From positions 248,001 through 312,000 of the forward strand of contig NZ_JACJGB010000001.1 of assembly GCF_014164775.1 (NCBI RefSeq): DNA of 64,000 bases, given 5' to 3'. This document shows, one piece after another, positions 1-64,000 of this stretch (positions within the stretch are counted from its first letter, which is position 1; the number at the start of each line of letters is the position of its first letter). The notes under the pieces are model-generated. The model was not told where the DNA came from. It made no database searches and worked only from the letters and a program-made list of their open reading frames with translations. A program made the translations under genes and the position numbers. This DNA comes from Tessaracoccus sp. MC1679 (GTDB lineage: Bacteria > Actinomycetota > Actinomycetes > Propionibacteriales > Propionibacteriaceae).

Positions 1-223
1 TGGTGTTGCGTACCTCCACCCGCTTGCCCTGCAGCCAGATTTCCGCCCCGGGATCCGGGGTATAGATGCCGGTGAGGATCTTCATCAGCGTGGACTTGCC
101 GGCGCCGTTCTCGCCGCACAGGCCGAGCACCTCGCCCGCGTTGAGATCCAGGTGGACGTTGCTCAGCGCTTTCACGCCCGGGAACGTCTTCGAGACGTTC
201 TTCAGCTCTAGAAGTTTGGTCAC
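1..223 (-). CDS. Sugar-type ABC transporter ATP-binding protein (N-terminal part)
   Basis: This is the first 74 or so residues of an ABC ATPase; the rest lies beyond the window edge. It reads [20 protein letters not shown] and then the Walker A motif GENGAGKST at about residues 36-44, followed by [12 protein letters not shown]. That wording is typical of the double-cassette ATPases of ribose/xylose-type sugar importers (RbsA/XylG/MglA). The GTG start at 221-223 is preceded by AAGGAG at good distance. Substrate cannot be told from this fragment. Family assignment is firm, sugar specificity is inference. Confidence 0.85.
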
Positions 224-338
224 ACGTACTCCTTCGTACCTGCCGGATCGGTTGGGCTCTCGCGCCCAGCCCGACGGATGCTAACGCTATCATTCCGCGA
301 TCCGAGGTGCCACCGTCGTTACCGAACTGTGACGAACG

Positions 339-356
339 TATACCCGTAGGGGTATA
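339..356. promoter_or_regulatory. CsoR/CstR-like operator at rhodanese promoter
   Basis: TATACCCGTAGGGGTATA is an 18-bp inverted repeat with one mismatched base pair. ATACCC/GGGTAT arms with a G/C-rich centre are the hallmark of operators bound by CsoR-family repressors, including persulfide-sensing CstR. It overlaps a -10-like TATAGA (353-358) of the rhodanese gene, with TGACGA 18 bp upstream as a weak -35. No csoR/cstR gene is seen in the window, so the regulator is inferred. Confidence 0.6.
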
Positions 357-366
357 GACTGTGCGC

Positions 367-717
367 ATGAAGCTACGCATGCCCCTCCTCGCCCTCCTCG
401 TCGCCGTCGCCGCCCTGCTCGGGCTCAGCGGATGCTCCGACGCCGGCGCCGACACCGCACGCACGGCAATCACCGACGGCGCCACGGTCATCGATGTGCG
501 CACCCCCTCCGAGTACGCGGCCGGCAACATCGAAGGCGCGCTCAACATCGACGTCCAGGCCGCGGACTTCGCCGACCGCGTCGGAGAGCTCCCCAAGGAC
601 GACACCTACGTCGTGTACTGCCGCTCCGGCAACCGGTCCGCGGCCGCGATCGACATCATGGAGGACCTGGGCTTCACCAGCCTCATCGACGGCGGCGCCT
701 ACACCTCCCTGAAGTAG
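367..717 (+). CDS. Rhodanese-domain lipoprotein
   Basis: A 116-aa secreted sulfurtransferase-type protein. The N-terminus is a lipoprotein signal with lipobox LSGC at about residues 20-23. The mature part is a single rhodanese domain (DVRTPSEY, then the active-site loop CRSGNRS) that would carry a persulfide on its Cys at the outer membrane face. An in-frame GTG at 361 is possible, but ATG 367 sits about 8 nt after the -10-like TATAGA, which suits a leaderless start. The operator immediately upstream suggests control by a persulfide- or copper-responsive CsoR-family repressor. Confidence 0.85.
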   Translation: MKLRMPLLALLVAVAALLGLSGCSDAGADTARTAITDGATVIDVRTPSEYAAGNIEGALNIDVQAADFADRVGELPKDDTYVVYCRSGNRSAAAIDIMEDLGFTSLIDGGAYTSLK

Positions 718-729
718 CCCCAGACCGAA

Positions 730-773
730 AACGGCGTGTGGCCGGCCCCCGAAGGGACCGGCCACACGCCGTT
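730..773. terminator. Bidirectional terminator hairpin
   Basis: A perfect 16-bp inverted repeat, AACGGCGTGTGGCCGG (730-745) with its complement at 758-773, and a 12-nt loop. It lies between the converging rhodanese and aldolase genes and can end transcription from both sides. Confidence 0.8.
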
Positions 774-789
774 CGAACCGTGGTTCAGC

Positions 790-1818
790 TCACTTGGCGC
801 CCATGGTGGTGCCGGCGGAGCGGAGGTTCTCGCACGCCTCCACGATGCGGGCGGCCATGCCGGCCTCGGCCAGCTTGCCCCACGCGCGCGGGTCGTAGTG
901 CTTCTTGTTGCCCACCTCGCCGTCGACCTTGAGGACGCCGTCGTAGTTGCTGAACATGTGACCGACGACGGGACGGGTGTACGCGTACTGCGTGTCCGTG
1001 TCCACGTTCATCTTGATGACGCCGAAGTCAACCGCGTCGGAGATCTCCTGTGCGGTGGAGCCGGAACCGCCGTGGAAGACCAGGTCGAACGGCTTGTCCT
1101 TGCCGTACTTGGCGCCGACGGCGTCCTGGATCTCCTTGAGCACCTCGGGACGCAGCTTGACCGCGCCCGGCTTGTACACACCGTGCACGTTGCCGAAGGT
1201 GAGGGCCGTCATGTAGCGACCCTTCTCGCCCAGGCCGAGCACCTCGATGGTGCGCATGCCGTCTTCGATGGTGGTGTAGAGCTTGTCGTTGATTTCGGCG
1301 GAGACGCCGTCCTCTTCGCCACCGACGACACCGACCTCGATCTCGAGGATGATGTTGGCGGCCTTGGTGAGGGCGAGCAGCTCGTCAGCGATCTGCAGGT
1401 TCTCCTCCATCGGCACGGCCGAGCCGTCCCACATGTGGGACTGGAACAGGGGGAGCTGTCCGTTCTTCACGCGCTCGGCCGAGATGGCCAGCAGCGGACG
1501 GACGAACGAGTCCAGCTTGTCCTTGGGGCAGTGGTCGGTGTGCAGCGCGATCTGGATGGGGTAGTTCTTCGCCACCTCCTGCGCGTACGCCGCGAGCGCA
1601 GCGGCGCCGGTGACCTTGTCCTTGATGGTGGACCCGGAGGCGTACTCGGCGCCGCCGGTCGAAACCTGGATGATGCCGTCAGAGCCAGCCTCCGCGAACC
1701 CCTGGATGGCCGCGGTCACCGTCGACGATGAGGTGATGTTGATAGCCGGGTAGGCGAACTTGTTCGCCTTGGCCCGATCGAGCATTTCGGCGTAGATCTC
1801 GGGAGTAGCAATGGGCAT
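790..1818 (-). CDS. fbaA: Fructose-bisphosphate aldolase, class II
   Basis: A 342-aa zinc-dependent aldolase that interconverts fructose-1,6-bisphosphate with dihydroxyacetone phosphate and glyceraldehyde-3-phosphate in glycolysis/gluconeogenesis. ALHTDHCPKDKLDSF carries the metal-binding and catalytic residues; FHGGSGS and NVDTDTQ are the phosphate-binding loops. Length matches the long class IIA form. The longer open frame upstream is ignored because ATG 1818 has an AGAGG ribosome site and opens with the family-typical MPIATPEIYAEM. It stands alone as a transcription unit ending at the hairpin 730-773. Confidence 0.97.
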   Translation of the reverse strand: MPIATPEIYAEMLDRAKANKFAYPAINITSSSTVTAAIQGFAEAGSDGIIQVSTGGAEYASGSTIKDKVTGAAALAAYAQEVAKNYPIQIALHTDHCPKDKLDSFVRPLLAISAERVKNGQLPLFQSHMWDGSAVPMEENLQIADELLALTKAANIILEIEVGVVGGEEDGVSAEINDKLYTTIEDGMRTIEVLGLGEKGRYMTALTFGNVHGVYKPGAVKLRPEVLKEIQDAVGAKYGKDKPFDLVFHGGSGSTAQEISDAVDFGVIKMNVDTDTQYAYTRPVVGHMFSNYDGVLKVDGEVGNKKHYDPRAWGKLAEAGMAARIVEACENLRSAGTTMGAK

Positions 1819-1915
1819 GGATGCCTCTTTTCTGAGTGAGACTTCGGGTCGCCCCAACCTTATCGCCTCAGGGTCCCGGGAGGGAGGGCGGGGTCAGCAC
1901 TCAGGAGCGCTCAGC

Positions 1916-2464
1916 TCAGAGCACCCTGTCGAGCGCTGAGACGTCCAATCCGACGCGGCCGAGCGAGTAGGCCCGGGCAGCCGAGTCGATCACCGCCGGG
2001 CTGGCGTCGACGAAGCTTGCGGGCACCTTGGCCACCGCGACACCGTCGGCCTCCAGTACGACGGACGGCCCGGCACCGGAGAGTCCCCCGGTGAGCTTGA
2101 GGGCCGTGACGCGATCCCACGGGACTGGCGGCGCAGGCGGGGTGACGAACTCGACACCGTCGGGATCGAGGTAGAACGCGACTCCGTCCTGGATGCGGCC
2201 AAGGTCACGCTTGGCGCGCTGCAGGCCGAACACCGAGACCACGATCCAGAAAGCCGACGAGCCCACCCAGATCGCCACCATGGCGATGGTCCACTCCTGC
2301 GGCCAGTCGCGTCCGATGGTGAGGATGATGACGGCCAGGATGGCCAGCGAGATGACGGTGGAGATGATCCGCCAGCGGAGCGCACCGCGCTTCTGTGTCA
2401 CGCGGGCCGCCGTCGGAAGGGGGGTCAGGCCCGCCGCGAAACGCTCTGGCTGCATGGTCGCCAC
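1916..2464 (-). CDS. Two-TM membrane protein of unknown function
   Basis: A 182-aa protein. Two hydrophobic segments at about residues 34-50 and 58-80 form a helical hairpin, followed by a soluble domain of about 100 residues with alternating beta-type pattern (GVAFYLDPDGVEFVTPP, then PWDRVTALKL) that resembles the PH-like domain seen in small actinobacterial membrane proteins. It starts 14 nt after the upstream methyltransferase stop and is probably cotranscribed with it. ATG 2455 is an alternative start. Function is not known. Confidence 0.8.
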   Translation of the reverse strand: MATMQPERFAAGLTPLPTAARVTQKRGALRWRIISTVISLAILAVIILTIGRDWPQEWTIAMVAIWVGSSAFWIVVSVFGLQRAKRDLGRIQDGVAFYLDPDGVEFVTPPAPPVPWDRVTALKLTGGLSGAGPSVVLEADGVAVAKVPASFVDASPAVIDSAARAYSLGRVGLDVSALDRVL

Positions 2465-2477
2465 AATAGCCCGCGGG

Positions 2478-3113
2478 TCAGCGAGGGCCGGCGTGCTGGA
2501 GGCTCCAGTGGTACATCGCGATGGCCGCGGCGGCGCCGGCGTTCATCGAGCGGGTCGATCCCCGCTGCGTGATCGCGACGAGGCGCTCGCACCCCGCGAC
2601 CATCGCCTCGGTCAGGCCCGGGCCCTCGGAGCCGAAGACCAGGCAGCAGCGCTCTGGGAGCTGTGCGGTCTCGAGCGGCACCGACCCTGGAAGATTGTCG
2701 ACCCCGATCGGGGTCACGCCCTGCTCGGCGAGGTGAGCCAACAGCGACGCCTCGTCCTCGTGGTGGACAACGTGCAGGTAGCGGTCGGTCACCATCGCTC
2801 CCCTGCGGTTCCACCGTCGCCTACCCACGATGTGCACCGCCGCGACATTGAAGGCGTTGGCTGTGCGGACGATCGAGCCGATGTTGAAGTCGTGCTCCCA
2901 GTTCTGGATTGCCACGTGCAGGGGCACCCGCGTCCGGTCGAGGTCCGCGACGATCGCCTCCATCCGCCAGTAGCGGTACCGGTCGATCACGTTGCGGCGG
3001 TCGCCCTCAGCGAGGAGCTCGGGATCCAGGCGCTCGTCGTCGGGCCAGGGCTGGGGGTGCGGGCCGACGCCGACGGTGGGCGCCGTCGGGTCGTGGGGCT
3101 CGGCGTCGGTCAC
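2478..3113 (-). CDS. SpoU/TrmH-family RNA 2'-O-methyltransferase
   Basis: A 211-aa SPOUT methyltransferase that would use S-adenosylmethionine to methylate a ribose in tRNA or rRNA. Motif 1 is IQNWEHDFNIGSIVRTANAF, motif 2 CCLVFGSEGPGLTEAM and motif 3 GSTRSMNAGAAAAIAMYHW, the knotted SAM site. GTG 3113 is chosen because the open frame upstream runs through the yceI terminator and would overlap yceI. The exact RNA target cannot be told from sequence; tRNA Gm18-type or rRNA are both possible. Confidence 0.9.
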   Translation of the reverse strand: MTDAEPHDPTAPTVGVGPHPQPWPDDERLDPELLAEGDRRNVIDRYRYWRMEAIVADLDRTRVPLHVAIQNWEHDFNIGSIVRTANAFNVAAVHIVGRRRWNRRGAMVTDRYLHVVHHEDEASLLAHLAEQGVTPIGVDNLPGSVPLETAQLPERCCLVFGSEGPGLTEAMVAGCERLVAITQRGSTRSMNAGAAAAIAMYHWSLQHAGPR

Positions 3114-3164
3114 GGAGCGAAGCTTGTCCCACTCCGCCCTGAGAGGCAAGCGCCGGGGACGCAC

Positions 3165-3194
3165 CAGCGCCCCGGCCGACCGGCCGGGGCGCTG
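3165..3194 (-). terminator. Terminator hairpin after yceI
   Basis: CAGCGCCCCGGCCG (3165-3178) is the exact complement of 3181-3194, a 14-bp GC-rich stem just past the yceI stop codon. It separates yceI from the methyltransferase gene. Confidence 0.75.
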
Positions 3195-3204
3195 TGTGGG
3201 TGGA

Positions 3205-3750
3205 TCAGGCGGCCTGCTGGATCGCGGAGATCTCAACCTCGATGGCGACCTTGTCCGAGACCAGGAAGCCGCCGGTCTCGAGGGCGGCGTTCCAGGTGAG
3301 ACCGAAGTCAGAGCGCAGGATGTCGGTGGAGCCCTCGAAGCCCACGCGGACGTTGCCGAAGGGGTCCTTGGCGGCGCCCTGGTACTCCAGCGGGAGGGTG
3401 ATGGGACGGGTGGTGTCCTTGATGGTGAGGTCGCCGGTCACCTCGACGACGTCGCCCTTGATGGCGAAGTCGGTGCCCTTGAAGGTCCAGGTGGGGTGGT
3501 TCTCGACGTCGAAGAAGTCGGCGGAGCGGATGTGACCGTCGCGGTCGGCGTTGCGGGTGGTGATCGACGCAGCGTCGATGGTGACGTCCAGCTTGGTGTT
3601 GGCGGGGTTGGCGGCGTCGACAACTGCCGCACCCTCGAACTGCTCGAAGGAGCCGCGGACCTTGGTGACCATCGCATGGCGGGTCACGAAGGAGAAGGTG
3701 CTGTGGGAGGGATCGAGAACGTAGGTGCCGTTGAGTTCGTTGAGGGCCAT
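3205..3750 (-). CDS. YceI-family lipocalin-like protein
   Basis: A 181-aa YceI-domain protein (YVLDPSHSTFSFVTRHAMVTKVRGSF at the N-terminus, FDVENHPTWTFKGT in the middle). YceI proteins are extended lipocalin-like barrels that bind long isoprenoid chains; the cellular role here is unknown. There is no signal peptide, as is usual for the cytosolic actinobacterial versions, which often occur in stress or organic-peroxide responses. Transcribed alone from the promoter at 3781-3809, which overlaps a MarR-like palindrome. Confidence 0.93.
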   Translation of the reverse strand: MALNELNGTYVLDPSHSTFSFVTRHAMVTKVRGSFEQFEGAAVVDAANPANTKLDVTIDAASITTRNADRDGHIRSADFFDVENHPTWTFKGTDFAIKGDVVEVTGDLTIKDTTRPITLPLEYQGAAKDPFGNVRVGFEGSTDILRSDFGLTWNAALETGGFLVSDKVAIEVEISAIQQAA

Positions 3751-3780
3751 GAGATGTTCCTTTCGTGGGCTGTTGGTACA

Positions 3781-3810
3781 ACCTTAAACGACTGTTGTTG
3801 AAATGTCAAC
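3781..3810 (-). promoter_or_regulatory. yceI promoter with MarR-like palindrome
   Basis: On the minus strand TTGACA (3804-3809) and TAAGGT (3781-3786) are spaced by 17 bp, a good housekeeping promoter. GTTGAAATGTCAAC at 3797-3810 is an imperfect palindrome covering the -35 box, similar to MarR/OhrR-family operators. The regulator is inferred. Confidence 0.6.
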
Positions 3811-3911
3811 CAGTTCAGAGTTTCATCACACCCGAGTCCATTTCGACGCCGCCGCGGGCGCTTCGCGCCGCGGCGGGCTCAACCAGCGAGGATCCTTCCC
3901 CTGGGCATGCG

Positions 3912-3945
3912 CGAGGCCCGCCCCCACGCATGGGAGCGGGCCTCG
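3912..3945 (-). terminator. Terminator hairpin after lemA
   Basis: CGAGGCCCGC (3912-3921) pairs with 3936-3945 around a 14-nt loop, 10 nt past the LemA stop codon. A second GC-rich palindrome of the same kind lies at about 3848-3880, so the 200 bp between yceI promoter and lemA end hold only hairpins. Confidence 0.65.
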
Positions 3946-3954
3946 GCGCGCAGG

Positions 3955-4734
3955 TCAGCTGGAGAACGGGGGACGGTAGCCGCCCTCGCCCTGCGTGGGA
4001 TTCTGCGACGGCGGGGGCACCGCCGGCTGGGCCGGGGGCTGATCCTGGGCGCGCTGCGGCGGCTGGTAGGGCTGAGCCACGTCGTCGTACCTGGGCGCCT
4101 GGATCTGCTGCTGCGGCTCAGGTGAGGCGGTGGGACGCTGCGAGATCTCCCCGAAGTTCACGTCGGGGGCCTGGCGCACGATCGGGTCGTTGACCTCGAA
4201 GTAGGTGGCCTTCTCGAACTTCGCGAAGCCGGCGATGATGTTGCTCGGGACCGACTCGATGCGCGTGTTGTAATCACGCACGTTGGCGTTGTAGAAGCGG
4301 CGCGAGGCGGCGATCCGGTCCTCGGTATCGGTCAGTTCGCGCTGCAGCTCGAGGAAGTTGGTGTTGGACTTCAGATCCGGGTAGGCCTCGACCGAGACCA
4401 GCAGGTTGTGCACGGCCTGCGTCAGCTCGGACTCGACGGCGGCGCGCTGTTCGCTCGGCTGCCCGTGGCTCTGCTGGGAGAGGGATCGGGCGGTGTTGCG
4501 CAGGGCGGTGATCTGCTCGAGCGTGTTGCGCTCGTGCGCGGCGTAGCCGCGGACGGTCTCGACCAGGTTGGGGATCAGCTCGTAGCGGCGGTTGAGCTCA
4601 ACATCGATCTGGCGCCACGACTCCTGGATCAGGTTGCGGCTCCGGACGAAGCCGTTGTAGGCGCTCACGCCCCAGCCCACCACGGCGAGAGCGACGACGA
4701 CCAGGACGATGAGGATGATCAGGATGATGTCCAC
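3955..4734 (-). CDS. lemA: LemA family protein
   Basis: A 259-aa membrane-anchored protein. An N-terminal TM helix (residues 2-25) is followed by the LemA helical bundle, with the conserved YNGFVRSRNLIQESWRQIDVEL and NRRYELIPNLVETVRGYA. LemA proteins face outward on a single anchor; their biochemical role is not known. Residues beyond about 190 form a low-complexity Pro/Gln-rich tail ending in PPFSS, unlike the compact family members. It is monocistronic, with the hairpin 3912-3945 behind it. Confidence 0.93.
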   Translation of the reverse strand: MDIILIILIVLVVVALAVVGWGVSAYNGFVRSRNLIQESWRQIDVELNRRYELIPNLVETVRGYAAHERNTLEQITALRNTARSLSQQSHGQPSEQRAAVESELTQAVHNLLVSVEAYPDLKSNTNFLELQRELTDTEDRIAASRRFYNANVRDYNTRIESVPSNIIAGFAKFEKATYFEVNDPIVRQAPDVNFGEISQRPTASPEPQQQIQAPRYDDVAQPYQPPQRAQDQPPAQPAVPPPSQNPTQGEGGYRPPFSS

Positions 4735-4807
4735 GGGGGTCTCCTTCTAACAGTCGACTTCACGGTAGCGCAGCCGAGGATTCACCCGCAGCAACACCAC
4801 CGGCCCA

Positions 4808-6280
4808 CTACTGCTGGTGGTGGGCGTCCAGGAACTGGTAGACCTCGGTGTCATCGACGCCGGGGAAGGTGCCGGGCGGCAGCGCCGCCAACAGGTGGGC
4901 GTGGGTGCGGGCGCTCGGCCAGGAGTGCCCCGACCACCTCGTCGCCAGATCCTCGGGGGCACGCCTACAGCAGGAGGGGTCCGGGCACGTGGACACTGAG
5001 TGTTCCCTCGTGTCGCGGCCGCGGAACCACTTCGAGTCCCGGTACCGCACCCCGATCCCCGTGGAGAAGAGACCCGAGCCGGTCCGTTCGACCCGCGCGG
5101 TGCACCAGAAGGTGCCCGTGGGCGTGTCGGTGTACTGGTTGAAGGCGTTGAACTTGTCCGCGACATCGAACACCTCGCGAGAGGTCCAGTACCTGCAGGC
5201 GGGCTGACCCTCGATGGCGCCGAGATTGTCGCGGGGGAACGCCACTCCGTCGTTCTCGTAGGCCTTGTAGATGATTCCCGACTCGTGGACTCGCTGGAAG
5301 TGCACTGGGATCCCGAGGTGCTTCGTCGCCAGGTTGGTGAACCGGTGCGCGGCCGCCTCGTAGCTGACGGCGAAGGAATCCCGCAGGTCTTCGAGCGCCA
5401 GCTCCCGTCGCGCCTTCGCCTTCTGGAGGAACTCGACGGCGGGTCCCTCCGGGAGCAGGAGGGCCGCGGCGAAGTAGTTGGTCTCGATGCGTTGACGGAG
5501 GAAATCGCCGTAGTTGGCCGGCGGCGCGTGGTCCAGGATGTGATGGCCGAGCGCCTGCAGGAGGACCGATCGGGGGTCGTACTCCCTGGACCAGGCCGCG
5601 GCCAGGTAGATGCGTTTGTTCTTCAGGTCCATCACCGAGCGCGTGGAATGCGGCAGGTCCCCCACGTGGTGCAGCGTGAAGCCGAGGTGCGTCGTGATCT
5701 CACCGATGAGGTGCTGGGAGAGGGGGCCGGAGACATAGCCGCACCGCTTCAGCAGGGCGGCGGCCTGAGCCTCGATGGCACCGAAGTAGTTGTCGCGCCC
5801 CCGCATCTCGTCGCGGAGCTGCGCGTTCGCCCGCCGCGCCTCCTCAGGCGTGGCCATCCGTTCCGCGGCGTCGTGGGCGAGCTCCCGGTGCAGGGCGACG
5901 AGCGCCTCGAGCACATCGATTGGCATCCGGGGCGAGATCCGCACCATGGGCAGCCCCTTGGCCCGGGCCAGCGGGGACCGCATCAGGCGCTCCAGCTCGA
6001 TCTCGAGCTGCGCCCGGCGGCTGGGCACGGGTGCGGTCAGGTCATCCAGGGTCGCCCCGTAGACCCGGGCCAGCGTCTGGAGCTGCGAAAGGCGGGCCTC
6101 GCGCTTGCCGTTCTCCATGAGCGAGAGCTGGGAGGCGGCCAGCCCGGACTCCCCCGAGACCTGCGCCAGGGTGAGGCCGCGCTCCTTGCGGAGGTGGCGG
6201 AGCCGTCGTCCCAGTGAAAACGGGTCGAAAGGCCCCTCCTGGTCCTGGGTGCGCACGGGTCCATCGTCGTCGACTGGCAT
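4808..6280 (-). CDS. ramB: RamB-type XRE regulator with IrrE/M78-like domain
   Basis: A 490-aa transcription factor. Residues about 25-80 are a Cro/C1 helix-turn-helix (LRHLRKERGLTLAQVSGESGLAASQLSLMENGKREA). The middle holds an ImmA/IrrE-like region (LLQALGHHILDHAPPANYGDF, without an intact HExxH), and the C-terminal part is the short-chain fatty-acid regulator domain with a Cys cluster (TCPDPSCCRR). In Corynebacterium, RamB controls acetate and glyoxylate genes; its divergent position beside isocitrate lyase and malate synthase supports the same role. ATG 6280 is preferred over the longer frame, which would cross the aceA control region. Confidence 0.85.
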   Translation of the reverse strand: MPVDDDGPVRTQDQEGPFDPFSLGRRLRHLRKERGLTLAQVSGESGLAASQLSLMENGKREARLSQLQTLARVYGATLDDLTAPVPSRRAQLEIELERLMRSPLARAKGLPMVRISPRMPIDVLEALVALHRELAHDAAERMATPEEARRANAQLRDEMRGRDNYFGAIEAQAAALLKRCGYVSGPLSQHLIGEITTHLGFTLHHVGDLPHSTRSVMDLKNKRIYLAAAWSREYDPRSVLLQALGHHILDHAPPANYGDFLRQRIETNYFAAALLLPEGPAVEFLQKAKARRELALEDLRDSFAVSYEAAAHRFTNLATKHLGIPVHFQRVHESGIIYKAYENDGVAFPRDNLGAIEGQPACRYWTSREVFDVADKFNAFNQYTDTPTGTFWCTARVERTGSGLFSTGIGVRYRDSKWFRGRDTREHSVSTCPDPSCCRRAPEDLATRWSGHSWPSARTHAHLLAALPPGTFPGVDDTEVYQFLDAHHQQ

Positions 6281-6295
6281 GAAATTGATGCTAAC

Positions 6296-6328
6296 GGAAT
6301 TTCTGCGTTTCTTCACCAGGAATTTCTG
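6296..6328. promoter_or_regulatory. Direct repeats in ramB-aceA control region
   Basis: GGAATTTCTG occurs at 6296-6305 and again at 6319-6328, 23 bp apart on the same face of the helix. The pair sits between the divergent ramB and aceA starts and is a likely operator for RamB or another acetate-pathway regulator. It does not match the published corynebacterial RamB consensus closely. Confidence 0.45.
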
Positions 6329-6414
6329 ACCAAATGCTGGCAGAGCCGCCCAGGATGGTGACATCGCACCGCCCGAGGCAAGCAGAGAAGCCGCCACCAC
6401 CGGAAGGAAATCCC

Positions 6415-7689
6415 ATGAACGACCCGATGTCCGCAGAGCTCCTGAAGTACGACTGGAAGATCAACCCCCGCTGGACCCACGTCCAGCGCGACTACACAGC
6501 CGACGACGTGGTCCGCCTCCGCGGCCGCGTCCAGGAGGAGCACACCCTGGCGCGCCGCGGCGCCGAGAAGCTCTGGGAGCAGCTGCACAGCGAGGACTTC
6601 GTCAATGCGCTGGGCGCGCTGACCGGCAACCAGGCCGTGCAGCAGGTCAAGGCCGGCCTGAAGGCCATCTACCTCTCCGGCTGGCAGGTGGCCGCCGACG
6701 CCAACCTCTCCGGGCACACCTACCCGGACCAGTCGCTGTACCCGGCCAACTCGGTGCCCCAGGTGGTCCGGCGGATCAACAACGCACTGCTGCGCGCGGA
6801 CCAGATCGAGCACGCCGAGGGCATCCGCACGGTCGAGGACTGGCTGGTTCCCATCGTCGCCGACGCCGAGGCCGGCTTCGGCGGGAGCCTCAACGCCTAC
6901 GAGCTGATGAAGTCCATGATCTCCTCCGGCGCAGCCGGGGTGCACTGGGAGGACCAGCTGGCCGCGGAGAAGAAGTGCGGCCACCTCGGCGGCAAGGTGC
7001 TCATCCCCACCAAGCAGCACGAGCGCACCCTCAACGCGGCCCGGTTGGCGGCCGATGTCGCGGGCGTGCCGACGGTGATCATCGCCCGCACGGACGCCGA
7101 GGCCGCCACCCTGATCACCTCCGACGTGGACGAGCGCGATCAGGAGTTCATCACCGGCGAGCGGACCAGCGAGGGCTTCTACAAGGTGCGCCCCGGCATG
7201 GAGCCGAGCATCGCCCGCGGCAAGGCGTACGCCAAGTACGCCGACCTGCTCTGGATGGAGACCGGCGTCCCGGACCTGGCCGCCGCCAAGGAGTTCGCAG
7301 AGGCCATCAAGGCGGAGCACCCGGACCAGATGCTGGCGTACAACTGCTCGCCGTCGTTCAACTGGAGGAAGCACCTCGACGACGACACCATCGCGAAGTT
7401 CCAGCGCGAGCTGGGCGCCATGGGCTACACGTTCCAGTTCATCACCCTGGCCGGGTTCCACGCACTCAACTACTCGATGTTCGAACTGGCGGAGGGCTAC
7501 GCCACCCGCCAGATGAGCGCCTACGTGGAACTGCAGGAGCGCGAGTTCGCCGCCGAGGAGCGCGGCTACACCGCCACCCGTCACCAGCGGGAGGTCGGCA
7601 CCGGCTACTTCGACGCCATCGCCGCCGCGATCAACCCCTCCAGCTCCACCACCGCCCTCGAGGACTCCACCGAGTCCGCGCAGTTCTGA
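6415..7689 (+). CDS. aceA: Isocitrate lyase
   Basis: A 424-aa enzyme that cleaves isocitrate to glyoxylate and succinate, the first step of the glyoxylate bypass. The catalytic loop [14 protein letters not shown], the metal-site [10 protein letters not shown] and the substrate motif YNCSPSFNW are all present. ATG 6415 is preceded by GGAAGGAAA; the open frame further upstream lacks a ribosome site. It is followed 34 nt later by malate synthase, giving an aceA-glcB operon divergent from ramB. Confidence 0.97.
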
Positions 7690-7723
7690 CCCCCCACCTC
7701 GCGTGCAAGCAAGGAGCACTCCC

Positions 7724-9961
7724 ATGACGATGACACTCACCGCCCCCACCCAGCCGCACCCCCCGTCGGCGACCCACGCCCCCGTCGGGCGCCTGTGGGT
7801 GGACCGGACGCTCGTGGACTTCCTGGACCGCGAGGCGCTGCCCGTGGCCGGGGTTGACCGAGAGCGGTTCTGGGCCGGCTTCGAGCGCGTCTTCGGCGAG
7901 TTCTCCGAGCGCAACCGAGGCCTCCTCGACGAGCGGGAGCGGATGCAACGCGCCATCGACGCCTTCCACCGCGCCACCCCCGGAACCCCCTACGCGCCGC
8001 ACTACCGGGCGCTGCTGCGGGAGATCGGGTACCTGCTCGACGAGCCCACCGGGATCCGGGCCCGCACCACGAACGTGGACGCGGAGATCGCGGAGATGGC
8101 GGGCCCGCAGCTGGTGGTCCCGGTCACCAACCGCAGGTTCGCGATCAACGCCGCCAACGCCCGGTGGGGCTCGCTGTACGACGCGCTGTACGGCACCGAC
8201 GCCATCAGCGACGACGGCGGCGCGGGCCGTGGGGCCAGGTACAACCCGGCGCGCGGCCAGCGGGTCATCGCATGGGCCAGGGAGTTCATGGACCGGGCCG
8301 CCCCCCTGGCCTCGGGCTCCCACGGCGAGGTGGTGAGCTACGCGGCCGGGAAGGAGCTGCGGGCGACCCTGGGCTCGGGCGAGACCATCGGACTGGCGAC
8401 GCCGTGGGCGTACGTGGGCTACCGGGGTCCGGCGGAGTCGCCGTCGGCCATCCTGATCGAGAACAACGGCCTCCACATCGAGCTCCGGATCGACCCCACC
8501 GGGCCGATCGGCCGCTCCGATCTGGCCGGGATCGACGACATCGTCCTGGAGTCCGCCGTCACCGCGATCATGGACTTCGAGGACTCCGTGGCCACCGTCG
8601 ACGGCCCCGACAAGGCGATCGGCTACCGCACCTGGCTCGAGCTCAACGCAGGCACCGCCTCGGAGGAGATGGAGAAGGGCGGGCACTCGTTCCTCCGGAC
8701 CCTGGCCGACGACCGCACCTTCACCCGGGCCGACGGCGGGGAGCTCACCCTGCACGGGCGGGCGCTGATGCTGTGCCGCAACGTGGGGCACCTGATGACC
8801 ACACCCGCCGTCCTCGACTCCGAGGGCCGCGAGCTCCCCGAGGGCATCCTCGACGCCCTGGTCACCAGCCTGTGCGCCATCCCGGGGATGTCGTCGCACA
8901 ACCCACGGCGCAACTCACGCACGGGATCGATCTACATCGTCAAGCCCAAGCAGCACGGGCCGGCCGAGGTGGCCTTCACCAGCGACCTGTTCGCCGCCGT
9001 CGAGGACGTGCTGGGCCTGCCCCGCACCACGCTGAAGATGGGGATCATGGACGAGGAGCGGCGCACCACCCTCAACCTCGCGGCGTGCATCGCGGAGGCG
9101 GCGGACCGGATCATCTTCATCAACACCGGATTCCTGGACCGGACCGGCGACGAGATCCACACCTCGATGGAGGCCGGGCCGATGACCCGCAAGGCGGAGA
9201 TGAAGCAGGCCGCCTGGATGCAGGCCTACGAGGACTGGAACGTCGACGTCGGCATCGCCTGCGGCCTGCCGGGCCGGGCGCAGATCGGCAAGGGCATGTG
9301 GGCGAAGACGGACCTGATGGCGGACATGGTGGCCGAGAAGATCGCTCATCCCTCCTCGGGGGCGACCACCGCATGGGTGCCTTCCCCCACCGCCGCGACA
9401 CTGCACGCCACCCACTACCACCGCGTCGACGCGCGGGGGCGGCTGGACGAGATCGCGGAACGTGGGCGGCGGGCGTCGCTGGATCAGCTGCTGGAGATCC
9501 CACTGGCGCCCAGCACCCGCTGGACGCCTGAGGAGCGGCAGCAGGAGGTGGACAACTCCTGCCAGTCCATCCTGGGCTACGTCGTCCGCTGGATCGACCA
9601 GGGCGTCGGGTGCTCGAAGGTGCCCGACATCACCGACACCTCGCTCATGGAGGACCGCGCCACCTGCCGGATCAGCTCCCAGATGTTGGCCAACTGGATT
9701 CGGCACGGCATCGTCACCGAGGGCTTCGTCGTCGAGGCGCTGAAGCGGATGGCGCGGGTGGTCGACGCGCAGAACGCCGACGACCCGGCCTACCGTCCGA
9801 TGTCGCCGGGTGTCGCGGGCGGCGGGGCGTTCGAGGACTCGATCGCGTGGTGCGCGGCCAGGGACCTGGTGATCCAGGGCGCGTGGTCGCCCTCGGGCTA
9901 CACAGAGCCGATCCTCCACGCGCGGCGCCGGGAGTACAAGGCGCGCTACGGGCTCAGCTGA
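7724..9961 (+). CDS. glcB: Malate synthase G
   Basis: A 745-aa malate synthase of the monomeric G type, condensing glyoxylate with acetyl-CoA to malate. Family landmarks include [18 protein letters not shown] with the metal-binding acid, [29 protein letters not shown], and [20 protein letters not shown] 7724 follows AAGGAG. Together with isocitrate lyase it lets the cell grow on acetate or fatty acids. The last 8 bp overlap the converging pyrE. Confidence 0.97.
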
Positions 9962-10496
9962 GGCCGAGGTCCGAAAGGTCCACCGCGTAGCGGTACTCCA
10001 GACCGGCGTCGCCGACCTTCTCGGCGGCGCCGGTCCCGCGGTCCACCACCACGGCCACCGCGACCACCTCGCCCCCGGCCTCGCGCACGGCCTCGACGGC
10101 GGTCAGGGCCGAGCCCCCCGTCGTGGAGGTGTCCTCGACCACGAGCACGCGGCGACCCGCCACCTCGGTGCCCTCGATCCGGCGCTGCATCCCGTGCCCC
10201 TTGGCGGACTTGCGCACCACGAAGGCGTCAAGCCGGCCGCCCTCGGCGGCCTTGGCGTGCAGCATCGCGGTGGCGACGGGGTCAGCGCCAAGCGTGAGCC
10301 CACCGACGGCGTCGAAGTCCAGGTCCGCGACCAGCTCGTTCATCACGCGACCGACCAGGGGCGAGGCGGCGCCGTCGAGGGTGACGCGGCGCATGTCGAT
10401 GTAGTAGTCGGCCTCTTTGCCGGACGCCAGCGTGACCTTGCCGTGCACGACGGCGAGGGCCTTGATGTGTCCGATGAGTTCGCTGCGGTCTGTCAT
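9954..10496 (-). CDS. pyrE: Orotate phosphoribosyltransferase
   Basis: A 180-aa PRTase that joins orotate and PRPP to make orotidine monophosphate in pyrimidine synthesis. The PRPP-binding signature is [27 protein letters not shown], and the orotate/flexible loop region is [17 protein letters not shown]. Length matches the short actinobacterial form. Its start overlaps the stop of the upstream sortase-like gene by 4 bp (ATGA), so the two are translationally coupled. Confidence 0.95.
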
Positions 10497-11311
10497 TTCA
10501 TCTCCGTTGTATCCAGGACGCCGAAACCGACGGCGCGGTCCGGGGTGTCGATGAGGTCTTCGTGGGTGGTCAGAGTGAGGATGGCCTCGGTGGGCGCGAG
10601 GTCGGGTTTCCCGGGGACGGGCTCGAGGACCCAGGAGTCGTCGCGGTGCACCGTCAGCTGCGAGGGCGGGAGCGTGACCCGGTAGGTGTAGATGGCCTGG
10701 GCTGTCTCGATGACCACCTCATCGTCCACCTGGACGCTGAGCAGGTCCGCGAAGGGTGCCCCGTGCGTGAGCCTGAGCCCGGCGAGGGCGACGTTGCCGA
10801 CCTGCCCCGGGAGCGCCGTCGACGGGTACCACCCGACGGATTCTGTGAGCAGGTCTTCGTCCACGCCTGCGGCGATGGGCCATTCGAGGTTCTGTCCCGG
10901 GAGGCGCAGGATCCAGGCCAGCTCGCCCGGGCCGGGGGCCAGCTCCGCTGGGAGTTCGCCGTCCTCGGCGGGCGGCGTAGGTGTCGCGGTGGCCCACTGG
11001 TCGCGGAGCTGGGCCACGCTTTCGGCGGCGGCGCCGCGGGCGAGCCAGGTGGTGCCGAAGACCTGCCAGGCGAGGAATCCGGTGACGGCGAGTGTCGCGG
11101 CGAGGATCACGAGCCCGCTGACGGTCAGCGGCGACACGCGACGCCGCGACTCGGCGCCGCGGGACGGCTGCTCAGGCCCTGCCTGGTCCGACTCGGGCTC
11201 GACGGCACGGGATGGGCTGACGGGCTTGCCCGAGCCGTCTCGCTCAGCAGCGACCGCAGGCTCGTCACCCTCGCCCTCGCCGGCGGCCCGCTTCGCTTCC
11301 ATGCGCGCCAT
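10493..11311 (-). CDS. Catalytically dead sortase-like membrane protein
   Basis: A 272-aa protein with a charged N-terminal tail, one TM helix (about residues 62-85) and a class E-like sortase domain. In active sortases the barrel carries a GHR..YGAPF His and a TLTTC Cys. Here the His motif reads ALAGLRLTHGAPFADLL and the Cys motif TLTTHEDLIDTPDR, so both catalytic residues are gone while the fold residues and the Arg region remain. It therefore cannot act as a transpeptidase by the known mechanism and may be a structural or binding relic. The gene is intact and coupled to pyrE. Confidence 0.8.
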   Translation of the reverse strand: MARMEAKRAAGEGEGDEPAVAAERDGSGKPVSPSRAVEPESDQAGPEQPSRGAESRRRVSPLTVSGLVILAATLAVTGFLAWQVFGTTWLARGAAAESVAQLRDQWATATPTPPAEDGELPAELAPGPGELAWILRLPGQNLEWPIAAGVDEDLLTESVGWYPSTALPGQVGNVALAGLRLTHGAPFADLLSVQVDDEVVIETAQAIYTYRVTLPPSQLTVHRDDSWVLEPVPGKPDLAPTEAILTLTTHEDLIDTPDRAVGFGVLDTTEMK

Positions 11312-11538
11312 TCTTCCCTAACCGGCCCGCCGTGGTGGTCCCGCTCCCAGGCGCCAACCACATCGGGCGATTCGAGGCCGCCGCGCGGTAGAGGCCAGGC
11401 GTCAGGCGCGACGCCCGCGGCAGCGGGACGCGAGTTCGAGGCTTCACGCTCAGGAGGAGGTGGGGTGACCGGCACTGGGGTCCCGTCTCCGCGCTTGGGC
11501 GCCTCGGGCCGAGGGGAGAGCGGTGAGGGGAGCGCCCG
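11312..11538. other. Non-coding gap between sortase-like gene and cobT
   Basis: These 227 bases lie between the cobT stop and the sortase-like gene start, both on the minus strand. I see no convincing ORF or RNA, only GC-rich sequence. TTAGGG just before ATG 11311 could be a -10 box of the sortase-like gene. Confidence 0.4.
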
Positions 11539-12594
11539 TCACCCCTCCGCGACACCCGCGGAGTCGAACGTCGCCATCTCCCGCAGGATGCGCGCGGCCG
11601 CCTGGACCGTCGGCAACGCCAGCGCGGCGCCGGTGCCCTCGCCGAGGCGGAGATCCAGGTCCACGAGCGGCTGCAGGTCCAGCCACGTGAGCGCCGCCTT
11701 GATGCCGGGCTCGACGCCCGCGTGACCCGCGATCAGGTATCCGGTCACCGCCTCGTCGAAACCCGCCGCGACACACGCCGCCGATGCCGCGATCACCCCG
11801 TCGATGATCACCGGCACCCGGCGCGCCGCCGCGCCGAGGATGAAGCCCGCCAGGGCTGCGTGCTCGAGCCCGCCGACTGCGGCCAGGACCCCCAGCGGGT
11901 CCGCGGGGTCCGGGCGGTGCAGGGCCAACGCGCCCTCGATCACGGCGATCTTCCTGCTCAGCATGTCGTCGCCGGCGCCGGCCCCGCGGCCCGTCACGGA
12001 GGTCACGGGCAGGCCCGAGAACGCGGCGATCAGCGCGCTGGCGGGCGTGGTGTTCCCGATGCCCATCTCGCCGGTGAGGAGGATGTCGGCGCCGCCGTCG
12101 ATGGCCTCGTTGGCCGCCTCGATGCCCACCTCGAGGGCCGCCCGGGCCTCATCGAGCGTGAGGGCCGGCTCGACGGAGAAGTCGCGGGTCCCGGACCGGA
12201 CCTTGCGGGCGCGGATCCCGGGGTGCTTCGGCACCTCCACCGCGACACCCACATCCGTGACCCACACGTCGGCCCCCACCTGGCGGGCGATGGCGTTGAT
12301 GGCCGCGCCGCCCGAGGCGATGTTGAGCGCCATCTGGACCGTGACCTCCTGCGGCCAGGGGCTGATGCCCTGCACGCAGACGCCGTGGTCGCCGGCGAAC
12401 AGGCCGATGACGGCGTGCTCGGGCAGCGGGGGCGGGCAGGCGTCGGCGATGGCCGCGAGCCGGTTGCCGATCTCCTCCAGCCGGCCGAGGCTCCCGGCGG
12501 GCTTGGTGAGGGTCAACTGCCTGGCGCGGGCCGACGCCAAGGCGTCGGCGGAGGCGGGGCGGAGGGCGGCGAGGGTGTCGTCGAGGAGGGTCAT
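11539..12594 (-). CDS. cobT: Nicotinate-nucleotide--dimethylbenzimidazole phosphoribosyltransferase
   Basis: A 351-aa CobT that activates the lower ligand base, making alpha-ribazole phosphate from dimethylbenzimidazole and nicotinate mononucleotide. Typical segments are LTKPAGSLGRLEEIGNRLA, LFAGDHGVCVQGISPWPQEVT, GEMGIGNTTPASAL and the C-terminal LRLGEGTGAALALP with the catalytic Glu. ATG 12594 is chosen over a much longer open frame that is only the shadow of the neighbouring cobC. It is separated from the other cobalamin genes by the cobK remnant on the other strand. Confidence 0.96.
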   Translation of the reverse strand: MTLLDDTLAALRPASADALASARARQLTLTKPAGSLGRLEEIGNRLAAIADACPPPLPEHAVIGLFAGDHGVCVQGISPWPQEVTVQMALNIASGGAAINAIARQVGADVWVTDVGVAVEVPKHPGIRARKVRSGTRDFSVEPALTLDEARAALEVGIEAANEAIDGGADILLTGEMGIGNTTPASALIAAFSGLPVTSVTGRGAGAGDDMLSRKIAVIEGALALHRPDPADPLGVLAAVGGLEHAALAGFILGAAARRVPVIIDGVIAASAACVAAGFDEAVTGYLIAGHAGVEPGIKAALTWLDLQPLVDLDLRLGEGTGAALALPTVQAAARILREMATFDSAGVAEG

Positions 12595-12614
12595 GGCGTC
12601 CTTGTCTTCGATGG

Positions 12615-12933
12615 TTGGATGGGCTGGTGATTCTGATCCTTGGTGGCACCGCGGAGGGCTGACGGCTGGCCGAGGTGTTGGTGGGACGCGATGCGGTGCT
12701 CTCGTTGGCCGGCCGGACCCGCGCCCCCCCCCTCGTGGCGGGAGAGGTGCGGATCGGAGGCTTCGGAGGGGTCGACGTGCTGGTGACCAAGGACGCCCGC
12801 GGCCCGCACACCGACGCGAAACTGGCTGTGGCCGCGGAGCGGGGCGCCGCCGTCGTGATGATCCGGCGTCCTGCGTCGCCCTTGGGTGCCCGAGGTGGCC
12901 GATGTCGCGGCCGCCCTGGCCTGGCTGGGCTGA
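12615..12933 (+). pseudogene. cobK: Decayed precorrin-6A reductase (cobK/cbiJ) remnant
   Basis: Reading from about 12615 gives LVILILGGTAEG, then an in-frame TGA where Arg is expected (CGA to TGA would explain it), then RLAEVLVG and SLAGRTRAPPLVAGEVRIGGFGG. The next residues jump to VTKDARGPHTDAKLAVAAERGAAVVMIRRP, a motif normally about 100 residues further on, so the middle is deleted. A frameshift follows before VPEVADVAAALAWLG and the stop. These are the N-terminal Rossmann and C-terminal motifs of precorrin-6A reductase. The gene cannot make an active enzyme. A functional copy would have to lie outside this window. Confidence 0.8.
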
Positions 12934-12935
12934 CG

Positions 12936-15710
12936 TCACGGCCAGCCGTTGAGGTCGGAGAAGGCTGCGGCCAACCGACGGTGGACGTCGGGGGTGCGAA
13001 CGGCGAACCGCAGCCAGGTGGGGCCGAGGCCGGGGAACGTCTCTCCGCGCCGCACGGCGAATCCGCGTTCGGCAAGCGGCTCCCGCAGCGACATCGGCGA
13101 CAGCGCCGAGGCGTCGGCCAGCACAAATGGCGCGTGACCATGGACGACGGCGAGTCCCGCGTCCGTGAGGCGCGCGGCGAGATCCGCTCTGGCCCGTGCG
13201 GCCTCCTCCGCGAGGCGGGAGGCCTCGGCGGAGGCGCGCGGGGAGGTGCAGGCCACGGACGCGCGGATCGCGGGTGTGGACACCGACCACGGCGGTTGCT
13301 GGGCAGCCAGGAGCGCGATGAGGGCCGGGTCGCCGATCACGTAGCCCACCCGCAGGCCTGCTAGCCCCCAGGTCTTCGTGAGCGAGCGCAGCACGAGGCG
13401 CCCCGGCATCGTGGGCGCGATGAGGGTCTCGGTTTCGCCAGGGATCGCGTCCATGAAGGCCTCGTCGACGACGAGAATCCCGGCCGGGAGCGCGGCGAGG
13501 TCCGCCGCGAGGTGGAGGACGCCGGTGGGGTTGGTGGGGTTGCCGACGATGATCAGGTCCGCCGCCGGAACCTGGGAGGGGACGAGCCGGAAGCCTGTGT
13601 CGGGCCGGAGCAGGTGGCGGCGGGGGTCGCGGCCGGCGGCCCGCAGCGCCGCCTCAGGCTCGGTGAACTGCGGGTGGACGACCAGCGCGTCGCCGGGGAG
13701 GGCGCGGGCGATGAGGGTGAACGCCTCGGCGGCGCCGGCGACCGGGAGCACGATGGCGGGGTCGACGCCGTGGTGGGCGGCGATGGCGTCGCGGGCGGGG
13801 CGGGGGTCGGGGTAGGCGGCGAGATCGCCGTCGCCGAAGATCTCCTCTGCCAGCCAGGTGGGTGTCGCGGGGACCCGGACGTTGACGGCGAGGTCGACGA
13901 GGCCGGGGGCGAGGTCGCGGTCGCCGTGGTGCAGGAGGTCCACGGTGCCGGGCACGAGCCGGGTCGGGTCGGGGGTGCGCGGTTGCTGTTCCTCCAGGCA
14001 GGGTCTCGGCCCCCTCAGGGGGTCGGGATCCGATCTGGAGGAACGCTGGCCGCGCGCGTGGGTCGAGCCTGCCTCGGGATCGTCCAGCTCCGCCGTCTCC
14101 CCCCGCTCCCTGAGGAGCCCCGGCACCGAAGGCACCTCCGGCGCCCCCACCCGCTCCCTGAGGAGCCCCGGCACCGAAGGCACCTCCGGCGCCCCCACCC
14201 GCTCCCTGAGGAGCCCCGGCGCCGAAGGCGCCTCGGGCGTCTCGAAGGGTTGTGACCCAGGTCCCCACGCAGGCTTGGGTTCTCGACCCTTCGAGACGGT
14301 CCCCGCCGCTTCGCGGGCGGACCTCCTCAGGGAGCGAAGAGAGACGGCCGCTTCTACTCGCTCCTGGGCATGTGCTGCGTCGGCGAAGCGCTGGGCCAAC
14401 TGTGGGTGGCCGGCCCAGTGGACGTGCAGGTACGACGCGTGGAGGGTCTCCCCCGCGACACCGTCATCCCTGCCGTCCAACAGCCAGGCCGGCCCGACAG
14501 CTGCGGTCTCGCCCGCGGCCGCATCCAGACTCACCGTCGTGCGGTGGAACTCGTGCCCCGTCACCTCCTCGTCGGGGCGGCCGAGCAACGTGTCCCGCGA
14601 CGACACCGCGACCCTGTAGCCCATCGTCAATCGCGGCCCCATCGTCGCGTCCGCCTCGACGGCGCCCACCATCCCGCGACCGTCCAGGCTCCGGCACAGG
14701 TACAGCAGCCCGGCGCACTCCGCGACCGTCGGCAGCCCGCCCGCGACAGCAGCCCGGATCTCCCCCGTCAACGGCGAATTCGACGCCAACTCCCCCGCGT
14801 ACACCTCCGGGAACCCGCCGCCGAGCCACAGCCCGGCCGTCCCCTCCGGCAGCGCGGAATCCACGAGCGGGTCGAACTCCACCACCCGGCACCCCGCCGC
14901 CTCCAACAGTTCGTCGGTCTCCGGATAGCGGAACGTGAACGCCCGTCCCCCGGCCACGGCCACCACCGGCCGCCGGTCCGACGGCGGCGACACCTCCCGC
15001 GCCGGATCCCACGGGGCGACGTCCAGCTCCGGCGCCCCAACGGCCACCGCCAGCAGCGCCTCCACATCAACGTGCTCGGCCACCACCTCGCCCATCGCCG
15101 CGACCCTCGAGTCGTCGCGTTCGGCCACCGGCACCAGGCCCAGGTGTCGCGACGGCGCCTCGATGTCCAGCGCCTTCGGCAGCACCCCCAGCACCGGCAG
15201 CCCCACCTCCTCGACGGCGGCGCGGGCCTCCGCGGCGTGCCGGTCGCTGCCCACCTGGTTGAGGATCACCCCCGCCACGCGCACGCGGGGATCGAACCGC
15301 GCCATGCCCAGCGCCACCGCGCCGACGCTCCGCGACGTGTGCCGGGCGTCGATCACCAGCACCACCGGCGCGTCCAGCAGCCGCGCCACGTGCGCCGTCG
15401 ACCCGAATCCGCCGGTGCCGAGGCGCCCGTCGAACAGCCCCATCACGCCCTCGATCACCGCGACATCCGCCCCCACCGCACCGTGCGCGAACAGGGGCCC
15501 CATCCGCGCCTCGCCGCACAGGAACGGATCGAGGTTCCGGCCCGGTCGGCCGGTGGCGAGGCCGTGGTAGCCGGGGTCGATGTAGTCCGGCCCCACCTTG
15601 AACGGCGCAACCTCCAGCCCGCGCGCCCGCAACGCGGCCATCAGCCCCGTCGCCACCGTCGTCTTCCCCTGCCCCGACGACGGCGCCGCGATCACCAGCC
15701 GGCTCACCAT
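12936..15710 (-). CDS. cbiA: CbiA cobyrinate a,c-diamide synthase fused to CobC/CobD-type decarboxylase
   Basis: A 924-aa fusion. Residues 1 to about 440 are cobyrinic acid a,c-diamide synthase: P-loop APSSGQGKTTVATG, VIEGVMGLFDG, and a glutamine amidotransferase half with AECAGLLYLCRSL and a C-terminal LHASYLHVHW. Residues about 580-924 are a PLP-dependent L-threonine-O-3-phosphate decarboxylase-like domain with NPTNPTG and the PLP lysine in RSLTKTWGLAGLRVGY. The linker is Pro/Arg-rich and encoded by repeats (three 48-bp units plus palindromes). ATG 15710 overlaps the small upstream ORF. Both halves look intact; whether the chain is cleaved is unknown. Confidence 0.9.
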   Translation of the reverse strand: MVSRLVIAAPSSGQGKTTVATGLMAALRARGLEVAPFKVGPDYIDPGYHGLATGRPGRNLDPFLCGEARMGPLFAHGAVGADVAVIEGVMGLFDGRLGTGGFGSTAHVARLLDAPVVLVIDARHTSRSVGAVALGMARFDPRVRVAGVILNQVGSDRHAAEARAAVEEVGLPVLGVLPKALDIEAPSRHLGLVPVAERDDSRVAAMGEVVAEHVDVEALLAVAVGAPELDVAPWDPAREVSPPSDRRPVVAVAGGRAFTFRYPETDELLEAAGCRVVEFDPLVDSALPEGTAGLWLGGGFPEVYAGELASNSPLTGEIRAAVAGGLPTVAECAGLLYLCRSLDGRGMVGAVEADATMGPRLTMGYRVAVSSRDTLLGRPDEEVTGHEFHRTTVSLDAAAGETAAVGPAWLLDGRDDGVAGETLHASYLHVHWAGHPQLAQRFADAAHAQERVEAAVSLRSLRRSAREAAGTVSKGREPKPAWGPGSQPFETPEAPSAPGLLRERVGAPEVPSVPGLLRERVGAPEVPSVPGLLRERGETAELDDPEAGSTHARGQRSSRSDPDPLRGPRPCLEEQQPRTPDPTRLVPGTVDLLHHGDRDLAPGLVDLAVNVRVPATPTWLAEEIFGDGDLAAYPDPRPARDAIAAHHGVDPAIVLPVAGAAEAFTLIARALPGDALVVHPQFTEPEAALRAAGRDPRRHLLRPDTGFRLVPSQVPAADLIIVGNPTNPTGVLHLAADLAALPAGILVVDEAFMDAIPGETETLIAPTMPGRLVLRSLTKTWGLAGLRVGYVIGDPALIALLAAQQPPWSVSTPAIRASVACTSPRASAEASRLAEEAARARADLAARLTDAGLAVVHGHAPFVLADASALSPMSLREPLAERGFAVRRGETFPGLGPTWLRFAVRTPDVHRRLAAAFSDLNGWP
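13988..14044. repeat. Inverted repeat inside the cbiA-cobC linker
   Basis: GTTCCTCCAG (13988-13997) pairs with 14035-14044 around a GC-rich inner hairpin (CCCCCTGAGGGGG-like). It lies in the reading frame of the fusion linker without breaking it. Confidence 0.6.
14102..14245. repeat. Three 48-bp tandem repeats encoding the fusion linker
   Basis: Units begin at 14102, 14150 and 14198; the first two are identical, the third has drifted. On the minus strand each encodes 16 residues, APEVPSVPGLLRERVG. The unit contains CGCTCCCTGAGGAG and a small GCACCGAAGGCACC hairpin, the same parts found at one end of the palindromic repeats at 14239 and 60428, so the array probably grew from such an element. 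Confidence 0.85.
14239..14340. repeat. REP-like palindromic element (in-frame copy)
   Basis: GTCTCGAAGGGT (14239-14250) is the perfect complement of 14286-14297. A second hairpin with a CGCTTCGCG loop (about 14299-14320) and CCTCCTCAGGGAGCGA follow. The same layout occurs at 60428-60535. This copy is translated as part of the cbiA-cobC linker. Confidence 0.8.
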
Positions 15711-15829
15711 TCGATGCCGGCCTGCCCGCGCTGGCACTGCTGGGAGGGGTGCTGGACGAGGGCCATCTCCGTGACGAGGCACCGCGACGATCGGCCGCTG
15801 CCGCAGGTCGCGCGTGTGGGCGCGCTCAC
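15704..15829 (-). CDS. 41-aa Cys-containing protein in the cobalamin operon
   Basis: GTG 15829 overlaps the cbiT stop (GTGA), and its own TGA (15704-15706) lies inside the first codons of cbiA (ATGGTGA). The product has 41 residues with three Cys (TCGSGRSSRCLVTEMALVQH, then QQCQRGQAGIEW). The precise coupling on both sides shows that ribosomes are expected to pass through it. I do not recognise the family. The Cys/His content would suit metal handling, but that is speculation. Confidence 0.65.
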   Translation of the reverse strand: MSAPTRATCGSGRSSRCLVTEMALVQHPSQQCQRGQAGIEW

Positions 15830-16425
15830 CGCGACCCCTCCACCACGTACGCCCAACTCACCACTGCGCGCGCGGGCGTCCACCCCAACAGGCGGCCGAT
15901 GGGTGCGGCGTGCTCGTGGTGCAGCCGGGCGAGCTGCCCGCCCCACCGTCGGTACGCCGCGACACACACCTCCTCGGCCTCCACCGTCACCCCGTGCACG
16001 ACGAGCCGGCCCCCCACCGGAAGCGCATCAACCGCCCGCTCCAGCAACGAGGCAGTCGCTCCCCCGCCGATGAACACCGCGTCGGGCCGGGGCAGGCCAT
16101 CCACCGCCTCCGCGACACCGGCCTCCACCAGCCGAACCGCCCCCGCGGGCGCCAGCCGGGCCGAGTTCGCCGCGACCCTCGCCGCCCGCTCCGGCACCCG
16201 TTCGACGGCGACCGCCCGGGCCCCGTCGGCCGCCCGGCACCACTCGATGGCCACCGAGCCGGCCCCCGCGCCGAGGTCCCACAGCAACTCGCCTGCCAGC
16301 GGCCGCAGCAGCGCCAACGCGGACGCGCGGATGTGTCGCTTGGTGATGAGCCCGTCGTGTTCGAAGACGTCGTCCGGGAGGCCGGGGGTGCGGCCGAGCA
16401 GGGCGCCGTCGGGGTCGATGATCAT
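15826..16425 (-). CDS. cbiT: Cobalt-precorrin-6B C15-methyltransferase (decarboxylating)
   Basis: A 199-aa class I SAM methyltransferase of the CbiT type, which methylates C15 and decarboxylates the acetate side chain in ring C. The N-terminal [26 protein letters not shown] and the SAM loop [18 protein letters not shown] are family hallmarks. The partner activity, C5 methylation by CbiE, is encoded in the cbiEGH fusion elsewhere in the window. It overlaps cbiO upstream and the 41-codon ORF downstream by 4 bp each. Confidence 0.95.
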
Positions 16426-17219
16426 TGGCGGATTCCATCCGGAAGGAGAGCGAGTACCTGGTCGAGGTCGCGCGGCGCGCCGGCGAGCCCCAGGCGGGCC
16501 GCGAGCTCCAGGGGCCAGGGGCGGCGCAGCTGGGCGGCGCGGAGCAGGACCTCGTCTCCGAGCAGCGACGGCGGCCCCTGCGTCACGTGACCATCCAGCA
16601 CCACGGCCACGTCGTCGGCCCAGGCCAGGGCGAGGTCGACGTCGTGGGTGGCCAACACGATCCCCGCGTCCAGACCGGACAGCGTGGCCAGCAGGTCGGC
16701 GACCCCTGCGGGATCGAGCCCGGCCGTCGGCTCGTCGAGCAGCAGCAGGTCTGGCCGCATCGCCACCGCCCCCGCCAGCGCCACGCGCTTGCGTTCGCCG
16801 AAGCTCAGCTGGTGCGTGGGGCGGGCGGCGAGGTGGGCGATGCCGAGCAGCGCGAGAGCCTCATTGGTGCGGGCGCGGGCGTCGTCGTCGCTGAGTCCGA
16901 GGTTGAGCGGGCCGAAGGAGACGTCCTGGGTGACATCGGCGGAGAAAAGCTGGTCGTCCGGGTCCTGCAGCACCAACTGGACGCGGCGGCGGTGCGCCCG
17001 CAGCGCGGCCCGCGTGTGGGTGAGCGGCTGCCCGTCGAGGGTGACCCGGCCGTCGGCGGCAGGCAGGGCCCCGGCCAGGCACTGCAGAAGTGTGGTCTTG
17101 CCCGAACCGTTGGCGCCGAGGAGCGCCACCCGCCGCCCCGACGCGGCGGAGAGGTTCGCCCCCGTCAACACGGCCGAGCCGCCCGGATACCCGACGACGA
17201 CTCCCTCGGCCCGGAGCAT
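16422..17219 (-). CDS. cbiO: Cobalt ABC (ECF-type) transporter ATPase
   Basis: A 265-aa ATPase of the CbiMNQO cobalt uptake system. Walker A is GANGSGKTT, the Q-loop [28 protein letters not shown] is the CbiO/EcfA signature, the ABC signature is [14 protein letters not shown] and Walker [16 protein letters not shown] 17219 overlaps the cbiQ stop (TGATG); a GTG at 17222 is an alternative. It works with the CbiQ scaffold and the CbiM/CbiN substrate subunits encoded just upstream. Confidence 0.96.
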
Positions 17220-17962
17220 CACGCCACCGCCCAGCAGGCCAGCCAGATGCCGGCGACGAGGGCGGCCCCCGCAGCCGGGGCCCAGGGGCGGGTGCGGCCC
17301 ACGGGCCGTAGCGTCGGCAGCGCATCCTCATAGCCGCGCAACTCCAGGCCCGCCTGCAGCCGGGTGGCGCGGCGCCAACTCATCAGCAGGACGGTGCCGA
17401 TGCCGTCGACGGCGGCCTGGAACCGACGACTGAAGGGCGCGTCGCCCCCGAGACGGGCGGCCTGCGCGGCCTGCAGCGCCAGCGCGCTGCTGAGCAGCAC
17501 GAACAGCAGCCGGTACATCAGTGCGGCGATCTCCAGCAGCGGGCCGGGGAGGCCGCGGCGATGCAGCCAGCCCAGCACGTCACTCATCGGCGTGGTAGTG
17601 GCCAGCAGCAGGACGGCCAAGGTCCCCGCGACGCCGTGCGCGAGCATCTCCGCCGCCCGGAGCCCGCCGTCGGCGGTGATGCGCAGCCCGTCGCCCACCT
17701 CGACCGCGAGCGGCAACGCCCCCACCACGAGGAATGCCAGCGGAGGCATCGCGACGGCGGCCACCAGACCCGGCCGGATGCGGGCCGGTCCTAGCATGAG
17801 GATCAGCGACGCCCCCGCCACCAGCAGGGTCCCGGGCCAGGCCGGCGTCAGCAGAGCGGTCAGCACCAGAGCGACGGCGAGCCCCACCTTGTGCCCCACA
17901 GGGATCGCCCGCCAGGGCCCTGCCCAGGCGGCGTCGTCGACGGCGGTGACGTGGATGCTCAC
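17219..17962 (-). CDS. cbiQ: Cobalt transporter transmembrane protein
   Basis: A 247-aa membrane protein, the T component linking the ATPase to the substrate-binding subunit. It has five or so hydrophobic helices and the two coupling motifs: ALAQ-like [13 protein letters not shown] in the middle and [15 protein letters not shown] near the C-terminus (the A-R-G coupling helices). It follows cbiN after a 142-bp gap that holds a large palindrome, so its translation is not coupled to cbiN. Confidence 0.95.
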
Positions 17963-18021
17963 GGGCGTGCGCCGGACGTCGAATGACGGGTGAGGTGGCG
18001 GTCGCTGCCGCGCACCGCGCC

Positions 18022-18069
18022 CCGAGTGTGACTCCCGTGGGTGAACTCAACCCAGGAATTCACACTCGG
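18022..18069. repeat. Nested palindrome between cbiN and cbiQ
   Basis: CCGAGTGTGA (18022-18031) is complementary to 18060-18069, and TGGGT...ACCCA (18038-18054) is nested inside. In the cbiN-cbiQ transcript this would fold into a long two-part hairpin. It could slow RNA decay or reduce cbiQ/cbiO expression relative to cbiMN, or be a dispersed repeat. Confidence 0.6.
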
Positions 18070-18104
18070 ACGACGGGCCACCCCGGCAACCGTCGCGAGT
18101 TCCC

Positions 18105-18380
18105 TCATGACGCGCGCCGAGCCGTCAACCGGCCGAGGACGAAGCCCAGCAGGATGCCGCCCAGGCCCGCCTGGAGGGCGAAGAGTCCAGACTCGAGCTC
18201 CGCGCTCTCGGGCGCGAACAGCGGCTCGAGCCACGGCACGCCGCCGGTCAGGTCCCCCGCGGCGGCGTCGCTGCCCAGGAACTCCGCCCCCGTGGGGGCC
18301 AGCGCCAGGCTGCCGAGGTACACCCCCATGACGGCGACCACGAGCGCCACCCCGATCCACACGTCGCGACGGCTAAACAC
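18105..18380 (-). CDS. cbiN: Cobalt transport protein CbiN
   Basis: A 91-aa protein with two TM helices (about residues 6-27 and 66-86) joined by an extracytoplasmic loop ([17 protein letters not shown], then [24 protein letters not shown]). This matches CbiN, the small subunit that helps load cobalt into CbiM. GTG 18380 overlaps the end of cbiM by 8 bp. Confidence 0.93.
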
Positions 18381-19047
18381 CGGCGTCCTCCTTGAGCAGA
18401 CCCAGCCGGGCCAACTCCGGGCGCGCCGCACGCGTCAGGAACCCGACCAGCAGCACACCCAGCAGCCCCTCGGCGACGGCCAGCGGGACCTGCGTGACCG
18501 CGAACAGCGCGAGGAACTTCACCAGCGCGCCCCCCAGCCCGCTCACCGGGTCCGGATACGCCAACGCCAGCTGCACCGACGTCACGGCATACGTGGCGAT
18601 GTTCGCCACCGCCATCGCCAAAAACACCGACGCCCACAGCGGGGCCGACAGCCGCGCCGTCGCCCGGTAGATCCCGTACGCCGCCCACGGCCCGACGATT
18701 GCCATCGAGAACACGTTCGCCCCGAGCGTCGTCAGCCCGCCGTGGGCGAGCAGCGTCGCCTGGAACAGGAGCACCAGCGTGCCGAGGAACGCCATCACCG
18801 GTGGCTTGAGCAGCACCGCCCCCAGGCCTGTCCCCGTCGGGTGCGACGAGCTTCCCGTGATCGACGGCAGCTTCAGCGCGCTCACCACCAGCGTGAACGC
18901 GCCCGCCGCGGCGAGGATCAGCTTGCGCTCCGGGTGCTCCCGCACGGTGGTGAGCACGGCGCGGGCGCCGTGGACGACGAACGGGGTGGAGGCGGCCAGC
19001 CAGGCCGCGCAGTGCAACGGGGGAAGCATCCCCTCGGCGATGTGCAT
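18373..19047 (-). CDS. cbiM: Cobalt transport substrate-binding subunit CbiM
   Basis: A 224-aa membrane protein that captures Co2+. The N-terminus [10 protein letters not shown] is diagnostic: the His at position 2 and the free N-terminus bind the metal. [13 protein letters not shown] and the multi-helix pattern fit. ATG 19047 must be the start because longer versions would bury the metal-binding His; an AGAGAG ribosome site precedes it. It is the first gene of a cbiMNQO-cbiT-orf-cbiA/cobC unit under the cobalamin riboswitch at 19100-19183. Confidence 0.96.
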
Positions 19048-19099
19048 CGCTCTCTTAGGTCCCTTCGCCCGGGATGACGCGCCCCAGGCAGTCGGCCGT

Positions 19100-19183
19100 G
19101 AGGGTCCAGTTCCTGACTTCCCGCCCGACGGCGGTCCACAGTGGCGCGACCGTGCCGGCTCGTTCCGGCTTCCTGGTCCCCTC
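19100..19183 (-). promoter_or_regulatory. Cobalamin riboswitch upstream of cbiM
   Basis: On the minus strand an outer pairing of GAGGGGACCAGG with CTGGACCCTC encloses GCCGGAACGAGCCGGC, the conserved GCGCCACTGTG (B12-box region) and GTCAGGAACT. These are the core elements of the AdoCbl-binding aptamer. The expression platform lies in the 50 nt before cbiM; high cobalamin should switch off cobalt import and the downstream synthesis genes. Confidence 0.9.
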
Positions 19184-19251
19184 GCGGTGTGAATGTGTGG
19201 GGCCCAGTCAACCAGAGCCCTGCGTCCCCCGCTATTGCGGGGTCCACTACG

Positions 19252-19914
19252 GTGAATGGCGTGCGCTACGACTACCTGACCGACGGCTCCGACATCTACC
19301 GCGAATCCTTCCGGATCATCCGCGAGGAGACCGATCTCACCCGCTTCCCCGACGACGTGGCCCGCGTCGTCGTGCGGATGGTGCACGCGGCCGGCGCCCC
19401 GGACGTCGCCGACGACGTGGCCTTCACTCCCGGCGTCGTGGCCGCCGCCAACGCCGCGCTGCGGGCCGGAGCACCGATCCTCTGCGATTCCTCCATGGTG
19501 GCCACCGGCATCATCGCCTCCCGCCTCCCCCGCGACAACGACGTCGTCTGCCACATCAAGGACCCCGGCCTCGCGGCGCTGGCCGCCGAGAAGTCGATGA
19601 CCAAGACAATGGCCGCGATCGACCTGTGGCTGCCCCGCCTCGACGGCGCCGTCGTCGCCATCGGCAACGCGCCGACGGCGCTCTTCCGGCTGCTCGAGGT
19701 GGTCGCGGAGACCGGCGTGAGGCCGGCGGCGGTGATCGGCGTCCCGGTCGGGTTCGTCGGTGCCGCCGAGTCCAAGCAGGCGCTGGCGGCAAACGACCTA
19801 GGCCTCGAGTATCTCGTCGTCCACGGCCGACGGGGCGGCTCGGCCCTCACCGTCGCCGCTGTCAACGCCATCGCCAGCACCGACGAGCTGACCAACACCT
19901 CACGCCAAGCCTGA
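19252..19914 (+). CDS. cbiC: Precorrin-8X methylmutase
   Basis: A 220-aa CbiC/CobH that moves the C11 methyl to C12, forming cobyrinate. Family segments: [31 protein letters not shown] with the catalytic His, [12 protein letters not shown], and [18 protein letters not shown]. The start is GTG 19252 (an in-frame GTG at 19261 is also possible); there is no Shine-Dalgarno, and CACTAC-type -10 bases sit just upstream, suggesting a leaderless transcript. It is divergent from cbiM; the riboswitch belongs to cbiM only. Confidence 0.95.
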
Positions 19915-19954
19915 GGACCGCTGGCACGTCCGCGTGACGGCTACGCTGAGCCGC

Positions 19955-20770
19955 ATGTCCGCCCGCCGCCACACCACCCGCGAAGAGGTGGTCTACAAGA
20001 ACAAGTACGTCGGCACGGTGGAGTACCACACCAGCCGCTCCGGGTTCGGCGACGCATCGCTGGTTGCCTACCGGTTCCCCTGCCAGGTCCCGCAGAAGAC
20101 GAGCCCGGACTTCGTGCTCATCCACGGGATCGGGGTGTCGGCTCGCTCGTACGGCCCGACGGCGGTGGAGCTCGCCAACCACGGTGACGTCCACCTGATC
20201 GACCTGGCCGGATACGGCCGTTCGCCCCGCCCTGACCGCGACCTGAGCATCGCCGATCACGCCGCCCTCGTCGGCAAGTACCTGGCGGAGAAGGACCTCG
20301 ACCACCCGGCGGTGGTGGGCCACTCGATGGGCACCCAGGTGGTGGCGCAGCTGGCCGCCGACTTCCCCGAGGAGGTCGACCACATCGTCCTGATCGCGCC
20401 GGTGGTGACGCCGTCGGCCCGCTCGCTAGCGAAGGTCGCGGGGCTGCTGATGGCCAACGGGTTGAAGGAGCCCCCGCAGGTCGCGGCGATGGCGATCTAC
20501 GACTATCTGTTCCGAGCCGGGGTGCCGTACATGGTCCAGCAGACCCCGCACCTGCTTCAGATGGATATGGAACTGGTCGCGGGGCGGATCGACGCGAAGA
20601 CCCTGGTGCTCTGCGGGCTCGACGACCCCATCGTTCCCCTCGACTGGGCCGAGAAATTGGCGGGCACGTTCAAGCACGGCTGGTTCGCAACGGTGCCGGG
20701 GCCGCACGCCACGATGTTCGCGTCGCCGAAGCTCATCGCCGACCTCATCGACGAGCACGCCCACCGCTGA
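19955..20770 (+). CDS. Alpha/beta hydrolase
   Basis: A 271-aa soluble hydrolase. FVLIHGIGVSARSY forms the oxyanion region, VVGHSMGTQVVAQL holds the nucleophile Ser elbow, VLCGLDDPIVPLDW the acid, and VPGPHATMF the catalytic His. The substrate is unknown. ATG 19955 is favoured: TACGCT lies about 13 nt upstream as a -10 box, and the longer GTG start has no support. It is not obviously part of the cobalamin pathway. Confidence 0.88.
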   Translation: MSARRHTTREEVVYKNKYVGTVEYHTSRSGFGDASLVAYRFPCQVPQKTSPDFVLIHGIGVSARSYGPTAVELANHGDVHLIDLAGYGRSPRPDRDLSIADHAALVGKYLAEKDLDHPAVVGHSMGTQVVAQLAADFPEEVDHIVLIAPVVTPSARSLAKVAGLLMANGLKEPPQVAAMAIYDYLFRAGVPYMVQQTPHLLQMDMELVAGRIDAKTLVLCGLDDPIVPLDWAEKLAGTFKHGWFATVPGPHATMFASPKLIADLIDEHAHR

Positions 20771-20795
20771 GCGCCATCGTGACACGGCAGAAGTG

Positions 20796-20824
20796 ATGCC
20801 GAGGTCCCCCCAAGACCTCGGCAT
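20796..20824 (+). terminator. Terminator hairpin after the hydrolase gene
   Basis: ATGCCGAGGT (20796-20805) pairs perfectly with 20815-20824 around a 9-nt loop, 25 bp after the hydrolase stop. It insulates the two-component operon that follows. Confidence 0.75.
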
Positions 20825-20866
20825 AGCCGCAGTGTCGCCGCGATTCGGCGCCAACGCATCCGGGAG

Positions 20867-20880
20867 GGTACGAAAGTACC
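20867..20880. promoter_or_regulatory. Candidate response-regulator operator, site A
   Basis: GGTACGAAAGTACC, a palindrome of the form GGTAC-N4-GTACC within a larger GGGAGGGTAC...GTACCTTCCC dyad. Its centre lies 52 bp from the -10-like TAGGAT (20923-20928) of the histidine kinase gene, which appears leaderless at GTG 20935. Five related sites occur upstream of the other genes of this locus. Confidence 0.65.
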
Positions 20881-20934
20881 TTCCCGCGCTCCTCGGCTGG
20901 TCAGGCGAGCGTTGCCGACCCATAGGATGACGGC

Positions 20935-22017
20935 GTGGGACGGAAAGCACTCTCGAGCGGCGCGCTGGAGGTCCTCATCGCGCTCGTGATCATCACGGCC
21001 GAGCTCCTCGCGCCCCGAGCGCGGATGGTCCTGACTCCTGAGGTCGTGGCACTCGACATCGCCGCGTTCGTCACGGTGGTGGTCGCGGTCCGGTGGCCGC
21101 AGGTCGGCGCGGCATTGACCATCACCCTGGCCGTCGCGGCGGCCGCAATCGACGAAAACTCCCTCGGCTTCTGGCCCTACCTCCTCATGCTCCCTGTCGT
21201 CGCCGCCTTACGGAACGGGCGATGGGCCCAGGCAGCGGTGATGGCAGCAACCGTGTTCACGGCGTCGGTGACCGCCACGGCTCGCCAGCTCGCGGAGGAC
21301 TTCAATCCCTTCGAGGTGATCCTCGGGTGGTTCGCGCTGGACGCCGTGTTCGTGCTCGTCGGATTCGGCCTCAACGCCGTCTCGCGCAACGCCGCCGAGG
21401 CCGAGTCCAGGCGCCAGCGGGACCTCAGGCTCCAAGCCACCCTCGACCTCCACGACTCGGTGGCCCGCGAGCTCACTCTCATCGCGATGGAGGCCGACGC
21501 CGCGCACAACGCGGGCGGAGCATCTCCGGAGGCGCTGGCCGCACTGTCCGAGCGGGCCCGCAACGCTGGGGCCGCCCTCCGCGACACCATCCGCATGATG
21601 CAGCTGGGAGAGAGCGCGCCGACGGACGCGGACTTCCGGGAGACCTTGGCGCAGGAGGTCCGCGAGCTCAAGCGTCGCGGCCACGAGGTGACCACCTCCG
21701 GAGACCTCAGCCCCACACTGCATGCGTCCATCGACCGCGCGCTAGCGCAGATCCTCCGCGAGGCGCTCCACAACGTGGCCAAACACGGCCTGAAGCACGG
21801 GCCCTGCACGATCGTGGGCGAGCTGTCCGCCGTCGACTACCAGCTGATCGTCACCAACCAGATGCCGCCTGATCGGACGACCGGCGCGGGCCTCGGCACG
21901 CTCGGCATGCGCCACCGCGCCACGCTCGCCGGCGGTAGTCTCCGGCTGGCATCCGCGAACGGCACCTGGACGTGCCTGGTGGAGATGCCGCTGACCGTGC
22001 GGCAATTGCAGACATGA
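20935..22017 (+). CDS. NarL-family sensor histidine kinase (system 1)
   Basis: A 360-aa sensor. Five or so TM helices fill residues 10-150, with almost no outside domain, so the signal is probably sensed in the membrane or via partner proteins. The HisKA_3 motif LDLHDSVARELTLIAMEADA carries the phosphorylated His, and LREALHNVAKHG plus GLGTLGMRHRA are the N and G boxes of the ATPase. The start GTG 20935 follows TAGGAT by 7 nt, fitting a leaderless mRNA. Its stop overlaps the response regulator start (ATGA). Confidence 0.92.
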   Translation: MGRKALSSGALEVLIALVIITAELLAPRARMVLTPEVVALDIAAFVTVVVAVRWPQVGAALTITLAVAAAAIDENSLGFWPYLLMLPVVAALRNGRWAQAAVMAATVFTASVTATARQLAEDFNPFEVILGWFALDAVFVLVGFGLNAVSRNAAEAESRRQRDLRLQATLDLHDSVARELTLIAMEADAAHNAGGASPEALAALSERARNAGAALRDTIRMMQLGESAPTDADFRETLAQEVRELKRRGHEVTTSGDLSPTLHASIDRALAQILREALHNVAKHGLKHGPCTIVGELSAVDYQLIVTNQMPPDRTTGAGLGTLGMRHRATLAGGSLRLASANGTWTCLVEMPLTVRQLQT

Positions 22018-22670
22018 TCAGCGTCGGGATCTGCGACGACGACCCGCTCGTCCTGAGCTACCTCGCCGCGACCCTCGCCCGCGTCGACGACATCGCCGTC
22101 GTCCACCAGTGCGCCGGGGGTCACGAGGCATTGGCTGCGCCCCCAGTCGACCTGTGGCTCATGGACATCCGGATGCCCGGTATCTCCGGGGTGGAGACGT
22201 GCCGCGCGCTGACCTCCCGCCCGGACCCGCCGCGGGTCCTGCTGCTCACCAGCCTCAGCACCACGAGTCTCACCGAGGCGGTCGGCGCCGGCGCCTGCGG
22301 CTTTCTCTACAAGGACACCCCGGCCAAGGCGCTCGCCGCGGCCATCCGGACCGCGGACGCCGGGATCTTCGTCCACTCCCCCGACGCGGCGCGGGGGCTG
22401 ACCACCAGGGTGACCAGCCGGGAGTCGGCCCCCGACGGAGTGCTGCGCGACGCCGTCGACCACGAGCTGATCCGCGCCATCAACGCCGGACGCGGCTACG
22501 ACCAGATGGCCGAGGCGCTGGGCATGTCGGTGTCAGGGGTCAAGAAGCGGGTCGGCACCCTCATGAGGCGCGCGGGCGTCAGCAGCCGCCCCCAGCTGAT
22601 GGCACAGTCCGTCTCCTGGTCAACGCAGCCATCGGAGTCGCCCCGCCCGGATAGTCCTGCTCCGTCCTAG
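22014..22670 (+). CDS. NarL/LuxR-type response regulator (system 1)
   Basis: A 218-aa regulator. The receiver starts SVGICDDDPLVLSYL (acidic pocket), with the phospho-acceptor Asp in DLWLMDIRMPG and Lys in FLYKDT. The C-terminal LuxR-type helix-turn-helix is MAEALGMSVSGVKKRVGTLMRRAGVSSRPQLMA. Its recognition helix nearly matches that of the second regulator at 28212-28850 (GMSESGLKKRVAALMKR), so both probably bind the same palindrome. It ends in a 4-bp overlap with the converging lipoprotein gene. Confidence 0.93.
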   Translation: MISVGICDDDPLVLSYLAATLARVDDIAVVHQCAGGHEALAAPPVDLWLMDIRMPGISGVETCRALTSRPDPPRVLLLTSLSTTSLTEAVGAGACGFLYKDTPAKALAAAIRTADAGIFVHSPDAARGLTTRVTSRESAPDGVLRDAVDHELIRAINAGRGYDQMAEALGMSVSGVKKRVGTLMRRAGVSSRPQLMAQSVSWSTQPSESPRPDSPAPS

Positions 22671-23050
22671 TTGACGGTCCAGCGCGGCTTGGTGAGATCG
22701 CACTCTTTGGGGATATGCGTGTCATCGGAGACCTCAGCCGAGGCCGCGGACTCACCGCCGGTCAGTTCAACCGGCCGACCGAGTTCGAAGGTACCTTGCT
22801 CTGTCTCGAGTGCACCCTGGTCAGCCCAACTCGGGGCGCCGCGGAAGACCGGGAGATAGTCGGTCCCATCTTCGGCAGTCAGGTACAGGCAGCCATCGTT
22901 GAGCTGCAGCATCCCGCTGACCAGGGCCGTGGGTCCGCCGTCGTTGAGCGCCCCCTCCCGCCAAGCTACCTCGGGGGCAGCCTGGCTCGCCGTGCAGCCG
23001 AGGCTCAGACCAACCGCAGCCCAAACCAGCCACACCATCAAGTGCTTCAT
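22667..23050 (-). CDS. Small lipoprotein, candidate target of the two-component systems
   Basis: A 127-aa predicted lipoprotein with lipobox LSLGC at residues 15-19. The mature part contains GMLQLNDGCLYLT and ends in HIPKECDLTKPRWTVN, so two conserved-looking Cys remain. It resembles the lipoprotein at 37965-38375 in the order of these motifs (GTLEVVGGCL ... VPAKCAEHD). ATG 23050 lies 7 nt after a TATGTA -10 box, suggesting a leaderless start, with operator site B about 51 bp from that box. Function unknown. Confidence 0.8.
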   Translation of the reverse strand: MKHLMVWLVWAAVGLSLGCTASQAAPEVAWREGALNDGGPTALVSGMLQLNDGCLYLTAEDGTDYLPVFRGAPSWADQGALETEQGTFELGRPVELTGGESAASAEVSDDTHIPKECDLTKPRWTVN

Positions 23051-23103
23051 ACCGCCTACATATACGCTGCGGCCCGTCGCCGAACAGAAGCGGGACCCCA
23101 GAG

Positions 23104-23117
23104 GGTACTTATGTGCC
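23104..23117. promoter_or_regulatory. Candidate response-regulator operator, site B
   Basis: GGTACTTATGTGCC matches GGTAC-N4-GTACC with one mismatch. It is centred about 51 bp from the -10-like hexamer (23057-23062) of the lipoprotein gene on the minus strand; on the other side cbiD begins 150 bp away. Confidence 0.55.
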
Positions 23118-23224
23118 CACCCATGAGTCCGCGCTACCTGTTCTTCTGCACACTGCAAGGCAGGGAGCGACGCTCGGTCCGACCCCGGCCCACTCACGAT
23201 GGCGCTCCCGGCTACGCTGGCTAC

Positions 23225-23266
23225 GTGCCCGTCACCGCCCCTCACCCTGTGACTCGAGGCTGCTGA
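23225..23266 (+). CDS. Possible 13-codon leader ORF before cbiD
   Basis: GTG 23225 opens a 13-codon frame (VPVTAPHPVTRGC) whose TGA ends one base before the cbiD ATG. TACGCT lies upstream as a -10 box. It may only be a translational-coupling device or chance; weak evidence. Confidence 0.25.
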   Translation: MPVTAPHPVTRGC

Positions 23267-23267
23267 G

Positions 23268-24362
23268 ATGGCGCGCCGCGGGCAACTCGACGACTCCTCG
23301 CTCCGGCCCGGCTGGACCACCGGCGCCTGCGCCACCGCCGCCGCGACGGCCGCCTACGAGGCCCTGCTCACCGGGGAGTTCCCGGACCCCGTAGAGATCG
23401 AGCTACCCCAGGGCCGCCGGCCGTCGTTTGCCTTAACCCTCGAGCATGTGACCGACGGTGTCGCGATGGCCGCCGTCACCAAGGACGCCGGCGACGACCC
23501 CGACGTCACGCACGGCGCCCTCGTCCGCGCCTGGGTGCGCCCGGGCCCGTCGGGCTCGGGCGTGCGGCTCCTCGGTGGCCCCGGCGTCGGCACCGTCACG
23601 CTGCCCGGGCTCCCGCTCCCTGTGGGCGAGCCGGCCATCAACCCCGCACCCCGGGCGATGATCAGGGCGAACCTCTCCGCCGTCGCCCGCCGACACGGCG
23701 TGCCCCTCGACCTCGAGGTGACCATCGGGGTCGACGACGGCGAGGCCCTCGCGCGGCACACGTGGAACCCGCGCATCGGCATCCTGGGCGGGATCTCCAT
23801 CCTCGGCACCACCGGCGTCGTGGTCCCCTACTCGTGCTCCGCGTGGATCGACTCGATCCGCCGCGGCGTCGACGTCGCCCGCGCCGCCGGCATGCAGCAC
23901 CTGGCCGCCTGTACCGGGTCGACGTCGGAGCGCGTCGTCGCAGAGCTGTATGGCCTGCCAGAGCTGGCGCTGCTGGACATGGGCGACTTCGCCGGCGCCG
24001 TGCTCAAGTACGTCTCCCGGCACCCCGTCGAACGCCTCACGATTTGCGGAGGGTTCGCCAAGCTCACCAAGCTCGCCGCCGGACACCTCGACCTGCACTC
24101 CCACCGCACCCAGGTGGACCTGTCCCACCTCGCGGGCCTGGCCATCGAGGCAGGCGCCGGAGAGGCGCTCGCCACGGCGATCCGTGCCGCCAACACCGCG
24201 GCAGAGGCCCTCGACCTGGCCGAGGCAGACGGCATCCCGCTGGGCGACGCCGTCGCCACCGCGGCCCGCGATCACGCCCTCACCGTCCTGCGCGGCTCTC
24301 CCGTGGCGGTCGACGTCATCTGCATCGATCGGGGCGGCGCCATCGTCGGCAACTCGGCTTGA
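23268..24362 (+). CDS. cbiD: Cobalt-precorrin-5B C1-methyltransferase
   Basis: A 364-aa CbiD, which methylates C1 of cobalt-precorrin-5B and is specific to the anaerobic pathway. The N-terminal LRPGWTTGACATAAATAAY, the central NPRIGILGGISILGTTGVVVPYS and the GDFAGAVLKY plus ICGGFAKLTKLAAGHLDLHS segments are characteristic. It stands alone between the two-component region and the efflux module, with no riboswitch visible upstream. Confidence 0.96.
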   Translation: MARRGQLDDSSLRPGWTTGACATAAATAAYEALLTGEFPDPVEIELPQGRRPSFALTLEHVTDGVAMAAVTKDAGDDPDVTHGALVRAWVRPGPSGSGVRLLGGPGVGTVTLPGLPLPVGEPAINPAPRAMIRANLSAVARRHGVPLDLEVTIGVDDGEALARHTWNPRIGILGGISILGTTGVVVPYSCSAWIDSIRRGVDVARAAGMQHLAACTGSTSERVVAELYGLPELALLDMGDFAGAVLKYVSRHPVERLTICGGFAKLTKLAAGHLDLHSHRTQVDLSHLAGLAIEAGAGEALATAIRAANTAAEALDLAEADGIPLGDAVATAARDHALTVLRGSPVAVDVICIDRGGAIVGNSA

Positions 24363-24422
24363 TGAGGGATGCGGCACGCCGGTCCGGTGAATGTCGGGGA
24401 TGAGCGCAGACGTTTCAGGGTC

Positions 24423-24563
24423 CTACCGCCTCAGGTTCTTGAGTCCCTCCCCTACGATCTCGAGCCGCTCCACAGCCGAGCGCCGCAACTCATCACGCAG
24501 ATAGCCGTCGAGATCCAAAACACGTGCAACTTCCTCACGGTCGAGGTGGGGGCTTAGATTCAT
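24423..24563 (-). CDS. Small helical protein after the permease gene (tentative)
   Basis: A 46-aa frame (MNLSPHLDREEVARVLDLDG onward, ending EGLKNLRR) that starts 22 nt after the permease stop. The amphipathic, charged composition is protein-like. The ribosome site is weak (GGGAG), and I know no homologue, so this could be chance coding potential. Confidence 0.35.
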   Translation of the reverse strand: MNLSPHLDREEVARVLDLDGYLRDELRRSAVERLEIVGEGLKNLRR

Positions 24564-24585
24564 GGGCTCCCGGTCTATCGCCGGC

Positions 24586-25656
24586 TCACCTGTCCTTGAG
24601 CTGCTCATGAAGGCCGCCCCGCAGCGCGAGCGGAACCAAGGCTACCCCGAGTGCCCACCCGGACGCGGCGGCCGCACCGATGGCGAGGAGACCTGCACCC
24701 AACGTCGCCGCGACGCCGGTCGGCGGGACGGCCTGCAGCGACACGGCCACTGCGAGCGCGGCGACGGTGGCGGCGCAGGCGAGAATCACCGACGGCACGA
24801 GGACCAGGGCCACCTCCCCCAACGCGAGGAACATGAGCTCCGCGCGGCTGCTGCCGAAGGTGCGGTAAACCGCGAGCTCTGGGCGCCTGCCCCAGTTGGT
24901 GAGCAGGACAAGCAACCCGATCAGCACGCCCGCCACCAGACCCGGGGCCAGGCCCGCGTATCGTTGCCACTGCTCGTGAGGGCTGAGGAGGGCCGAGTCG
25001 TCGACGGCGAACGGGCTGACCGCCACGCCGTGCCCTGCGAAAGAGAAATCGAGCAGGTCGCGACCCGCCTCGAACGCCCCAGGGTCCATCCGCACCCAAC
25101 ACTCGCTCATCGCGAAATCGGGCGGGCGCGTCACCACCACATTGGCCAGGAGCCGGGCCGGCTTCACCGAGTCTGGCGTCCGTGCGTCGATGCGATGCGA
25201 GTTGCCCTCACCGTCGTAGAGCACCATTCCCACGGCAGCCAGCCCGGTGTCGGCGAGGTCTGATCCTGCAACAACTTCTCCAGGTGGCTCGGCAACCGCC
25301 CAGGCAGCCCAGATTCCGGGGGTGGCGACATCGACGGTCACCCCCCGCGCCCCTGAGAACGCATGCCACTCACGCTGCTCCTGCCCGACGGCCCCGGCGC
25401 CGATCACCCCGGGCTGACCGTTGAGTTGGGCGCAGAGTCTGGCCGGCACCGGCTGCCCATCCGAATCGGCCTGAATCCACCAGACAGTTCCTCCACGGAC
25501 CAACTCACCGTCGTGCTGGTTGAGGACGCTCGAAGCGGACATGACGGTGGCAACCCCGCACATGGCGAGCACTGCGGCTGTGACCACTGCCAGCACAGCA
25601 TGCCGGGGACCGAGGTTTCGGAATGCCTCGCGCAGCAGAAGACCCGGATGCCACAC
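24586..25656 (-). CDS. ABC transporter permease (module 1)
   Basis: A 356-aa FtsX/MacB-like permease. One TM helix near the N-terminus (about residues 20-42) is followed by a 190-residue extracytoplasmic domain and three TM helices (about 240-260, 285-310, 320-345). It begins 3 nt after the ATPase gene stops. With the membrane-fusion protein and ATPase it forms a tripartite MacB-like machine of the kind used in Gram-positives to expel or resist peptides; the substrate is not known. Confidence 0.85.
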   Translation of the reverse strand: MWHPGLLLREAFRNLGPRHAVLAVVTAAVLAMCGVATVMSASSVLNQHDGELVRGGTVWWIQADSDGQPVPARLCAQLNGQPGVIGAGAVGQEQREWHAFSGARGVTVDVATPGIWAAWAVAEPPGEVVAGSDLADTGLAAVGMVLYDGEGNSHRIDARTPDSVKPARLLANVVVTRPPDFAMSECWVRMDPGAFEAGRDLLDFSFAGHGVAVSPFAVDDSALLSPHEQWQRYAGLAPGLVAGVLIGLLVLLTNWGRRPELAVYRTFGSSRAELMFLALGEVALVLVPSVILACAATVAALAVAVSLQAVPPTGVAATLGAGLLAIGAAAASGWALGVALVPLALRGGLHEQLKDR

Positions 25657-25659
25657 AGT

Positions 25660-26304
25660 TCAGCCTTCCTCCAGGGATCCGTCGGGCCGGATCCGCACGA
25701 TCCGGTCCGCCATCGCCCCGATGCGCTCATCGTGGGTGGCCAGGAGCACCGCCGTGTGGCCGGCCGTCGCGAACAGCGCCTCCGCCACCACGTCCGCGGT
25801 GCGGGCGTCGAGGTTCGCAGTCGGCTCGTCGGCAAGCAGCAGGCTGGGGCGGGAGATCAAGGCGCGGGCGACAGCAACGCGCTGCGCCTCGCCTCCGGAG
25901 AGCGTTCGCGCATCTCGTTGATCCGATGGATCCAGCCCGACGCTGAGCAGCAACTCGCTGGCCGTGGCATCGGCGGTGCCCGACGTGGAGCCCGCGGCCA
26001 GCGCAGGGAGCGCTACGTTGTCCAGAGCACTTCGCCGTGGTAACAGGTTGACGCTCTGGAGGATCCACGCGATCCGCAGCCGATGGCGATCCTGCACCGA
26101 GCACGCGATCCCATCGATCTGCACCCGCCCCGTCGTGGGAGCCGCGAGAAGACCCGCGACGTTGAGAAGTGTTGTCTTGCCCCTCCCTGAGGCCCCCATC
26201 AGGGCTACCGACTCCCCTGATGCAACCGTCAGATTCACCCCGTCCAGCACGGCCCGGTCTGCCCCCGCGTACCTGAACGCCACGTCGACCAGCCTCAGGG
26301 ACAT
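25660..26304 (-). CDS. ABC transporter ATPase, MacB/LolD-like (module 1)
   Basis: A 214-aa ATPase. Walker A is GASGRGKTT, where Arg replaces the usual Ser/Cys of GxSGSGK; the same change is seen in the paralogue at 32542-33189. The signature is LSGGEAQRVAVARAL and Walker B LLLADEPTANLD. It overlaps the end of the membrane-fusion gene by 10 bp. Confidence 0.92.
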   Translation of the reverse strand: MSLRLVDVAFRYAGADRAVLDGVNLTVASGESVALMGASGRGKTTLLNVAGLLAAPTTGRVQIDGIACSVQDRHRLRIAWILQSVNLLPRRSALDNVALPALAAGSTSGTADATASELLLSVGLDPSDQRDARTLSGGEAQRVAVARALISRPSLLLADEPTANLDARTADVVAEALFATAGHTAVLLATHDERIGAMADRIVRIRPDGSLEEG

Positions 26305-27395
26305 TCAGCCTCCGGTACGACCTCCAAGGGATTGACCAGCACCCGAGCGCCCTCGCCCAGCTCAGGTGCGATCAGGGCGCTGCCGTCGACCGCCGAGCCG
26401 ATCAACGTCACTGCCGCAGGACTGTGGTCACCGGCCAGCAGAACGCAAGACGCACCTGACGGGTCCAGCACCAACGCCGCCGGGGGCACTGCCTGCCCGG
26501 GCTCCGGATCGGTCAATGCCACTCTGCCATCCACCGTCACACTCCCCGTCGTGTCCGAGGGGGGAGTGGTCTCCTCCTCGACGGCGCCCTCGGCATCAGA
26601 AGTTGCGCCAGGTTTCGGATCCAGCAGTGCGGCCAACGCGGCTTCGTCGACAAGCGTCCAAGCCCCCTCGCTCAACGTGACATCGTACGAACTGCCCAGG
26701 TAGGAGAACCGGTACGCTCCATCCGGCCCACCGCCCTCCACTTCAAACTTCAGACCCTCGACGGTCGTCACTCCGTCGAGGAAGGCCGCACCGGGGGCCG
26801 GCGCCGGCTGCCCGACGCGCAGGGCGACGGACGCGACGCGGTATGTGTCGGTTGGGAGCATTAGGAACCACCGCGGATCCAACACTCCGGTGGGCGTCGT
26901 CCCGAGCGATTTCTCGTAGGCGCGCACGGCCGAGGCCGTTGCACTCCCGAAGGTGCCCGACACAGACAGTGATGCACCGGGGACGAGAACGTTGAGAAGT
27001 TCCTGGGCCACCTTCACGTCGGCACCCTTGTCTCCCCGCGACAGTGACCTGAACAGTGCAGTGCCGGCGGTGTAGGCACGCAGCGTCACCCCGTCGACAT
27101 CCACGATTGCGCTGCCCGTTCCCAACTCATCCGAGCTCCCGGCATGGACAGCGGTGACAGTGCCCGCCGAGCCGTTCCACAGCACCGGCTCCGGCGCGAC
27201 CCTGCGACCCGTCAGCGACGCCGCAGACGAGTAGTCGAGTTGCGCCTCGCGGACCTCGACAACCACCGGTACCGGCGGTGCATCGAGCGCCGCCAACTGA
27301 CCGCGAAGCGCCAGTGCCAGCCAGGCGCCCGCGCCGATCAAGACCGCCACCGCGATGAACACGGTGACGGGGTACAACCACGACCGACGCCTCAC
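26295..27395 (-). CDS. Peptidoglycan-binding membrane-fusion (adaptor) protein (module 1)
   Basis: A 366-aa adaptor. Residues about 8-28 are a TM anchor. A split lipoyl/barrel-sandwich region flanks a peptidoglycan-binding domain (LSRGDKGADVKVAQELLNVL, then GTFGSATASAVRAYEKSLGTTPTGVLD). An acidic, low-complexity stretch near residues 260-285 (EGAVEEETTPPSDTTGS) precedes the C-terminal barrel. GTG 27395 overlaps the upstream lipoprotein stop (GTGA), so the longer frame is rejected. It probably links the permease to the cell wall. Confidence 0.85.
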   Translation of the reverse strand: MRRRSWLYPVTVFIAVAVLIGAGAWLALALRGQLAALDAPPVPVVVEVREAQLDYSSAASLTGRRVAPEPVLWNGSAGTVTAVHAGSSDELGTGSAIVDVDGVTLRAYTAGTALFRSLSRGDKGADVKVAQELLNVLVPGASLSVSGTFGSATASAVRAYEKSLGTTPTGVLDPRWFLMLPTDTYRVASVALRVGQPAPAPGAAFLDGVTTVEGLKFEVEGGGPDGAYRFSYLGSSYDVTLSEGAWTLVDEAALAALLDPKPGATSDAEGAVEEETTPPSDTTGSVTVDGRVALTDPEPGQAVPPAALVLDPSGASCVLLAGDHSPAAVTLIGSAVDGSALIAPELGEGARVLVNPLEVVPEAECP

Positions 27396-27907
27396 GGGTT
27401 GTTCGCGTCTCCCTTGGGCCAGACGCCGCGGTAGCGCTCCATGCACGCCATGGCCTCAATCTCCTCTGGGGTGTCCGACAACTGCTCCCAAATGGCCTTG
27501 ACGAAGACCCGCGAATCGTTCGTCCCGGCATCCAACCCTGTGACACCGAGGTCCCCCAGGCACTCCATGAGTTCTCGCATCACCGCTTCACGCTCGCTAC
27601 CCGAGACCCGTTTGGTCTCCTGGTATGCGTTCACAATCTCGTCCATATGCTCCGCATAGCACTCGTTGTAGGCTTCATCGAGCTCAGCGTCACGACCCTG
27701 TGTGTTCTGGATTTCCATGGCGTAGTCGTTCGACAGCTCGCTCCAGTCAACGCGCGCATCGAATCCCTTGGAAACGAGGCAGTCCGCACCTGCCTGCCAC
27801 GCCGCGCGATACTCGGCCTCGGTTGGCGCCTGAGAGTCCGTCGCAGAAGCGGTGCAAGCGCTGAGCAGCAAGACCGCACACGCAGCGGCCGTAATGCGTT
27901 CTAACAT
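27392..27907 (-). CDS. Cys-rich lipoprotein (module 1)
   Basis: A 171-aa lipoprotein with lipobox LLSAC. The mature part is acidic and helical with four further Cys: ADCLVSKGF, YNECYAEHMDEIV, MRELMECLGDLGV and AMACMERYRG. The spacing resembles that of the lipoprotein at 30673-31392, which holds the same place in the second module, so they are likely distant paralogues. Possible role: substrate capture or sensing for the adjacent ABC machine. ATG 27907 overlaps the stop of the 34-codon ORF (ATGTTAG). Confidence 0.82.
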   Translation of the reverse strand: MLERITAAACAVLLLSACTASATDSQAPTEAEYRAAWQAGADCLVSKGFDARVDWSELSNDYAMEIQNTQGRDAELDEAYNECYAEHMDEIVNAYQETKRVSGSEREAVMRELMECLGDLGVTGLDAGTNDSRVFVKAIWEQLSDTPEEIEAMACMERYRGVWPKGDANNP

Positions 27908-28005
27908 GTCAACGATGCCGAGGGGCTGTGCCGTGTCAAGGTGGTTTCGGAGCCCACCACACATCCTGCGGCGACAACGCTGACAACCAAACCCCGAAGC
28001 CCCAT
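27901..28005 (-). CDS. 34-aa lipopeptide-like ORF, first gene of module 1
   Basis: A 34-codon frame with a strong AAGGAG ribosome site 8 nt before ATG 28005. The product begins MGLRGLVVSVVAAGC, a short signal with lipobox VAAGC, and ends in a terminal Cys (SASLTC). Its stop is entangled with the start of the lipoprotein gene. It could be a translational leader, a secreted lipopeptide or a pheromone precursor. No family recognised. Confidence 0.5.
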   Translation of the reverse strand: MGLRGLVVSVVAAGCVVGSETTLTRHSPSASLTC

Positions 28006-28104
28006 GAGCCCCAACTCCTTCGATCGAGTGGGGACGGCGGAAGTCGCCCCACACACAGACCCTGCACGATCCGGGAGATGATTCGCGGGACAACCGCAGA
28101 ACGC

Positions 28105-28139
28105 GGATCGAAAGTACCTGGACACGGTACAGAAGTGCC
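28105..28139. promoter_or_regulatory. Tandem candidate operators, sites C1 and C2
   Basis: GGATCGAAAGTACC (28105-28118) and GGTACAGAAGTGCC (28126-28139) each match GGTAC-N4-GTACC with one or two changes. Their centres are exactly 21 bp (two helical turns) apart. C1 lies about 50 bp from a CAGGGT -10-like box (28059-28064) that would drive the module 1 operon on the minus strand. Confidence 0.65.
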
Positions 28140-28211
28140 GTGAATCAGGCCGGTGTGCTCCTTGTGCATCACGGTTGCGATCCGCGCCATCCACTGCAGG
28201 CCGGCACTCTC

Positions 28212-28850
28212 CTACCGCCCGAGGTCCAGGTCTCGGAGCTTGGCCATGAGTTGGGGGCGCGAGTGGACGTCCAGGCGTTTCATGAGCGCCGCGACACGCT
28301 TCTTCAGCCCGGACTCGGACATGCCAACACGCGGAGCAATCTGCGCGTACGTCTTGCCCGTCATCACCTCGTCCGCGATCCTCCGCTCGTCCGCGGCCAG
28401 GTCGGGAACCTCGACCGGGAGACGGGGCGAGGCGGCGTCGCGTGACCGGGGGATGATGACCGCGGCTTGCGGAGATTGAACCTGGAACCCCGCTGCTGCG
28501 GCCCGGACAGCGGTGTGGAGCCGTTCCGGCTGTTCGTCCTTGAACAGGTAGCCCGAGGCTCCTGCCCGGTACGCCTCGGAGACCGTCTCCGAGGTGGAGG
28601 CTGTCAGGATCAGCACGCGGGGCGCATCCGTGCCGGCAGTCAGGACGGCACACGCCTGGATACCGGTCATCTCCGGCATGCGTTGGTCCATCAGCCACAC
28701 ATCAACCGGCTCATCGACAGCGATGGCTTCGTCCCCGGAGCGGCAGACCGCAACCACGACAAGGTCGTCCGCGCGGCCGATGACATCGGCGACCAGCCTA
28801 AGGACCAGCGGGTCGTCATCACAGACGCCCACCCTATCATGCGACGCCAC
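28212..28850 (-). CDS. NarL/LuxR-type response regulator (system 2)
   Basis: A 212-aa regulator paralogous to that of system 1. Receiver motifs: RVGVCDDDPLVLRLV, phospho-Asp in DVWLMDQRMPEM, and YLFKDE. The LuxR-type DNA-binding domain has IAPRVGMSESGLKKRVAALMKRLDVHSRPQLMA. GTG 28850 overlaps the kinase end and has AGGA upstream; GTG 28832 is also possible. Directly downstream lie the tandem operators and the module 1 operon, the obvious target. Confidence 0.92.
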   Translation of the reverse strand: MASHDRVGVCDDDPLVLRLVADVIGRADDLVVVAVCRSGDEAIAVDEPVDVWLMDQRMPEMTGIQACAVLTAGTDAPRVLILTASTSETVSEAYRAGASGYLFKDEQPERLHTAVRAAAAGFQVQSPQAAVIIPRSRDAASPRLPVEVPDLAADERRIADEVMTGKTYAQIAPRVGMSESGLKKRVAALMKRLDVHSRPQLMAKLRDLDLGR

Positions 28851-29943
28851 TGCGGGTGTCCTGCACGAGCGGAAGACTGGCCTCAAGTACCCACACGCCG
28901 TGGGAAAGGCCAGCCGACACCAAGCCCCCTCGCGCCCGCGCCTGGTTCCCCATGCTCTCCAGCCCCAGCCCCGAGTGGCCGCCCGCTGCCCCGGCGCGGG
29001 GTGTGTTGGTCACCGCGAAATCAAGGGCATCGTCGGTGGCCTCGACCATGATCAAGCACGGCCCGTCGGGGTTCCCGTGCTTGGCCACGTTGTGCAGCCC
29101 CTCCAGCATGATCCGGCCCGCCGCGTGATCCACCGCGGTGCGGAGTGGAGCGTCCACCTCGATGCTCACCCGAACCTCGAACCCGAGCCTCTCCAACTCA
29201 GCACGCCCCACATCCACCGCCATAGACAAACCCGTGTCCCGCTCGGGGGCTGCGGGCCGACCCCCCAGCAGCTGCATGGTTCGACGGATCGCGACACTCG
29301 CCTCGCGCGCCATCTGCGCCATCGACTCCAACTGCTCCGGAGTGGCCGAACCCGCCACAACGGCAGCATCCGCCTGCATGGCCAGAACAGCAAGATTCCG
29401 TGCGGTCGAATCATGCAGGTCCCGGGCCAGGTCAAGAGCACGCTCCTGGTAGTCACGGTGCACGCGCTCCTCGGCTACCCTCGCGAGCGCGCGACCCGCG
29501 AACCCGACCGCCCACACCAGCCCGTACGTGAACAGCCAGGTGATCGTGATCCCGATCAGGTCCCTGTCGTCCGGGTGAACCCGATAACTCACCCACCACC
29601 CCGCGGCACCCCCGATTGCCGTCGCAGCACCCGCCAGTCCGATCCGGCCAAGCCGGATCGCCGTCACGGTCGGCAGCGCGCACAGATACAAAGCCATTCC
29701 CGAACCGTCAGGATCCAGCCAGAGAACGACAGCCAGCCCGGGCAGCAGAAGGCCGATCCCCAACCCCAGCCAGCGCAGAGCGACAAGCGCCAGCACCAGC
29801 GCCAGCACATCCGCCGCCAACGCAGACACAGAGATCCGGCCGCCCACGAACGCAAAGAACGAAGCCGCAATCATCAGCAGCGCGACGGCTGACTCAGCCC
29901 CGCCCCACGCCAGCAGGCGATTCACCACCATTGCACGCTTCAC
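28837..29943 (-). CDS. NarL-family sensor histidine kinase (system 2)
   Basis: A 368-aa sensor with about five TM helices in residues 10-165 and little outside sequence. The HisKA_3 motif is LDLARDLHDSTARNLAVLAM, and the ATPase has LEGLHNVAKHG and GLGLESMGNQARA. It is paralogous to the kinase at 20935-22017. GTG 29943 follows a TAGGGT -10 box by 9 nt; GTG 29949 and ATG 29931 are alternatives. Operator site E lies about 40 bp from that -10, one helical turn closer than in the other promoters, suggesting autoregulation. Confidence 0.9.
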   Translation of the reverse strand: MKRAMVVNRLLAWGGAESAVALLMIAASFFAFVGGRISVSALAADVLALVLALVALRWLGLGIGLLLPGLAVVLWLDPDGSGMALYLCALPTVTAIRLGRIGLAGAATAIGGAAGWWVSYRVHPDDRDLIGITITWLFTYGLVWAVGFAGRALARVAEERVHRDYQERALDLARDLHDSTARNLAVLAMQADAAVVAGSATPEQLESMAQMAREASVAIRRTMQLLGGRPAAPERDTGLSMAVDVGRAELERLGFEVRVSIEVDAPLRTAVDHAAGRIMLEGLHNVAKHGNPDGPCLIMVEATDDALDFAVTNTPRAGAAGGHSGLGLESMGNQARARGGLVSAGLSHGVWVLEASLPLVQDTRSGVA

Positions 29944-29987
29944 GAGCACCCACCCTAGGACGCCCACAACTCCGACACCCGCAAGAA

Positions 29988-30001
29988 GGATCTTTCGTAC
30001 C
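29988..30001. promoter_or_regulatory. Candidate response-regulator operator, site E
   Basis: GGATCTTTCGTACC (reverse complement GGTACGAAAGATCC) lies between the divergent kinase 2 gene and the 41-codon peptide gene. It is centred about 40 bp from the kinase -10 and about 72 bp from the peptide -10 (TCTACT). Confidence 0.55.
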
Positions 30002-30077
30002 CAATCCGGGCACGAATGAACCCACCCACACCCCACGGGCGCCTACATCCGCCGGGACCCCTGTCTACTTGGGCAGC

Positions 30078-30203
30078 ATGCCGATCATGGTCTCGCTCCT
30101 CGCACTGCTACTCCTCATCGTCGCCCCCGCCGAGGCGCCTTCGCCAGCCGGGGCCGAGGCCCGGGACATCTGCACGGTCTTCCCCTGGTACCCGGGCTGC
30201 TGA
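30078..30203 (+). CDS. 41-aa pre-peptide with Cys-bracketed C-terminus
   Basis: ATG 30078 opens a 41-codon frame. MPIMVSLLALLLLIVAPAEA is a textbook signal peptide with AEA as a likely cleavage site. The mature tail is about 21 residues and ends ICTVFPWYPGC, where two Cys bracket an aromatic/Pro loop. TCTACT (30064-30069) would make ATG 30078 leaderless, like neighbouring genes. The position, back to back with a membrane-embedded histidine kinase and sharing site E, suggests a secreted signal or antimicrobial peptide. No known family; size means chance cannot be excluded. Confidence 0.55.
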   Translation: MPIMVSLLALLLLIVAPAEAPSPAGAEARDICTVFPWYPGC

Positions 30204-30305
30204 CCGAGGTCAGCCCTCAAACGCCGAGAGAAGCCATGCCCATATGAGTGATACTCGCGCACCTGAAGCAGATCATGCGGGGCCCAGCATTCAAAGGTTC
30301 ACGAA

Positions 30306-30319
30306 GGTACTTAAGTACC
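30306..30319. promoter_or_regulatory. Candidate response-regulator operator, site D
   Basis: GGTACTTAAGTACC is a perfect palindrome and the best match to the shared motif. It is centred 51 bp from TTAGTG (30361-30366), the -10-like box for the secreted-protein gene at 30375. Confidence 0.7.
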
Positions 30320-30374
30320 CTGAGGCGTGCAGCCGCCTATTGAAGCAGTCGTTCCACGTGTTAGTGTCCGACAC

Positions 30375-30695
30375 ATGCACAGAAGACATTTCGCGACGGC
30401 ATTGACATTCATCGCCGCTCTCTCACTGTCCGTTGCTGCACCACTGTCCGCCGGTGCCGCGACGGAATCAGGAATCACACCGACGTGTGTTGCCGGGGCG
30501 CGGCCTCTTGTGCGGGGAGAGCAGACGAGTCTCAATACCCTCCGTGTCGACATGCCCAGTGGCACAATTCGTCACAACAACGCGACAAAATACTACCTCG
30601 CCTATCAGCATCCAACCATGACCCGCGCTTCATGGTACGCGTCGTCCATCTCCTTGAAGGACTCAGGAACGTATGGTATTTGCGCGCCGGTCTAG
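30375..30695 (+). CDS. Small secreted protein, first gene of module 2
   Basis: A 106-aa protein with a clear signal peptide (residues 1-28, ALSLSVAAPLSAGAA). The mature 78 residues contain two Cys (TPTCVAG, and YGICAPV at the very end) that could form one disulfide closing the chain, plus a Tyr/Ser-rich middle (KYYLAYQH, RASWYASSIS). Size and context recall secreted bacteriocins, but there is no match to lactococcin 972 or other families that I recognise. ATG 30375 sits about 9 nt after the -10 box. Confidence 0.75.
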   Translation: MHRRHFATALTFIAALSLSVAAPLSAGAATESGITPTCVAGARPLVRGEQTSLNTLRVDMPSGTIRHNNATKYYLAYQHPTMTRASWYASSISLKDSGTYGICAPV

Positions 30696-31392
30696 TTCCA
30701 TCGCGGCTGCGCTGCTGGCAGTTCTTGGTCTCTGCGGATGTGTTGCGCAGGAACCGGTTGCTGCCGCTTCCAGCTCGTCGGCGCCCGTCTTCGACCGCAA
30801 TGAGCCTTGGGCGCCTTATCAGAACATCACTCTCCCGCCGATGACAATGGAGCAGAAGCTGGAGTTCCGGCAGCAGTGGCTCGATGCGGAGTGGCAATCC
30901 GTTGTGCAGCAATGGCCAGAGCTGGCAGACGAGGATGCACGCCCGACGGTGGAACTGGTCTCGTTCGGGGATCCCCTCGGCGGAGATGAATTCTTGGCAC
31001 AGTGTTTCACAGATGCTGGATACCCGGCCGTCGCGGAGGAGGGTGGAGTCAGTTTCCCGGGCGGGGTCCAGGCGTCGCCACAGTATGGCCTGGCACATTA
31101 CGTCTGCTACTCGAAATTCACGCCCGATCCGCTGATGCTTCGCGATTGGAACGATGATCAACTCGGTCTCCTGTGGGAGTATCTGACTCAGTGGCGCAAT
31201 CCTTGCCTGGAATCCTTTGGGCTTGTCACCAGTGAAGGTCCGGACCGCGCGTCGTTTATCAACGAGTTTTTCACAGACGGCTCCGAAGCCCGCGCTTGGG
31301 CATTCAGCGACCCCACCGTCGGATCCGACAACCGAGACGACATTCTAGCGGCGTGCCCCTCGCTCCCACGGGAACACTTCTATGGCTCCTGA
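30673..31392 (+). CDS. Cys-rich lipoprotein (module 2)
   Basis: A 239-aa lipoprotein with lipobox GLCGC. The mature protein has FLAQCFTDAGYPA, YVCYSKFTPDP, NPCLESFGLV and ILAACPSLP, giving a four-Cys pattern like the module 1 lipoprotein. It starts inside the end of the small secreted gene (23-bp overlap, AGGA upstream) and overlaps the adaptor gene by 11 bp, so expression of the module is tightly linked. Function unknown. Confidence 0.85.
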   Translation: MVFARRSSSIAAALLAVLGLCGCVAQEPVAAASSSSAPVFDRNEPWAPYQNITLPPMTMEQKLEFRQQWLDAEWQSVVQQWPELADEDARPTVELVSFGDPLGGDEFLAQCFTDAGYPAVAEEGGVSFPGGVQASPQYGLAHYVCYSKFTPDPLMLRDWNDDQLGLLWEYLTQWRNPCLESFGLVTSEGPDRASFINEFFTDGSEARAWAFSDPTVGSDNRDDILAACPSLPREHFYGS

Positions 31393-32545
31393 CATCGCCA
31401 CATCCGACACGGCTCCGCCAGGTCCGCCTCGCCGATGGCCAGTGATTCTGGGCGGTGCCCTGCTGCTGGCCACCGCGGCCTTCTGGGCGGGAAGGGTCAC
31501 CCTGACTCCACCGCCCGGGTTACTTGAGACTGCGGACGAGGATCTGGTGGTCACGGTGACCGAGCGCACGATCGGCCAAACCCTCGACTACGGTGCCCGA
31601 ACATCCCGCGCATCCCGAACCATCGCCACCAACGCTCTGGCTGGGGTCGTCACGGCGGCGCCGGACCAGCCGGTGGCTGTCCGCGCCGTCGGCGACGTGC
31701 TCTACGAAGTGGGGGGCATTCCAGTGCGCATCGTCGAAGGAGAGGTACCGTTCCACCGCGATCTGTCCCTGGGCGTGGCCGGCCGTGACGTGGAGCAGTT
31801 GGAGGGCGCGCTCGTCGCTCTGAAATACCTCGACGTGGCAGACTCCACCTTCGACGAGGCCACCGGCCGCGGCGTGTCCGAGTGGCAGCGCAACCTCGGC
31901 GTCGCCCCTACAGGAATGGTGGGCCTCGGAGAGCTGGTCGCCGCCGACTCACTGCCCGCCGGCGTTGTGGTCGACGCGCAACAGGTGTGGGCGGGGGCTG
32001 TGCTGGGCGGCGGCGAGGTGGCCGTCTCGATGACGACAGGCGACCCTCAGTTCATCCTCCCGTTGTCACCCGGACAGATGAGCCTGGTCCCAACGGACGC
32101 GCCGATGACGGTCGAGGGTCTCGGGCACAGCTGGCCCGCGGTATGGGGGGCGAGCCGGCCCAACGACGAGCTGGGCGCGGGCGAACTCGTGACGTTGACC
32201 AGCCCGGACGGCGGGCCGGTGTGCGGAGACGACTGTGACGCCGTGCCTGCCGAGCAAATGTGGGTGACGGTGCACATCGAGGTAATCCCCAGGACCACCG
32301 GCCCCACGGTCCCGGTGGCCGCCGTCTCTACCGACGCCACCGGGCAGGCCTGGGTGACCGTGGTCGACGGCAACGCGCGCGAACGCAGACCCGTGACGGT
32401 CAGCAGGTCGCACGCGGGGCTCGCCGTCGTCGAGGGAGTCGAGGTAGGCGAGTCCGTACAGGCCCTCGCCTCGGCCGACGTCACACCCGAGGCGTCAGCC
32501 ACAGCGACGTCCTCCGCGAGGCCGTCACCGAGCGAGACTCCGTGA
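31382..32545 (+). CDS. Peptidoglycan-binding membrane-fusion (adaptor) protein (module 2)
   Basis: A 387-aa adaptor. TM anchor at about residues 20-40 (WPVILGGALLLATAAFWAG), then barrel-sandwich and a peptidoglycan-binding domain (LSLGVAGRDVEQLEGALVAL, ATGRGVSEWQRNLGVAPTGMV). The C-terminal RND-type barrel includes TVPVAAVSTDATGQAWVTVV, then a Ser/Thr/Pro tail. Paralogue of the protein at 26295-27395 with the same partners. It ends in a GTGA overlap with the ATPase gene. Confidence 0.9.
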   Translation: MAPDIATSDTAPPGPPRRWPVILGGALLLATAAFWAGRVTLTPPPGLLETADEDLVVTVTERTIGQTLDYGARTSRASRTIATNALAGVVTAAPDQPVAVRAVGDVLYEVGGIPVRIVEGEVPFHRDLSLGVAGRDVEQLEGALVALKYLDVADSTFDEATGRGVSEWQRNLGVAPTGMVGLGELVAADSLPAGVVVDAQQVWAGAVLGGGEVAVSMTTGDPQFILPLSPGQMSLVPTDAPMTVEGLGHSWPAVWGASRPNDELGAGELVTLTSPDGGPVCGDDCDAVPAEQMWVTVHIEVIPRTTGPTVPVAAVSTDATGQAWVTVVDGNARERRPVTVSRSHAGLAVVEGVEVGESVQALASADVTPEASATATSSARPSPSETP

Positions 32546-33189
32546 CATCGGTGCTCTCCGTGTCCGGGCTGCGGTTCACCTATCCGAGGGGACGCGAGCC
32601 GGTCCTCGTCGATGTGTCGGCCGAGTTCGACGCCGGCGAGACGGTTGCGCTGACGGGCCCCAGCGGACGCGGGAAGTCCACCCTCCTCTACCTACTCGGG
32701 CTGCTGCTCACGTCGGACGAGGGTGAGGTGGAAGTGCACGGACGGCCCACCTCCACGCTCAACGACGCCCAGCGCTCCACCATGCGCGCCCGCCACATGG
32801 GCTTCGTGTTCCAGGACGCTGAGCTCGACCCCGCCCGCACCGTCCTGGATTCAGTGGTTGAACCCGCCCTGTACGCCGGCCACCGCAGGAGGGATGTCAT
32901 CGCCAGAGCGGGAGAACTGCTCGGCGCGTTCGGCGTGGAAGCCCGCGCTGATCACCTCCCGGGGCAGATCAGCGGCGGCCAGGCGCAGCGGGTGGCGCTG
33001 TGCCGGGCGCTGATGAACCGCCCCACGATCCTGCTGGCGGACGAGCCCACTGGCAACCTCGACCGCACCAACGCGGAGAACGTCTTGGACCGCCTCGTCG
33101 GGGCCGCCAAGGACGAGTCCGTGGCGCTGATCATCGCCACGCACGACCCCTTCGTCATCTCCCGGGTCGACAGGGTGGTCGAGCTGTGA
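32542..33189 (+). CDS. ABC transporter ATPase, MacB/LolD-like (module 2)
   Basis: A 215-aa ATPase with Walker A GPSGRGKST (the Arg again in place of Ser), Q-loop GFVFQDAELDPARTV, signature ISGGQAQRVALCRAL and Walker B ILLADEPTGNLD. GTG 32542 overlaps the adaptor stop, which fixes the start within a longer open frame. It pairs with the permease that follows through another GTGA overlap. Confidence 0.93.
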   Translation: MTSVLSVSGLRFTYPRGREPVLVDVSAEFDAGETVALTGPSGRGKSTLLYLLGLLLTSDEGEVEVHGRPTSTLNDAQRSTMRARHMGFVFQDAELDPARTVLDSVVEPALYAGHRRRDVIARAGELLGAFGVEARADHLPGQISGGQAQRVALCRALMNRPTILLADEPTGNLDRTNAENVLDRLVGAAKDESVALIIATHDPFVISRVDRVVEL

Positions 33190-34280
33190 GGGCGGTCTCG
33201 CTTCTCCGGGAGGCCGTTGCCTCCGCGATGGCTGCCCGGGTCCCCACGATCCTCATCCTGCTGGCTGCGGCCGCAATGACCTTCGCCGCAGCCGCCACCT
33301 CCGGGCGCGGGGCGGCCCTGCAGGAGCAGTTGGAGCAGCGCCTGGAGGACGCCGGCGCTCGCGTAATCGCGGTCACCGATCAGGGCTCCGATGGGTTCCT
33401 CACCCCCGAAGCGGTCAGCGTCATCGCGGACCTCTCCAGCGTCGACACCGTCGCAGCGGTGACCAAGGCGTCCACGGTCACCAACGCCGCCCTCGGCTGG
33501 GGCGGGCCGACGGTGAGCGTTTGGGGCCTCGTCGGTACCAGCCCCGACGACGTGGTCACCCTCCGCGCCGGCCGTTGGCCCGAGCCTGGTGAGGCGATCG
33601 TCTCGGCCACCTCGGGCGCCACCCTCAGGATGGAGGCCCCGTCGGGGGCACTAGTCACGAGGGACAACCACACCTACGCCGTCGTCGGCACCTACGACGC
33701 GGCAGCCCCGTTCGACTGGCTCCGCGACGGCGCCATCTATGTTTCCGCGACACCCGGGGTTGGTGAGCAGGCACGAGTCATCGTCGACGATGTGGGTCAA
33801 CTGGGCCCCACCGAACGCGGTCTCCGGAGGTTGCTGGCGCCCACCGACCCCGCGAACCTGGGCCTCTCCTCCCCACGGGACCTCGCCGAGACCTCCCAAC
33901 TGGTGGGCGGGGACGTCCGGTTGGCCGGCTACGAGACCACCCTCATCGTCCTGCTCGTCGGCGCGCTGTTCGTGGGCGCCGTCGCCCTGGCCGACGTGCT
34001 CATCCGGCAACGCGACCTCGGCCGGCGGCGAGCCCTCGGCATCACCCGCGTCGACCTCATGAGCCTGATCGTTCTTCGCGCCGCGCTGTCCACCACCGCC
34101 GGCGCGGTGCTGGGCATCGTCGCGGTCACGGCCTTCGGCACGGCCACGGAAACCATCGCTCCGCTCGGGCATACCGCCGCCACCGCCACCCTCGTGGTCG
34201 TGGCGGCCCTCGTCGCGACGGTGCCCGCAGGCATGGTGGCCGCGCACCGCGACCCCGTGGCGGTACTCCGAACGGCCTGA
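33186..34280 (+). CDS. ABC transporter permease, FtsX/MacB-like (module 2)
   Basis: A 364-aa permease. N-terminal TM helix (about residues 15-35), a MacB-type extracytoplasmic domain of about 200 residues, then three TM helices (about 250-275, 295-320, 330-350) with an FtsX-like loop (RQRDLGRRRALGITRVDLM). The protein ends VAAHRDPVAVLRTA, the usual FtsX tail. GTG 33186 lies in the GTGA overlap with the ATPase. Confidence 0.92.
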   Translation: MRAVSLLREAVASAMAARVPTILILLAAAAMTFAAAATSGRGAALQEQLEQRLEDAGARVIAVTDQGSDGFLTPEAVSVIADLSSVDTVAAVTKASTVTNAALGWGGPTVSVWGLVGTSPDDVVTLRAGRWPEPGEAIVSATSGATLRMEAPSGALVTRDNHTYAVVGTYDAAAPFDWLRDGAIYVSATPGVGEQARVIVDDVGQLGPTERGLRRLLAPTDPANLGLSSPRDLAETSQLVGGDVRLAGYETTLIVLLVGALFVGAVALADVLIRQRDLGRRRALGITRVDLMSLIVLRAALSTTAGAVLGIVAVTAFGTATETIAPLGHTAATATLVVVAALVATVPAGMVAAHRDPVAVLRTA

Positions 34281-34307
34281 CCATCGCGGATTGTGGGATC
34301 CGGTCGC

Positions 34308-34470
34308 TGGCCCCACGTGCCCGCCGGACCCAGCTGGACCTACCTCACCGGGGCCCTGTCGCGTGACCTGGCCGACGAGCAGGGCGTGACCGTGGGTCGA
34401 CCCGCCAGTCTGCGCGCCTGGATCACCGCGTACGCCACCGCCACCGCTGGCACCGCGGACTGGGAAACCA
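34308..34470 (+). pseudogene. Fragment of a DUF4143-type AAA ATPase (tentative)
   Basis: The frame reads GPSWTYLTGALSRDLADEQG, then VGRPASLRAWITAYATATAG and TADWET. This resembles the segment following the ATPase domain in actinobacterial AAA proteins of the DUF4143 group, with nothing of the P-loop or C-terminus left. The flanking bases up to 34622 hold no gene. It marks the edge where the conserved module meets the accessory island. Confidence 0.45.
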
Positions 34471-34622
34471 ATCAGGACCGCCGCAAGCCCCGGCGACGCG
34501 GACCCCGCCCAGCAAGGCGACCACCAGCCGCTACCGGCGAACTCAATGGTACGACACCCGCTGAGGGAAGGCTGTGCGCAGGTAACGTGATGCGCACGGC
34601 GCGCAGGCGAAGGAGGCCAGGA

Positions 34623-34817
34623 GTGGTGCGATTCATCCTCGACCTGATCATCGACCTCTCCGTGGCGGCGATCGTCTCCGCGGCCGTCATGGTCACGATG
34701 TTCTACCTCGGCCCCTGGGCCGATCCGCTCGGGATGGACGCACTCTGGTGGCTGCTGTCGACCGCAGCGGTCCTACTCGCGTCCTGGCGATGGTGGGCAC
34801 GCCGATACACCCCTTGA
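34623..34817 (+). CDS. Small two-TM membrane protein
   Basis: A 64-aa protein with two TM helices (LDLIIDLSVAAIVSAAVMVT and MDALWWLLSTAAVLLASW) and a basic end WRWWARRYTP. GTG 34623 has AAGGAGG at 7 nt; ATG 34590 upstream is an alternative. A decayed second copy of its C-terminus is found at 36631-36717. It resembles small phage or plasmid membrane proteins in layout, but I recognise no family. Confidence 0.65.
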   Translation: MVRFILDLIIDLSVAAIVSAAVMVTMFYLGPWADPLGMDALWWLLSTAAVLLASWRWWARRYTP

Positions 34818-34836
34818 TCGCGCGAACTCCTCCCAT

Positions 34837-34860
34837 CGCGGCAGATCCGGATGTTCGGGG
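34837..34860. repeat. Module-boundary repeat (copy 1)
   Basis: CGCGGCAGATCCGGATGTTC followed by GGGG. Near-identical sequences are at 47648 and 48355, with weaker ones at 42344 and 50911, each just past the end of a gene module. Confidence 0.5.
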
Positions 34861-34986
34861 CGTCGTCCGAGGCGAGCCTGCCACTGTTCACGGAGTCGGG
34901 TCCGCGGGTCGGTTCCCCCTGAGGCATCGAGTCCTTGACGGCATGGAAGGACACGGGACGTCGACCGTCGGCGTGAACCGGCACCC

Positions 34987-35571
34987 GTGGGACAGTTGTG
35001 CTCGACACGAACACAAGCACCGCTGACCGGGGGGCAGCACCATACCCCGGCCGGGACAGGCCCCGAGGACACGCCCATCGTCGTTGTCCCGGTGGAGCCA
35101 TCTGAGTCATCCGGAGCGACGTCTGAACCCGGTCGGTCCGAGCCTGTTCCCGACGCGGCGCTGGCTGCTCAGATGGTATGCGAGCCGATCAGCCGCGCGA
35201 CGCGTCTGAGCCATGAATCACGGTGGGGGCCGGTGGACTGGGACGAGGCCGTGCAGATCGCGGTGGGTGAAGGCCTGACCGCGGGAATCAACTGGTGGGT
35301 CGTCGTGGCAACCCCCGACGGCGTCACGGGCCGCGCCCGGCTCACCAACGCCGACAGCCTGGATGACCCCGCCGACGGGGAATGGCTGATCGCATCGGGC
35401 TGGCAGGCCTACACCGGCGAAGGCATGGCCTCCAACGACTCCTTCTACTGGCAGTACTTCCCCCACGTGAAGTGGGACGCTGCCGGCCATCAGCGCCTCC
35501 ACGCCGCCGTCGCGAAGGGCTTCGAATGTCTCGACCTCGAATACCCTGAACCCGACCCGTTGAACCGTTGA
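34987..35571 (+). CDS. Hypothetical protein, possibly a lipoprotein that lost its signal
   Basis: A 194-aa frame from GTG 34987. Residues 30-60 are a Pro/Glu/Ser-rich linker (VVVPVEPSESSGATSEPGRS) typical of what follows a lipobox in mature lipoproteins, then a compact domain (DWDEAVQIAVGEGLTAGINW, WQYFPHVKWDAAGHQRLHAA). No signal peptide precedes it, and a boundary repeat lies 127 bp upstream, so the 5' end may have been replaced. Start uncertain, function unknown. Confidence 0.6.
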   Translation: MGQLCSTRTQAPLTGGQHHTPAGTGPEDTPIVVVPVEPSESSGATSEPGRSEPVPDAALAAQMVCEPISRATRLSHESRWGPVDWDEAVQIAVGEGLTAGINWWVVVATPDGVTGRARLTNADSLDDPADGEWLIASGWQAYTGEGMASNDSFYWQYFPHVKWDAAGHQRLHAAVAKGFECLDLEYPEPDPLNR

Positions 35572-35631
35572 CCACCGGGCAGAGCGACCATCCGCGGCGG
35601 GGTGGACCCCTCTGTGGAGTACCTTCGCGGT

Positions 35632-36030
35632 ATGGAGAGCATGATTCGCAACACCAGGATATGGATTCTGGTGCTTCTCGCGATCGCCGGACTGGCGATC
35701 GTCCCCAGCTCGGCGTTCGCGGAGACACGGGCGTCCTGGTGCGGTTCGTACTGGTTCCGGGATTTACCCGTGAAGCTCAGAATCGTCAACTGCTCAGTCA
35801 TGACTCCGAGCGCCAAGTACACCTCCTCGGTTCAGACAATCGGCTACGTGGCAGCGGTGGGTCAGTCCCCGTACTGGATGAGAGTCGAGTTGCGAACCTC
35901 TGCCAACGTCCTCGTGGGTACCACATCTGATGCCGGCCAGATCGAGGTTGCAGATGTCACTGCCTCGCACAAGGCCGTGTGCCAAAACGCCTCCGGATAC
36001 TCGAATGCCATTCAATGCGGCGTTGTCTGA
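35632..36030 (+). CDS. Small secreted protein
   Basis: A 132-aa protein with a signal peptide (ILVLLAIAGLAIVPSSAFAE, cleavage after AFA). The mature part has four Cys (SWCGSYW, IVNCSVM, KAVCQNAS, IQCGVV) and a central MRVELRTSANVLVGTTSDAG segment. TACCTT (35620-35625) would place ATG 35632 at a leaderless start. It overlaps the next lipoprotein gene by 16 bp, the same secreted-protein-then-lipoprotein order as in module 2. Confidence 0.75.
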   Translation: MESMIRNTRIWILVLLAIAGLAIVPSSAFAETRASWCGSYWFRDLPVKLRIVNCSVMTPSAKYTSSVQTIGYVAAVGQSPYWMRVELRTSANVLVGTTSDAGQIEVADVTASHKAVCQNASGYSNAIQCGVV

Positions 36031-36563
36031 GCGTTTGCGTCGCCCTGGCGCTGCTGCCGACCGGATGTGTGCCACCCCCGTCCAGCCATTCCGACGTGGC
36101 GACATTCTCGGCTGTCAGCACCAGCACTGAGGTCTTACCGGCACTGTCCAGTCGATTTGAGAGGCACCTTGGTCCGGAATTTCAGGCCTTCTCTCCGAGC
36201 GGCCCACCGGGGATTGACGCCTACATCGCCACCGGCAATGGGCGGGTGTGCGTGGGCATCATCCACGACCAGGTGGCCACATCATGCAACGAGCTGAACT
36301 CGCCCGACCAGACCTTCTCGATACTGTCGGTGGAGGTTCCCGGGAGAACCTCGCTAACGCTCGTCGCCGCTCCTGATGGCTACACCGCCGGCAGCATCGG
36401 TGCTCTCGAGTGCCGCGTTGAGTCCAATACATTGATGCTTCTCAATGCCGACCTTTCCGAGGAACTCGTTCTGACAGGACCGGGGATGAGAACGTGGCGA
36501 TTCGCCGGTCAGGTCATGGCCGACGAGTCAGCCACAGAGGGCGCATGCTTTGTGAGCCGGTGA
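36015..36563 (+). CDS. Lipoprotein of unknown function
   Basis: A 182-aa lipoprotein, lipobox LLPTGC at residues 13-18. The mature region starts with a Ser/Thr-rich spacer and a domain with Cys in RVCVGIIHDQVATSC, ALECRVES and GACFVSR. ATG 36015 lies within the end of the preceding secreted-protein gene, so the pair is probably cotranslated. No family recognised. Confidence 0.78.
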   Translation: MRRCLSVCVALALLPTGCVPPPSSHSDVATFSAVSTSTEVLPALSSRFERHLGPEFQAFSPSGPPGIDAYIATGNGRVCVGIIHDQVATSCNELNSPDQTFSILSVEVPGRTSLTLVAAPDGYTAGSIGALECRVESNTLMLLNADLSEELVLTGPGMRTWRFAGQVMADESATEGACFVSR

Positions 36564-36630
36564 TCCCCTCCTCTCCGAGAGGACTGGTGGACTTTGGCGC
36601 TATCGCCACGGCAGCCTGGACCGAGCGTCC

Positions 36631-36717
36631 AGGATGGACGAACTCTGGACGCTGCTGGCGCCCACGGGGCTCCCGTGCGCGTCCTGGCGACGGTGGGCAC
36701 GCCAACGAACTCCTTGA
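36631..36717 (+). pseudogene. Remnant of the small two-TM membrane protein
   Basis: The frame MDELWTLLAPTG...ASWRRWARQRTP matches the C-terminal 28 residues of the protein at 34623-34817 (MDALWWLL...ASWRWWARRYTP), with the N-terminal half missing. The rest of 36564-36843 has no recognisable gene. Confidence 0.6.
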
Positions 36718-36843
36718 CACGCGAGCTCCACCCAACGCGGATGAGCAGAAATGCGGCTCCTGGTGCCGAGGCCATCACCACGACATGGGATTCTATCAAT
36801 CCAGTCGCACCCGAGACGATCTTCAACATTCAAACGACCCGGA

Positions 36844-37119
36844 TCAACCCCTGAACCTGATCAAGGTGACCAAGACGGCGCCTCGTCGATTCACAGAATC
36901 GGCTGAGTCGCCGTCCTCATCAGCGATGAACTCAAGGATCTCACCCGGCTGGCAATCGAGCACCCGACACATCGCCTCAAGGGTGGAAAACCGCACAGCC
37001 TTCGCCCGGCCATTCTTCAAAACCGATACATTCGCCGCGGTGATCCCCACCGCCTCCGCGAGCCCCTGAACCGATAGTCCCCTGTCCACCAAGAGATAGT
37101 CCAGTCTCACCCGGATCAT
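36844..37119 (-). CDS. Small XRE-family (HTH_26-type) regulator
   Basis: A 91-aa Cro/C1-type repressor: VRLDYLLVDRGLSVQGLAEAVGITAANVSVLKNGRAKAVRFSTLEAMCRVLDCQPGEIL. This type often accompanies a small membrane protein of unknown function. The C-terminal tail EDGDSADSVNRRG is unusual. Its target is not evident. Confidence 0.85.
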   Translation of the reverse strand: MIRVRLDYLLVDRGLSVQGLAEAVGITAANVSVLKNGRAKAVRFSTLEAMCRVLDCQPGEILEFIADEDGDSADSVNRRGAVLVTLIRFRG

Positions 37120-37240
37120 CAGATTGGGCCGTCCACGTCCTAACGCCGCATGCGCGCCTGGGGACGACGCTCAGGAAACTGACGTCCGCCTGAGGCACAG
37201 GCACTGAACCCCGACTGACGGCCAACGCACATACCCAACG

Positions 37241-37308
37241 CGGCAATTGAGGGCGGTCGTGCTCGGGGACACCGGAGCCGAAGGCTACCCTCGCACACCG
37301 CGGCATGA
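37241..37308. repeat. 68-bp dispersed repeat (copy 1)
   Basis: Begins CGGCAATTGAGGGCGGTCGT and ends CACACCGCGGCATGA. Copies at 45402-45470 and 50852-50920 differ at only a few positions. Each is about 30-50 bp upstream of a gene or module start. Confidence 0.8.
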
Positions 37309-37354
37309 GAGTAAGCCTGTCGGTGGTGAACCCCGTCCGGTCTACAGTCTCGTC

Positions 37355-37900
37355 ATGGGCAACAAGGGCACGGCATGGATCGCATGGAGCCTGCTCACCG
37401 CAGCCAGCACTGCGGGCTGCGCCGTTGGCCCGTCTCTGGAGGTGCCTGACAACAGCACCCGAATCTGCCAATCCACACTCGCTGGCGACACCGACTACTG
37501 GTTCGGCGTGCCGATCACGAACACGAGCCCACACGCAATCACGCTCAAGTCCGTACAGGTCGGCGAGCATGACCACGTCAAACTCAGCGACGTGGTGGTC
37601 GTACCCCCAATAAGACTCGAAGACGGCACAACCCTGGGGTTCGGAGTCACCCATGACCCAGCGGCCCAGAATGCCGCCCTATGGGCCGGACGCCAACCCG
37701 TCGCCGCATACCTGATACCTCCAACCGCCACAGTGAGCCTGGCCATCGCATTGCGACCGGAGGCAGCGGACACAGGAAGCGCCGCCAGCCAAGTGGTCAC
37801 CTACCGCGTCGACGGAGAGCCGCGCGATAGGACTGCGACATCGCGTCTCACCCTGGTCCTGGCGAGCGACTGCCCAGCCGCGCTGGAAGAAGACTCGTAA
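37355..37900 (+). CDS. Lipoprotein of unknown function
   Basis: A 181-aa lipoprotein with lipobox STAGC. The mature domain is beta-rich (WFGVPITNTSPHAITLKSVQ, TYRVDGEPRDRTATSRLTLV). It has Cys at RICQST and SDCPAA that could form a disulfide. TACAGT (37343-37348) gives a leaderless ATG 37355; the longer frame into the dispersed repeat is rejected. Confidence 0.75.
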   Translation: MGNKGTAWIAWSLLTAASTAGCAVGPSLEVPDNSTRICQSTLAGDTDYWFGVPITNTSPHAITLKSVQVGEHDHVKLSDVVVVPPIRLEDGTTLGFGVTHDPAAQNAALWAGRQPVAAYLIPPTATVSLAIALRPEAADTGSAASQVVTYRVDGEPRDRTATSRLTLVLASDCPAALEEDS

Positions 37901-37964
37901 AGAGACTCCCGCCTTCATCTGCGACGCGCAGGATGCGGCAAATGCGCGCATTCTGCAGGGGGTC

Positions 37965-38375
37965 TCAGTTCGCGAGGAAGATGTCGTGTTCCGCGCACTT
38001 CGCAGGGACAGTGACACCGCCCGCGAGGAAATCGCCTGCCTCAACGTTTCGCGACGAATGCTCCAGAACGTAACCTCCAGCGACAAGCACCTCGTCGCCA
38101 AGGGTGTAAGTCCCCACGGTGGGGATCCGGATCGTCAACGGCTGGTCCTGGACAACCTGAGTACCGTGCGGCCACACGATGACCGAGCCACCCGCTCCGA
38201 GGCAACCGCCAACCACTTCCAGCGTCCCTCCACCTTGAGCGGCCATGCCACCGTCGGCGCGTTCCGACACCAAGACGGAGACGTCACCGGACTGGACGAC
38301 CTCCCCTTGCCCACCGCACGCCGCCAGACCAGACACCATCAGAACCGTCAGCCCCACCCTCGCCAAACATCTCAC
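37965..38375 (-). CDS. Lipoprotein related to the one at 22667-23050
   Basis: A 136-aa lipoprotein with lipobox GLAAC. Motif order GTLEVVGGCL, IPTVGTYTLGDEVLVAGGYV and VPAKCAEHDIFLAN parallels GMLQLNDGCL, GTFELGRPVELTGG and IPKECDLTKPRW in the smaller lipoprotein near system 1, so they appear to be paralogues. GTG 38375 has a purine-rich ribosome site. No operator of the shared type is visible upstream. Confidence 0.8.
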   Translation of the reverse strand: MRCLARVGLTVLMVSGLAACGGQGEVVQSGDVSVLVSERADGGMAAQGGGTLEVVGGCLGAGGSVIVWPHGTQVVQDQPLTIRIPTVGTYTLGDEVLVAGGYVLEHSSRNVEAGDFLAGGVTVPAKCAEHDIFLAN

Positions 38376-38548
38376 ATCCCGCCCCCTTCATGCGACCGCA
38401 TCTGCGCTCAGTATGCCGGGGCATCAATCCAGGCATCGGCCGTGCGGGCTAGACGAGGATGGGACGATGGGGAACCGCCGCGGGAACGGACAGTGAACAG
38501 ATTGCGGTCCCGTTGTGACGCGCGGGCCCGATCCGGGAAGTACCAGAT

Positions 38549-39094
38549 GTGAGCCGCTACCAGCCTTCCGACCATGAGCGCCTCGAAGATCTCTTCGAAC
38601 TCCACTCGAGGGCGGTTCGCGCATACGCCATCCGCCGGATCGGACCCCATGCCGCAGACGACATCGTGAGCGAGGTGTTCACCACAGCGTGGCGCCGCCT
38701 GGGGGACGTCCCCGATCCTGCGCTGCCCTGGCTGTTCAGGGTGGCCCACCACACGATCCTCCACGAACGGCGCTCCCTGGCCCGGCGCATGAGGGTACGC
38801 GACGCAGTCGCCGATGACCCGCCGCGTCACCACCCGGCGCCCGAACACAGTAGCCGGGCTCTCGCTGAGAGCGTGTTAGCCCAGCTGCCGGACCTCGACG
38901 CGGAGATCCTGCGACTGACGGCCTGGGAAGGCTTGACGCCCACCGAGATCGCCGTCGTTCTCGACCTCAGCGGCTCAGCCACCCGCAACCGCCTGATGCG
39001 CGCCCGACGACGCGCTCAGCAACTGCTCTCCGACGACCACACCTCACTGCCTCTGGCCGTCGTCCCCGCACCACAAGGAGCCCACCATGCGTGA
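38549..39094 (+). CDS. ECF-type RNA polymerase sigma factor
   Basis: A 181-aa sigma-70 family protein. Region 2 is LFELHSRAVRAYAIRRIGPHAADDIVSEVFTTAWRRL, followed by a linker and region 4 AQLPDLDAEILRLTAWEGLTPTEIAVVLDLSGSATRNRLMRARRRA. It overlaps the downstream gene by 8 bp, the usual sigma/anti-sigma arrangement. The start is GTG 38549. Confidence 0.92.
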   Translation: MSRYQPSDHERLEDLFELHSRAVRAYAIRRIGPHAADDIVSEVFTTAWRRLGDVPDPALPWLFRVAHHTILHERRSLARRMRVRDAVADDPPRHHPAPEHSSRALAESVLAQLPDLDAEILRLTAWEGLTPTEIAVVLDLSGSATRNRLMRARRRAQQLLSDDHTSLPLAVVPAPQGAHHA

Positions 39095-40064
39095 CATCGA
39101 AACCCTCCTGCGCGAAACCGACCCCGCAGCCCACACCCCCGCCTACAGTCAGGACGAACGTCGCCGCCTCCTCACCCAGGCACTCACCGCCCCCACCCCG
39201 AGACGGAGCCACACGTGGCGCATCGCCGCGGTCGCCGCGGCCAGCGCACTCGTCGTCGGCCTGGGGCTCTTCCAACCCCCAGGCACCGGCGCAACAGCAC
39301 AAGCCCAGGAAGTCCTCACCGAGGCAGCCATCAACGCCGTCGACGAACCCACCGAACCGGGGCAATACTGGAAGATCGTCAACCAAGGCGAGACACTGCT
39401 CATCGACAATGCGGCAACCTGCCTCGTGAGCTTCACAGACACCATGTACGTCTCCGTGGACGGAACTGAACCCACCTGGTACGACCGAACTCAACGCGAA
39501 CTCGCCCAGGTACTCCACGGTGACGGGTGCCGGGTCGACGGCCCACCCGAGGCGTGGGCCGGAGACCTCGGACCCAACGACCTACCCGCCTCCTGGCAAT
39601 CACCCTCCATGCGGTTCTTCGCGGAACTCCCCCGCGACCCCGACGCGCTGCTCGAACGCCTCCAGGCCGACACGGAAGACCGGGGCCGCGGGAAAGACCA
39701 CGCCGTCCACGTCTACGTCGCCGACGTACTGCGCTCCGGTATCGTCCCCGCGGACCTACGCAGCTCACTCTTCGAAGTCCTGAAGAAGCTCCCCACCGTG
39801 GAAGTCACCAGCCAGCGCGTGATGGACGGAATCGACGTCACCGTGATCGGCGCCAAGGACAGGTACGGCTACACAGACGAACTCCTCATCGACCCCGCCC
39901 GCGGCCAAGTGGTCGGAGAGATCTGGCGACACCCCGACGAAGAGCATGAGTCCGTCGAGACGATCCACCGACAACTGGTCGACGATATCCCGCTGGAACT
40001 ACAAGAACGCGCCGACCGATGCCAGTACCAAGTACACGACAACGGCTCAGTGGGCTGCCAGTAG
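39087..40064 (+). CDS. CU044_5270-type membrane protein, probable anti-sigma partner
   Basis: A 325-aa protein with a cytosolic N-terminus of about 40 residues, one TM helix (about 46-63, IAAVAAASALVVGLGLF) and a large outside domain. The layout, with DIETLLRETDP at the start and a long extracytoplasmic CU044_5270-like domain, is common downstream of actinobacterial ECF sigma factors, where it likely restrains the sigma factor. The regulatory role is inference from context. Confidence 0.8.
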   Translation: MRDIETLLRETDPAAHTPAYSQDERRRLLTQALTAPTPRRSHTWRIAAVAAASALVVGLGLFQPPGTGATAQAQEVLTEAAINAVDEPTEPGQYWKIVNQGETLLIDNAATCLVSFTDTMYVSVDGTEPTWYDRTQRELAQVLHGDGCRVDGPPEAWAGDLGPNDLPASWQSPSMRFFAELPRDPDALLERLQADTEDRGRGKDHAVHVYVADVLRSGIVPADLRSSLFEVLKKLPTVEVTSQRVMDGIDVTVIGAKDRYGYTDELLIDPARGQVVGEIWRHPDEEHESVETIHRQLVDDIPLELQERADRCQYQVHDNGSVGCQ

Positions 40065-40226
40065 ACACCCTCGCAGCAGCCCTCCACATCCTGCGGCCCC
40101 ACCCGAAGAAGGTCAACACACCATCGTGCAAGGCATCGAGTCGATCCATCCCAACCAAACGACCGACACCCTTCGCCTCGACTCACATCCCAAGCCATCC
40201 CAGCGGAACCCGGCAGCGGGATTCCG

Positions 40227-40490
40227 ATGAACCCCACGCCGCGCCGCTGGCCCACGGTCCTGCCGGCATTCCTGGCCACAGTGATCGTGGCGGCTCTTGC
40301 TACATGGCAGTTCACGAGTAGCGACCACTCCGTTTCCGACCCGGCCCCGGCAACCCCGAGCACCATGAGCGAGTGTGCGCGAGCAGGTCCGACCCAACCG
40401 CACCGGTCAGCACCTTCACACAGGCCGTCCCCGATGGCATCCTCGGAAGATGACCGTCTCGCCACTGCCCCGGCGCGGGATCGCACTTGA
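40227..40490 (+). CDS. Small one-TM ORF, probably decayed
   Basis: An 87-codon frame with a TM helix near the N-terminus (TVLPAFLATVIVAALATWQF). After about residue 48 the composition turns Arg/Pro/Ser-rich, whereas another frame continues plausibly as TAPVSTFTQAVPDGILGR before a stop, suggesting a frameshift near 40380. Function unknown. Confidence 0.35.
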   Translation: MNPTPRRWPTVLPAFLATVIVAALATWQFTSSDHSVSDPAPATPSTMSECARAGPTQPHRSAPSHRPSPMASSEDDRLATAPARDRT

Positions 40491-40692
40491 AGGACGCGAC
40501 CGTCCTGGCCGTGTGCTGCGCGTCTCGTCTCATCCCGAGACCGGCAGGACGATCCTGTCCATCTGGGAGGACAACACCTGCCGTGCCACGGTGCGACTCT
40601 CGCCTGCAGACGCCGCCGAACTCATCGGAGCACTCGCGAGCTCCATCGCAGAAGCGAACCAGCTCAAGGAGTTCGGGAACAACGTCAGCTGA
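40450..40692 (+). CDS. Small conserved-looking hypothetical protein
   Basis: An 80-aa protein with a beta-rich first half (GRVLRVSSHPETGRTILSIW, TCRATVRLSPADAAELI) and a helical end (GALASSIAEANQLKEF). ATG 40450 overlaps the end of the preceding ORF. It has the feel of a small phage- or island-borne protein; I recognise no function. Confidence 0.6.
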   Translation: MTVSPLPRRGIALEGRDRPGRVLRVSSHPETGRTILSIWEDNTCRATVRLSPADAAELIGALASSIAEANQLKEFGNNVS

Positions 40693-40860
40693 CGCCCCCG
40701 CACCCACTCGCCCCCTGAACAGCTGTACATGCCTCGCGGTTGCTTGAGAGGCCCGACGACGACCCTTGCAAGGGTTCGCTGTAACTCCATGCCGAACTGT
40801 GTGCCAAGGTCCCCGGCTCAACGCACGAGGCGCGGCATGAGCGAGCATCGACCGGTCAGC

Positions 40861-41102
40861 TCAGGGCAGGAGGTCCCAATACTGCTTGCGCGCAGGCATG
40901 GCATGAATGACCATCTCCTCACCACTCTCGAAGACCAGGACCACGGTCTCGAGTAGACGAGCCTGGGTGTCGAAGCCGAGTCGCAGTTCTCGTTGCGGCC
41001 AGCCGTCATCGTCAAGCGGCTCAATCCACAGGACCAGTCGGCGGCCTGCACCGCGTCCTCGGGCAGGACCCCATGCTTGCCTGCGCTGCGGTGTACCTTC
41101 AC
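40861..41102 (-). pseudogene. Frameshifted toxin gene of RHH module (copy 1)
   Basis: GTG 41102 overlaps the antitoxin stop. The frame reads VKVHRSAGKHGVLPEDAVQA and then shifts: one base is missing in CACAGGACC at about 41032 compared with CACAGGGACC in the intact copy at 46666-46908. Restoring it gives the full 80-residue toxin ending VIHAMPARKQYWDLLP. This looks like a BrnT/DUF4258-like small toxin, now inactive. Confidence 0.8.
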
Positions 41103-41332
41103 GCGGCGTAGCCGGCAAGCGCGCGCCGGATCGCTTCAGAGCGTGACACATTGTCACGCTCGGCCAGCGCGTCCAATGCCGTGATTTCCTCGGCCGTCAG
41201 GCGTACCGCGATGACCTGCATCGGCTCGGCACCGCGCCCGGGACGGCCACGGCCGCGACGCTTCAACTCCGCAACGTCGTAGCCGGCTTCGGCCTCATTC
41301 GTCCATTGTCGGATCTGCTCTTCACTCACCAT
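41099..41332 (-). CDS. Ribbon-helix-helix antitoxin (copy 1, intact)
   Basis: A 77-aa antitoxin. The C-terminal RHH domain is MQVIAVRLTAEEITALDALAERDNVSRSEAIRRALAGYAA; the N-terminal MVSEEQIRQWTNEAEAGYDV would contact the toxin. It is complete here although its toxin partner is frameshifted. The second copy of the module at 46.7-47.1 kb shows the reverse situation. Confidence 0.85.
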   Translation of the reverse strand: MVSEEQIRQWTNEAEAGYDVAELKRRGRGRPGRGAEPMQVIAVRLTAEEITALDALAERDNVSRSEAIRRALAGYAA

Positions 41333-41378
41333 ACAAATATCGTATAACGGAATCTGCAGCCGCGAAAGAGCCCCGCAG

Positions 41379-42287
41379 TCAGGTCCCGGAGGCCATGTAG
41401 GCGGCGGGGATGTAGTTGGGGATGCCCGTCGAGGTTCCTGCGGGCACGGTCGTAGCGCATGGTGGTTCTTTGGTCGGCGTGGCGGGCGGCGATCTGGACG
41501 TCACGTAGGTCGACTCCGGCATCGAGCATCGTGGTGACGAAGGTGTGCCGCAACATGTGCGGGTGCATCCGCGGAAGCTGGATCGCGGCGGAGTTGTCGA
41601 GGTGCTTCAGCCGCCGGGTGGCAGCGTGACGGTCCATCCGTGAGCCACAACGGTTGAGCAGAATCGGCCCCTCCGCTCGTCCCGCGACGGCACGTTCGAT
41701 CGCCCGCTGAACAGCCGGCGCCAGTGGAGTGAGAACAACCTTGCCGTGAACCCTCAGCACGCGATGGCCATGCTCCTCTCCCAGCTCCTCGACGTTGGCG
41801 CCGCATGCTTCGAAGATCCGGAGCCCAAGCAGCCCAGCATCACCAGAGCGAAGTCATTGACATTGGCAGACAGCCGGGAAGCGCTGAGCAAGGCTTCGAA
41901 CTGAAGATGAGACAAACCCAGAGTCGGAGACTCAGCCGGCACGTTCGGGCGCCGCACGTAGTCCGCCGGTGAAGCAGCGATCACCTGGTCAATGACACAG
42001 GTCCGGTAGAAGCCCGCTATCACAGAGACACGCCGGCTCACGGTCGAGGGCTGGAAGTGACGGACTTCTTGCATCCAGCGCACGTACAACTCGACCTGAG
42101 CGCGGCTCGCACCCAGGGGGTCGACACACCGCTCGCGGCACCACACCAAGAAGCTACGCAGGTCCGACTCGGTATGGACGCGGGTCTGCCCACGGTAGCG
42201 GGCGAGGTAGGCGGCGACTGCCCTCACCAGAGGATCGGTCGCAGCATCGAGGAGGACCGGGAACAAGATGGGCTCAAGACTGGTCAT
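41379..42287 (-). pseudogene. Tyrosine recombinase/integrase, frameshifted
   Basis: The N-terminal SAM-like domain (LVRAVAAYLARYRGQTRVHT, then ESDLRSFLVWCRER) and the catalytic domain with HPHMLRHTFVTTMLDAG and ARHADQRTTMRYDRAR are recognisable. The frame is broken near 41840 (FALVMLG to LRIFEACGAN) and again near 41425, where the final PNYIPAAYMASGT lies in another frame. VHGKVVL also appears shortened versus VHGKGGKVVL-type sequences. Two more partial copies are at 43683-43815 and 47115-47591. Confidence 0.88.
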
Positions 42288-42343
42288 ACATGATGCTGCG
42301 CTCACCCCGACCACAACGCCAGAGGCAGCATCTTCGAACTGGC

Positions 42344-42366
42344 TGCGGCATTTGCGGATGTTGTCA
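42344..42366. repeat. Module-boundary repeat (weak copy)
   Basis: TGCGGCATTTGCGGATGTTG, just beyond the integrase 5' end and touching the higA stop. It resembles the boundary repeats at 34837, 47648 and 48355. Confidence 0.4.
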
Positions 42367-42651
42367 GGCGACGGGGTCGAGCCTGCGGACGGTGGGTAAT
42401 CCGGCGGCACGCTCGGCCGCGAGGTCAAAAGCCGACTGCAGGGCCAGCCAAACGCGGGCGGTACCAACGCCTGCTCCCTCCAGTCGAACAGCAAGGTTGG
42501 GGCTCACGCGGGCATGGCCGTGCAGGACTCGGCTCAACGTCACCCGGGAGATCCCGAGCCGGGACGCGGCCTCCCCAACACTCAGCCCGAGATCGGCCAG
42601 CACGTCCTCGCGAAGGATCTCGCCGGGATGGACCGGGGTCCTCATCACCAT
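42364..42651 (-). CDS. higA: HigA-type antitoxin
   Basis: A 95-aa XRE antitoxin: RTPVHPGEILREDVLADLGLSVGEAASRLGISRVTLSRVLHGHARVSPNLAVRLEGAG, the classic HigA/VapI fold. ATG 42651 has AGGAGGTGG upstream. It follows its toxin gene (toxin first, antitoxin second), as is normal for HigBA, and should bind the palindrome at 42957-42980. Confidence 0.93.
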   Translation of the reverse strand: MVMRTPVHPGEILREDVLADLGLSVGEAASRLGISRVTLSRVLHGHARVSPNLAVRLEGAGVGTARVWLALQSAFDLAAERAAGLPTVRRLDPVA

Positions 42652-42667
42652 GTTGTCCACCTCCTGG

Positions 42668-42955
42668 TCAGTGGTAGTCCTGATAGTCGACGAGTTCGAC
42701 GTCGCTCTCAACGAAGCGGAACGTCACTCGCCAGTTGCCGTTCACCCAGATCGACCAGTGCCCGGCCAGGTCCCCTGTGAGGGGGTGGGTCCGAAACGAC
42801 GGGATCGCGAGGTCGTCGGGGGTCTGTGCCACGTCCAGAAGCGACAAGATGCGAAGCAACTTGGGGATGTGAGTCGCTTGAACACCCTTCTTCGAACCGT
42901 CGCGATACAGCCGCTCCAGACCCTTGTGCCGGAAGCTGACGATCACAAAAAGCAT
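42668..42955 (-). CDS. higB: HigB/RelE-type toxin
   Basis: A 95-aa mRNA-interferase toxin: VIVSFRHKGLERLYRDGSKKGVQ, then LLDVAQTPDDLAIPSFRTHPLTGDLAGHWSIWVNGNWRVTFRF, the conserved HigB end. ATG 42955 or GTG 42946 is the start. It would cleave mRNA on the ribosome when HigA is lost. Confidence 0.93.
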   Translation of the reverse strand: MLFVIVSFRHKGLERLYRDGSKKGVQATHIPKLLRILSLLDVAQTPDDLAIPSFRTHPLTGDLAGHWSIWVNGNWRVTFRFVESDVELVDYQDYH

Positions 42956-42956
42956 C

Positions 42957-42980
42957 GTATCGCGTAGCGCTACACGATAC
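42957..42980. promoter_or_regulatory. HigBA operator palindrome
   Basis: A 24-bp inverted repeat with arms GTATCG...CGATAC around GTAGCGCTAC, one mismatched pair. It lies directly before higB and overlaps the likely promoter, so HigA probably represses here. Confidence 0.7.
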
Positions 42981-43018
42981 AAGCCCCACCCACGCCGTCA
43001 ACGACCACCAGCGGCAGA

Positions 43019-43411
43019 TCAGTGCGTTCGGTGGAGCAGGTGAACCTTGGCGTGGTGGCCGCCGCGGTCGAGCTTCGCGTCACAGGTGTACAGCGGTGCG
43101 TCCAGCGCCTCTGCCAGAGCGAGGTACGCGGCGTCGTAGCTCGTGTACTGGTGACGCAACTGCCAGATCCGATCAGCCAATGGTGAGACCTCGTAGCGAT
43201 TGATGACGAACGCGAAGTGGTCGCGACGAACCTCCTCCGCAACAGCAGGATCGAGTTTGCCGCCCAGGAGCAAGCCCCGGAGTACGGACAACACCTCGAC
43301 GTCGAGCAGGTGCGGTGCGTGCACGTCGCCGGTGAGAGCATCCAGCAACTCGTCGGCCACCTCGCTGCCGATCAGCGCCTCGACCATCGCGGAGGCGTCT
43401 AGCACGATCAC
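43019..43411 (-). CDS. vapC: VapC-type PIN-domain toxin
   Basis: A 130-aa PIN ribonuclease: IVLDASAMVEALIG (first Asp), HLLDVEVLSVLRG (Glu), YTSYDAAYLALAEAL (Asp) and LYTCDAKLDR (Asp). These acids form the metal site. It overlaps the antitoxin stop by GTGA. Confidence 0.93.
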   Translation of the reverse strand: MIVLDASAMVEALIGSEVADELLDALTGDVHAPHLLDVEVLSVLRGLLLGGKLDPAVAEEVRRDHFAFVINRYEVSPLADRIWQLRHQYTSYDAAYLALAEALDAPLYTCDAKLDRGGHHAKVHLLHRTH

Positions 43412-43635
43412 CGGCGGCCCGCCTGCACGGCAGCGACGATGTCGTCGGAACTGGGCCCACTGGAGCGATCCCGCGCCCTGAGCCGAGCAACGATCTGCTC
43501 GTTCGTGGGCCGTGCGGCGATCTTGGCCAACTCTGCGGCGACGTAGGCCGACAACGACATACCTTCCGACGCCGCCCGCTCCTTCAAGGTAGCGGCGACA
43601 TCGTCGGAGACGTCACGGATATACAGGGTCGTCAT
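43408..43635 (-). CDS. vapB: VapB-type antitoxin
   Basis: A 75-aa FitA/VapB-like ribbon-helix-helix protein: TTLYIRDVSDDVAATLKERAASEGMSLSAYVAAELAKIA. Residues 45-75 would bind VapC. First gene of the vapBC pair. Confidence 0.92.
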   Translation of the reverse strand: MTTLYIRDVSDDVAATLKERAASEGMSLSAYVAAELAKIAARPTNEQIVARLRARDRSSGPSSDDIVAAVQAGRR

Positions 43636-43682
43636 GACAACATGCTAGCACTCTGCAAGCACGCTCAGTCAACACGCGGGTC

Positions 43683-43815
43683 CCTCACAAGAGGATCGGT
43701 CGCAGCATCGAGGAGAGGACAAGGAACAAGATGGGCTCAAGATTGGTCATACGTGATGCTGCGCTCACCCCGACCACAACGCCAGAGGCAGCATCTTCGA
43801 ACGGGCTGCGGCATG
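43683..43815. mobile_element. Integrase 5'-end remnant (third copy)
   Basis: About 130 bp repeat the first codons of the integrase (minus strand start at 43750, MTNLEPILF) and its upstream region, matching 42225-42350 and 47524-47655. The coding part ends after about 20 codons at the vapB side. Confidence 0.8.
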
Positions 43816-43849
43816 AGGGTGCGAGAGTCTGCATGGCAGACTGGTCGAG

Positions 43850-44395
43850 GTGACGAATGTTCGCCCCGCAGAAGACGCGGCGCCTGCTCAATGGCTGTTT
43901 CAGCCTGGTGCTGATTGGTGGGAGCTCGTTCGTTACGGGCCGCCGGGCTTTGACGTGTACGTGCGGATTGCGTTCCCGGAGAACGATGCCGGCGACGCCG
44001 TCCGCGAAGCTCTGGCCATCCTTGCCTCGTGCACATCCACGGCAGGCAAAGGCTACGCGGCGGTTTGGGAGGGGTGGGGCGGAAATCCGCCCGCACCTGC
44101 AGCACCACGCTTGAACATTCCCAACCGAGAGATGCTGCTCTTCACTGGTCCCATCGAAGTGTTAAGGGATGCACCAGCCCTAGCCTGGGACGAGCCAGGA
44201 ATCCACGTCGCCCCTCATCTCGCATGGCCTGAGGACAAGGCCTGGTGTCTCGCATGCGAAGTCGACGAGGAGATCGAGTTCACCGTCGGATGCTCTCTCG
44301 TCGTGGCACACGTCCTTGCCAACGCCTTCCCGGAAAGGACCCGACAGGTGGAATACGGCGCCGAGCTTCCGTTGTACCGAGACCAGCTTGAGTAA
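43850..44395 (+). CDS. Hypothetical island protein
   Basis: A 181-aa soluble protein, Trp-rich (QWLFQPGADWWELVRYGPPGF, AVWEGWGGNPP), with DKAWCLACEVDEEIEFTVGCS near the C-terminus. Proteins like this are common single genes in actinobacterial islands, and their function is unknown; an immunity-like role is only a guess. The start is GTG 43850, right after an integrase remnant. Confidence 0.75.
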   Translation: MTNVRPAEDAAPAQWLFQPGADWWELVRYGPPGFDVYVRIAFPENDAGDAVREALAILASCTSTAGKGYAAVWEGWGGNPPAPAAPRLNIPNREMLLFTGPIEVLRDAPALAWDEPGIHVAPHLAWPEDKAWCLACEVDEEIEFTVGCSLVVAHVLANAFPERTRQVEYGAELPLYRDQLE

Positions 44396-44553
44396 GTCCG
44401 TCTGCGGCACCACCTTTTGGTCAGGTGCGGACGACTGAGAGCTGGCCGCCCATAGGGGTTGCCGTCCATTGAGAGGCGCGAGCCTGGCGGCGGTGAAGGC
44501 ACCCTTGGGATTGTTGAGTTCAAGCACTTACCAGCACCTAGTAATTGCAGGAA

Positions 44554-45252
44554 TCAACCGAATCGCCGGCCCGGTATCGGTAGTTCGCTCAACGGGAACG
44601 GTTTGCCGTGCCCTGGGTAGAGGGTCTCGACGCCGAGGCCGCTCAGCTTGCGGATGCTCTCGTGCGCTTGGGCCAAGTCGTCTATGTAGTAGTGGAGTGA
44701 AGGTCTCATCACGTTCACGAGCAGGTCCCCACAGAACAGGACCCCACCGCCCGCAAGGATACCGATTGATCCGCTCGAGTGACCCGAAAGATGCACAACC
44801 CGCGCATCGAGCCCATAGGCCGAGAGGTCCTGCTCATCCTCCAGGAGTACGTCCGGCTCGAAGGCTTCGAAGTCCACACCCGTCCTGGTGATTTTGTACA
44901 GCAGCCCAGAAGCCCATGTCAGGAACCGAAACGCGAGAGTGTGCCTGTCGGGCTTGTCCGTCCGGCCGGCGGTCATGTCTCCGCTCCGGACTATCTCGGC
45001 ATCTTGGCGATGAATCGCAATGGGGGCATGGTGAGTACTGCGCAGATGTGCACAGTTGCCCGCATGATCGACATCGCCGTGGGTCAGGACGATGAGGCGC
45101 AGATTGTCAGGCCCGCAACCTGCTGCAGCAAGTTCGGCGTCGAGCTTGTCCCGCTGGTTCGGGAAGCTCGTGTCGATGAGAACGTAGCCGCCCTCAACAT
45201 CAATGAGATAGCAGTTCACGCCGAAGTCGATCCTGCGGATTCTGCCGACCAT
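44554..45252 (-). CDS. Metallo-beta-lactamase fold hydrolase
   Basis: A 232-aa MBL-fold enzyme. Metal ligands: LTHGDVDHAGN (HxxxDH), the second His in VVHLSGHSSGSIG, the bridging Asp in GVLFCGDLLV and the last His in LYPGHGKPF. ATG 45252 follows GGGGGGAC. The substrate is unknown; glyoxalase II-like thioesters or phosphodiesters are possible. Confidence 0.9.
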   Translation of the reverse strand: MVGRIRRIDFGVNCYLIDVEGGYVLIDTSFPNQRDKLDAELAAAGCGPDNLRLIVLTHGDVDHAGNCAHLRSTHHAPIAIHRQDAEIVRSGDMTAGRTDKPDRHTLAFRFLTWASGLLYKITRTGVDFEAFEPDVLLEDEQDLSAYGLDARVVHLSGHSSGSIGILAGGGVLFCGDLLVNVMRPSLHYYIDDLAQAHESIRKLSGLGVETLYPGHGKPFPLSELPIPGRRFG

Positions 45253-45401
45253 GCTGTCCCCCCGGTCTCGGCGAGCCGCACCTTCCGGACCCGCGACACC
45301 CACGCTACGCCTCACAGGCCCGGAAGACCGAGACGAGACCGGACCCACAGCCGTCCTTGACTAACGGGGGCCGAATCCGGGCGAGCGTATCCGCCCTCAG
45401 C

Positions 45402-45470
45402 GCGGTAGTTGAGGGCGGTCGTGCCCGGCGACACCGAAGCCGAAGGCTACCCTCGCACACCGCGGCATGA
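45402..45470. repeat. 68-bp dispersed repeat (copy 2)
   Basis: Starts CGCGGTAGTTGAGGGCGGTC and ends CGCGGCATGA. It lies 7 bp before the operator of the first Doc module. Confidence 0.8.
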
Positions 45471-45476
45471 TCGCGA

Positions 45477-45493
45477 GATACCACACTGGTATC
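45477..45493. promoter_or_regulatory. Operator palindrome of RHH/Doc module 1
   Basis: GATACCACACTGGTATC, arms GATACC/GGTATC. The same palindrome (GATACCACACCGGTATC) is at 51725-51741 before the second module, so it is likely the antitoxin's binding site. Confidence 0.65.
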
Positions 45494-45501
45494 ATGACGG
45501 C

Positions 45502-45705
45502 ATGGCAATGACACTCCGGCTGGAACCTGAGGACGAGAAGGCCCTCGCGCTGCTCGCCGAGGCAGAGGGTGTGAGCAAGCAGGAAGCCACAGTGCGCGCT
45601 ATCCGGGAAGCCGCCGCACGACGGCTCCGCGAGGATAAGGTGCGGCTCCTCTCCACTGCGGCTCGGACCCGCTACGCAGACCTGCTCGACCGGTTGGGCC
45701 AGTGA
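45502..45705 (+). CDS. RHH antitoxin of Doc module 1
   Basis: A 67-aa protein, MTLRLEPEDEKALALLAEAE then GVSKQEATVRAIREAAARRL, a ribbon-helix-helix antitoxin. It overlaps the toxin start by 4 bp. The twin at 51750-51953 is almost identical. Confidence 0.88.
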   Translation: MAMTLRLEPEDEKALALLAEAEGVSKQEATVRAIREAAARRLREDKVRLLSTAARTRYADLLDRLGQ

Positions 45706-46064
45706 TCGAGTACCTCACCCTCGAGGACATCTTGTCGTTGGTGGAGGACCTTGGAGTCGGCCCCGTTCGCGACATCGGACTGCTCGACTCCGCGGTCCAC
45801 CGCCCGCGTGTGAGCGTCTTCGGCCGGGATGCGTACCCCGGCGTCGATGACAAGGCTGCCGTGCTCCTGGAATCGTTGGTCGGCAACCATGGCCTGGTCG
45901 ATGGGAACAAGCGTCTCGGCTGGCTGTCGCTGGTGGTGTTCTACGGACTCAATGGCATCGATTTGGACGCGCCTGACGACGAGGCGTACGACCTGGTCAT
46001 CGCGGTCGCCAGCGGGACCGCGACGTACCAAGAGGCATCGGCGCGCCTCGCGTCTTGGCACTGA
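45702..46064 (+). CDS. doc: Doc/Fic-family toxin 1
   Basis: A 120-aa Doc toxin that would transfer phosphate to EF-Tu. The Fic motif is HGLVDGNKRLGWL (canonical HxFxDxNKR with Leu in place of Phe), and the start YLTLEDILSLVEDLGVGPVRDIGLLDSAVHRPR is typical. GTG 45702 overlaps the antitoxin. Confidence 0.92.
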   Translation: MIEYLTLEDILSLVEDLGVGPVRDIGLLDSAVHRPRVSVFGRDAYPGVDDKAAVLLESLVGNHGLVDGNKRLGWLSLVVFYGLNGIDLDAPDDEAYDLVIAVASGTATYQEASARLASWH

Positions 46065-46129
46065 CCACCACCAGCACATCCGGATATTCCCGGGCACTTG
46101 ACCTGCATGCTCGCAAGTTATCTTGGGAC

Positions 46130-46351
46130 GATGGACGATCCAGTCTTCGCACCGTCCGCGGCGGGCATGGACTTGGTGAAGCTGAGATCCTCCACGCCGA
46201 CCGCAACCCGGTCCGGATCTGGGATCTCGGCGACGGGTTCATCATGATCGTGGGTCCCAACCAGTCCGCGATCTTCTTGGAGGTCGGCTATGTCGATGGC
46301 GATCACGTCATCGTCCACGCAATGAAAACCCGCGAGAAATTCCTGGGGTGA
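46130..46351 (+). pseudogene. Possible frameshifted BrnT/DUF4258-like toxin
   Basis: ATG 46130 after a TATCTT -10 box gives MDDPVFAPSAAG, but the protein-like remainder (HGLGEAEILHADRNPVRIWD, GFIMIVGPNQSAIFLEVGYV, VIVHAMKTREKFL) is in another frame from about 46163. The ending VHAMKTREKFL parallels VIHAMPGQKQYWDLL of the toxin at 46666. Either a frameshift has broken it or the start is unusual. It is coupled to the gene at 46348. Confidence 0.5.
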
Positions 46352-46626
46352 TGACCATGCCACGCACTGTTGACGAGATCCTGCAGCACGCCGACGAGCT
46401 GGCGGCGCGCTTCGAGTTCCACGAACCCAATCCCGACGACGCGCCCGACGCCGGTGCAGTTGCCCTGCTCCGAGCAGCGGTGGCGGAGAGATCCGAGGCC
46501 GAGCGCCACGTGATTGATGCCATCCGCACAGCCCGCGAAGCCGGCATGCCATGGTCGGCGATCGGCGCTTTCGTCGGCACCAGCGGAGAGGCCGCCCGCC
46601 AGCGCTACGCAAGCAAGGTCGCCTGA
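46348..46626 (+). CDS. Helix-turn-helix antitoxin-like protein
   Basis: A 92-aa helical protein (RTVDEILQHADELAARFEFH, then AIRTAREAGMPWSAIGAFVGTSGEAARQRY). The second half is a helix-turn-helix typical of small antitoxins following BrnT-like toxins. It overlaps the preceding toxin-like frame by 4 bp. Confidence 0.7.
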   Translation: MMTMPRTVDEILQHADELAARFEFHEPNPDDAPDAGAVALLRAAVAERSEAERHVIDAIRTAREAGMPWSAIGAFVGTSGEAARQRYASKVA

Positions 46627-46665
46627 CGCACCAGGCGCGGCATGAGCGAGCATTGATCGGTCAGC

Positions 46666-46908
46666 TCAGGGCAGGAGGTCCCAATACTGCTTCTGCCCAG
46701 GCATGGCATGAATGACCATCTCCTCACCACTCGCGAAGACCAGGACCACGGTCTCGAGTAGACGAGCTTGGGTGTCGAAGCCGAGTCGCAGTTCTCGTTG
46801 CGGCCAGCCGTCATCGTCAAGCGGCTCAATCCACAGGGACCAGTCGGCGGCCTGCACCGCATCCTCGGGCAGGACCCCGTGCTTGCCTGCGCTGCGGTGT
46901 ACCTTCAC
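46666..46908 (-). CDS. Small BrnT/DUF4258-like toxin (copy 2, intact)
   Basis: An 80-aa protein from GTG 46908: VKVHRSAGKHGVLPEDAVQA, WIEPLDDDGWPQRELRLGFD, ending VIHAMPGQKQYWDLLP. The KHGV near the start and the HAMPxxKQ end are typical of small RelE-fold-like toxins. This copy keeps the base lost in the copy at 40861-41102. Its cognate antitoxin gene alongside is broken, which would be dangerous unless the intact antitoxin at 41099 neutralises it. Confidence 0.78.
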   Translation of the reverse strand: MKVHRSAGKHGVLPEDAVQAADWSLWIEPLDDDGWPQRELRLGFDTQARLLETVVLVFASGEEMVIHAMPGQKQYWDLLP

Positions 46909-47114
46909 GCGGCGTGCCAGCAAGCGCGCGCCGGATCGCTTCAGAGCGTGACACATTGTCACGCTCGGCCAGCGCATCCAATGCCGTGATTTCCTCGGCT
47001 GTCAGGCGTACCGCGATGACCTGCATCGGCTCGGCACCGCGCCCGGGACGGCCACGGCCGCGACGCTTCAACTCCGCAACGTCGTAGCCGGCTTCGGCCT
47101 CATTCGTCCATTGG
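46905..47114 (-). pseudogene. Broken RHH antitoxin (copy 2)
   Basis: The first nine residues are gone: homology with the intact antitoxin stops at 47114, where integrase sequence begins. At the other end one base is missing (GCTGGCACGCC against GCCGGCTACGCC), so the stop is lost and the frame runs into the toxin gene. Confidence 0.8.
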
Positions 47115-47591
47115 GCAGGAAGTCCGTCACTTCCAGCCCTCGACCGTGAGCCGGCGTGTCTCTGTGATGGCGGGCTTCTACCGCACCTGTGTCATTGTCC
47201 AGGTGATCGCTGCTTCACCGGCGGACTACGTGCGGCGCCCGAACGTGCCGGCTGAGTCTCCGACTCTGGGTTTGTCTCATCTTCAGTTCGAAGCCTTGCT
47301 CAGCGCTTCCCGGCTGTCTGTCAACGTCAATGACTTCGCTCTGGTGGTGATGCTGGGGCTGCTCTTCACTCAGCACATCCAGCGCACGTACAACTCGACC
47401 TGGGCGCGGCTCGCCCCCAGAGGGTCGACACCCCGCTCGCGGCACCACACCAGGAAGCTACGCAGGTCCGACTCGGTATGGACGCGCGTCTGCCCACGGT
47501 AGCGGGCGAGGTAGGCGGCGACTGCCCTCACCAGAGGATCGGTCGCTGCATCGAGGAGGACAGGGAACAACATGGGCTCAAGACTGGTCAT
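47115..47591. mobile_element. Integrase copy split by an inversion
   Basis: 47115-47352 encodes the middle of the integrase on the plus strand (FQPSTVSRRVSVMAGFYRTC to FALVVMLGLL). 47376-47591 encodes its first 72 residues on the minus strand, matching 42072-42287 of copy 1 base for base in length. The two halves meet tail to tail near 47352-47376. The plus-strand half has the undamaged VVMLGLL that is frameshifted in copy 1. Confidence 0.85.
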
Positions 47592-47647
47592 ACATGATGC
47601 TGCGCTCACACCGACCACAACGCCAGAGGCAGCATCTTCGAACTGGC

Positions 47648-47671
47648 TGCGGCAGAGGCGGATGTTCGGGG
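47648..47671. repeat. Module-boundary repeat (copy 2)
   Basis: TGCGGCAGAGGCGGATGTTC followed by GGGGG, between the integrase remnant and the antitoxin gene stop at 47677. Confidence 0.5.
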
Positions 47672-47676
47672 GCCCG

Positions 47677-47976
47677 TCAGGCTACACGGGTTGCAAGGTC
47701 GTCGAGTTCTGCCCGGATCCTGGCAATCAGCGCCTTGGCGGACTCGTCTGGGCCCGCCAATTGTGACAGCAGGAGGTCGCGAGCCAGAGTGGAAACGGGA
47801 AGCCCGCGCTGCTCGGCCAGCCGCGTCAACGTCTCCAACTCCTCGACGTTCAGGCGAACCTGGAGCGTCTTGGCACGCTGATGGCCGCGGGTGACCTTGC
47901 TGCCGGGCTTGATCACGGCGTCGGGGTTGCGTTCAGCCGCCTCGGCCTCGGTCGCGATGAGATCACTAATCGACAT
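47677..47976 (-). CDS. CopG/BrnA-like antitoxin
   Basis: A 99-aa antitoxin: TLQVRLNVEELETLTRLAEQ then RGLPVSTLARDLLLSQLAG is a ribbon-helix-helix, followed by a helical toxin-binding end (AKALIARIRAELDDLATRV). It follows and overlaps its toxin gene by 11 bp. Confidence 0.82.
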   Translation of the reverse strand: MSISDLIATEAEAAERNPDAVIKPGSKVTRGHQRAKTLQVRLNVEELETLTRLAEQRGLPVSTLARDLLLSQLAGPDESAKALIARIRAELDDLATRVA

Positions 47977-48259
47977 TTGTCCGCTCCTCTCTGTAACGGC
48001 GCTGATCGGTGGTGTTCGATGGCCACGCGTTGACTCCCCAAATGACGTCCTCGTCGGGAAGGACAATGATCGTGACCAGTCTCCGGACGGAGGCTGCCCA
48101 GCCGATGACCCGAATGGTTCTGCCCGACACGGACGCGGGATCCGGATCGATGACCAGCCTGTTGGGATCGGCGAAAGCTTCGTCGGCAACAACTGGGGTC
48201 AGCCCATGCTTGGCGATGTAGTCGCCCCGATGGCGCCAGTCGATGCCTTCATCCACCAT
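47966..48259 (-). CDS. BrnT/DUF4258-like toxin
   Basis: A 97-aa protein: IDWRHRGDYIAKHGLTPVVADEAFADPNRLVIDP, then GRTIRVIGWAASVRRLVTIIVL and NAWPSNTTDQRRYRE. The KHGL...EA...D opening and the ending fit small RelE-fold toxins of the BrnT group. Toxin-first order matches BrnTA. ATG 48259. Confidence 0.75.
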   Translation of the reverse strand: MVDEGIDWRHRGDYIAKHGLTPVVADEAFADPNRLVIDPDPASVSGRTIRVIGWAASVRRLVTIIVLPDEDVIWGVNAWPSNTTDQRRYREERTNVD

Positions 48260-48296
48260 CCCAGCGTACTACACGCGCAATACGGCCACCAAGCCC

Positions 48297-48340
48297 GTCG
48301 TCACCCCGTCTCAGACAAGTCGTCACCCGTCTCAGACAAA
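48297..48340. repeat. Two tandem 21-22-bp repeats
   Basis: CACCC(C)GTCTCAGACAA(G/A)TCGT occurs twice in a row, upstream of the toxin start at 48259. Only two units; not a CRISPR array. Confidence 0.6.
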
Positions 48341-48354
48341 TCGTCCGCGCACCA

Positions 48355-48378
48355 CGCGGCATGTCCGGATGTTCGGTG
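48355..48378. repeat. Module-boundary repeat (copy 3)
   Basis: CGCGGCATGTCCGGATGTTC then GGTG, 5 bp from the YoeB-like toxin stop. Confidence 0.5.
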
Positions 48379-48383
48379 AGTGG

Positions 48384-48650
48384 CTACTCGTAGTGGGTCC
48401 ACATCCTCAGGATGTGGACGACGTGGCGATCAGGGAGCACCTCATAGACAAGTCGGTGCTGGATGTTGATGCGCCGTGAGTAGCAGCCAGCGAGGTCGCC
48501 GACCAACTTCTCGTACTTGGGTGGCGTGGTGAACGGGTCCTGGGCCAGAACCTCTAGCAGGTGCTGCGCCTTCGTCTTCAGCCCTGAGGAGGCCAGCTTC
48601 TTGGCGTCCTTCTGGGCTTGGCCTGAGTACACCAGAGTCCAGGGACTCAC
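48384..48650 (-). CDS. yoeB: YoeB/Txe-type toxin
   Basis: An 88-aa RelE-fold ribonuclease: WTLVYSGQAQKDAKKLASSG, PPKYEKLVGDLAGCYSRRIN, IQHRLVYEVLPDRHVVHILRMWTHYE. The GxYSRRINxQHRLVYEV and terminal HYE match YoeB/Txe. It overlaps the antitoxin stop by 4 bp. Confidence 0.93.
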   Translation of the reverse strand: MSPWTLVYSGQAQKDAKKLASSGLKTKAQHLLEVLAQDPFTTPPKYEKLVGDLAGCYSRRINIQHRLVYEVLPDRHVVHILRMWTHYE

Positions 48651-48889
48651 CAGTCAAGCTCGGTCGAGCCCGCGTCGACGCCCTCCGCGCGGGCGCGCCG
48701 GATGGAATCGGCCAACCCCGGTACCGACTCAAGGAACAGCGTCTCCTGGATGGCGAGCCAGTCCTCCTCGCCGATAAGCACCGCGTTGCCACGCTGGCCG
48801 GTGATGGTCAGCGGCTCGGACTCCTCGTTGACCTGGTCGATCAACCGGTACAGGTTCGCGCGGGCAGACGTTGCGCTTACAGCAGTCAT
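48647..48889 (-). CDS. yefM: YefM/Phd-type antitoxin
   Basis: An 80-aa Phd/YefM antitoxin: VSATSARANLYRLIDQVNEE, PLTITGQRGNAVLIGEEDWLAIQETLFL. ATG 48889 lies 23 bp from the palindrome at 48912-48929. Confidence 0.93.
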   Translation of the reverse strand: MTAVSATSARANLYRLIDQVNEESEPLTITGQRGNAVLIGEEDWLAIQETLFLESVPGLADSIRRARAEGVDAGSTELDW

Positions 48890-48911
48890 GGGCACCACCT
48901 CCACCAAGCAG

Positions 48912-48929
48912 CGTACGTTATGACGTACG
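48912..48929. promoter_or_regulatory. YefM-YoeB operator palindrome
   Basis: CGTACGT-TATG-ACGTACG, 7-bp arms, in the promoter region of yefM; the expected autoregulatory site of the antitoxin-toxin complex. Confidence 0.65.
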
Positions 48930-49162
48930 TTCCTGCAAGTATGGACGGAAGAGTCAAGGTCACGCGGCAGGGGCAACGATGCGATTCGGTCTGGCTATAC
49001 ACCTGCCACACCGGATTCAACCGTCCCAGGAGCGGCATGATCAGACGTTTAGTAGAGCGTTGCTGCAACGGATCAGGGTTCGCGAGACTGAATCGCCGTT
49101 GTGGCGAGGTTCAGGCAGGGACCGGGTAGACGTGGCGGCACAGGCAGGTGTGTACTTCCGAC

Positions 49163-50131
49163 ATGAGTGATTTCGGGACCCGGATCCGGGAGAGTCGCCG
49201 CCGAGCGTCGCCAATCCCGGTTTCGGCGGTCCCGCTCGGTCCGGTCGACCGCGCCGCCCGACCGGGCCACCAACCTGCCGTCCCTACAGTACGGCGCTGG
49301 CTGGCGGCAGCCGTTGGCATCGTCGTGGTGGCCGGCATCGGACTGGCCGCCTCGGGCTGCAGCACGCCAGTCTCCGACGCGCCCGCGGCCCCGCCCGGCC
49401 GGACCACCGTGATGGTCGACCTTTACTCGGGACGGGAGAACCCGCAGCTCCCGCTCGACCCTGACGTTGCCGAGGAAATGTACCTGATGATCGGCGATAG
49501 TGCGGCTGCCGGGGAGGTGATCCCTGCCGACCCGCCGGACCCCGGGCCCGGCTTCCGCGGCTTCGTCGTCACCCCCGCCGACGCGGACCTCCCGGTGCTG
49601 CGGATCCTGCCGACGGCCGTCTATCTGGACGAGTCGGGCACCCCCGGGCGCGTCGACGACCCCGGCAGCGGCTTCTACAACCGGGTGTACGACGCCGTCC
49701 GCCCGCTGCTTGACGACGCGACCCGGACCGCCCTGCCAGATTCGAACCCGGCGATCCCCGATGTCACCGCGACGATCCCGCCCCAGGTGGGCGCAGCCGC
49801 GACCTGGACCCTCGCCGACTCCGAGCGCGTGACCGCCACGTCGACGACCGTCACTATCGAGGTCACTCGCGCAGAGTGCTCCAGCGGGGTGACCGGGGCG
49901 ATCGCCCAGCCAGTTGTCTCACTCGGCATCGACGACATCATCATCCGAGTCGACGCCGAACCGCTCCCTGGCAACGAGCCCCAGAACTGCCAGGGCAACG
50001 ACAGCGTCCAGATGACCGTTTCCCTTCACGAGCCCCTCGGCGATCGCGCCCTGGTCGACGCTGCCTGCCTCGAAGGCCCGGCAGTCCGCACCAGCTTCTG
50101 CGAAACCGGAGCCACCCGCTGGAGCCCATGA
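49163..50131 (+). CDS. Membrane-anchored or lipoprotein-like island protein
   Basis: A 322-aa protein with a basic N-terminus of about 45 residues, a hydrophobic segment ending in a lipobox-like LAASGC (about 51-70) and a long outside domain without clear family (NPQLPLDPDVAEEMYLMIGD, VTIEVTRAECSSGVTGAIAQ). Four Cys lie towards the C-terminus. ATG 49163 with TACTTC upstream suggests a leaderless start. Unknown function. Confidence 0.7.
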   Translation: MSDFGTRIRESRRRASPIPVSAVPLGPVDRAARPGHQPAVPTVRRWLAAAVGIVVVAGIGLAASGCSTPVSDAPAAPPGRTTVMVDLYSGRENPQLPLDPDVAEEMYLMIGDSAAAGEVIPADPPDPGPGFRGFVVTPADADLPVLRILPTAVYLDESGTPGRVDDPGSGFYNRVYDAVRPLLDDATRTALPDSNPAIPDVTATIPPQVGAAATWTLADSERVTATSTTVTIEVTRAECSSGVTGAIAQPVVSLGIDDIIIRVDAEPLPGNEPQNCQGNDSVQMTVSLHEPLGDRALVDAACLEGPAVRTSFCETGATRWSP

Positions 50132-50409
50132 CGTCGCCAAGCGACTGTGGCCCACGGTGGCCGCAGGTCTGCTTTCGCTGGTCGCTGTCACTGCGTGGTT
50201 TGCATCCTTGGCTGTGCAGCCCTCCGTCGGGCCGTGAGCGCACTCAGATCCTCAGGTCCGAGCCTCACCGCGTGGGAAGCGGTGTCGGCAGACATCGGGT
50301 CGTTTGGCTTCTGAGCCCGATCTGGTTTCGCGGCATGGATCCACTCGGACGGGCGGGGTGTTCCCAGCTCCAGGGTCCGAGAGGGCTGGCCCGCTGTCAG
50401 ACTGGGCCC
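50132..50409. other. Gap with a decayed membrane segment
   Basis: A frame without start (KRLWPTVAAGLLSLVAVTAW, then FASLAVQPSVGP and stop at about 50235) looks like one leftover TM helix. No other gene is evident before 50410. Confidence 0.35.
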
Positions 50410-50706
50410 ATGGAACGCGTAATGCCGCCCGCGGAAGAGCGGTTCGACCCGATCACCGGGCGGTGGATCAACGATCCACTTCCCGATCCCGCCCGGACCT
50501 GGGTTAACCCAGCCGGCGACGCTCCCGTGACCGTCGTCGGCGAGATCCCGCCTGAACTCTCCGAGCACGACAGGCCACCCACCCCCGGCTCCACCGCTGG
50601 AGAGGCGCGGGCCACGCGGACCCAGCGCCTGCGTTGGCTGATCATCGTCGTTTTGGTGGTCGCGGTCATCGCGCTCGGGATTGCGACACTTATCGCCACG
50701 GCGTAG
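50410..50706 (+). CDS. Small C-tail-anchored membrane protein
   Basis: A 98-aa protein with a soluble, Pro-rich N-terminus (ERFDPITGRWINDPLPDPAR, TWVNPAGDAPVTVVGEIPPE) and one TM helix at the end (WLIIVVLVVAVIALGIATLI). Function unknown. Confidence 0.65.
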   Translation: MERVMPPAEERFDPITGRWINDPLPDPARTWVNPAGDAPVTVVGEIPPELSEHDRPPTPGSTAGEARATRTQRLRWLIIVVLVVAVIALGIATLIATA

Positions 50707-51052
50707 ACGCAGCATCAATCGCAGGCCCACGAGTTCGACGTCGAAGACCCGCCGACTCAAGCCCAGGATCACGATCGCGCGAGCCCGACCGCAGACTTCT
50801 CAAGGCGGAGCGCAGCTGGACATGCAAACGCGAGAAACGTACGCTCGGTCGGCGGCAATTGAGGGCGGTCGTGCTCGGGGACACCGAAGCCGAAGGCTAC
50901 CCTCGCACACCGCGGCATGACCGGATGTATCTGACCGAAGCGGACAGTTCAACACCTGCTCGGGCGGGCCTCCCTCGGGGCGGCTCCCAGGCCACGGGAG
51001 CAAGGCGCAGTCCGAGTGGCCCACCGCGTGGAGCGCCACTCGGACCTCGCTG
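50707..51052. other. Intergenic stretch with dispersed repeat
   Basis: 346 bp between the small membrane protein and the acetyltransferase. It holds the third dispersed repeat (50852-50920) followed by a weak boundary-type sequence (CGCGGCATGACCGGATGTAT at 50911-50930). No credible gene seen. Confidence 0.5.
50852..50920. repeat. 68-bp dispersed repeat (copy 3)
   Basis: Starts GCGGCAATTGAGGGCGGTCG and ends CGCGGCATGA; nearly identical to copy 1 over its full length. Confidence 0.8.
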
Positions 51053-51547
51053 TCAGCGTTGCTGGAACCCTGCCCGGGTGTAGAGCGCGAGAGCCGCTGG
51101 GGAAGTGCCCTCGCCGACGCGCAGCGAGAGGGTGGCATCCTCGGCCCGCGCGCAGGCGTGCACCGCGTCGTCGAGCAGGGCTCGGCCGACGCCCATGCCT
51201 CGTACGTCGGGATGCACGAAAAGGTCGATGATGAAGGGCCCGTGCAACTGGGGGTCCCAAATCGACTTACCTACCACCAGGATCGCACCGACGGGTCGGT
51301 CCTCGAAGGTGGCGACCCGGGTGAGATCGTGGCGCAGTGCGCCGAACTCTCCAGTGAAGGTGTCGTCCATCTCCTGCCGGGCGTCGTTCAGGCTGGTGGC
51401 CGCGACACCTGGCGGGTATGCCGCGAGATAGGCGGTGGCGAGGGCGTCGCGATCAGAGGTCTGGATGCCTCGGAGCTCGACGGCGTCGAGGTTGGCGGGA
51501 GTGGTTGTGCGACGGGTAAGTGAGAGGGTCATCAGGTCAGAGGGCAT
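51053..51547 (-). CDS. GNAT-family acetyltransferase
   Basis: A 164-aa N-acetyltransferase: ELRGIQTSDRDALATAYLAA at the N-terminus, FIIDLFVHPDVRGMGVGRALLDDAV is the acetyl-CoA loop (R/QxxGxG/A), ending LALYTRAGFQQR. ATG 51547 or 51532. Substrate unknown. Confidence 0.88.
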   Translation of the reverse strand: MPSDLMTLSLTRRTTTPANLDAVELRGIQTSDRDALATAYLAAYPPGVAATSLNDARQEMDDTFTGEFGALRHDLTRVATFEDRPVGAILVVGKSIWDPQLHGPFIIDLFVHPDVRGMGVGRALLDDAVHACARAEDATLSLRVGEGTSPAALALYTRAGFQQR

Positions 51548-51724
51548 GGTTGTTCCGTTCGTGTCGATGGGCGTTGGTGATCTGTCCTCAGGAGCGGAAC
51601 ATGAGCCCATAGTAGGCACGGGTGACGAGCTTCACGGAGAAATCAGCTGTCGAAGATCTGGGTGCCGCACGGAGCATTTTGCCCGCCGAACTTGGGAACA
51701 CCACTCGCAGCGGCATGAGCGTGA

Positions 51725-51741
51725 GATACCACACCGGTATC
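51725..51741. promoter_or_regulatory. Operator palindrome of RHH/Doc module 2
   Basis: GATACCACACCGGTATC, the counterpart of 45477-45493. Confidence 0.65.
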
Positions 51742-51749
51742 ATGATGGC

Positions 51750-51953
51750 ATGGCTATGACACTCCGGCTGGAACCTGAGGACGAGAAGGCCCTCGCACTG
51801 CTCGCCGAAGCCGAAGGGGTGAGCAAGCAGGAAGCCACCGTGCGCGCCATCCGGGAAGCAGCCGCACGACGGCTCCGCGAGGACAAGGTACGACACCTCT
51901 CCACCGCGGCTAGGGCACGCTACGCCGACCTGCTCGACCGGTTGGGCCAGTGA
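51750..51953 (+). CDS. RHH antitoxin of Doc module 2
   Basis: A 67-aa antitoxin, near-identical to that at 45502-45705 (differences such as VRHLSTAARARY for VRLLSTAARTRY). It overlaps the toxin gene by 4 bp. Confidence 0.88.
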   Translation: MAMTLRLEPEDEKALALLAEAEGVSKQEATVRAIREAAARRLREDKVRHLSTAARARYADLLDRLGQ

Positions 51954-52312
51954 TCGAGCACCTCACCCTCGAGGACGTCTTGTCGTTGGTGGAGGACCTT
52001 GGGGTCGGGCCCATCGCCGACATCGGACTGCTCGACTCCGCGGTCCACCGCCCGCGCGTGAGCGTCTTCGGCAGGGATGCGTATCCCGGCCTCGACGACA
52101 AGGCAGCGGTGTTACTGGAATCGTTGGTCGGAAACCATGCCCTGGTCGACGGGAACAAGCGCCTGGGCTGGCTGTCGCTGGTGGTCTTCTTCGGACTCAA
52201 TGGCATCGACTTGGACGCGCCTGACGACGAGGCGTACGACCTGGTGATCGCGGTCGCCAGCGGGACTGCGACGTACCAGGAAGTATCGGCGCGCCTCGCG
52301 TCTTGGCACTGA
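51950..52312 (+). CDS. doc: Doc/Fic-family toxin 2
   Basis: A 120-aa Doc toxin with HALVDGNKRLGWL as Fic motif, a near-copy of the protein at 45702-46064 (VGPIADIGLLDSAVHRPR). The duplication extends from the operator to just after the stop codon (CACTGACCACCA), so the whole module was copied as a unit. Confidence 0.92.
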   Translation: MIEHLTLEDVLSLVEDLGVGPIADIGLLDSAVHRPRVSVFGRDAYPGLDDKAAVLLESLVGNHALVDGNKRLGWLSLVVFFGLNGIDLDAPDDEAYDLVIAVASGTATYQEVSARLASWH

Positions 52313-52314
52313 CC

Positions 52315-52499
52315 ACCAGCGGCATAGGAACGCGCGTGGCTGAATCACACATGCGGGCCCCCACCTCGCCGTCGCGTGCCACACCGAGGGTGCTCAACAC
52401 CACTGTCGGCTCACCGTCGGGACCCACGCCACGAACCGCCACATGACGACCCGCCAGGTCAAAGACTCGACCATCGAGCGCTACCGGGGGCCAAGACAT
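52315..52499 (-). pseudogene. 5' fragment of an unidentified gene
   Basis: From ATG 52499 the frame SWPPVALDGRVFDLAGRHVA, then GPDGEPTVVLSTLGVARDGE, looks like a real N-terminus. At about 52316 it runs into the end of the Doc module, where the 3' part is missing. The break coincides with a CAGCGGCAT sequence. Confidence 0.4.
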
Positions 52500-52599
52500 G
52501 CCGCCATGCTAAACGCCACGCGGCAAGCCCCCGAGCCCGGCCCGCACTCAGCGTGTTCCCCAGGCAGACCAGCCACCTCATGCGCGGCATGATCGTGCG

Positions 52600-53349
52600 T
52601 TACCGCTGTAGTACGCGGCTCCAGTCAGCTTGGTGTCGCTGGATGAACTGGGTCGTGTTGAGCCAGTGGTCGCCGTGGAAGTCGGGGTACATGCTCGCCC
52701 AGGGTTCGCGTCCGATCTCATGGGAGGTGCGCAGGAGTTCATACATGGCGACGGACCGGTCGACCATGAGTGCAGGCAGTTGCTCGCGGAGCGCCTGGTC
52801 AGCATCGTAGCCCTCGGCGAAGGCGGCGAGGCGGTCACAGCTGTCGCGGACATCAGCCCCGGGGAACAGGTGCCCGAACGCGATCGCGGCATAAGCCACG
52901 TCCCAGGGCCGGCTGCTGGGGGCCGCGCCGTCCCAGTCGATGAAGACGAGCCGGTCGCCGTCGATGACGAGGTTCCACGTGGCCAGGTCGTTGTGGCAGA
53001 TCAGATCGGCGTGCCGTGCGGGCAGCAGGCCCTCAGGCCAGTCGGCAGGGACGGGCAGTCGTGCGCTGACGTCGTGGATGCTGCGGATCAGCGAGCCCAC
53101 ACGTCGCACGACGTCGAGCGGCAAGGGGGCAAGGTCGATGGCCATCGTTCCTGGCACGAAGTCGAGTACGAGGCGCCCCTGCTCATCGCGGCCGTGCGTT
53201 CCAGGGACGTCGATCCCTCCCTCGCGCAGGGACTTCATGAACGCCACGACGCGCGGTGTCGTCGCCAGCCAGGGCTTGCGCACCGTGTCGCCGACACGGA
53301 CCACATCACCCGACGTGTTTCCTCCGTCGAGCGCCTCTGTTTCCTCCAT
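52600..53349 (-). CDS. Aminoglycoside phosphotransferase-family kinase
   Basis: A 249-aa APH-fold kinase: DGGNTSGDVVRVGDTVRKPW (ATP loop), HADLICHNDLATWNLVIDGD (catalytic HxDxxxxN) and FIDWDGAAPSSRPWDVAYAA (metal-binding DWD). Proteins of this type phosphorylate diverse small molecules, and resistance cannot be inferred. ATG 53349 gives the normal start before the glycine loop. Confidence 0.85.
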   Translation of the reverse strand: MEETEALDGGNTSGDVVRVGDTVRKPWLATTPRVVAFMKSLREGGIDVPGTHGRDEQGRLVLDFVPGTMAIDLAPLPLDVVRRVGSLIRSIHDVSARLPVPADWPEGLLPARHADLICHNDLATWNLVIDGDRLVFIDWDGAAPSSRPWDVAYAAIAFGHLFPGADVRDSCDRLAAFAEGYDADQALREQLPALMVDRSVAMYELLRTSHEIGREPWASMYPDFHGDHWLNTTQFIQRHQADWSRVLQR

Positions 53350-53444
53350 GCCCAGACCATGCCCGCTGGGTTGCAGTCGTGGCAAGAATGCGTCGCGCCT
53401 GGGCCACTCGCGATGCCACGCACCGAGTGCGGCAGTTGAGTGCG

Positions 53445-53801
53445 TCACTGGCCGTAGGAGAAGCGGAGGTCAGCGAACAGCAGGTGGTTGAGTCGTCTCC
53501 GCATGTGTCCGAGCTTGCTGGCGTCGGGTTCCTCGTCGGGCGTCGACAGGATGAACCGCAGCAGCGTGCCACCGTCCTTGGGGCTGAGCTCGAGGTCCAC
53601 GAGGTCGTTGGGCCGCGAGGGCCACAGGGAGCTCCACTGGACACGGTGCGGCTCGTGACTGCTGAGGATGACGGGTGGCACCTCGTCGTCCAGGAGCACC
53701 AACCAGGGACGCGCCCCGGGAAGGCCTGGGTGTGTCAGGGAGGTGAACACGACGTGCGGCGGCGCCGGCAATTGTCGGGTCCTATCTCCCAGGATCTGCA
53801 T
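53445..53801 (-). CDS. SRPBCC (START-like) domain protein
   Basis: A 118-aa protein with the SRPBCC hydrophobic-pocket fold pattern: TRQLPAPPHVVFTSLTHPG, EPHRVQWSSLWPSRPNDLVD, GGTLLRFILSTPDEEPD. Often involved in binding lipids or small ligands; here unknown. It lies just upstream of the kinase gene and may be cotranscribed. Confidence 0.78.
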   Translation of the reverse strand: MQILGDRTRQLPAPPHVVFTSLTHPGLPGARPWLVLLDDEVPPVILSSHEPHRVQWSSLWPSRPNDLVDLELSPKDGGTLLRFILSTPDEEPDASKLGHMRRRLNHLLFADLRFSYGQ

Positions 53802-53907
53802 GGGGCAAGGCTAGACAAGGGTCCGTGAGCGTCGCGCGAAAGCTCGCTTCTCGGCATGAGCGGAAGTAGCCCGGCGCATTCGGGCAGCACGCTGGAACGA
53901 GAGCCGG

Positions 53908-55134
53908 TCATTCACCTTGAGTCGAGTGTGGCGGCTCCGAGAGTGCCGCCACGATCGCATCGCGGACATCGCGCGTTCGTCGCGGCTCCCGGTTCCCGAC
54001 CACGCCCACCGTCACACCCCGCACCTCCGCCGTCGCCGGGGTCCACGCCGAACCGCCGCGGGCGTCGTCGGCCCGCACGCAGAACGTGTGCCTCAGCTCC
54101 GCGCCCTCCGCGACCTTCGCATTCACCTCCGGCGAGTCGGTGGCCGCCATCACGTACCAGGTGCCGTCGAGGTCGGCGTCGTCGAACTCCCGCGCCAGCC
54201 AGGTCAGCCGACCGGCGTCGGCAAGGGCCTCCACGGCCCGCGTGACCGACGGCGCCACCACCCGCACCCGGGCACCTGACTCCACCAGCCGCGACACCCG
54301 CCGGCTGGCCACCTTGCCGCCCCCGACGACGAGCACGTCACGCCCACCCAGCATCAGCCCGGCCAGGTAGGCCGGCGACCCGCCCTCCGACACCGGCAGC
54401 GTCTCCCGGTACCGCTCGGCCACCACGTCGGCCAGCGCCGCGCACGCCCCGATCACGTTGGCCACCCGCACCTCCGCGTCCGGGTGCGCCCCCTGCCACT
54501 CCGCGGCCTGCTCTCGGGTCCAGCCCTTGAGCCGGCCCGCGAACAACCAGTGCCCCATGACGACGATGCGCCGCGCGCCGTGCGCGTAGGCCCGGTCCAG
54601 CGCCTCCGGCAGCGACGGCCGGGTCACCTGGATGAACGCCGACTCGACGTCGGCCCACCCGCCCCGCTCGTAGAGCAGCCGCGCCACCCGGAGGTGGTCG
54701 GCGTTCGCCTCGGGCACGAGGGCGCCTCGGCCCACGAACACCACCGTCGTCTCGCCGGGGACCCACTCTTCCGCGGCCTCCGTCAGCCGCGCCTCGACGG
54801 CCTCGATCAGCCTCGGCTCCGGGCCCAAGTGCCGCGCGTATTCCACGCGGCTGCCCGGCACCCGCGCCGTCGCTTCGGCGATGAACTGCGGGATGTCGGA
54901 GCGGACGTGGCCGCCGGTGCCGAGCATGAGGGGCACGACGACGGCGCGGCGCCCGCCATGGGCCAATGCGTCGACCAGGGCGTCGGTGATGGTGGGCTCC
55001 GCGAGCTCGACGTAGCCGACCGTGACCGGGACGCCGGGCAGCCGCTCCGAGACCAGCCCGGCCAGTTCCTCGCACTGCGCGACACCCTCGCCCACGCGGG
55101 TGCCGTGGGCGGCGATGATCAGCGGCACGCTCAT
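53908..55134 (-). CDS. cbiX: Sirohydrochlorin cobaltochelatase CbiX fused to precorrin-2 dehydrogenase
   Basis: A 408-aa fusion. Residues 1 to about 235 are a long CbiX with two chelatase halves (PLIIAAHGTRVGEGVAQCEE; VVVPLMLGTGGHVRSDIPQF; RRIVVMGHWLFAGRLKGW). Residues about 250-408 are a CysG/Met8-type dehydrogenase (AGLMLGGRDVLVVGGGKVAS, RRVSRLVESGARVRVVAPSV). It would oxidise precorrin-2 to sirohydrochlorin and insert cobalt in one protein, matching the early-cobalt route. The start overlaps cbiEGH by ATGA. Confidence 0.93.
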   Translation of the reverse strand: MSVPLIIAAHGTRVGEGVAQCEELAGLVSERLPGVPVTVGYVELAEPTITDALVDALAHGGRRAVVVPLMLGTGGHVRSDIPQFIAEATARVPGSRVEYARHLGPEPRLIEAVEARLTEAAEEWVPGETTVVFVGRGALVPEANADHLRVARLLYERGGWADVESAFIQVTRPSLPEALDRAYAHGARRIVVMGHWLFAGRLKGWTREQAAEWQGAHPDAEVRVANVIGACAALADVVAERYRETLPVSEGGSPAYLAGLMLGGRDVLVVGGGKVASRRVSRLVESGARVRVVAPSVTRAVEALADAGRLTWLAREFDDADLDGTWYVMAATDSPEVNAKVAEGAELRHTFCVRADDARGGSAWTPATAEVRGVTVGVVGNREPRRTRDVRDAIVAALSEPPHSTQGE

Positions 55135-57515
55135 GCGTCCACCTCCTCCGCCGTGTCCGGCATCCACTGATAGTCGCGCGGCGTGACGATCAGCCGCCGC
55201 CCGCCGCCCGAGGTGACAAACCTCGTCGTCGACGATCCCACCACCACCAGCGAGTTCATGTCCACCCACTCGGGCTGGAACTCCGCCAGCGTGCTCATGA
55301 TCACCTTCTGCCGCGGCCGGCACGCCTGCTGCACCACCGCGACGGGGGTCTCCGGCGAGCGGTGCGCGCCGAGGATCTCCAGCGCGCGGGGCAGGTGGGC
55401 CGTGCGGGTGCGGGATCGGGGATTGTAGAGCGCGACCACGAAATCGCCGACGGCCGCGCCCTGCAGCCGTCGCTCGATGTTGGGCCACGGGGTGTGGAGG
55501 TCGGACAGCGAGATGGTGGCGTGGTCGTGGCCCAGCGGTGCGCCGAGGATCGCCGAGACAGCGAGGCTGGCGGTCACGCCCGGCACGATGTCGACGTCGA
55601 TCCCGTCGGTGCCCTGCTCCAGGACGGGGCTGGCCATGGCGTAGACGGCGGGGTCGCCGCCGCAGACCAGTGCCACGTTCTCGCCGTTGCGCGCGGCCTC
55701 GATCGCGGCGGAGGTGCGGGCCTCCTCCGTGCCCATCTTGGAGGCCATGACGCGGACGCCGGGGCGGATGAGGTCGCGGATCTGCTTGACGTAGGGACCG
55801 TAGCCGACCACGAACGTCGCCTGCTGGAGGCGCTCCTTGGCTCGCGGGGTGAGGAGGTCGCGGACGCCGGGGCCGAGACCCACCACACTCAGCCGCCCGC
55901 GGGCTGGGAGGCGGCCGACGGCGCACGTCGCGTCGGTGCTGCGCTGCTTGGGCACGATCAGCTCGGCGCCGTGCGCGAGGACGGACGCCTCGGCCACCGA
56001 CGGCGTGCCGACGTGCCCCTCCACCATTGCGCTGGGCGTCGGCACCGGTTGGGCGGCGAGCTCGTCGGCCGGGTAGTCGACAAGCTTCACGCCGAGCTGC
56101 TTGACGAGTTGGAGCAGGCCGATCTCGCCGGCCTTGAGGTCGACGGTGGTGATCGCGGCGACGGAGTCGAGGGCGAGGCCGTGGTCGGAGAGGGTGCGCT
56201 CGAGGAGGTCGCGGAGGTGGGCGACGTCGGTGCCGCGGTTGCAGCCCATCCCGACGACGAGACTCTTCGGGTGCAGGACGACCGTGCCGCTGAGTGGTTG
56301 CGCTTCATAGGCTTCGAGGCCGCTCCGCGGCACCTCAGCCAGCGGATCCGGCGCGAGCTCATCGGTCACGACGATCCGCACGACGGCGTCGTCGGCGTCC
56401 GGCGACACGTTGGCGGGCAGCGGCGGCAGCGGCCACGGCTGGGACTTCTCCAGCCGCACGGGGCGACCATCGAGGATGGCCCTGGTCACGCCCGCGACGT
56501 CGCCGTGATACGCCCACCCGAGCGTGTCGAGGGCGGGGATGTTGAGCGCGTCGGTGGCGGTGGTGAGCACCGGCGTGCCCCCCGTCGCGTCGGCGATGCG
56601 CTCGGCCAGCTCGTTGGCGCCGCCTGCGTGTCCGCCCACAAGCGGGACGGCGAACCGGCCCGCCTCGTCGACCACCACCACGCCCGGGTCGGCCTTCTTG
56701 TCCGCGAGCAGCGGGGCCAGGATTCGGGCGGTGGCGCCGAGCGCGAGGTGGGAGACGACGAGGTCGCACTCCCGCCACGCCCGCACCAGTCCCTCTGCGG
56801 CCGGGCCGTCGTAGCGGCGGGTGGCGGCGCCGAGGGCTGCGTCGATCGCGTCGGCGTGCCGGCGCGAGGCGTCCGAGTTGGTCACCTGCCCGATGACTGG
56901 GCCGTGGGCGTCGCGCGCCGCAGGGGCGGAGTCGTCGAGGATCAGCACGACGTTCGGCTCCGCCACCTCGGCGACGGCGGCCTCCTCGGCGCTCAGCTCG
57001 CGCACCCGCTGATCCGGCTCCCCGAGGCGCTCCGCGACCACGTAACGCCGCGACCATCCCTCGAGCGCCGCGGCCAGCTCGCGGACCCCGGCGCCGGGCC
57101 CGGTCAGCACCGCGACCTTGGGGTGCCGCCGCGCCGCTGCCACGGCGTCGTCGATGGGGCGGCCGTGGGCGGAGACCACGACGGCGTCGTCCCAGGGCAG
57201 CGCGACGGCGGCGAACGCGGCCGCCACCGAGCTGACCGCCGGCGTGACCGCGAGCTCCAGCCCCTCCTCGCGGAGGCGGCGGACGATGCCGTGGAATCCG
57301 GGGTCGCCGCTGGCCAGCACCAGCGCGTCGTCGCCGTCGGGCAGGGCCTTCAGCCGTTCGACGGCGGGGCTGAGCGCGCCGAGGACGACGCGCCGCTCGT
57401 CGGGCACGCCGAGGGCGTCGAGGTGGCGGCGCCCGCCGACGACGAGCGCCACCCGTCCGGCGAGGCTGCGGGTGGCCGGCGAGATCTCGCCGAGGTAGCC
57501 GTGGACGTGGATCAT
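55131..57515 (-). CDS. cbiEGH: CbiE-CbiG-CbiH fusion
   Basis: A 794-aa trifunctional protein. Residues 1-195 are CbiE (C5-methyltransferase; LVLASGDPGFHGIVRRL, ALPWDDAVVVSAHGR). Residues about 205-540 are CbiG, which opens the delta-lactone (VVDEAGRFAVPLVGGHAGGA; GMGCNRGTDVAHLRDLLE). Residues about 545-780 are CbiH (C17-methyltransferase; VVGLGPGVRDLLTPRAKERL, VALVCGGDPAVYAMASPVLE, VALYNPRSRTRTAHLP). The same fusion is known from Propionibacterium. A short palindromic repeat (56308-56345) is translated in the CbiG part. ATG 57515 overlaps cbiF. Confidence 0.94.
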   Translation of the reverse strand: MIHVHGYLGEISPATRSLAGRVALVVGGRRHLDALGVPDERRVVLGALSPAVERLKALPDGDDALVLASGDPGFHGIVRRLREEGLELAVTPAVSSVAAAFAAVALPWDDAVVVSAHGRPIDDAVAAARRHPKVAVLTGPGAGVRELAAALEGWSRRYVVAERLGEPDQRVRELSAEEAAVAEVAEPNVVLILDDSAPAARDAHGPVIGQVTNSDASRRHADAIDAALGAATRRYDGPAAEGLVRAWRECDLVVSHLALGATARILAPLLADKKADPGVVVVDEAGRFAVPLVGGHAGGANELAERIADATGGTPVLTTATDALNIPALDTLGWAYHGDVAGVTRAILDGRPVRLEKSQPWPLPPLPANVSPDADDAVVRIVVTDELAPDPLAEVPRSGLEAYEAQPLSGTVVLHPKSLVVGMGCNRGTDVAHLRDLLERTLSDHGLALDSVAAITTVDLKAGEIGLLQLVKQLGVKLVDYPADELAAQPVPTPSAMVEGHVGTPSVAEASVLAHGAELIVPKQRSTDATCAVGRLPARGRLSVVGLGPGVRDLLTPRAKERLQQATFVVGYGPYVKQIRDLIRPGVRVMASKMGTEEARTSAAIEAARNGENVALVCGGDPAVYAMASPVLEQGTDGIDVDIVPGVTASLAVSAILGAPLGHDHATISLSDLHTPWPNIERRLQGAAVGDFVVALYNPRSRTRTAHLPRALEILGAHRSPETPVAVVQQACRPRQKVIMSTLAEFQPEWVDMNSLVVVGSSTTRFVTSGGGRRLIVTPRDYQWMPDTAEEVDA
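56308..56345. repeat. 38-bp palindromic repeat inside cbiG
   Basis: Begins TAGGCTTCGAGGCCGC. The sequence at 62085-62122 matches at 36 of 38 positions. It contains a GCCGC...GCGGC hairpin. In cbiEGH it adds about a dozen in-frame residues (EVPRSGLEAYEAQP) just before the conserved CbiG C-terminal domain. Confidence 0.75.
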
Positions 57516-58342
57516 CGGTCCTCCTCCAGGACGCCGCGGGTGCCGTGGGCGCGCAGGTCCGCCTGCGCCTCGGGTTCGGCCGCGCGGTACTCGTGCCGGA
57601 AGCCGGGGTGGTAGAGGTGGCTGCGGGTGGCGAGGGTGCCCTCGGCGAGCGCCGGCCCGACGAGGACGACGGTGTGCTTCCACAGTTTGTGCTCGCGCAT
57701 GGTCTGGGACAGGTCTTTCAGCTCGCAGCGCAGCATCAGCTCGTCGGGCCAGGACACCTGGTAGCCGACGATGCAGGGCGTCTCGGGTGGGTAGCCGCCG
57801 GCGAGCAGTTCCTCCTGGAGTGCCTTGTTGCGGGCGGCGGACAGGTAGAGCGCCATGGTGGTGCCGTGGGCGGCGAACCCGCGGACGGTCTCGCGCGGGG
57901 GCATGGGGGTGCGGCCGCCCTCGAGGCGGGTGAGGACGAGGCTCTGCGACACCTCCGGAACCGTGATCTCCACCTCCATCCGCGCCGCGGCGGCGGAGTA
58001 GGCGGAGACGCCCGGGACGGACTCGAAGTCCAGGCCGAGGCTGCGGATGAGGTCGCGCTGCTCTGCGGTGGCGCCGTAGATGGCGGGGTCGCCGGTGTGG
58101 ACGCGGGCCACCAGCAGGCCCTCGTCGCGGGCCCGGCGGTAGAGGGGCTCGATGTCCTCCAGCGACGCCGACGCCGAGTCGACGAGCTGGGCGCCCGGCT
58201 TGGCGCCCGCGACGATGCCGGGGTGGACCAGGCTGGAGGCCCAGATGATGATGTCGGCCTCGGCGATGACGCGGGCGCCGCGGACGGTGATGAGGTCCGC
58301 CGCGCCGGGGCCCGCGCCGACGAAGACAACCTTGCCGGTCAC
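57512..58342 (-). CDS. cbiF: Cobalt-precorrin-4 C11-methyltransferase
   Basis: A 276-aa CbiF/CobM: KVVFVGAGPGAADLITVRGA, ARVHTGDPAIYGATAEQ, GVSAYSAAAARMEVEITVPE, MALYLSAARNKALQEELL. It methylates C11 of cobalt-precorrin-4 using SAM. GTG 58342 overlaps cbiL (GTGA), and its end overlaps cbiEGH. Confidence 0.95.
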   Translation of the reverse strand: MTGKVVFVGAGPGAADLITVRGARVIAEADIIIWASSLVHPGIVAGAKPGAQLVDSASASLEDIEPLYRRARDEGLLVARVHTGDPAIYGATAEQRDLIRSLGLDFESVPGVSAYSAAAARMEVEITVPEVSQSLVLTRLEGGRTPMPPRETVRGFAAHGTTMALYLSAARNKALQEELLAGGYPPETPCIVGYQVSWPDELMLRCELKDLSQTMREHKLWKHTVVLVGPALAEGTLATRSHLYHPGFRHEYRAAEPEAQADLRAHGTRGVLEEDR

Positions 58343-59109
58343 AACCGGCCCCCCGTCGTCGCACGGCTCGGGGCCGCGAGGACGGTGGAGAAGTACGGGG
58401 CGGACTCGCCGTCGGCCAGGTCCGAGAGCCGGACCAGGCGCTGGTTCGGGAGGGAGACGTCCACGCCCATGACCGCGTCGCGACCCTCGCCGCGCAGCAG
58501 CTCCGCGACCTCCGGAAGCCGCCGTCCGCCCTTGTACGCGACGGTGGAGTCCGCCACGGCGAGCACCTCGCGCAGGCGCTCCAGTCCGGCCGTGACCGGC
58601 ACCAGCGCGAGCACTTCCTGCCCCTCGACCAGGGGCGTACGGCTGGCCGCGGCCAGCGCCTGCATCGCGGTGATGCCTGGGATCACCTCCACCTCCACGT
58701 CGGGCAGCTGCTCGACGACGTGCGCGGCGAGGTAGGAGAACGTGGAATACACGCTGGGGTCGCCGACGGTGGCGAACGCGACGGTCGCGGCGCCGTCGGC
58801 GAACGCGTCGACGGCGGCCTGGGCCGAGGTCAGCCACGCCTGCTTGCGTCGCGGCGAGACCCCTGACTTGTCGGCCATGGAGAAGGGAACGCGGACGATC
58901 CGGGTCGCGGCGTCGGGGCAGGCCTCCTCGACGATCCGCTCCGCCCGGCCCGGCCCGTCGCCGGACTCCTCAGTCGCGGGGACGAGGATCGCGTCGGCGG
59001 CTAACAGGGCGCGCACGGCCTTGACGGTGATCAGCTCAGGATCCCCAGGGCCGACGCCGACACCGATCAGTCGTCGTCCTGGAACAGGGGGAAGGGTGGG
59101 TACGGTCAT
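58339..59109 (-). CDS. cbiL: Cobalt-precorrin-2 C20-methyltransferase
   Basis: A 256-aa CbiL/CobI: RLIGVGVGPGDPELITVKAV, VAFATVGDPSVYSTFSYLAA, EVIPGITAMQALAAASRTPL, TVAYKGGRRL. First gene of the cbiL-cbiF-cbiEGH-cbiX operon, with a strong AGGAGG ribosome site and a cobalamin riboswitch upstream. Confidence 0.95.
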   Translation of the reverse strand: MTVPTLPPVPGRRLIGVGVGPGDPELITVKAVRALLAADAILVPATEESGDGPGRAERIVEEACPDAATRIVRVPFSMADKSGVSPRRKQAWLTSAQAAVDAFADGAATVAFATVGDPSVYSTFSYLAAHVVEQLPDVEVEVIPGITAMQALAAASRTPLVEGQEVLALVPVTAGLERLREVLAVADSTVAYKGGRRLPEVAELLRGEGRDAVMGVDVSLPNQRLVRLSDLADGESAPYFSTVLAAPSRATTGGRL

Positions 59110-59152
59110 CTGCCGTGGCCTCCTGGGGTCGCTCGCCCGAATGGTTGGCCGC

Positions 59153-59237
59153 GCAGGCCCGAGTTCCTGACTGCCCCATCGGGGTCACAGTGGCGGCACC
59201 GTCCCGGACTCACACCGGGTTCCTCGAAGTCGCCTGC
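59153..59237 (-). promoter_or_regulatory. Cobalamin riboswitch upstream of cbiL
   Basis: On the minus strand GCAGGC (59232-59237) pairs with GCCTGC (59153-59158) and encloses CCGGTGTGAGTCCGGGACGG, GCCGCCACTGTGA and GTCAGGAACT, the conserved AdoCbl aptamer core. The 40 nt down to the AGGAGG of cbiL can act as expression platform, so cobalamin should repress the operon. Confidence 0.93.
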
Positions 59238-59387
59238 GCGCAGCCTCAGTCTGTCAGAGCCCGCAGTTCGACCTGACTTGGGGTCGTCTAGCAGATTCGC
59301 GCCTCCGAGCCGTCTGCGGCGGCGCCGAGCGGCGCTCCCCGCGGGCGGGCGAGAACTAGGGTGGTGGCATCGAGAAGGCAGGGTCGG

Positions 59388-60311
59388 ATGAAGAGGTTGT
59401 TGGCGGCAGCAGGGTGGGTGGCGACGGGCGTCGCGCTCGGCGTCGGGGCCGTGGCGGGGGCCACCGCCTGGACCCTGAACGGGCCGAGGCGCCCCTGGCC
59501 GAACTACACCTTCACCCCGTTCGAGGTGGGGGCTCCGTCGGAGGACGTCCACTTCACCGCAGCCGACGGAGTTCCCTTGGCGGGCTGGTGGCTCGACCAA
59601 CCAGCGTCGTCCACGGTCGTCGTCTGCGCCCACGGCCATCGAGGCAACAAGTCGGACATGTTGGGGATCGGCTCGGGTCTGTGGAGGGCGGGTCATAGTG
59701 TCCTGCTCTTCGATTTCCGTGGCAACGGAGATTCCGGTGATGGCCCACAGTCCCTCGCCCACCACGAGCAGCGGGACCTGAGTGCCGCCTTGGACCTGGT
59801 GCGCGAGCGCCGCCCGGACGCCCGGATCGCCGTCGTGTCATTCTCGATGGGCGCGTCCACGGCCATCCTCACCGCCGCTCAGGATTCCCGGGTTGAGGCT
59901 CTCGTCGCCGATTCACCGTTCGCAACGCTCAGTGACGTCGTCGCCACGGGATATCGCCGTCACCGCCTGCCGAGCGAGCCGCTCATCCCGATCGCCGACC
60001 TGGCGAACCGATTGCGCTACGGCTACGCCTTCTCCGAGGTCCGTCCCCTCGACAGGATCGGCGCGATCTCCCCTCGTCCGCTTCTGCTGCTACACGGGAC
60101 GAACGACAGGGTCATCCCCTACGACCACGCGCTGCAGTTGGCCGCAGCAGCGGCCCCGGGGCCGGTCGAGCTCATCACCTTCGACGGCGCGGACCACTGC
60201 GGCGGCCATTTCGCAGACCGGGCGGCCTACATCGCGCTGGTGGCAGATTTCCTTGACCGTTGGCTTGGTAACCAGCAGGACTTGGAGTTGCGCCATGCCG
60301 ACAACGCTTGA
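59388..60311 (+). CDS. Membrane-anchored alpha/beta hydrolase
   Basis: A 307-aa protein with an N-terminal TM or signal segment (about 3-27) and a serine-hydrolase domain: VVCAHGHRGNKSDMLG, FRGNGDSG, VVSFSMGASTAIL (nucleophile Ser), LLLLHGTNDRVIPY (Asp) and GADHCGGHF (His). It resembles FrsA/BAAT-like serine aminopeptidases. Substrate unknown. Confidence 0.88.
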   Translation: MKRLLAAAGWVATGVALGVGAVAGATAWTLNGPRRPWPNYTFTPFEVGAPSEDVHFTAADGVPLAGWWLDQPASSTVVVCAHGHRGNKSDMLGIGSGLWRAGHSVLLFDFRGNGDSGDGPQSLAHHEQRDLSAALDLVRERRPDARIAVVSFSMGASTAILTAAQDSRVEALVADSPFATLSDVVATGYRRHRLPSEPLIPIADLANRLRYGYAFSEVRPLDRIGAISPRPLLLLHGTNDRVIPYDHALQLAAAAAPGPVELITFDGADHCGGHFADRAAYIALVADFLDRWLGNQQDLELRHADNA

Positions 60312-60444
60312 CCTGACGTATCCCTTCGCGGGCCGGTGGCTGGCCCGGAACAGCCCCGCCACCAGGGTCCCGAGCCACGGCACCACACCGATCCCTGAGG
60401 TGCGCGCGTCGCGAAGCGGCCGCGTGGGTCTCGAAGGGTCGTGA
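60295..60444 (+). pseudogene. N-terminal gene fragment cut by a palindromic repeat
   Basis: ATG 60295 begins inside the hydrolase end and gives TTLDLTYPFAGRWLARNSPA, then TRVPSHGTT, which resembles the conserved start of a larger actinobacterial protein family. After about 30 residues the frame runs into the REP-like element at 60428. The remainder of the gene is missing. Confidence 0.5.
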
Positions 60445-60535
60445 CGCGACACCCTCAGGCAAACTCCCAGTCAGGTCACGCTACGACCCTTCGAGACGGC
60501 CCAGGCTGCTTCGCGGCTGGGCCTCCTCAGGGAAC
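60428..60535. repeat. REP-like palindromic element (intergenic copy)
   Basis: GTCTCGAAGGGTCGT (60428-60442) is the perfect complement of 60483-60497. A GGCCCAG...CTGGGCC hairpin with a GCTTCGCGG loop and CCTCCTCAGGGAACGA follow. Same layout as 14239-14340. Confidence 0.85.
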
Positions 60536-60574
60536 GAGAAGGCCGCCACTGGGATGTCACGCGAAGGCTGACCG

Positions 60575-62029
60575 TCAACGGGCCAAACCCATTAGTCGAT
60601 CCAGGTCTGCGTGGGCCTCCAGGGCGTCGGCGACCGTCTCGATCATCGACTCCCGCCTGGCCGCGAAGCCGGGCGCCTCCGTCGGCACCCACGCCACTCC
60701 AGCGGCGTCCGCGACCTCAGCGAGCCACGCACGGCGGAACCCGTCGGACTCCAGCGATCCGTGCCACATCGTCCCCCACACGGCGCCGGACCGGACACCC
60801 TCGAGGAACGGCTCGTGCCCGTCGTCGACCCGCACCCGCCCATGGTGGATGACGTAGCCCTCGACGTCGTGCCCCCGCCAGTCTCCCGACGGCCGGCCCA
60901 GCACCTTGTCCGGGTGGAACACGGTGTCCGCGGGCAGTAGCCCCAGGCCCGGAACCGCGCCGGGGTGGCCGGCCTCGACGGGGTCCGTGATGGTGCGCGT
61001 CAGCATCTGGAAGCCACCGCAGATTCCCAGCACCGGCCGCCCGGCCTCAGCTCGGGCAGCGATCGCCGCCGCGATACCGGTCTCCCGCAGCCACGCCAGG
61101 TCCGTCAACGTGGACCGAGACCCCGGCAGCACAGCCAGGTCAGCCGCGGCCACCACACCGGGGTCAGTCGTCACCACGACGTCGACCCCCGGCTCCTGGG
61201 CAAGCGCATCGACATCGGTGGCGTTGGAGATGCGCGGCAGCCGGACGACGGCCACCCGCAGCGTCCCGCTCCCAGCGCGAGAGACGGGCCGGGCGTCGCC
61301 GCGCCACCGGCCCACCTCGAGCGCGTCCTCCCCGTCGAGCCACACGCCGGTCAGCCAGGGCAGGACCCCGAACGACGGCAGCCCACAGCGTCGGGTGAGC
61401 TCGGTGAGGCCCGGGTCGAGGATGGCCTGGTCGCCGCGGAACTTGTTGATCAGGTACCCGGCCAGGAGGGCGCGGTCGTCATCTGCCAGGAGGCCCCAGG
61501 TGCCGTAGATGGAGGCGAGCACGCCGCCGCGGTCGATGTCGCCGACAAGCACCACCGGCAGGTCGAAGGCCCTGGCCAGGCCCATGTTGGTGTAGTCGCC
61601 GTCGCGGAGGTTGATCTCCGCCGGGGAACCGGCCCCCTCGCAGATCACCAGCTCGTGCGCGGCGGCTAGTTCCCGGTACGCCTCGTGGGCGGCCTCGGCC
61701 AGCAGACGCCGACCCGTGGCGTACTCCCCCGCCTCCAGCGCTCCGGCGGGCTCGCCGCGCAGGACGACGAAGGAGCGGCGGTCGCTGCCGGGCTTGAGCA
61801 GCACCGGGTTCATCGCCGACGTCGGTGTCTTGCCCGCCGCGATCGCCTGCAGGTACTGAGCCCGGCCGATCTCAGCGCCGTCGGCGCACACCATGGAGTT
61901 GTTGCTCATGTTCTGCGCCTTGAACGGCACCACGTCGATCCCGCGACGGCGGGCGGCGCGGCAGAGGCCGGTGACCACCAGGGACTTGCCCGCGTCCGAC
62001 GACGTGCCCGCAATGAGGATCCCGGTCAT
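60575..62029 (-). CDS. cobQ: Cobyric acid synthase
   Basis: A 484-aa amidotransferase that amidates side chains b, d, e and g of adenosylcobyrinate diamide. P-loop-like GTSSDAGKSLVVTGLCRAAR, the conserved PFKAQNMSNNSMVC, GAGSPAEINLRDGDYTNMGL, the glutamine-hydrolysing GICGGFQMLTRTI with Cys, and the His in GTMWHGSLE. Downstream of cbiB, with a 109-bp gap holding a palindromic repeat. Confidence 0.96.
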   Translation of the reverse strand: MTGILIAGTSSDAGKSLVVTGLCRAARRRGIDVVPFKAQNMSNNSMVCADGAEIGRAQYLQAIAAGKTPTSAMNPVLLKPGSDRRSFVVLRGEPAGALEAGEYATGRRLLAEAAHEAYRELAAAHELVICEGAGSPAEINLRDGDYTNMGLARAFDLPVVLVGDIDRGGVLASIYGTWGLLADDDRALLAGYLINKFRGDQAILDPGLTELTRRCGLPSFGVLPWLTGVWLDGEDALEVGRWRGDARPVSRAGSGTLRVAVVRLPRISNATDVDALAQEPGVDVVVTTDPGVVAAADLAVLPGSRSTLTDLAWLRETGIAAAIAARAEAGRPVLGICGGFQMLTRTITDPVEAGHPGAVPGLGLLPADTVFHPDKVLGRPSGDWRGHDVEGYVIHHGRVRVDDGHEPFLEGVRSGAVWGTMWHGSLESDGFRRAWLAEVADAAGVAWVPTEAPGFAARRESMIETVADALEAHADLDRLMGLAR

Positions 62030-62084
62030 GCGCCACTCCCCTCCGAGACTTGTTCCAACAGCGTGCCCGCAAGGTCGCGTTTCC

Positions 62085-62122
62085 TAGGCTTCGAGGCCGC
62101 TTCGCGGCACCTCAGCCAACGG
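62085..62122. repeat. 38-bp palindromic repeat between cobQ and cbiB
   Basis: Begins TAGGCTTCGAGGCCGC; 36 of 38 bases match the in-frame copy at 56308-56345. Confidence 0.75.
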
Positions 62123-62138
62123 GTGTCGAGGAGCACCG

Positions 62139-63074
62139 TCAACGGGGGCACCTCCTCATCGAGGCTGCTGCGGCGAGTCCTGTCGCCATCGCCGTCACCA
62201 CGCCCACGAGCCGCGCGGCCCTCCGCACCTCGGCCGCGCGCGGGCGAGGGCCGTCGCCGAGGAGGCCCCGCTCCTCCACGCGGGAGAAGTACACGTTGCG
62301 GCCGCCCAATTGCACGCCGAGGGCGCCGGCCCAGGCCGCCTCGCACCACCCGCCGTTGGGTGAGGGGTGGTTGCGGGCGTCGCGGCGCAGCACCCGCCAG
62401 GCCTCCGCCGTCGACCCGCCGACGACGGGCGCGGCCACACATGCGAGCGCGCCGGTGATGCGGGCCGGGATGTAGTCGAGGGCGTCGTCGAGGCGCGCCG
62501 ACGCCGTCCCGAAGCGGGCATAGCGGTCGTTGCGGTGGCCCACCATGGCATCGAGGGTGTTGACCGCCCGGTGGGCGAGGAGGCCGGGGATCCCGGCGAC
62601 GGCGCCCCAGAACAGCGACGCCACAACGGCATCGGCCGTGTTCTCCGCCATGGACTCGACGGTGGCGCGGGCGAGCTCGGGCTCGTCGAGGCCGGCGGGG
62701 TCGCGGCCGCAGAGATGGCCGAGCCGGGCGCGGGCGCCGTCGAGGTCACCCTCGTCGAGGCGCTCGGCCATCAGCCGGCCCTCGCGGGCGAGGCTGCGGG
62801 CGCCGAGGACGGCCCAGGTGGCCAGCGCGGTCGCGGCGAGGTGGGCGACGGGGTGACGGCGCGTGGCGCGCTCGGCCACGACCCCTGCCGCGAGAACCGG
62901 CGCCACCGTCGCGGCGGTGAACGCGGCGCCTCGGGCGCGGTCGTCGGCGTACAGGGGCTGCTCGACGCGCCCCGCGAAACTCCCGAACCACGCGACGGGA
63001 TGATGCCGGGCGGGATCTCCGAGTACGGCGTCGGCCGCCACCCCGAGGACGATGCCGAGCGCGCGCGTGATCAC
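62139..63074 (-). CDS. cbiB: Adenosylcobinamide-phosphate synthase
   Basis: A 311-aa membrane protein CbiB/CobD that attaches aminopropanol (phosphate) to cobyric acid. LGVAADAVLGDPARHHPVAWFG at the start, LARATVESMAENTADAVVAS and HRAVNTLDAMVGHRNDRYARFG are hallmarks; four or five TM helices. GTG 63074 is chosen because the upstream frame is Arg/Pro-rich shadow sequence. Confidence 0.95.
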   Translation of the reverse strand: MITRALGIVLGVAADAVLGDPARHHPVAWFGSFAGRVEQPLYADDRARGAAFTAATVAPVLAAGVVAERATRRHPVAHLAATALATWAVLGARSLAREGRLMAERLDEGDLDGARARLGHLCGRDPAGLDEPELARATVESMAENTADAVVASLFWGAVAGIPGLLAHRAVNTLDAMVGHRNDRYARFGTASARLDDALDYIPARITGALACVAAPVVGGSTAEAWRVLRRDARNHPSPNGGWCEAAWAGALGVQLGGRNVYFSRVEERGLLGDGPRPRAAEVRRAARLVGVVTAMATGLAAAASMRRCPR

Positions 63075-63147
63075 GGCGCCGACGCTAGCAGCAGCCAGAG
63101 GCGGGTCGGGTGGGCGCCTCGGCAAAGGCGCGCCAGTGCGCGGACCG

Positions 63148-63495
63148 CTACTCCAGGAACTCCAGGAAGGCGTCCATCGCGCGCGGACCATAGACCGTCG
63201 CGGGACCACCGCGCATGAGGATGGCCACCCCGAGCGCCTCGGCCACCTCGTCGGCGGTCGCACCCGCGCGCGCCGCTCCGCGGGCGTGGCTGGCGATGCA
63301 CCCGTCGCACTTGTCCGTCACGCCGATCGCGAGCGCGATGAGCTCCTTGGTCTTCGTGTCGAGCGCGCCCGGGCCGAGCACCGCCTTGTGCATGGCCGAG
63401 TAGCCGGCGTACACCTCCGGAATCCGGGAACGCAGTTCCTTGGCGGGCGCCTGGAGGTCCTGCAGCACCTTCTTGCCGTGTTCGTGGGTGGTCAT
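63148..63495 (-). CDS. AhpD-like carboxymuconolactone decarboxylase family protein
   Basis: A 115-aa protein: YSAMHKAVLGPGALDTKTKELIALAIGV, then the redox CxxC in DKCDGCIASHARGAARAGAT. This is the AhpD-like peroxidase/disulfide reductase core. ATG 63495. It stands alone, divergent from the aldo/keto reductase. Confidence 0.92.
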   Translation of the reverse strand: MTTHEHGKKVLQDLQAPAKELRSRIPEVYAGYSAMHKAVLGPGALDTKTKELIALAIGVTDKCDGCIASHARGAARAGATADEVAEALGVAILMRGGPATVYGPRAMDAFLEFLE

Positions 63496-63615
63496 GTCTC
63501 TCCTGACTGCCGTAGTGCATGGTGAGCCTTGACCAATTATCAGCCTCCCGGGGCACCGACGTCGGCGGCCGGCGACATTCCCGCCGAGGCTTGACCGGTC
63601 CGCAAGAATGGGCCC

Positions 63616-64000
63616 ATGACAACGCTTGCTCCCCGAATTCCCCTGACCGGCGGCACTGCGATCCCGGCGATCGGCGTCGGCACCTGGCCGCTCAACGACG
63701 ACGAGGTCCGCGCCATGTGCCTGACCGCGTTCGAGATCGGCTACCGCCTCGTCGACACCGCGGAGAACTACCGCAACGAGGCAGGAGTCGGGCGGGCCGT
63801 GCGCGAGTCGGGGCTGGCTCGCGAGGACGTGTTCGTCACCACGAAGTTCAACAAGACGTGGCACGGCGACGCCGTCGCGGGAGTGGAGGGAAACCTCGGC
63901 CGGCTGAGCCTCGAGTACGCCGACCTCGTCCTCATCCACTGGCCCAACCCGGATCAGGACCTGTACATCCACGCCTGGGAGGGGCTGATCGAGGCGCGCG
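63616..64000 (+). CDS. Aldo/keto reductase (N-terminal part)
   Basis: The first 128 residues of an NADPH-dependent aldo/keto reductase, cut by the window end. IPLTGGTAIPAIGVGTWPLN, the catalytic GYRLVDTAENYRNE (Asp and Tyr), FVTTKFNKTWHG (Lys) and DLVLIHWPNP (His) are all present. It belongs to the 2,5-diketogluconate reductase-like branch. Confidence 0.93.
   Translation, partial: MTTLAPRIPLTGGTAIPAIGVGTWPLNDDEVRAMCLTAFEIGYRLVDTAENYRNEAGVGRAVRESGLAREDVFVTTKFNKTWHGDAVAGVEGNLGRLSLEYADLVLIHWPNPDQDLYIHAWEGLIEAR

Follow-up and report, generated by a model that had tools for sequence, protein, structure and literature searches.

The window, a 64,000-nucleotide stretch of the Tessaracoccus sp. MC1679 genome, contains two two-component systems, two transport modules and several genes for secreted products, arranged as follows:

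20935..22017, plus strand: sensor kinase 1 (HisKA_3; Pfam PF07730, E 1.1e-5), N-terminal part hydrophobic by hydropathy
22014..22670, plus strand: response regulator 1 (RR1), NarL/LuxR type (PF00072, E 4.6e-17)
22667..23050, minus strand: lipoprotein 1 (signal peptide with Cys, read from the translation)
24586..27446, minus strand: module 1, from Pfam, with a HlyD-like protein (26295-27446, PG_binding_1), an ABC ATPase (25660-26304) and an FtsX-type permease (24586-25656)
27392..27907, minus strand: lipoprotein 2, whose gene opens module 1 (start MLERITAAACAVLLLSAC, read from the translation)
28212..28886, minus strand: response regulator 2 (RR2), NarL/LuxR type (PF00072, E 3.7e-20; PF00196, E 1.5e-5; coordinates of the longest open frame)
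28837..29943, minus strand: sensor kinase 2 (HisKA_3; PF07730, E 3.9e-8), predicted leaderless from GTG 29943; longest frame to 30036
30375..30695, plus strand: small secreted protein, whose gene opens module 2 (signal peptide seen in the translation)
30673..34280, plus strand: rest of module 2, from Pfam and translations, namely
30673-31392, plus strand: lipoprotein 3
31382-32545, plus strand: HlyD-like protein with PG_binding_1
about 32536-33189, plus strand: ABC ATPase
33201-34280, plus strand: FtsX permease

Both kinases passed the PF07730 cut-off, and each is encoded beside its regulator. Pfam recognised no sensor domain in either kinase and no other domain in the N-terminal part of kinase 1. 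RR2 scored above the PF00072 and PF00196 cut-offs; RR1 passed PF00072, had no GerE match in Pfam, and carries a helix-turn-helix that aligns with those of NarL, ChrA and DevR, its nearest solved chains being ChrA, DevR, VraR and DesR. By sequence, with a receiver and a C-terminal LuxR-type helix-turn-helix, RR1 and RR2 are NarL/FixJ-family response regulators. Their recognition helices are nearly identical (GMSVSGVKKRV and GMSESGLKKRV), as had been predicted. Both ATPases and the module 2 permease were above the Pfam cut-offs, and the FtsX match of the module 1 permease was below. The adaptors matched only PG_binding_1 in Pfam and no HlyD/MacA family; 'HlyD-like' is our own reading. Neither lipoprotein 1 nor the small secreted protein had a match above cut-off in Pfam or among solved structures. 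PF03995 (Inhibitor_I36-like) did not match the small secreted protein of the window, and among three relatives encoded in related modules only the L164 protein reached its cut-off.

Seven candidate operators lie among these genes:

20867..20880, plus strand: O1, GGTACGAAAGTACC, in the kinase 1 promoter, centre at -61.5 from the GTG; same 14-mer in the same promoter of genomes G036 and G018
23104..23117, minus strand: O2, GGCACATAAGTACC on the minus strand, about -60.5 from the lipoprotein 1 ATG
28105..28118, minus strand: O3, proximal box of a tandem pair ahead of module 1
28126..28139, minus strand: O4, distal box of that pair, 21 bp from O3
29988..30001, minus strand: O5, GGTACGAAAGATCC on the minus strand, -51.5 from the kinase 2 GTG
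30009..30022, minus strand: O6, GGTTCATTCGTGCC on the minus strand, the distal partner of O5 at 21 bp from it, at -72.5
30306..30319, plus strand: O7, GGTACTTAAGTACC, -62.5 from the secreted protein ATG

The original prediction described six intergenic copies of one palindrome, GGTAC-N4-GTACC. Those at 20867 and 30306 are exact, but the other four are degenerate, with one mismatch at 23104 (GGTACTTATGTGCC) and 28126 (GGTACAGAAGTGCC) and two at 28105 (GGATCGAAAGTACC) and 29988 (GGATCTTTCGTACC). A seventh, weaker box at 30009 (two mismatches), absent from that list, is 21 bp from 29988, which is the spacing of 28105 and 28126. All boxes are intergenic provided that 23050 is the start of lipoprotein 1 and 29943 that of kinase 2; the longest open frames (to 23335 and 30036, respectively) would include 23104 and 29988/30009. 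Two exact copies compare with a mean expectation of 0.00 in the window, and none of 100 shuffles gave two. Allowing two mismatches, the window held 26 matches against 18.1 expected, a number reached in 3 of 100 shuffles; therefore, 2-mismatch copies alone carry little weight, and position and conservation are needed.

Across the 3.57-Mb genome, the 9.5-kb locus (0.26% of the total) contains two of the four exact copies and four of the 51 copies with at most one mismatch, against 0.12 expected (Poisson P about 9e-6, a descriptive value because the locus was chosen for the motif). The totals did not exceed those of the backward control (exact, 4 vs 3; at most one mismatch, 51 vs 127), and the departure from this control was only in the clustering. 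Nine places in the genome differ from the two exact sites by no more than two mismatches, and five of them are at this locus, concentrated at the proposed targets, so that in this genome the motif is not equally common elsewhere.

The following -10 elements were found downstream of the boxes:

20923..20928, plus strand: TAGGAT of kinase 1, 6 nt ahead of GTG 20935, predicted leaderless
23057..23062, minus strand: -10-like TATGTA of lipoprotein 1, 6 nt ahead of the ATG, found by eye; fails TANNNT, final T missing
29952..29957, minus strand: TAGGGT of kinase 2, 8 nt ahead of the GTG
30362..30367, plus strand: TAGTGT of the module 2 promoter, 7 nt ahead of the ATG

Of the distances predicted between box centre and -10 hexamer, those for kinase 1 and the secreted protein (52 bp each) and for kinase 2 (40 bp) were confirmed. 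That for lipoprotein 1 (about 51 bp, by eye) involves the hexamer without its final T, and the module 1 distance was not confirmed, no convincing -10 having been found for that operon. TANNNT is also present at the equivalent place of the kinase 1 promoter in G036, G018, G017 and both G022 pairs. We defined the geometry as TANNNT, then 5-8 nt, then RTG, with the box centre at -60.5 to -62.5 or at -51.5, and found it in 9 of 18 listed site copies. For a random position and direction it is expected with a frequency of 0.0006 (-60 to -63) or 0.0023 (-50 to -63), and it was seen in none of 12 palindromes tested elsewhere in the genome; the copy at C11:191109, between genes for a fasciclin-domain lipoprotein and a secreted protein, lacks it. 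The nine failures were both module 1 boxes, two secreted-protein boxes of G017, those of G011 C77, G134 and G127, lipoprotein 1 (a near miss) and O6, which has the geometry only at -72.5. Class I-type spacing is indicated by sequence in three of the five window promoters (kinase 1, -61.5; secreted protein, -62.5; kinase 2, -51.5), counted from predicted starts. In seven promoters with this geometry, -35 matches were at best 4/6. Half of the copies lie ahead of a TANNNT-type, predicted leaderless promoter at a distance of 60.5-62.5 or 51.5 bp, which suits an activator.

The box recurs ahead of related kinases, some of them only 28-40% identical. Exact GGTACGAAAGTACC precedes the kinases of G036 (94% identity), G018 (81%) and, in another genus, G134 (28%) and G127 (32%), whereas GGCACGAAAGTACC is found in G017 and G022 (39%) and GGTACTCAAGTACC in G011 C77 (29%); the counterparts of O5 and O6 in G044 are GGTACGAAAGACCC at -51.5 and a 3-mismatch box 22 bp away. 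In G017, a box also lies ahead of each of two secreted-protein and lipoprotein units; in its sister G022, the box directly adjoins a sequence resembling the 3' end of an FtsX permease gene, an apparent deletion scar. A total of 35 kinases were scanned (that of L162 was missed), with approximate starts in the relatives because the gene caller is crude. The background of 11 exact palindromes in 895 upstream stretches is inflated by module promoters and by loci fetched for a hit. A 2-mismatch box also precedes two kinases of another group (L225, L232). Among 391 genomes of the order, exact GGTACGAAAGTACC was present at 12 places, all in the window's family (9 of its 174 genomes) and none in the 217 genomes of other families; its backward control was present at one. 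About a dozen contexts of single 1-mismatch matches in other genomes were read; they were mostly unrelated or intragenic, and these matches were not counted as regulon members.

In a tree of 42 response regulators, the box is present at 11 of 16 members of one clade and at 2 of 26 outside it; the Fisher value of 5.8e-5 is not a true probability, as the sequences are related. The 42 comprise extracted search matches and BLAST-found neighbours, leaving out copies of the window's own two regulators and the short-contig matches G132:C202 and G133:C237. The candidate operator is thus conserved ahead of the operons of 11 same-clade regulators; no box was found in the scanned stretches of the other five, and three of these five kinases seem to be positioned behind ABC-transporter genes. 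Ten related module loci were found. Three have a clade regulator, with a box in G017 and G011 C44 but none in G011 C2, and all seven without one lack any G[AG][CT]AC-N4-GT[AG][CT]C box, so that the palindrome was rejected as a property of the module rather than of the regulator. Among these seven, L283 has a distant pair with its regulator outside the clade, and L284 a distant kinase-like frame.

Half-sites also vary with the recognition helix: an identical variant, GATACGAAAGTGTC, occurs at two regulators with a VTVKR helix, and GGTAC or GGCAC with SG/STVKK helices, a hint of sequence specificity. The regulators of G134 and G127 fall outside the clade and have a KT helix, which does not fit a simple rule linking helix and operator.

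The clustering, related kinases, clade, boxless modules and geometry in 9 of 18 copies lend good support, at the sequence level, to the proposed two-component regulon marked by the palindrome. The palindrome is probably the operator of a local, autoregulated NarL-family regulon that would activate its own kinase/regulator operons and putatively MacAB-like modules with secreted proteins, a well-founded though rather common type of gene control. What can be read directly from the DNA is where the sites are, how they cluster and are conserved, and how half of the copies are spaced; that the regulators bind the boxes, and that binding activates, we infer. A signal at the membrane-embedded kinases would lead to regulator phosphorylation, and the phosphorylated regulator would bind GGTAC-N4-GTACC as a dimer, activating from near -61.5 or, one helical turn closer, from -51.5. 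The promoters would be leaderless, with a TANNNT -10 and a -35 that is poor at best, and the mRNAs presumably leaderless. Besides the kinase/regulator operons, which would be positively autoregulated, the likely targets are lipoprotein 1 and two operons each encoding a secreted protein and/or lipoprotein, a HlyD-like adaptor, an ABC ATPase and an FtsX permease; the regulon would be mainly local to the cluster. The modules presumably serve envelope stress or antimicrobial peptides, and single and tandem boxes may reflect a partial division of labour between the regulators.

A division into two regulons, with little cross-talk, is a serious contender, although we rate it somewhat below an even chance. 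RR1 would then act at single near-perfect boxes around -61.5 (kinase 1, lipoprotein 1, module 2) and RR2 at imperfect tandem boxes 21-22 bp apart (kinase 2, module 1). A partner box with no more than three mismatches is indeed present 21-22 bp away in the promoters of kinase 2 and module 1 and in the RR2-like one of G044, and at 18-24 bp none occurs for kinase 1, lipoprotein 1 or the secreted protein of the window (chance 0.003 per position, with 14 positions examined for each site). A GATCC right half is common to kinase 2 and module 1, and in the tree, where support on the RR2 side is weak, RR1 and RR2 do not group as sisters. However, GGTAC is kept in both site classes, the helices are nearly identical, module 2 has an RR1-type box despite being divergent from kinase 2, and partners occur at 19 bp in G011 C77, with its RR1-like regulator, and (three mismatches) at 18 bp in G018.

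Repression at the boxes is unlikely. Palindromes near promoters also fit repressors, and one G017 secreted-protein promoter reads, by eye, with a TTGACA -35, but centres at -51.5 and -61.5, about one turn apart and upstream of a core promoter with TANNNT and a poor -35, argue for activation. Still less probable is binding by a regulator foreign to these systems, such as one belonging to a mobile element, with an indirect two-component link. Palindromes of like outline were seen, by reading only, at or just ahead of integrase-reading genes in G000 (C12:239185) and G044. Seven of the 12 exact copies in the order (the second G018 copy, G022 C1:570713, G029, G083, G124 and two of three in G134) are beside no recognised relative, defined as a BLAST match to the window's proteins, which counts against exclusivity; yet conservation tracks the regulator clade, the box keeps a fixed place ahead of several kinases, in two cases it changes along with the recognition helix, and the seven modules without a clade regulator are boxless. 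An over-reading of a few GTAC palindromes, for which the small excess of 2-mismatch matches in the window might speak, was rejected as scarcely credible given the clustering in the genome and the footprint ahead of related kinases across species.

The proposed local regulon would provide a Propionibacteriaceae two-component family with an operator, a promoter geometry and a short list of targets, and would unite several uncharacterised secreted proteins, lipoproteins and ABC modules in a single response; the motif, as five spellings, was in no paper of the literature searched. A bolder version, which we regard as doubtful, is that the clade forms a natural specificity series, in which the half-site would co-vary with the helix (GGTAC/GGCAC with SG/STVKK; GATAC with VTVKR, in two separate sub-lineages) and regulators would act at -51.5, -61.5 and perhaps about -70. 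Two paralogous systems joined in one cluster would share or split, through single vs tandem boxes, two secretion modules, possibly via mixed RR1/RR2 dimers. Such a series could test site choice by NarL-type regulators, and the locus the insulation of two paralogous systems within one cluster.

Modules 1 and 2 may be of the MacAB/YknXYZ type, with genes for a putative adaptor, an ABC ATPase and an FtsX-type permease together; unlike those systems, they have PG_binding_1 in the adaptor and secreted-protein and lipoprotein genes in front. The MacRS consensus, TGAGTACnnGTACTCA, differs from the present box in spacing and flanks. MacRS of Streptomyces coelicolor, according to the available part of its description, is similar in having a NarL-type regulator, with an established binding consensus, and membrane-protein and lipoprotein targets (PMC9739842).

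RR1 shares its regulator family with DevR/DosR, the DevR chain 3c3w being its second-best solved relative. The Dev-box core, GGGACTWWAGTCCC, resembles O7, but the half-site here is GGTAC, not GGGAC, and membership in the DevR/DosR regulon was rejected. The targets also differ, and the kinases here have no recognised sensor domain. For OsdR, the regulator of this type in Streptomyces, the consensus is given as AGGGCCGATCGGCCCT in the accessible text (PMC5069765). DevR promoters, in the portion of the source available, contain one, two or more boxes bound cooperatively, and box number also varies at this locus; the start-proximal DevR site overlaps the -35, whereas the main box here is at -61.5 or -51.5 (PMC3029386). 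The DNA contacts named for DevR in the available section, Lys179, Lys182 and Asn183 (PMC4082495), align with S, K and K of RR1 in our reading of the alignment.

ChrSA/HrrSA of Corynebacterium are two paralogous two-component systems, as here, and ChrA (4yn8) is the best solved relative of RR1. In the part of the work available, ChrA activates two divergent operons, its own and that of the HrtBA exporter (hrtBA), through a single site located centrally, and the ChrSA and HrrSA pairs cross-phosphorylate (PMC6850329). Unlike ChrSA/HrrSA with HrtBA, the targets here add secreted proteins, lipoproteins and a PG-binding adaptor.

The best reading of the locus is that a mainly local, autoregulated two-component regulon with a predicted operator, GGTAC-N4-GTACC (the box), is real. 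The locus lies in a genome of 3.57 Mb (17 contigs) and is arranged as follows.

Alpha/beta hydrolase gene, at the start of the locus
Kinase 1 and response regulator 1 (RR1), following the hydrolase gene
Lipoprotein 1, opposite strand
Putative cbiD (our reading), between lipoprotein 1 and module 1
Kinase 2 and response regulator 2 (RR2), preceding module 1
Module 1, minus strand: lipoprotein 2, an HlyD-like protein with a peptidoglycan-binding domain, an ABC ATPase and an FtsX-type permease
Module 2, plus strand: a small secreted protein, lipoprotein 3, an HlyD-like protein, an ATPase and a permease

Relatives of RR2 were found in a MAG labelled Propionibacteriaceae (97% identical) and in an uncultured Arachnia (50% identical). 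A second secreted-protein and lipoprotein pair is located downstream of module 2 (35602-36563), where the scan found no box. Additionally, a short frame (27901-28005, MGLRGLVVSVVAAGC...), the end of the 27901-28698 frame, precedes and overlaps the lipoprotein 2 start, and is possibly a leader peptide or a chance frame.

The original prediction counted six copies of the palindrome. Those at 20867 and 30306 are exact, those at 23104 and 28126 carry one mismatch, and those at 28105 and 29988 carry two. Because matches with two mismatches barely exceed chance in the window (26 matches with up to two mismatches versus 18.1 expected; 26 reached in 3 of 100 shuffles), the number six was overstated. 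A partner box at 30009, absent from that list, lies 21 bp from 29988, the same spacing as between 28105 and 28126.

The outstanding feature is the clustering of boxes at the locus, not their overall number. Two of the four exact palindromes in the genome, and four of the 51 with at most one mismatch (0.12 expected), lie within the locus; since the locus was chosen for the motif, P values for this clustering are descriptive. Genome totals did not exceed those of the reversed pattern used as a control, either for exact palindromes (4 versus 3) or with one mismatch (51 versus 127). Scans with the full 14-mers GGTACGAAAGTACC and GGTACTTAAGTACC, both drawn from the locus, allowed two mismatches and gave six places (four within the locus) and five places (three within the locus), respectively; merged, 5 of 9 places were within the locus, or 3 of 7 with the seeds removed. 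Their genome totals were likewise not above the control (7 versus 6 and 10 versus 10 strand matches). Palindromes of other spellings, GGTACCTAGGTACC and GGTACTAAAGTACC, were observed at C12:239185 of the same genome (L003 at 1501) and on contig C3 of genome G044 (L170 at 7360, L171 at 1886), at or just 5' of genes that we read as putative integrases; they are probably a separate mobile-element site that confounds genome scans. At C11:191109 of the window's own genome (L173 at 9610), GGTACGAAAGTTCC occupies a gap of ~970 bp flanked by two genes, one for a fasciclin-domain lipoprotein and the other for a secreted protein, and is possibly a distant regulon member.

A search of 391 genomes of the order gave 12 occurrences of exact GGTACGAAAGTACC. 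All were in the window's family, where 9 of 174 genomes carried it, and none of the 217 genomes from other families did; the reversed control was found once. Five of these copies precede a related kinase and seven have no recognised relative nearby. In G134 and G127, from another genus, exact GGTACGAAAGTACC lies ~63-65 bp upstream of a kinase gene (28-32% identical). When 300 bp upstream of 35 kinase genes were scanned, a box with no more than a single mismatch preceded six (window kinase 1, G036, G018, G011 C77, G022 and G017). The two-mismatch forms GGTACGAAAGATCC and GGTACGAAAGACCC preceded window kinase 2, its G036 copy and the G044 kinase; a two-mismatch form also preceded the L225 and L232 kinases, both of the other regulator group, so that this level by itself is no proof. 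GATACGAAAGTGTC, common to the second G022 pair and G011 C44, has three mismatches and retains the ACGAAAGT core. Two kinases 43-44% identical to kinase 2 (L216 in G035, L217 in G027) had no recognised regulator gene adjoining.

A FastTree phylogeny of 42 regulators contained a clade of 16 (support 0.966), of which 11 had a box with the kinase, either upstream of it or, for G011 C44 alone, within the adjoining divergent gap. Outside the clade, a box accompanied 2 of 26 regulators, both of genus g22. Among 10 related adaptor/ABC/FtsX module loci, none of the seven without a clade regulator had a box; of the three with one, G017 and G011 C44 had a box and G011 C2 had none. The G018 interval from regulator 1 to cbiD contains neither lipoprotein 1 nor its box. 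In G017, the kinase has a box upstream, and so do both of the repeated secreted-protein and lipoprotein units, the second of which leads into adaptor and ATPase genes. In its sister G022, which at this point lacks the module that G017 retains, the downstream box (L156 around 9267) abuts, by eye, an apparent FtsX permease C-terminus, an apparent scar of a lost module that would have left kinase, regulator and box. Secreted proteins of three related modules (L157 12173-12607, L159 7944-8426, L164 11750-12157) gave weak to marginal matches to PF03995 (peptidase inhibitor family I36), only the L164 protein reaching the cut-off; the window secreted protein did not match PF03995.

Promoter geometry was examined in 18 site copies as TANNNT, 5-8 nt and ATG/GTG, with the box centre measured from the start, and was found in nine. 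The centre lay at -60.5 to -62.5 for kinase 1 of the window, G036 and G018, the kinases of G017 and both G022 pairs, and the window secreted protein, and at -51.5 for window kinase 2 and G044; a tenth copy, the distal box at 30009, lies at -72.5 in the kinase 2 promoter. The chance at random position and direction is 0.0006 (-60 to -63) or 0.0023 (-50 to -63), and none of 12 palindromes tested elsewhere in the genome had this leaderless geometry. Lipoprotein 1 has TATGTA at the position matching -10. By eye, G134 and G127 have GATACT/CATACT and GTG with the box near -70 to -71.5, and TAGGTG is spaced as usual in G011 C77. The geometry was absent from G011 C77, both module 1 boxes and the G017 secreted-protein boxes; the latter may use a TTGACA/GATGAT promoter, with the box near -51.5 by eye. 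The best -35 in seven geometry promoters matched TTGACA at 1-4 of 6 positions, four being reached by ~10% of random places. Helical-turn spacing steps and a well-matched -10 with a poorly matched -35 would suit an activator. A centre at -61.5 is a classic class I activator position. Leaderless mRNAs are common in Streptomyces, with 264 found in S. coelicolor (PMC4681348).

The original prediction assigned both regulators to the same sites, and we hold one shared regulon and two to be about evenly balanced. The nearly identical recognition helices (RR1 GMSVSGVKKRV, RR2 GMSESGLKKRV) argue for target overlap. Tandem boxes 21-22 bp apart occur at kinase 2, module 1 and G044, and an imperfect GATCC half is common to the kinase 2 and module 1 boxes; these features may set RR2 targets apart from RR1 targets. 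No partner at 18-24 bp was found for window kinase 1, lipoprotein 1 or the secreted protein; G018 has a weak partner at 18 bp and G011 C77 one at 19 bp. In our alignment, K-K occupies the positions of DevR Lys182-Asn183 in RR1, RR2, G044, G018, G017/G022 and G011 C77. K-R, within VTVKR, is found in the second G022 pair and in G011 C44, which have a GATAC variant in common; these two cases are at most suggestive of helix-operator covariation. G134 and G127 have K-T, yet a plain GGTAC box, and no box was found with the K-K regulators of G021, G029 and G032.

The nearest solved chains to RR1 were ChrA (3.5e-19) and DevR (1.2e-16), then VraR and DesR. The window operator resembles the Dev box in outline, its third position being T instead of G. 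Five motif spellings were absent from the literature searched, a collection without most subscription papers. ChrSA of Corynebacterium is positively autoregulated, turns on an ABC exporter and has a cross-talking paralogue (PMC6850329); it is the best working analogy for the window systems. The proposed regulon joins a well-known kind, and has its own operator sequence and a regular promoter geometry.
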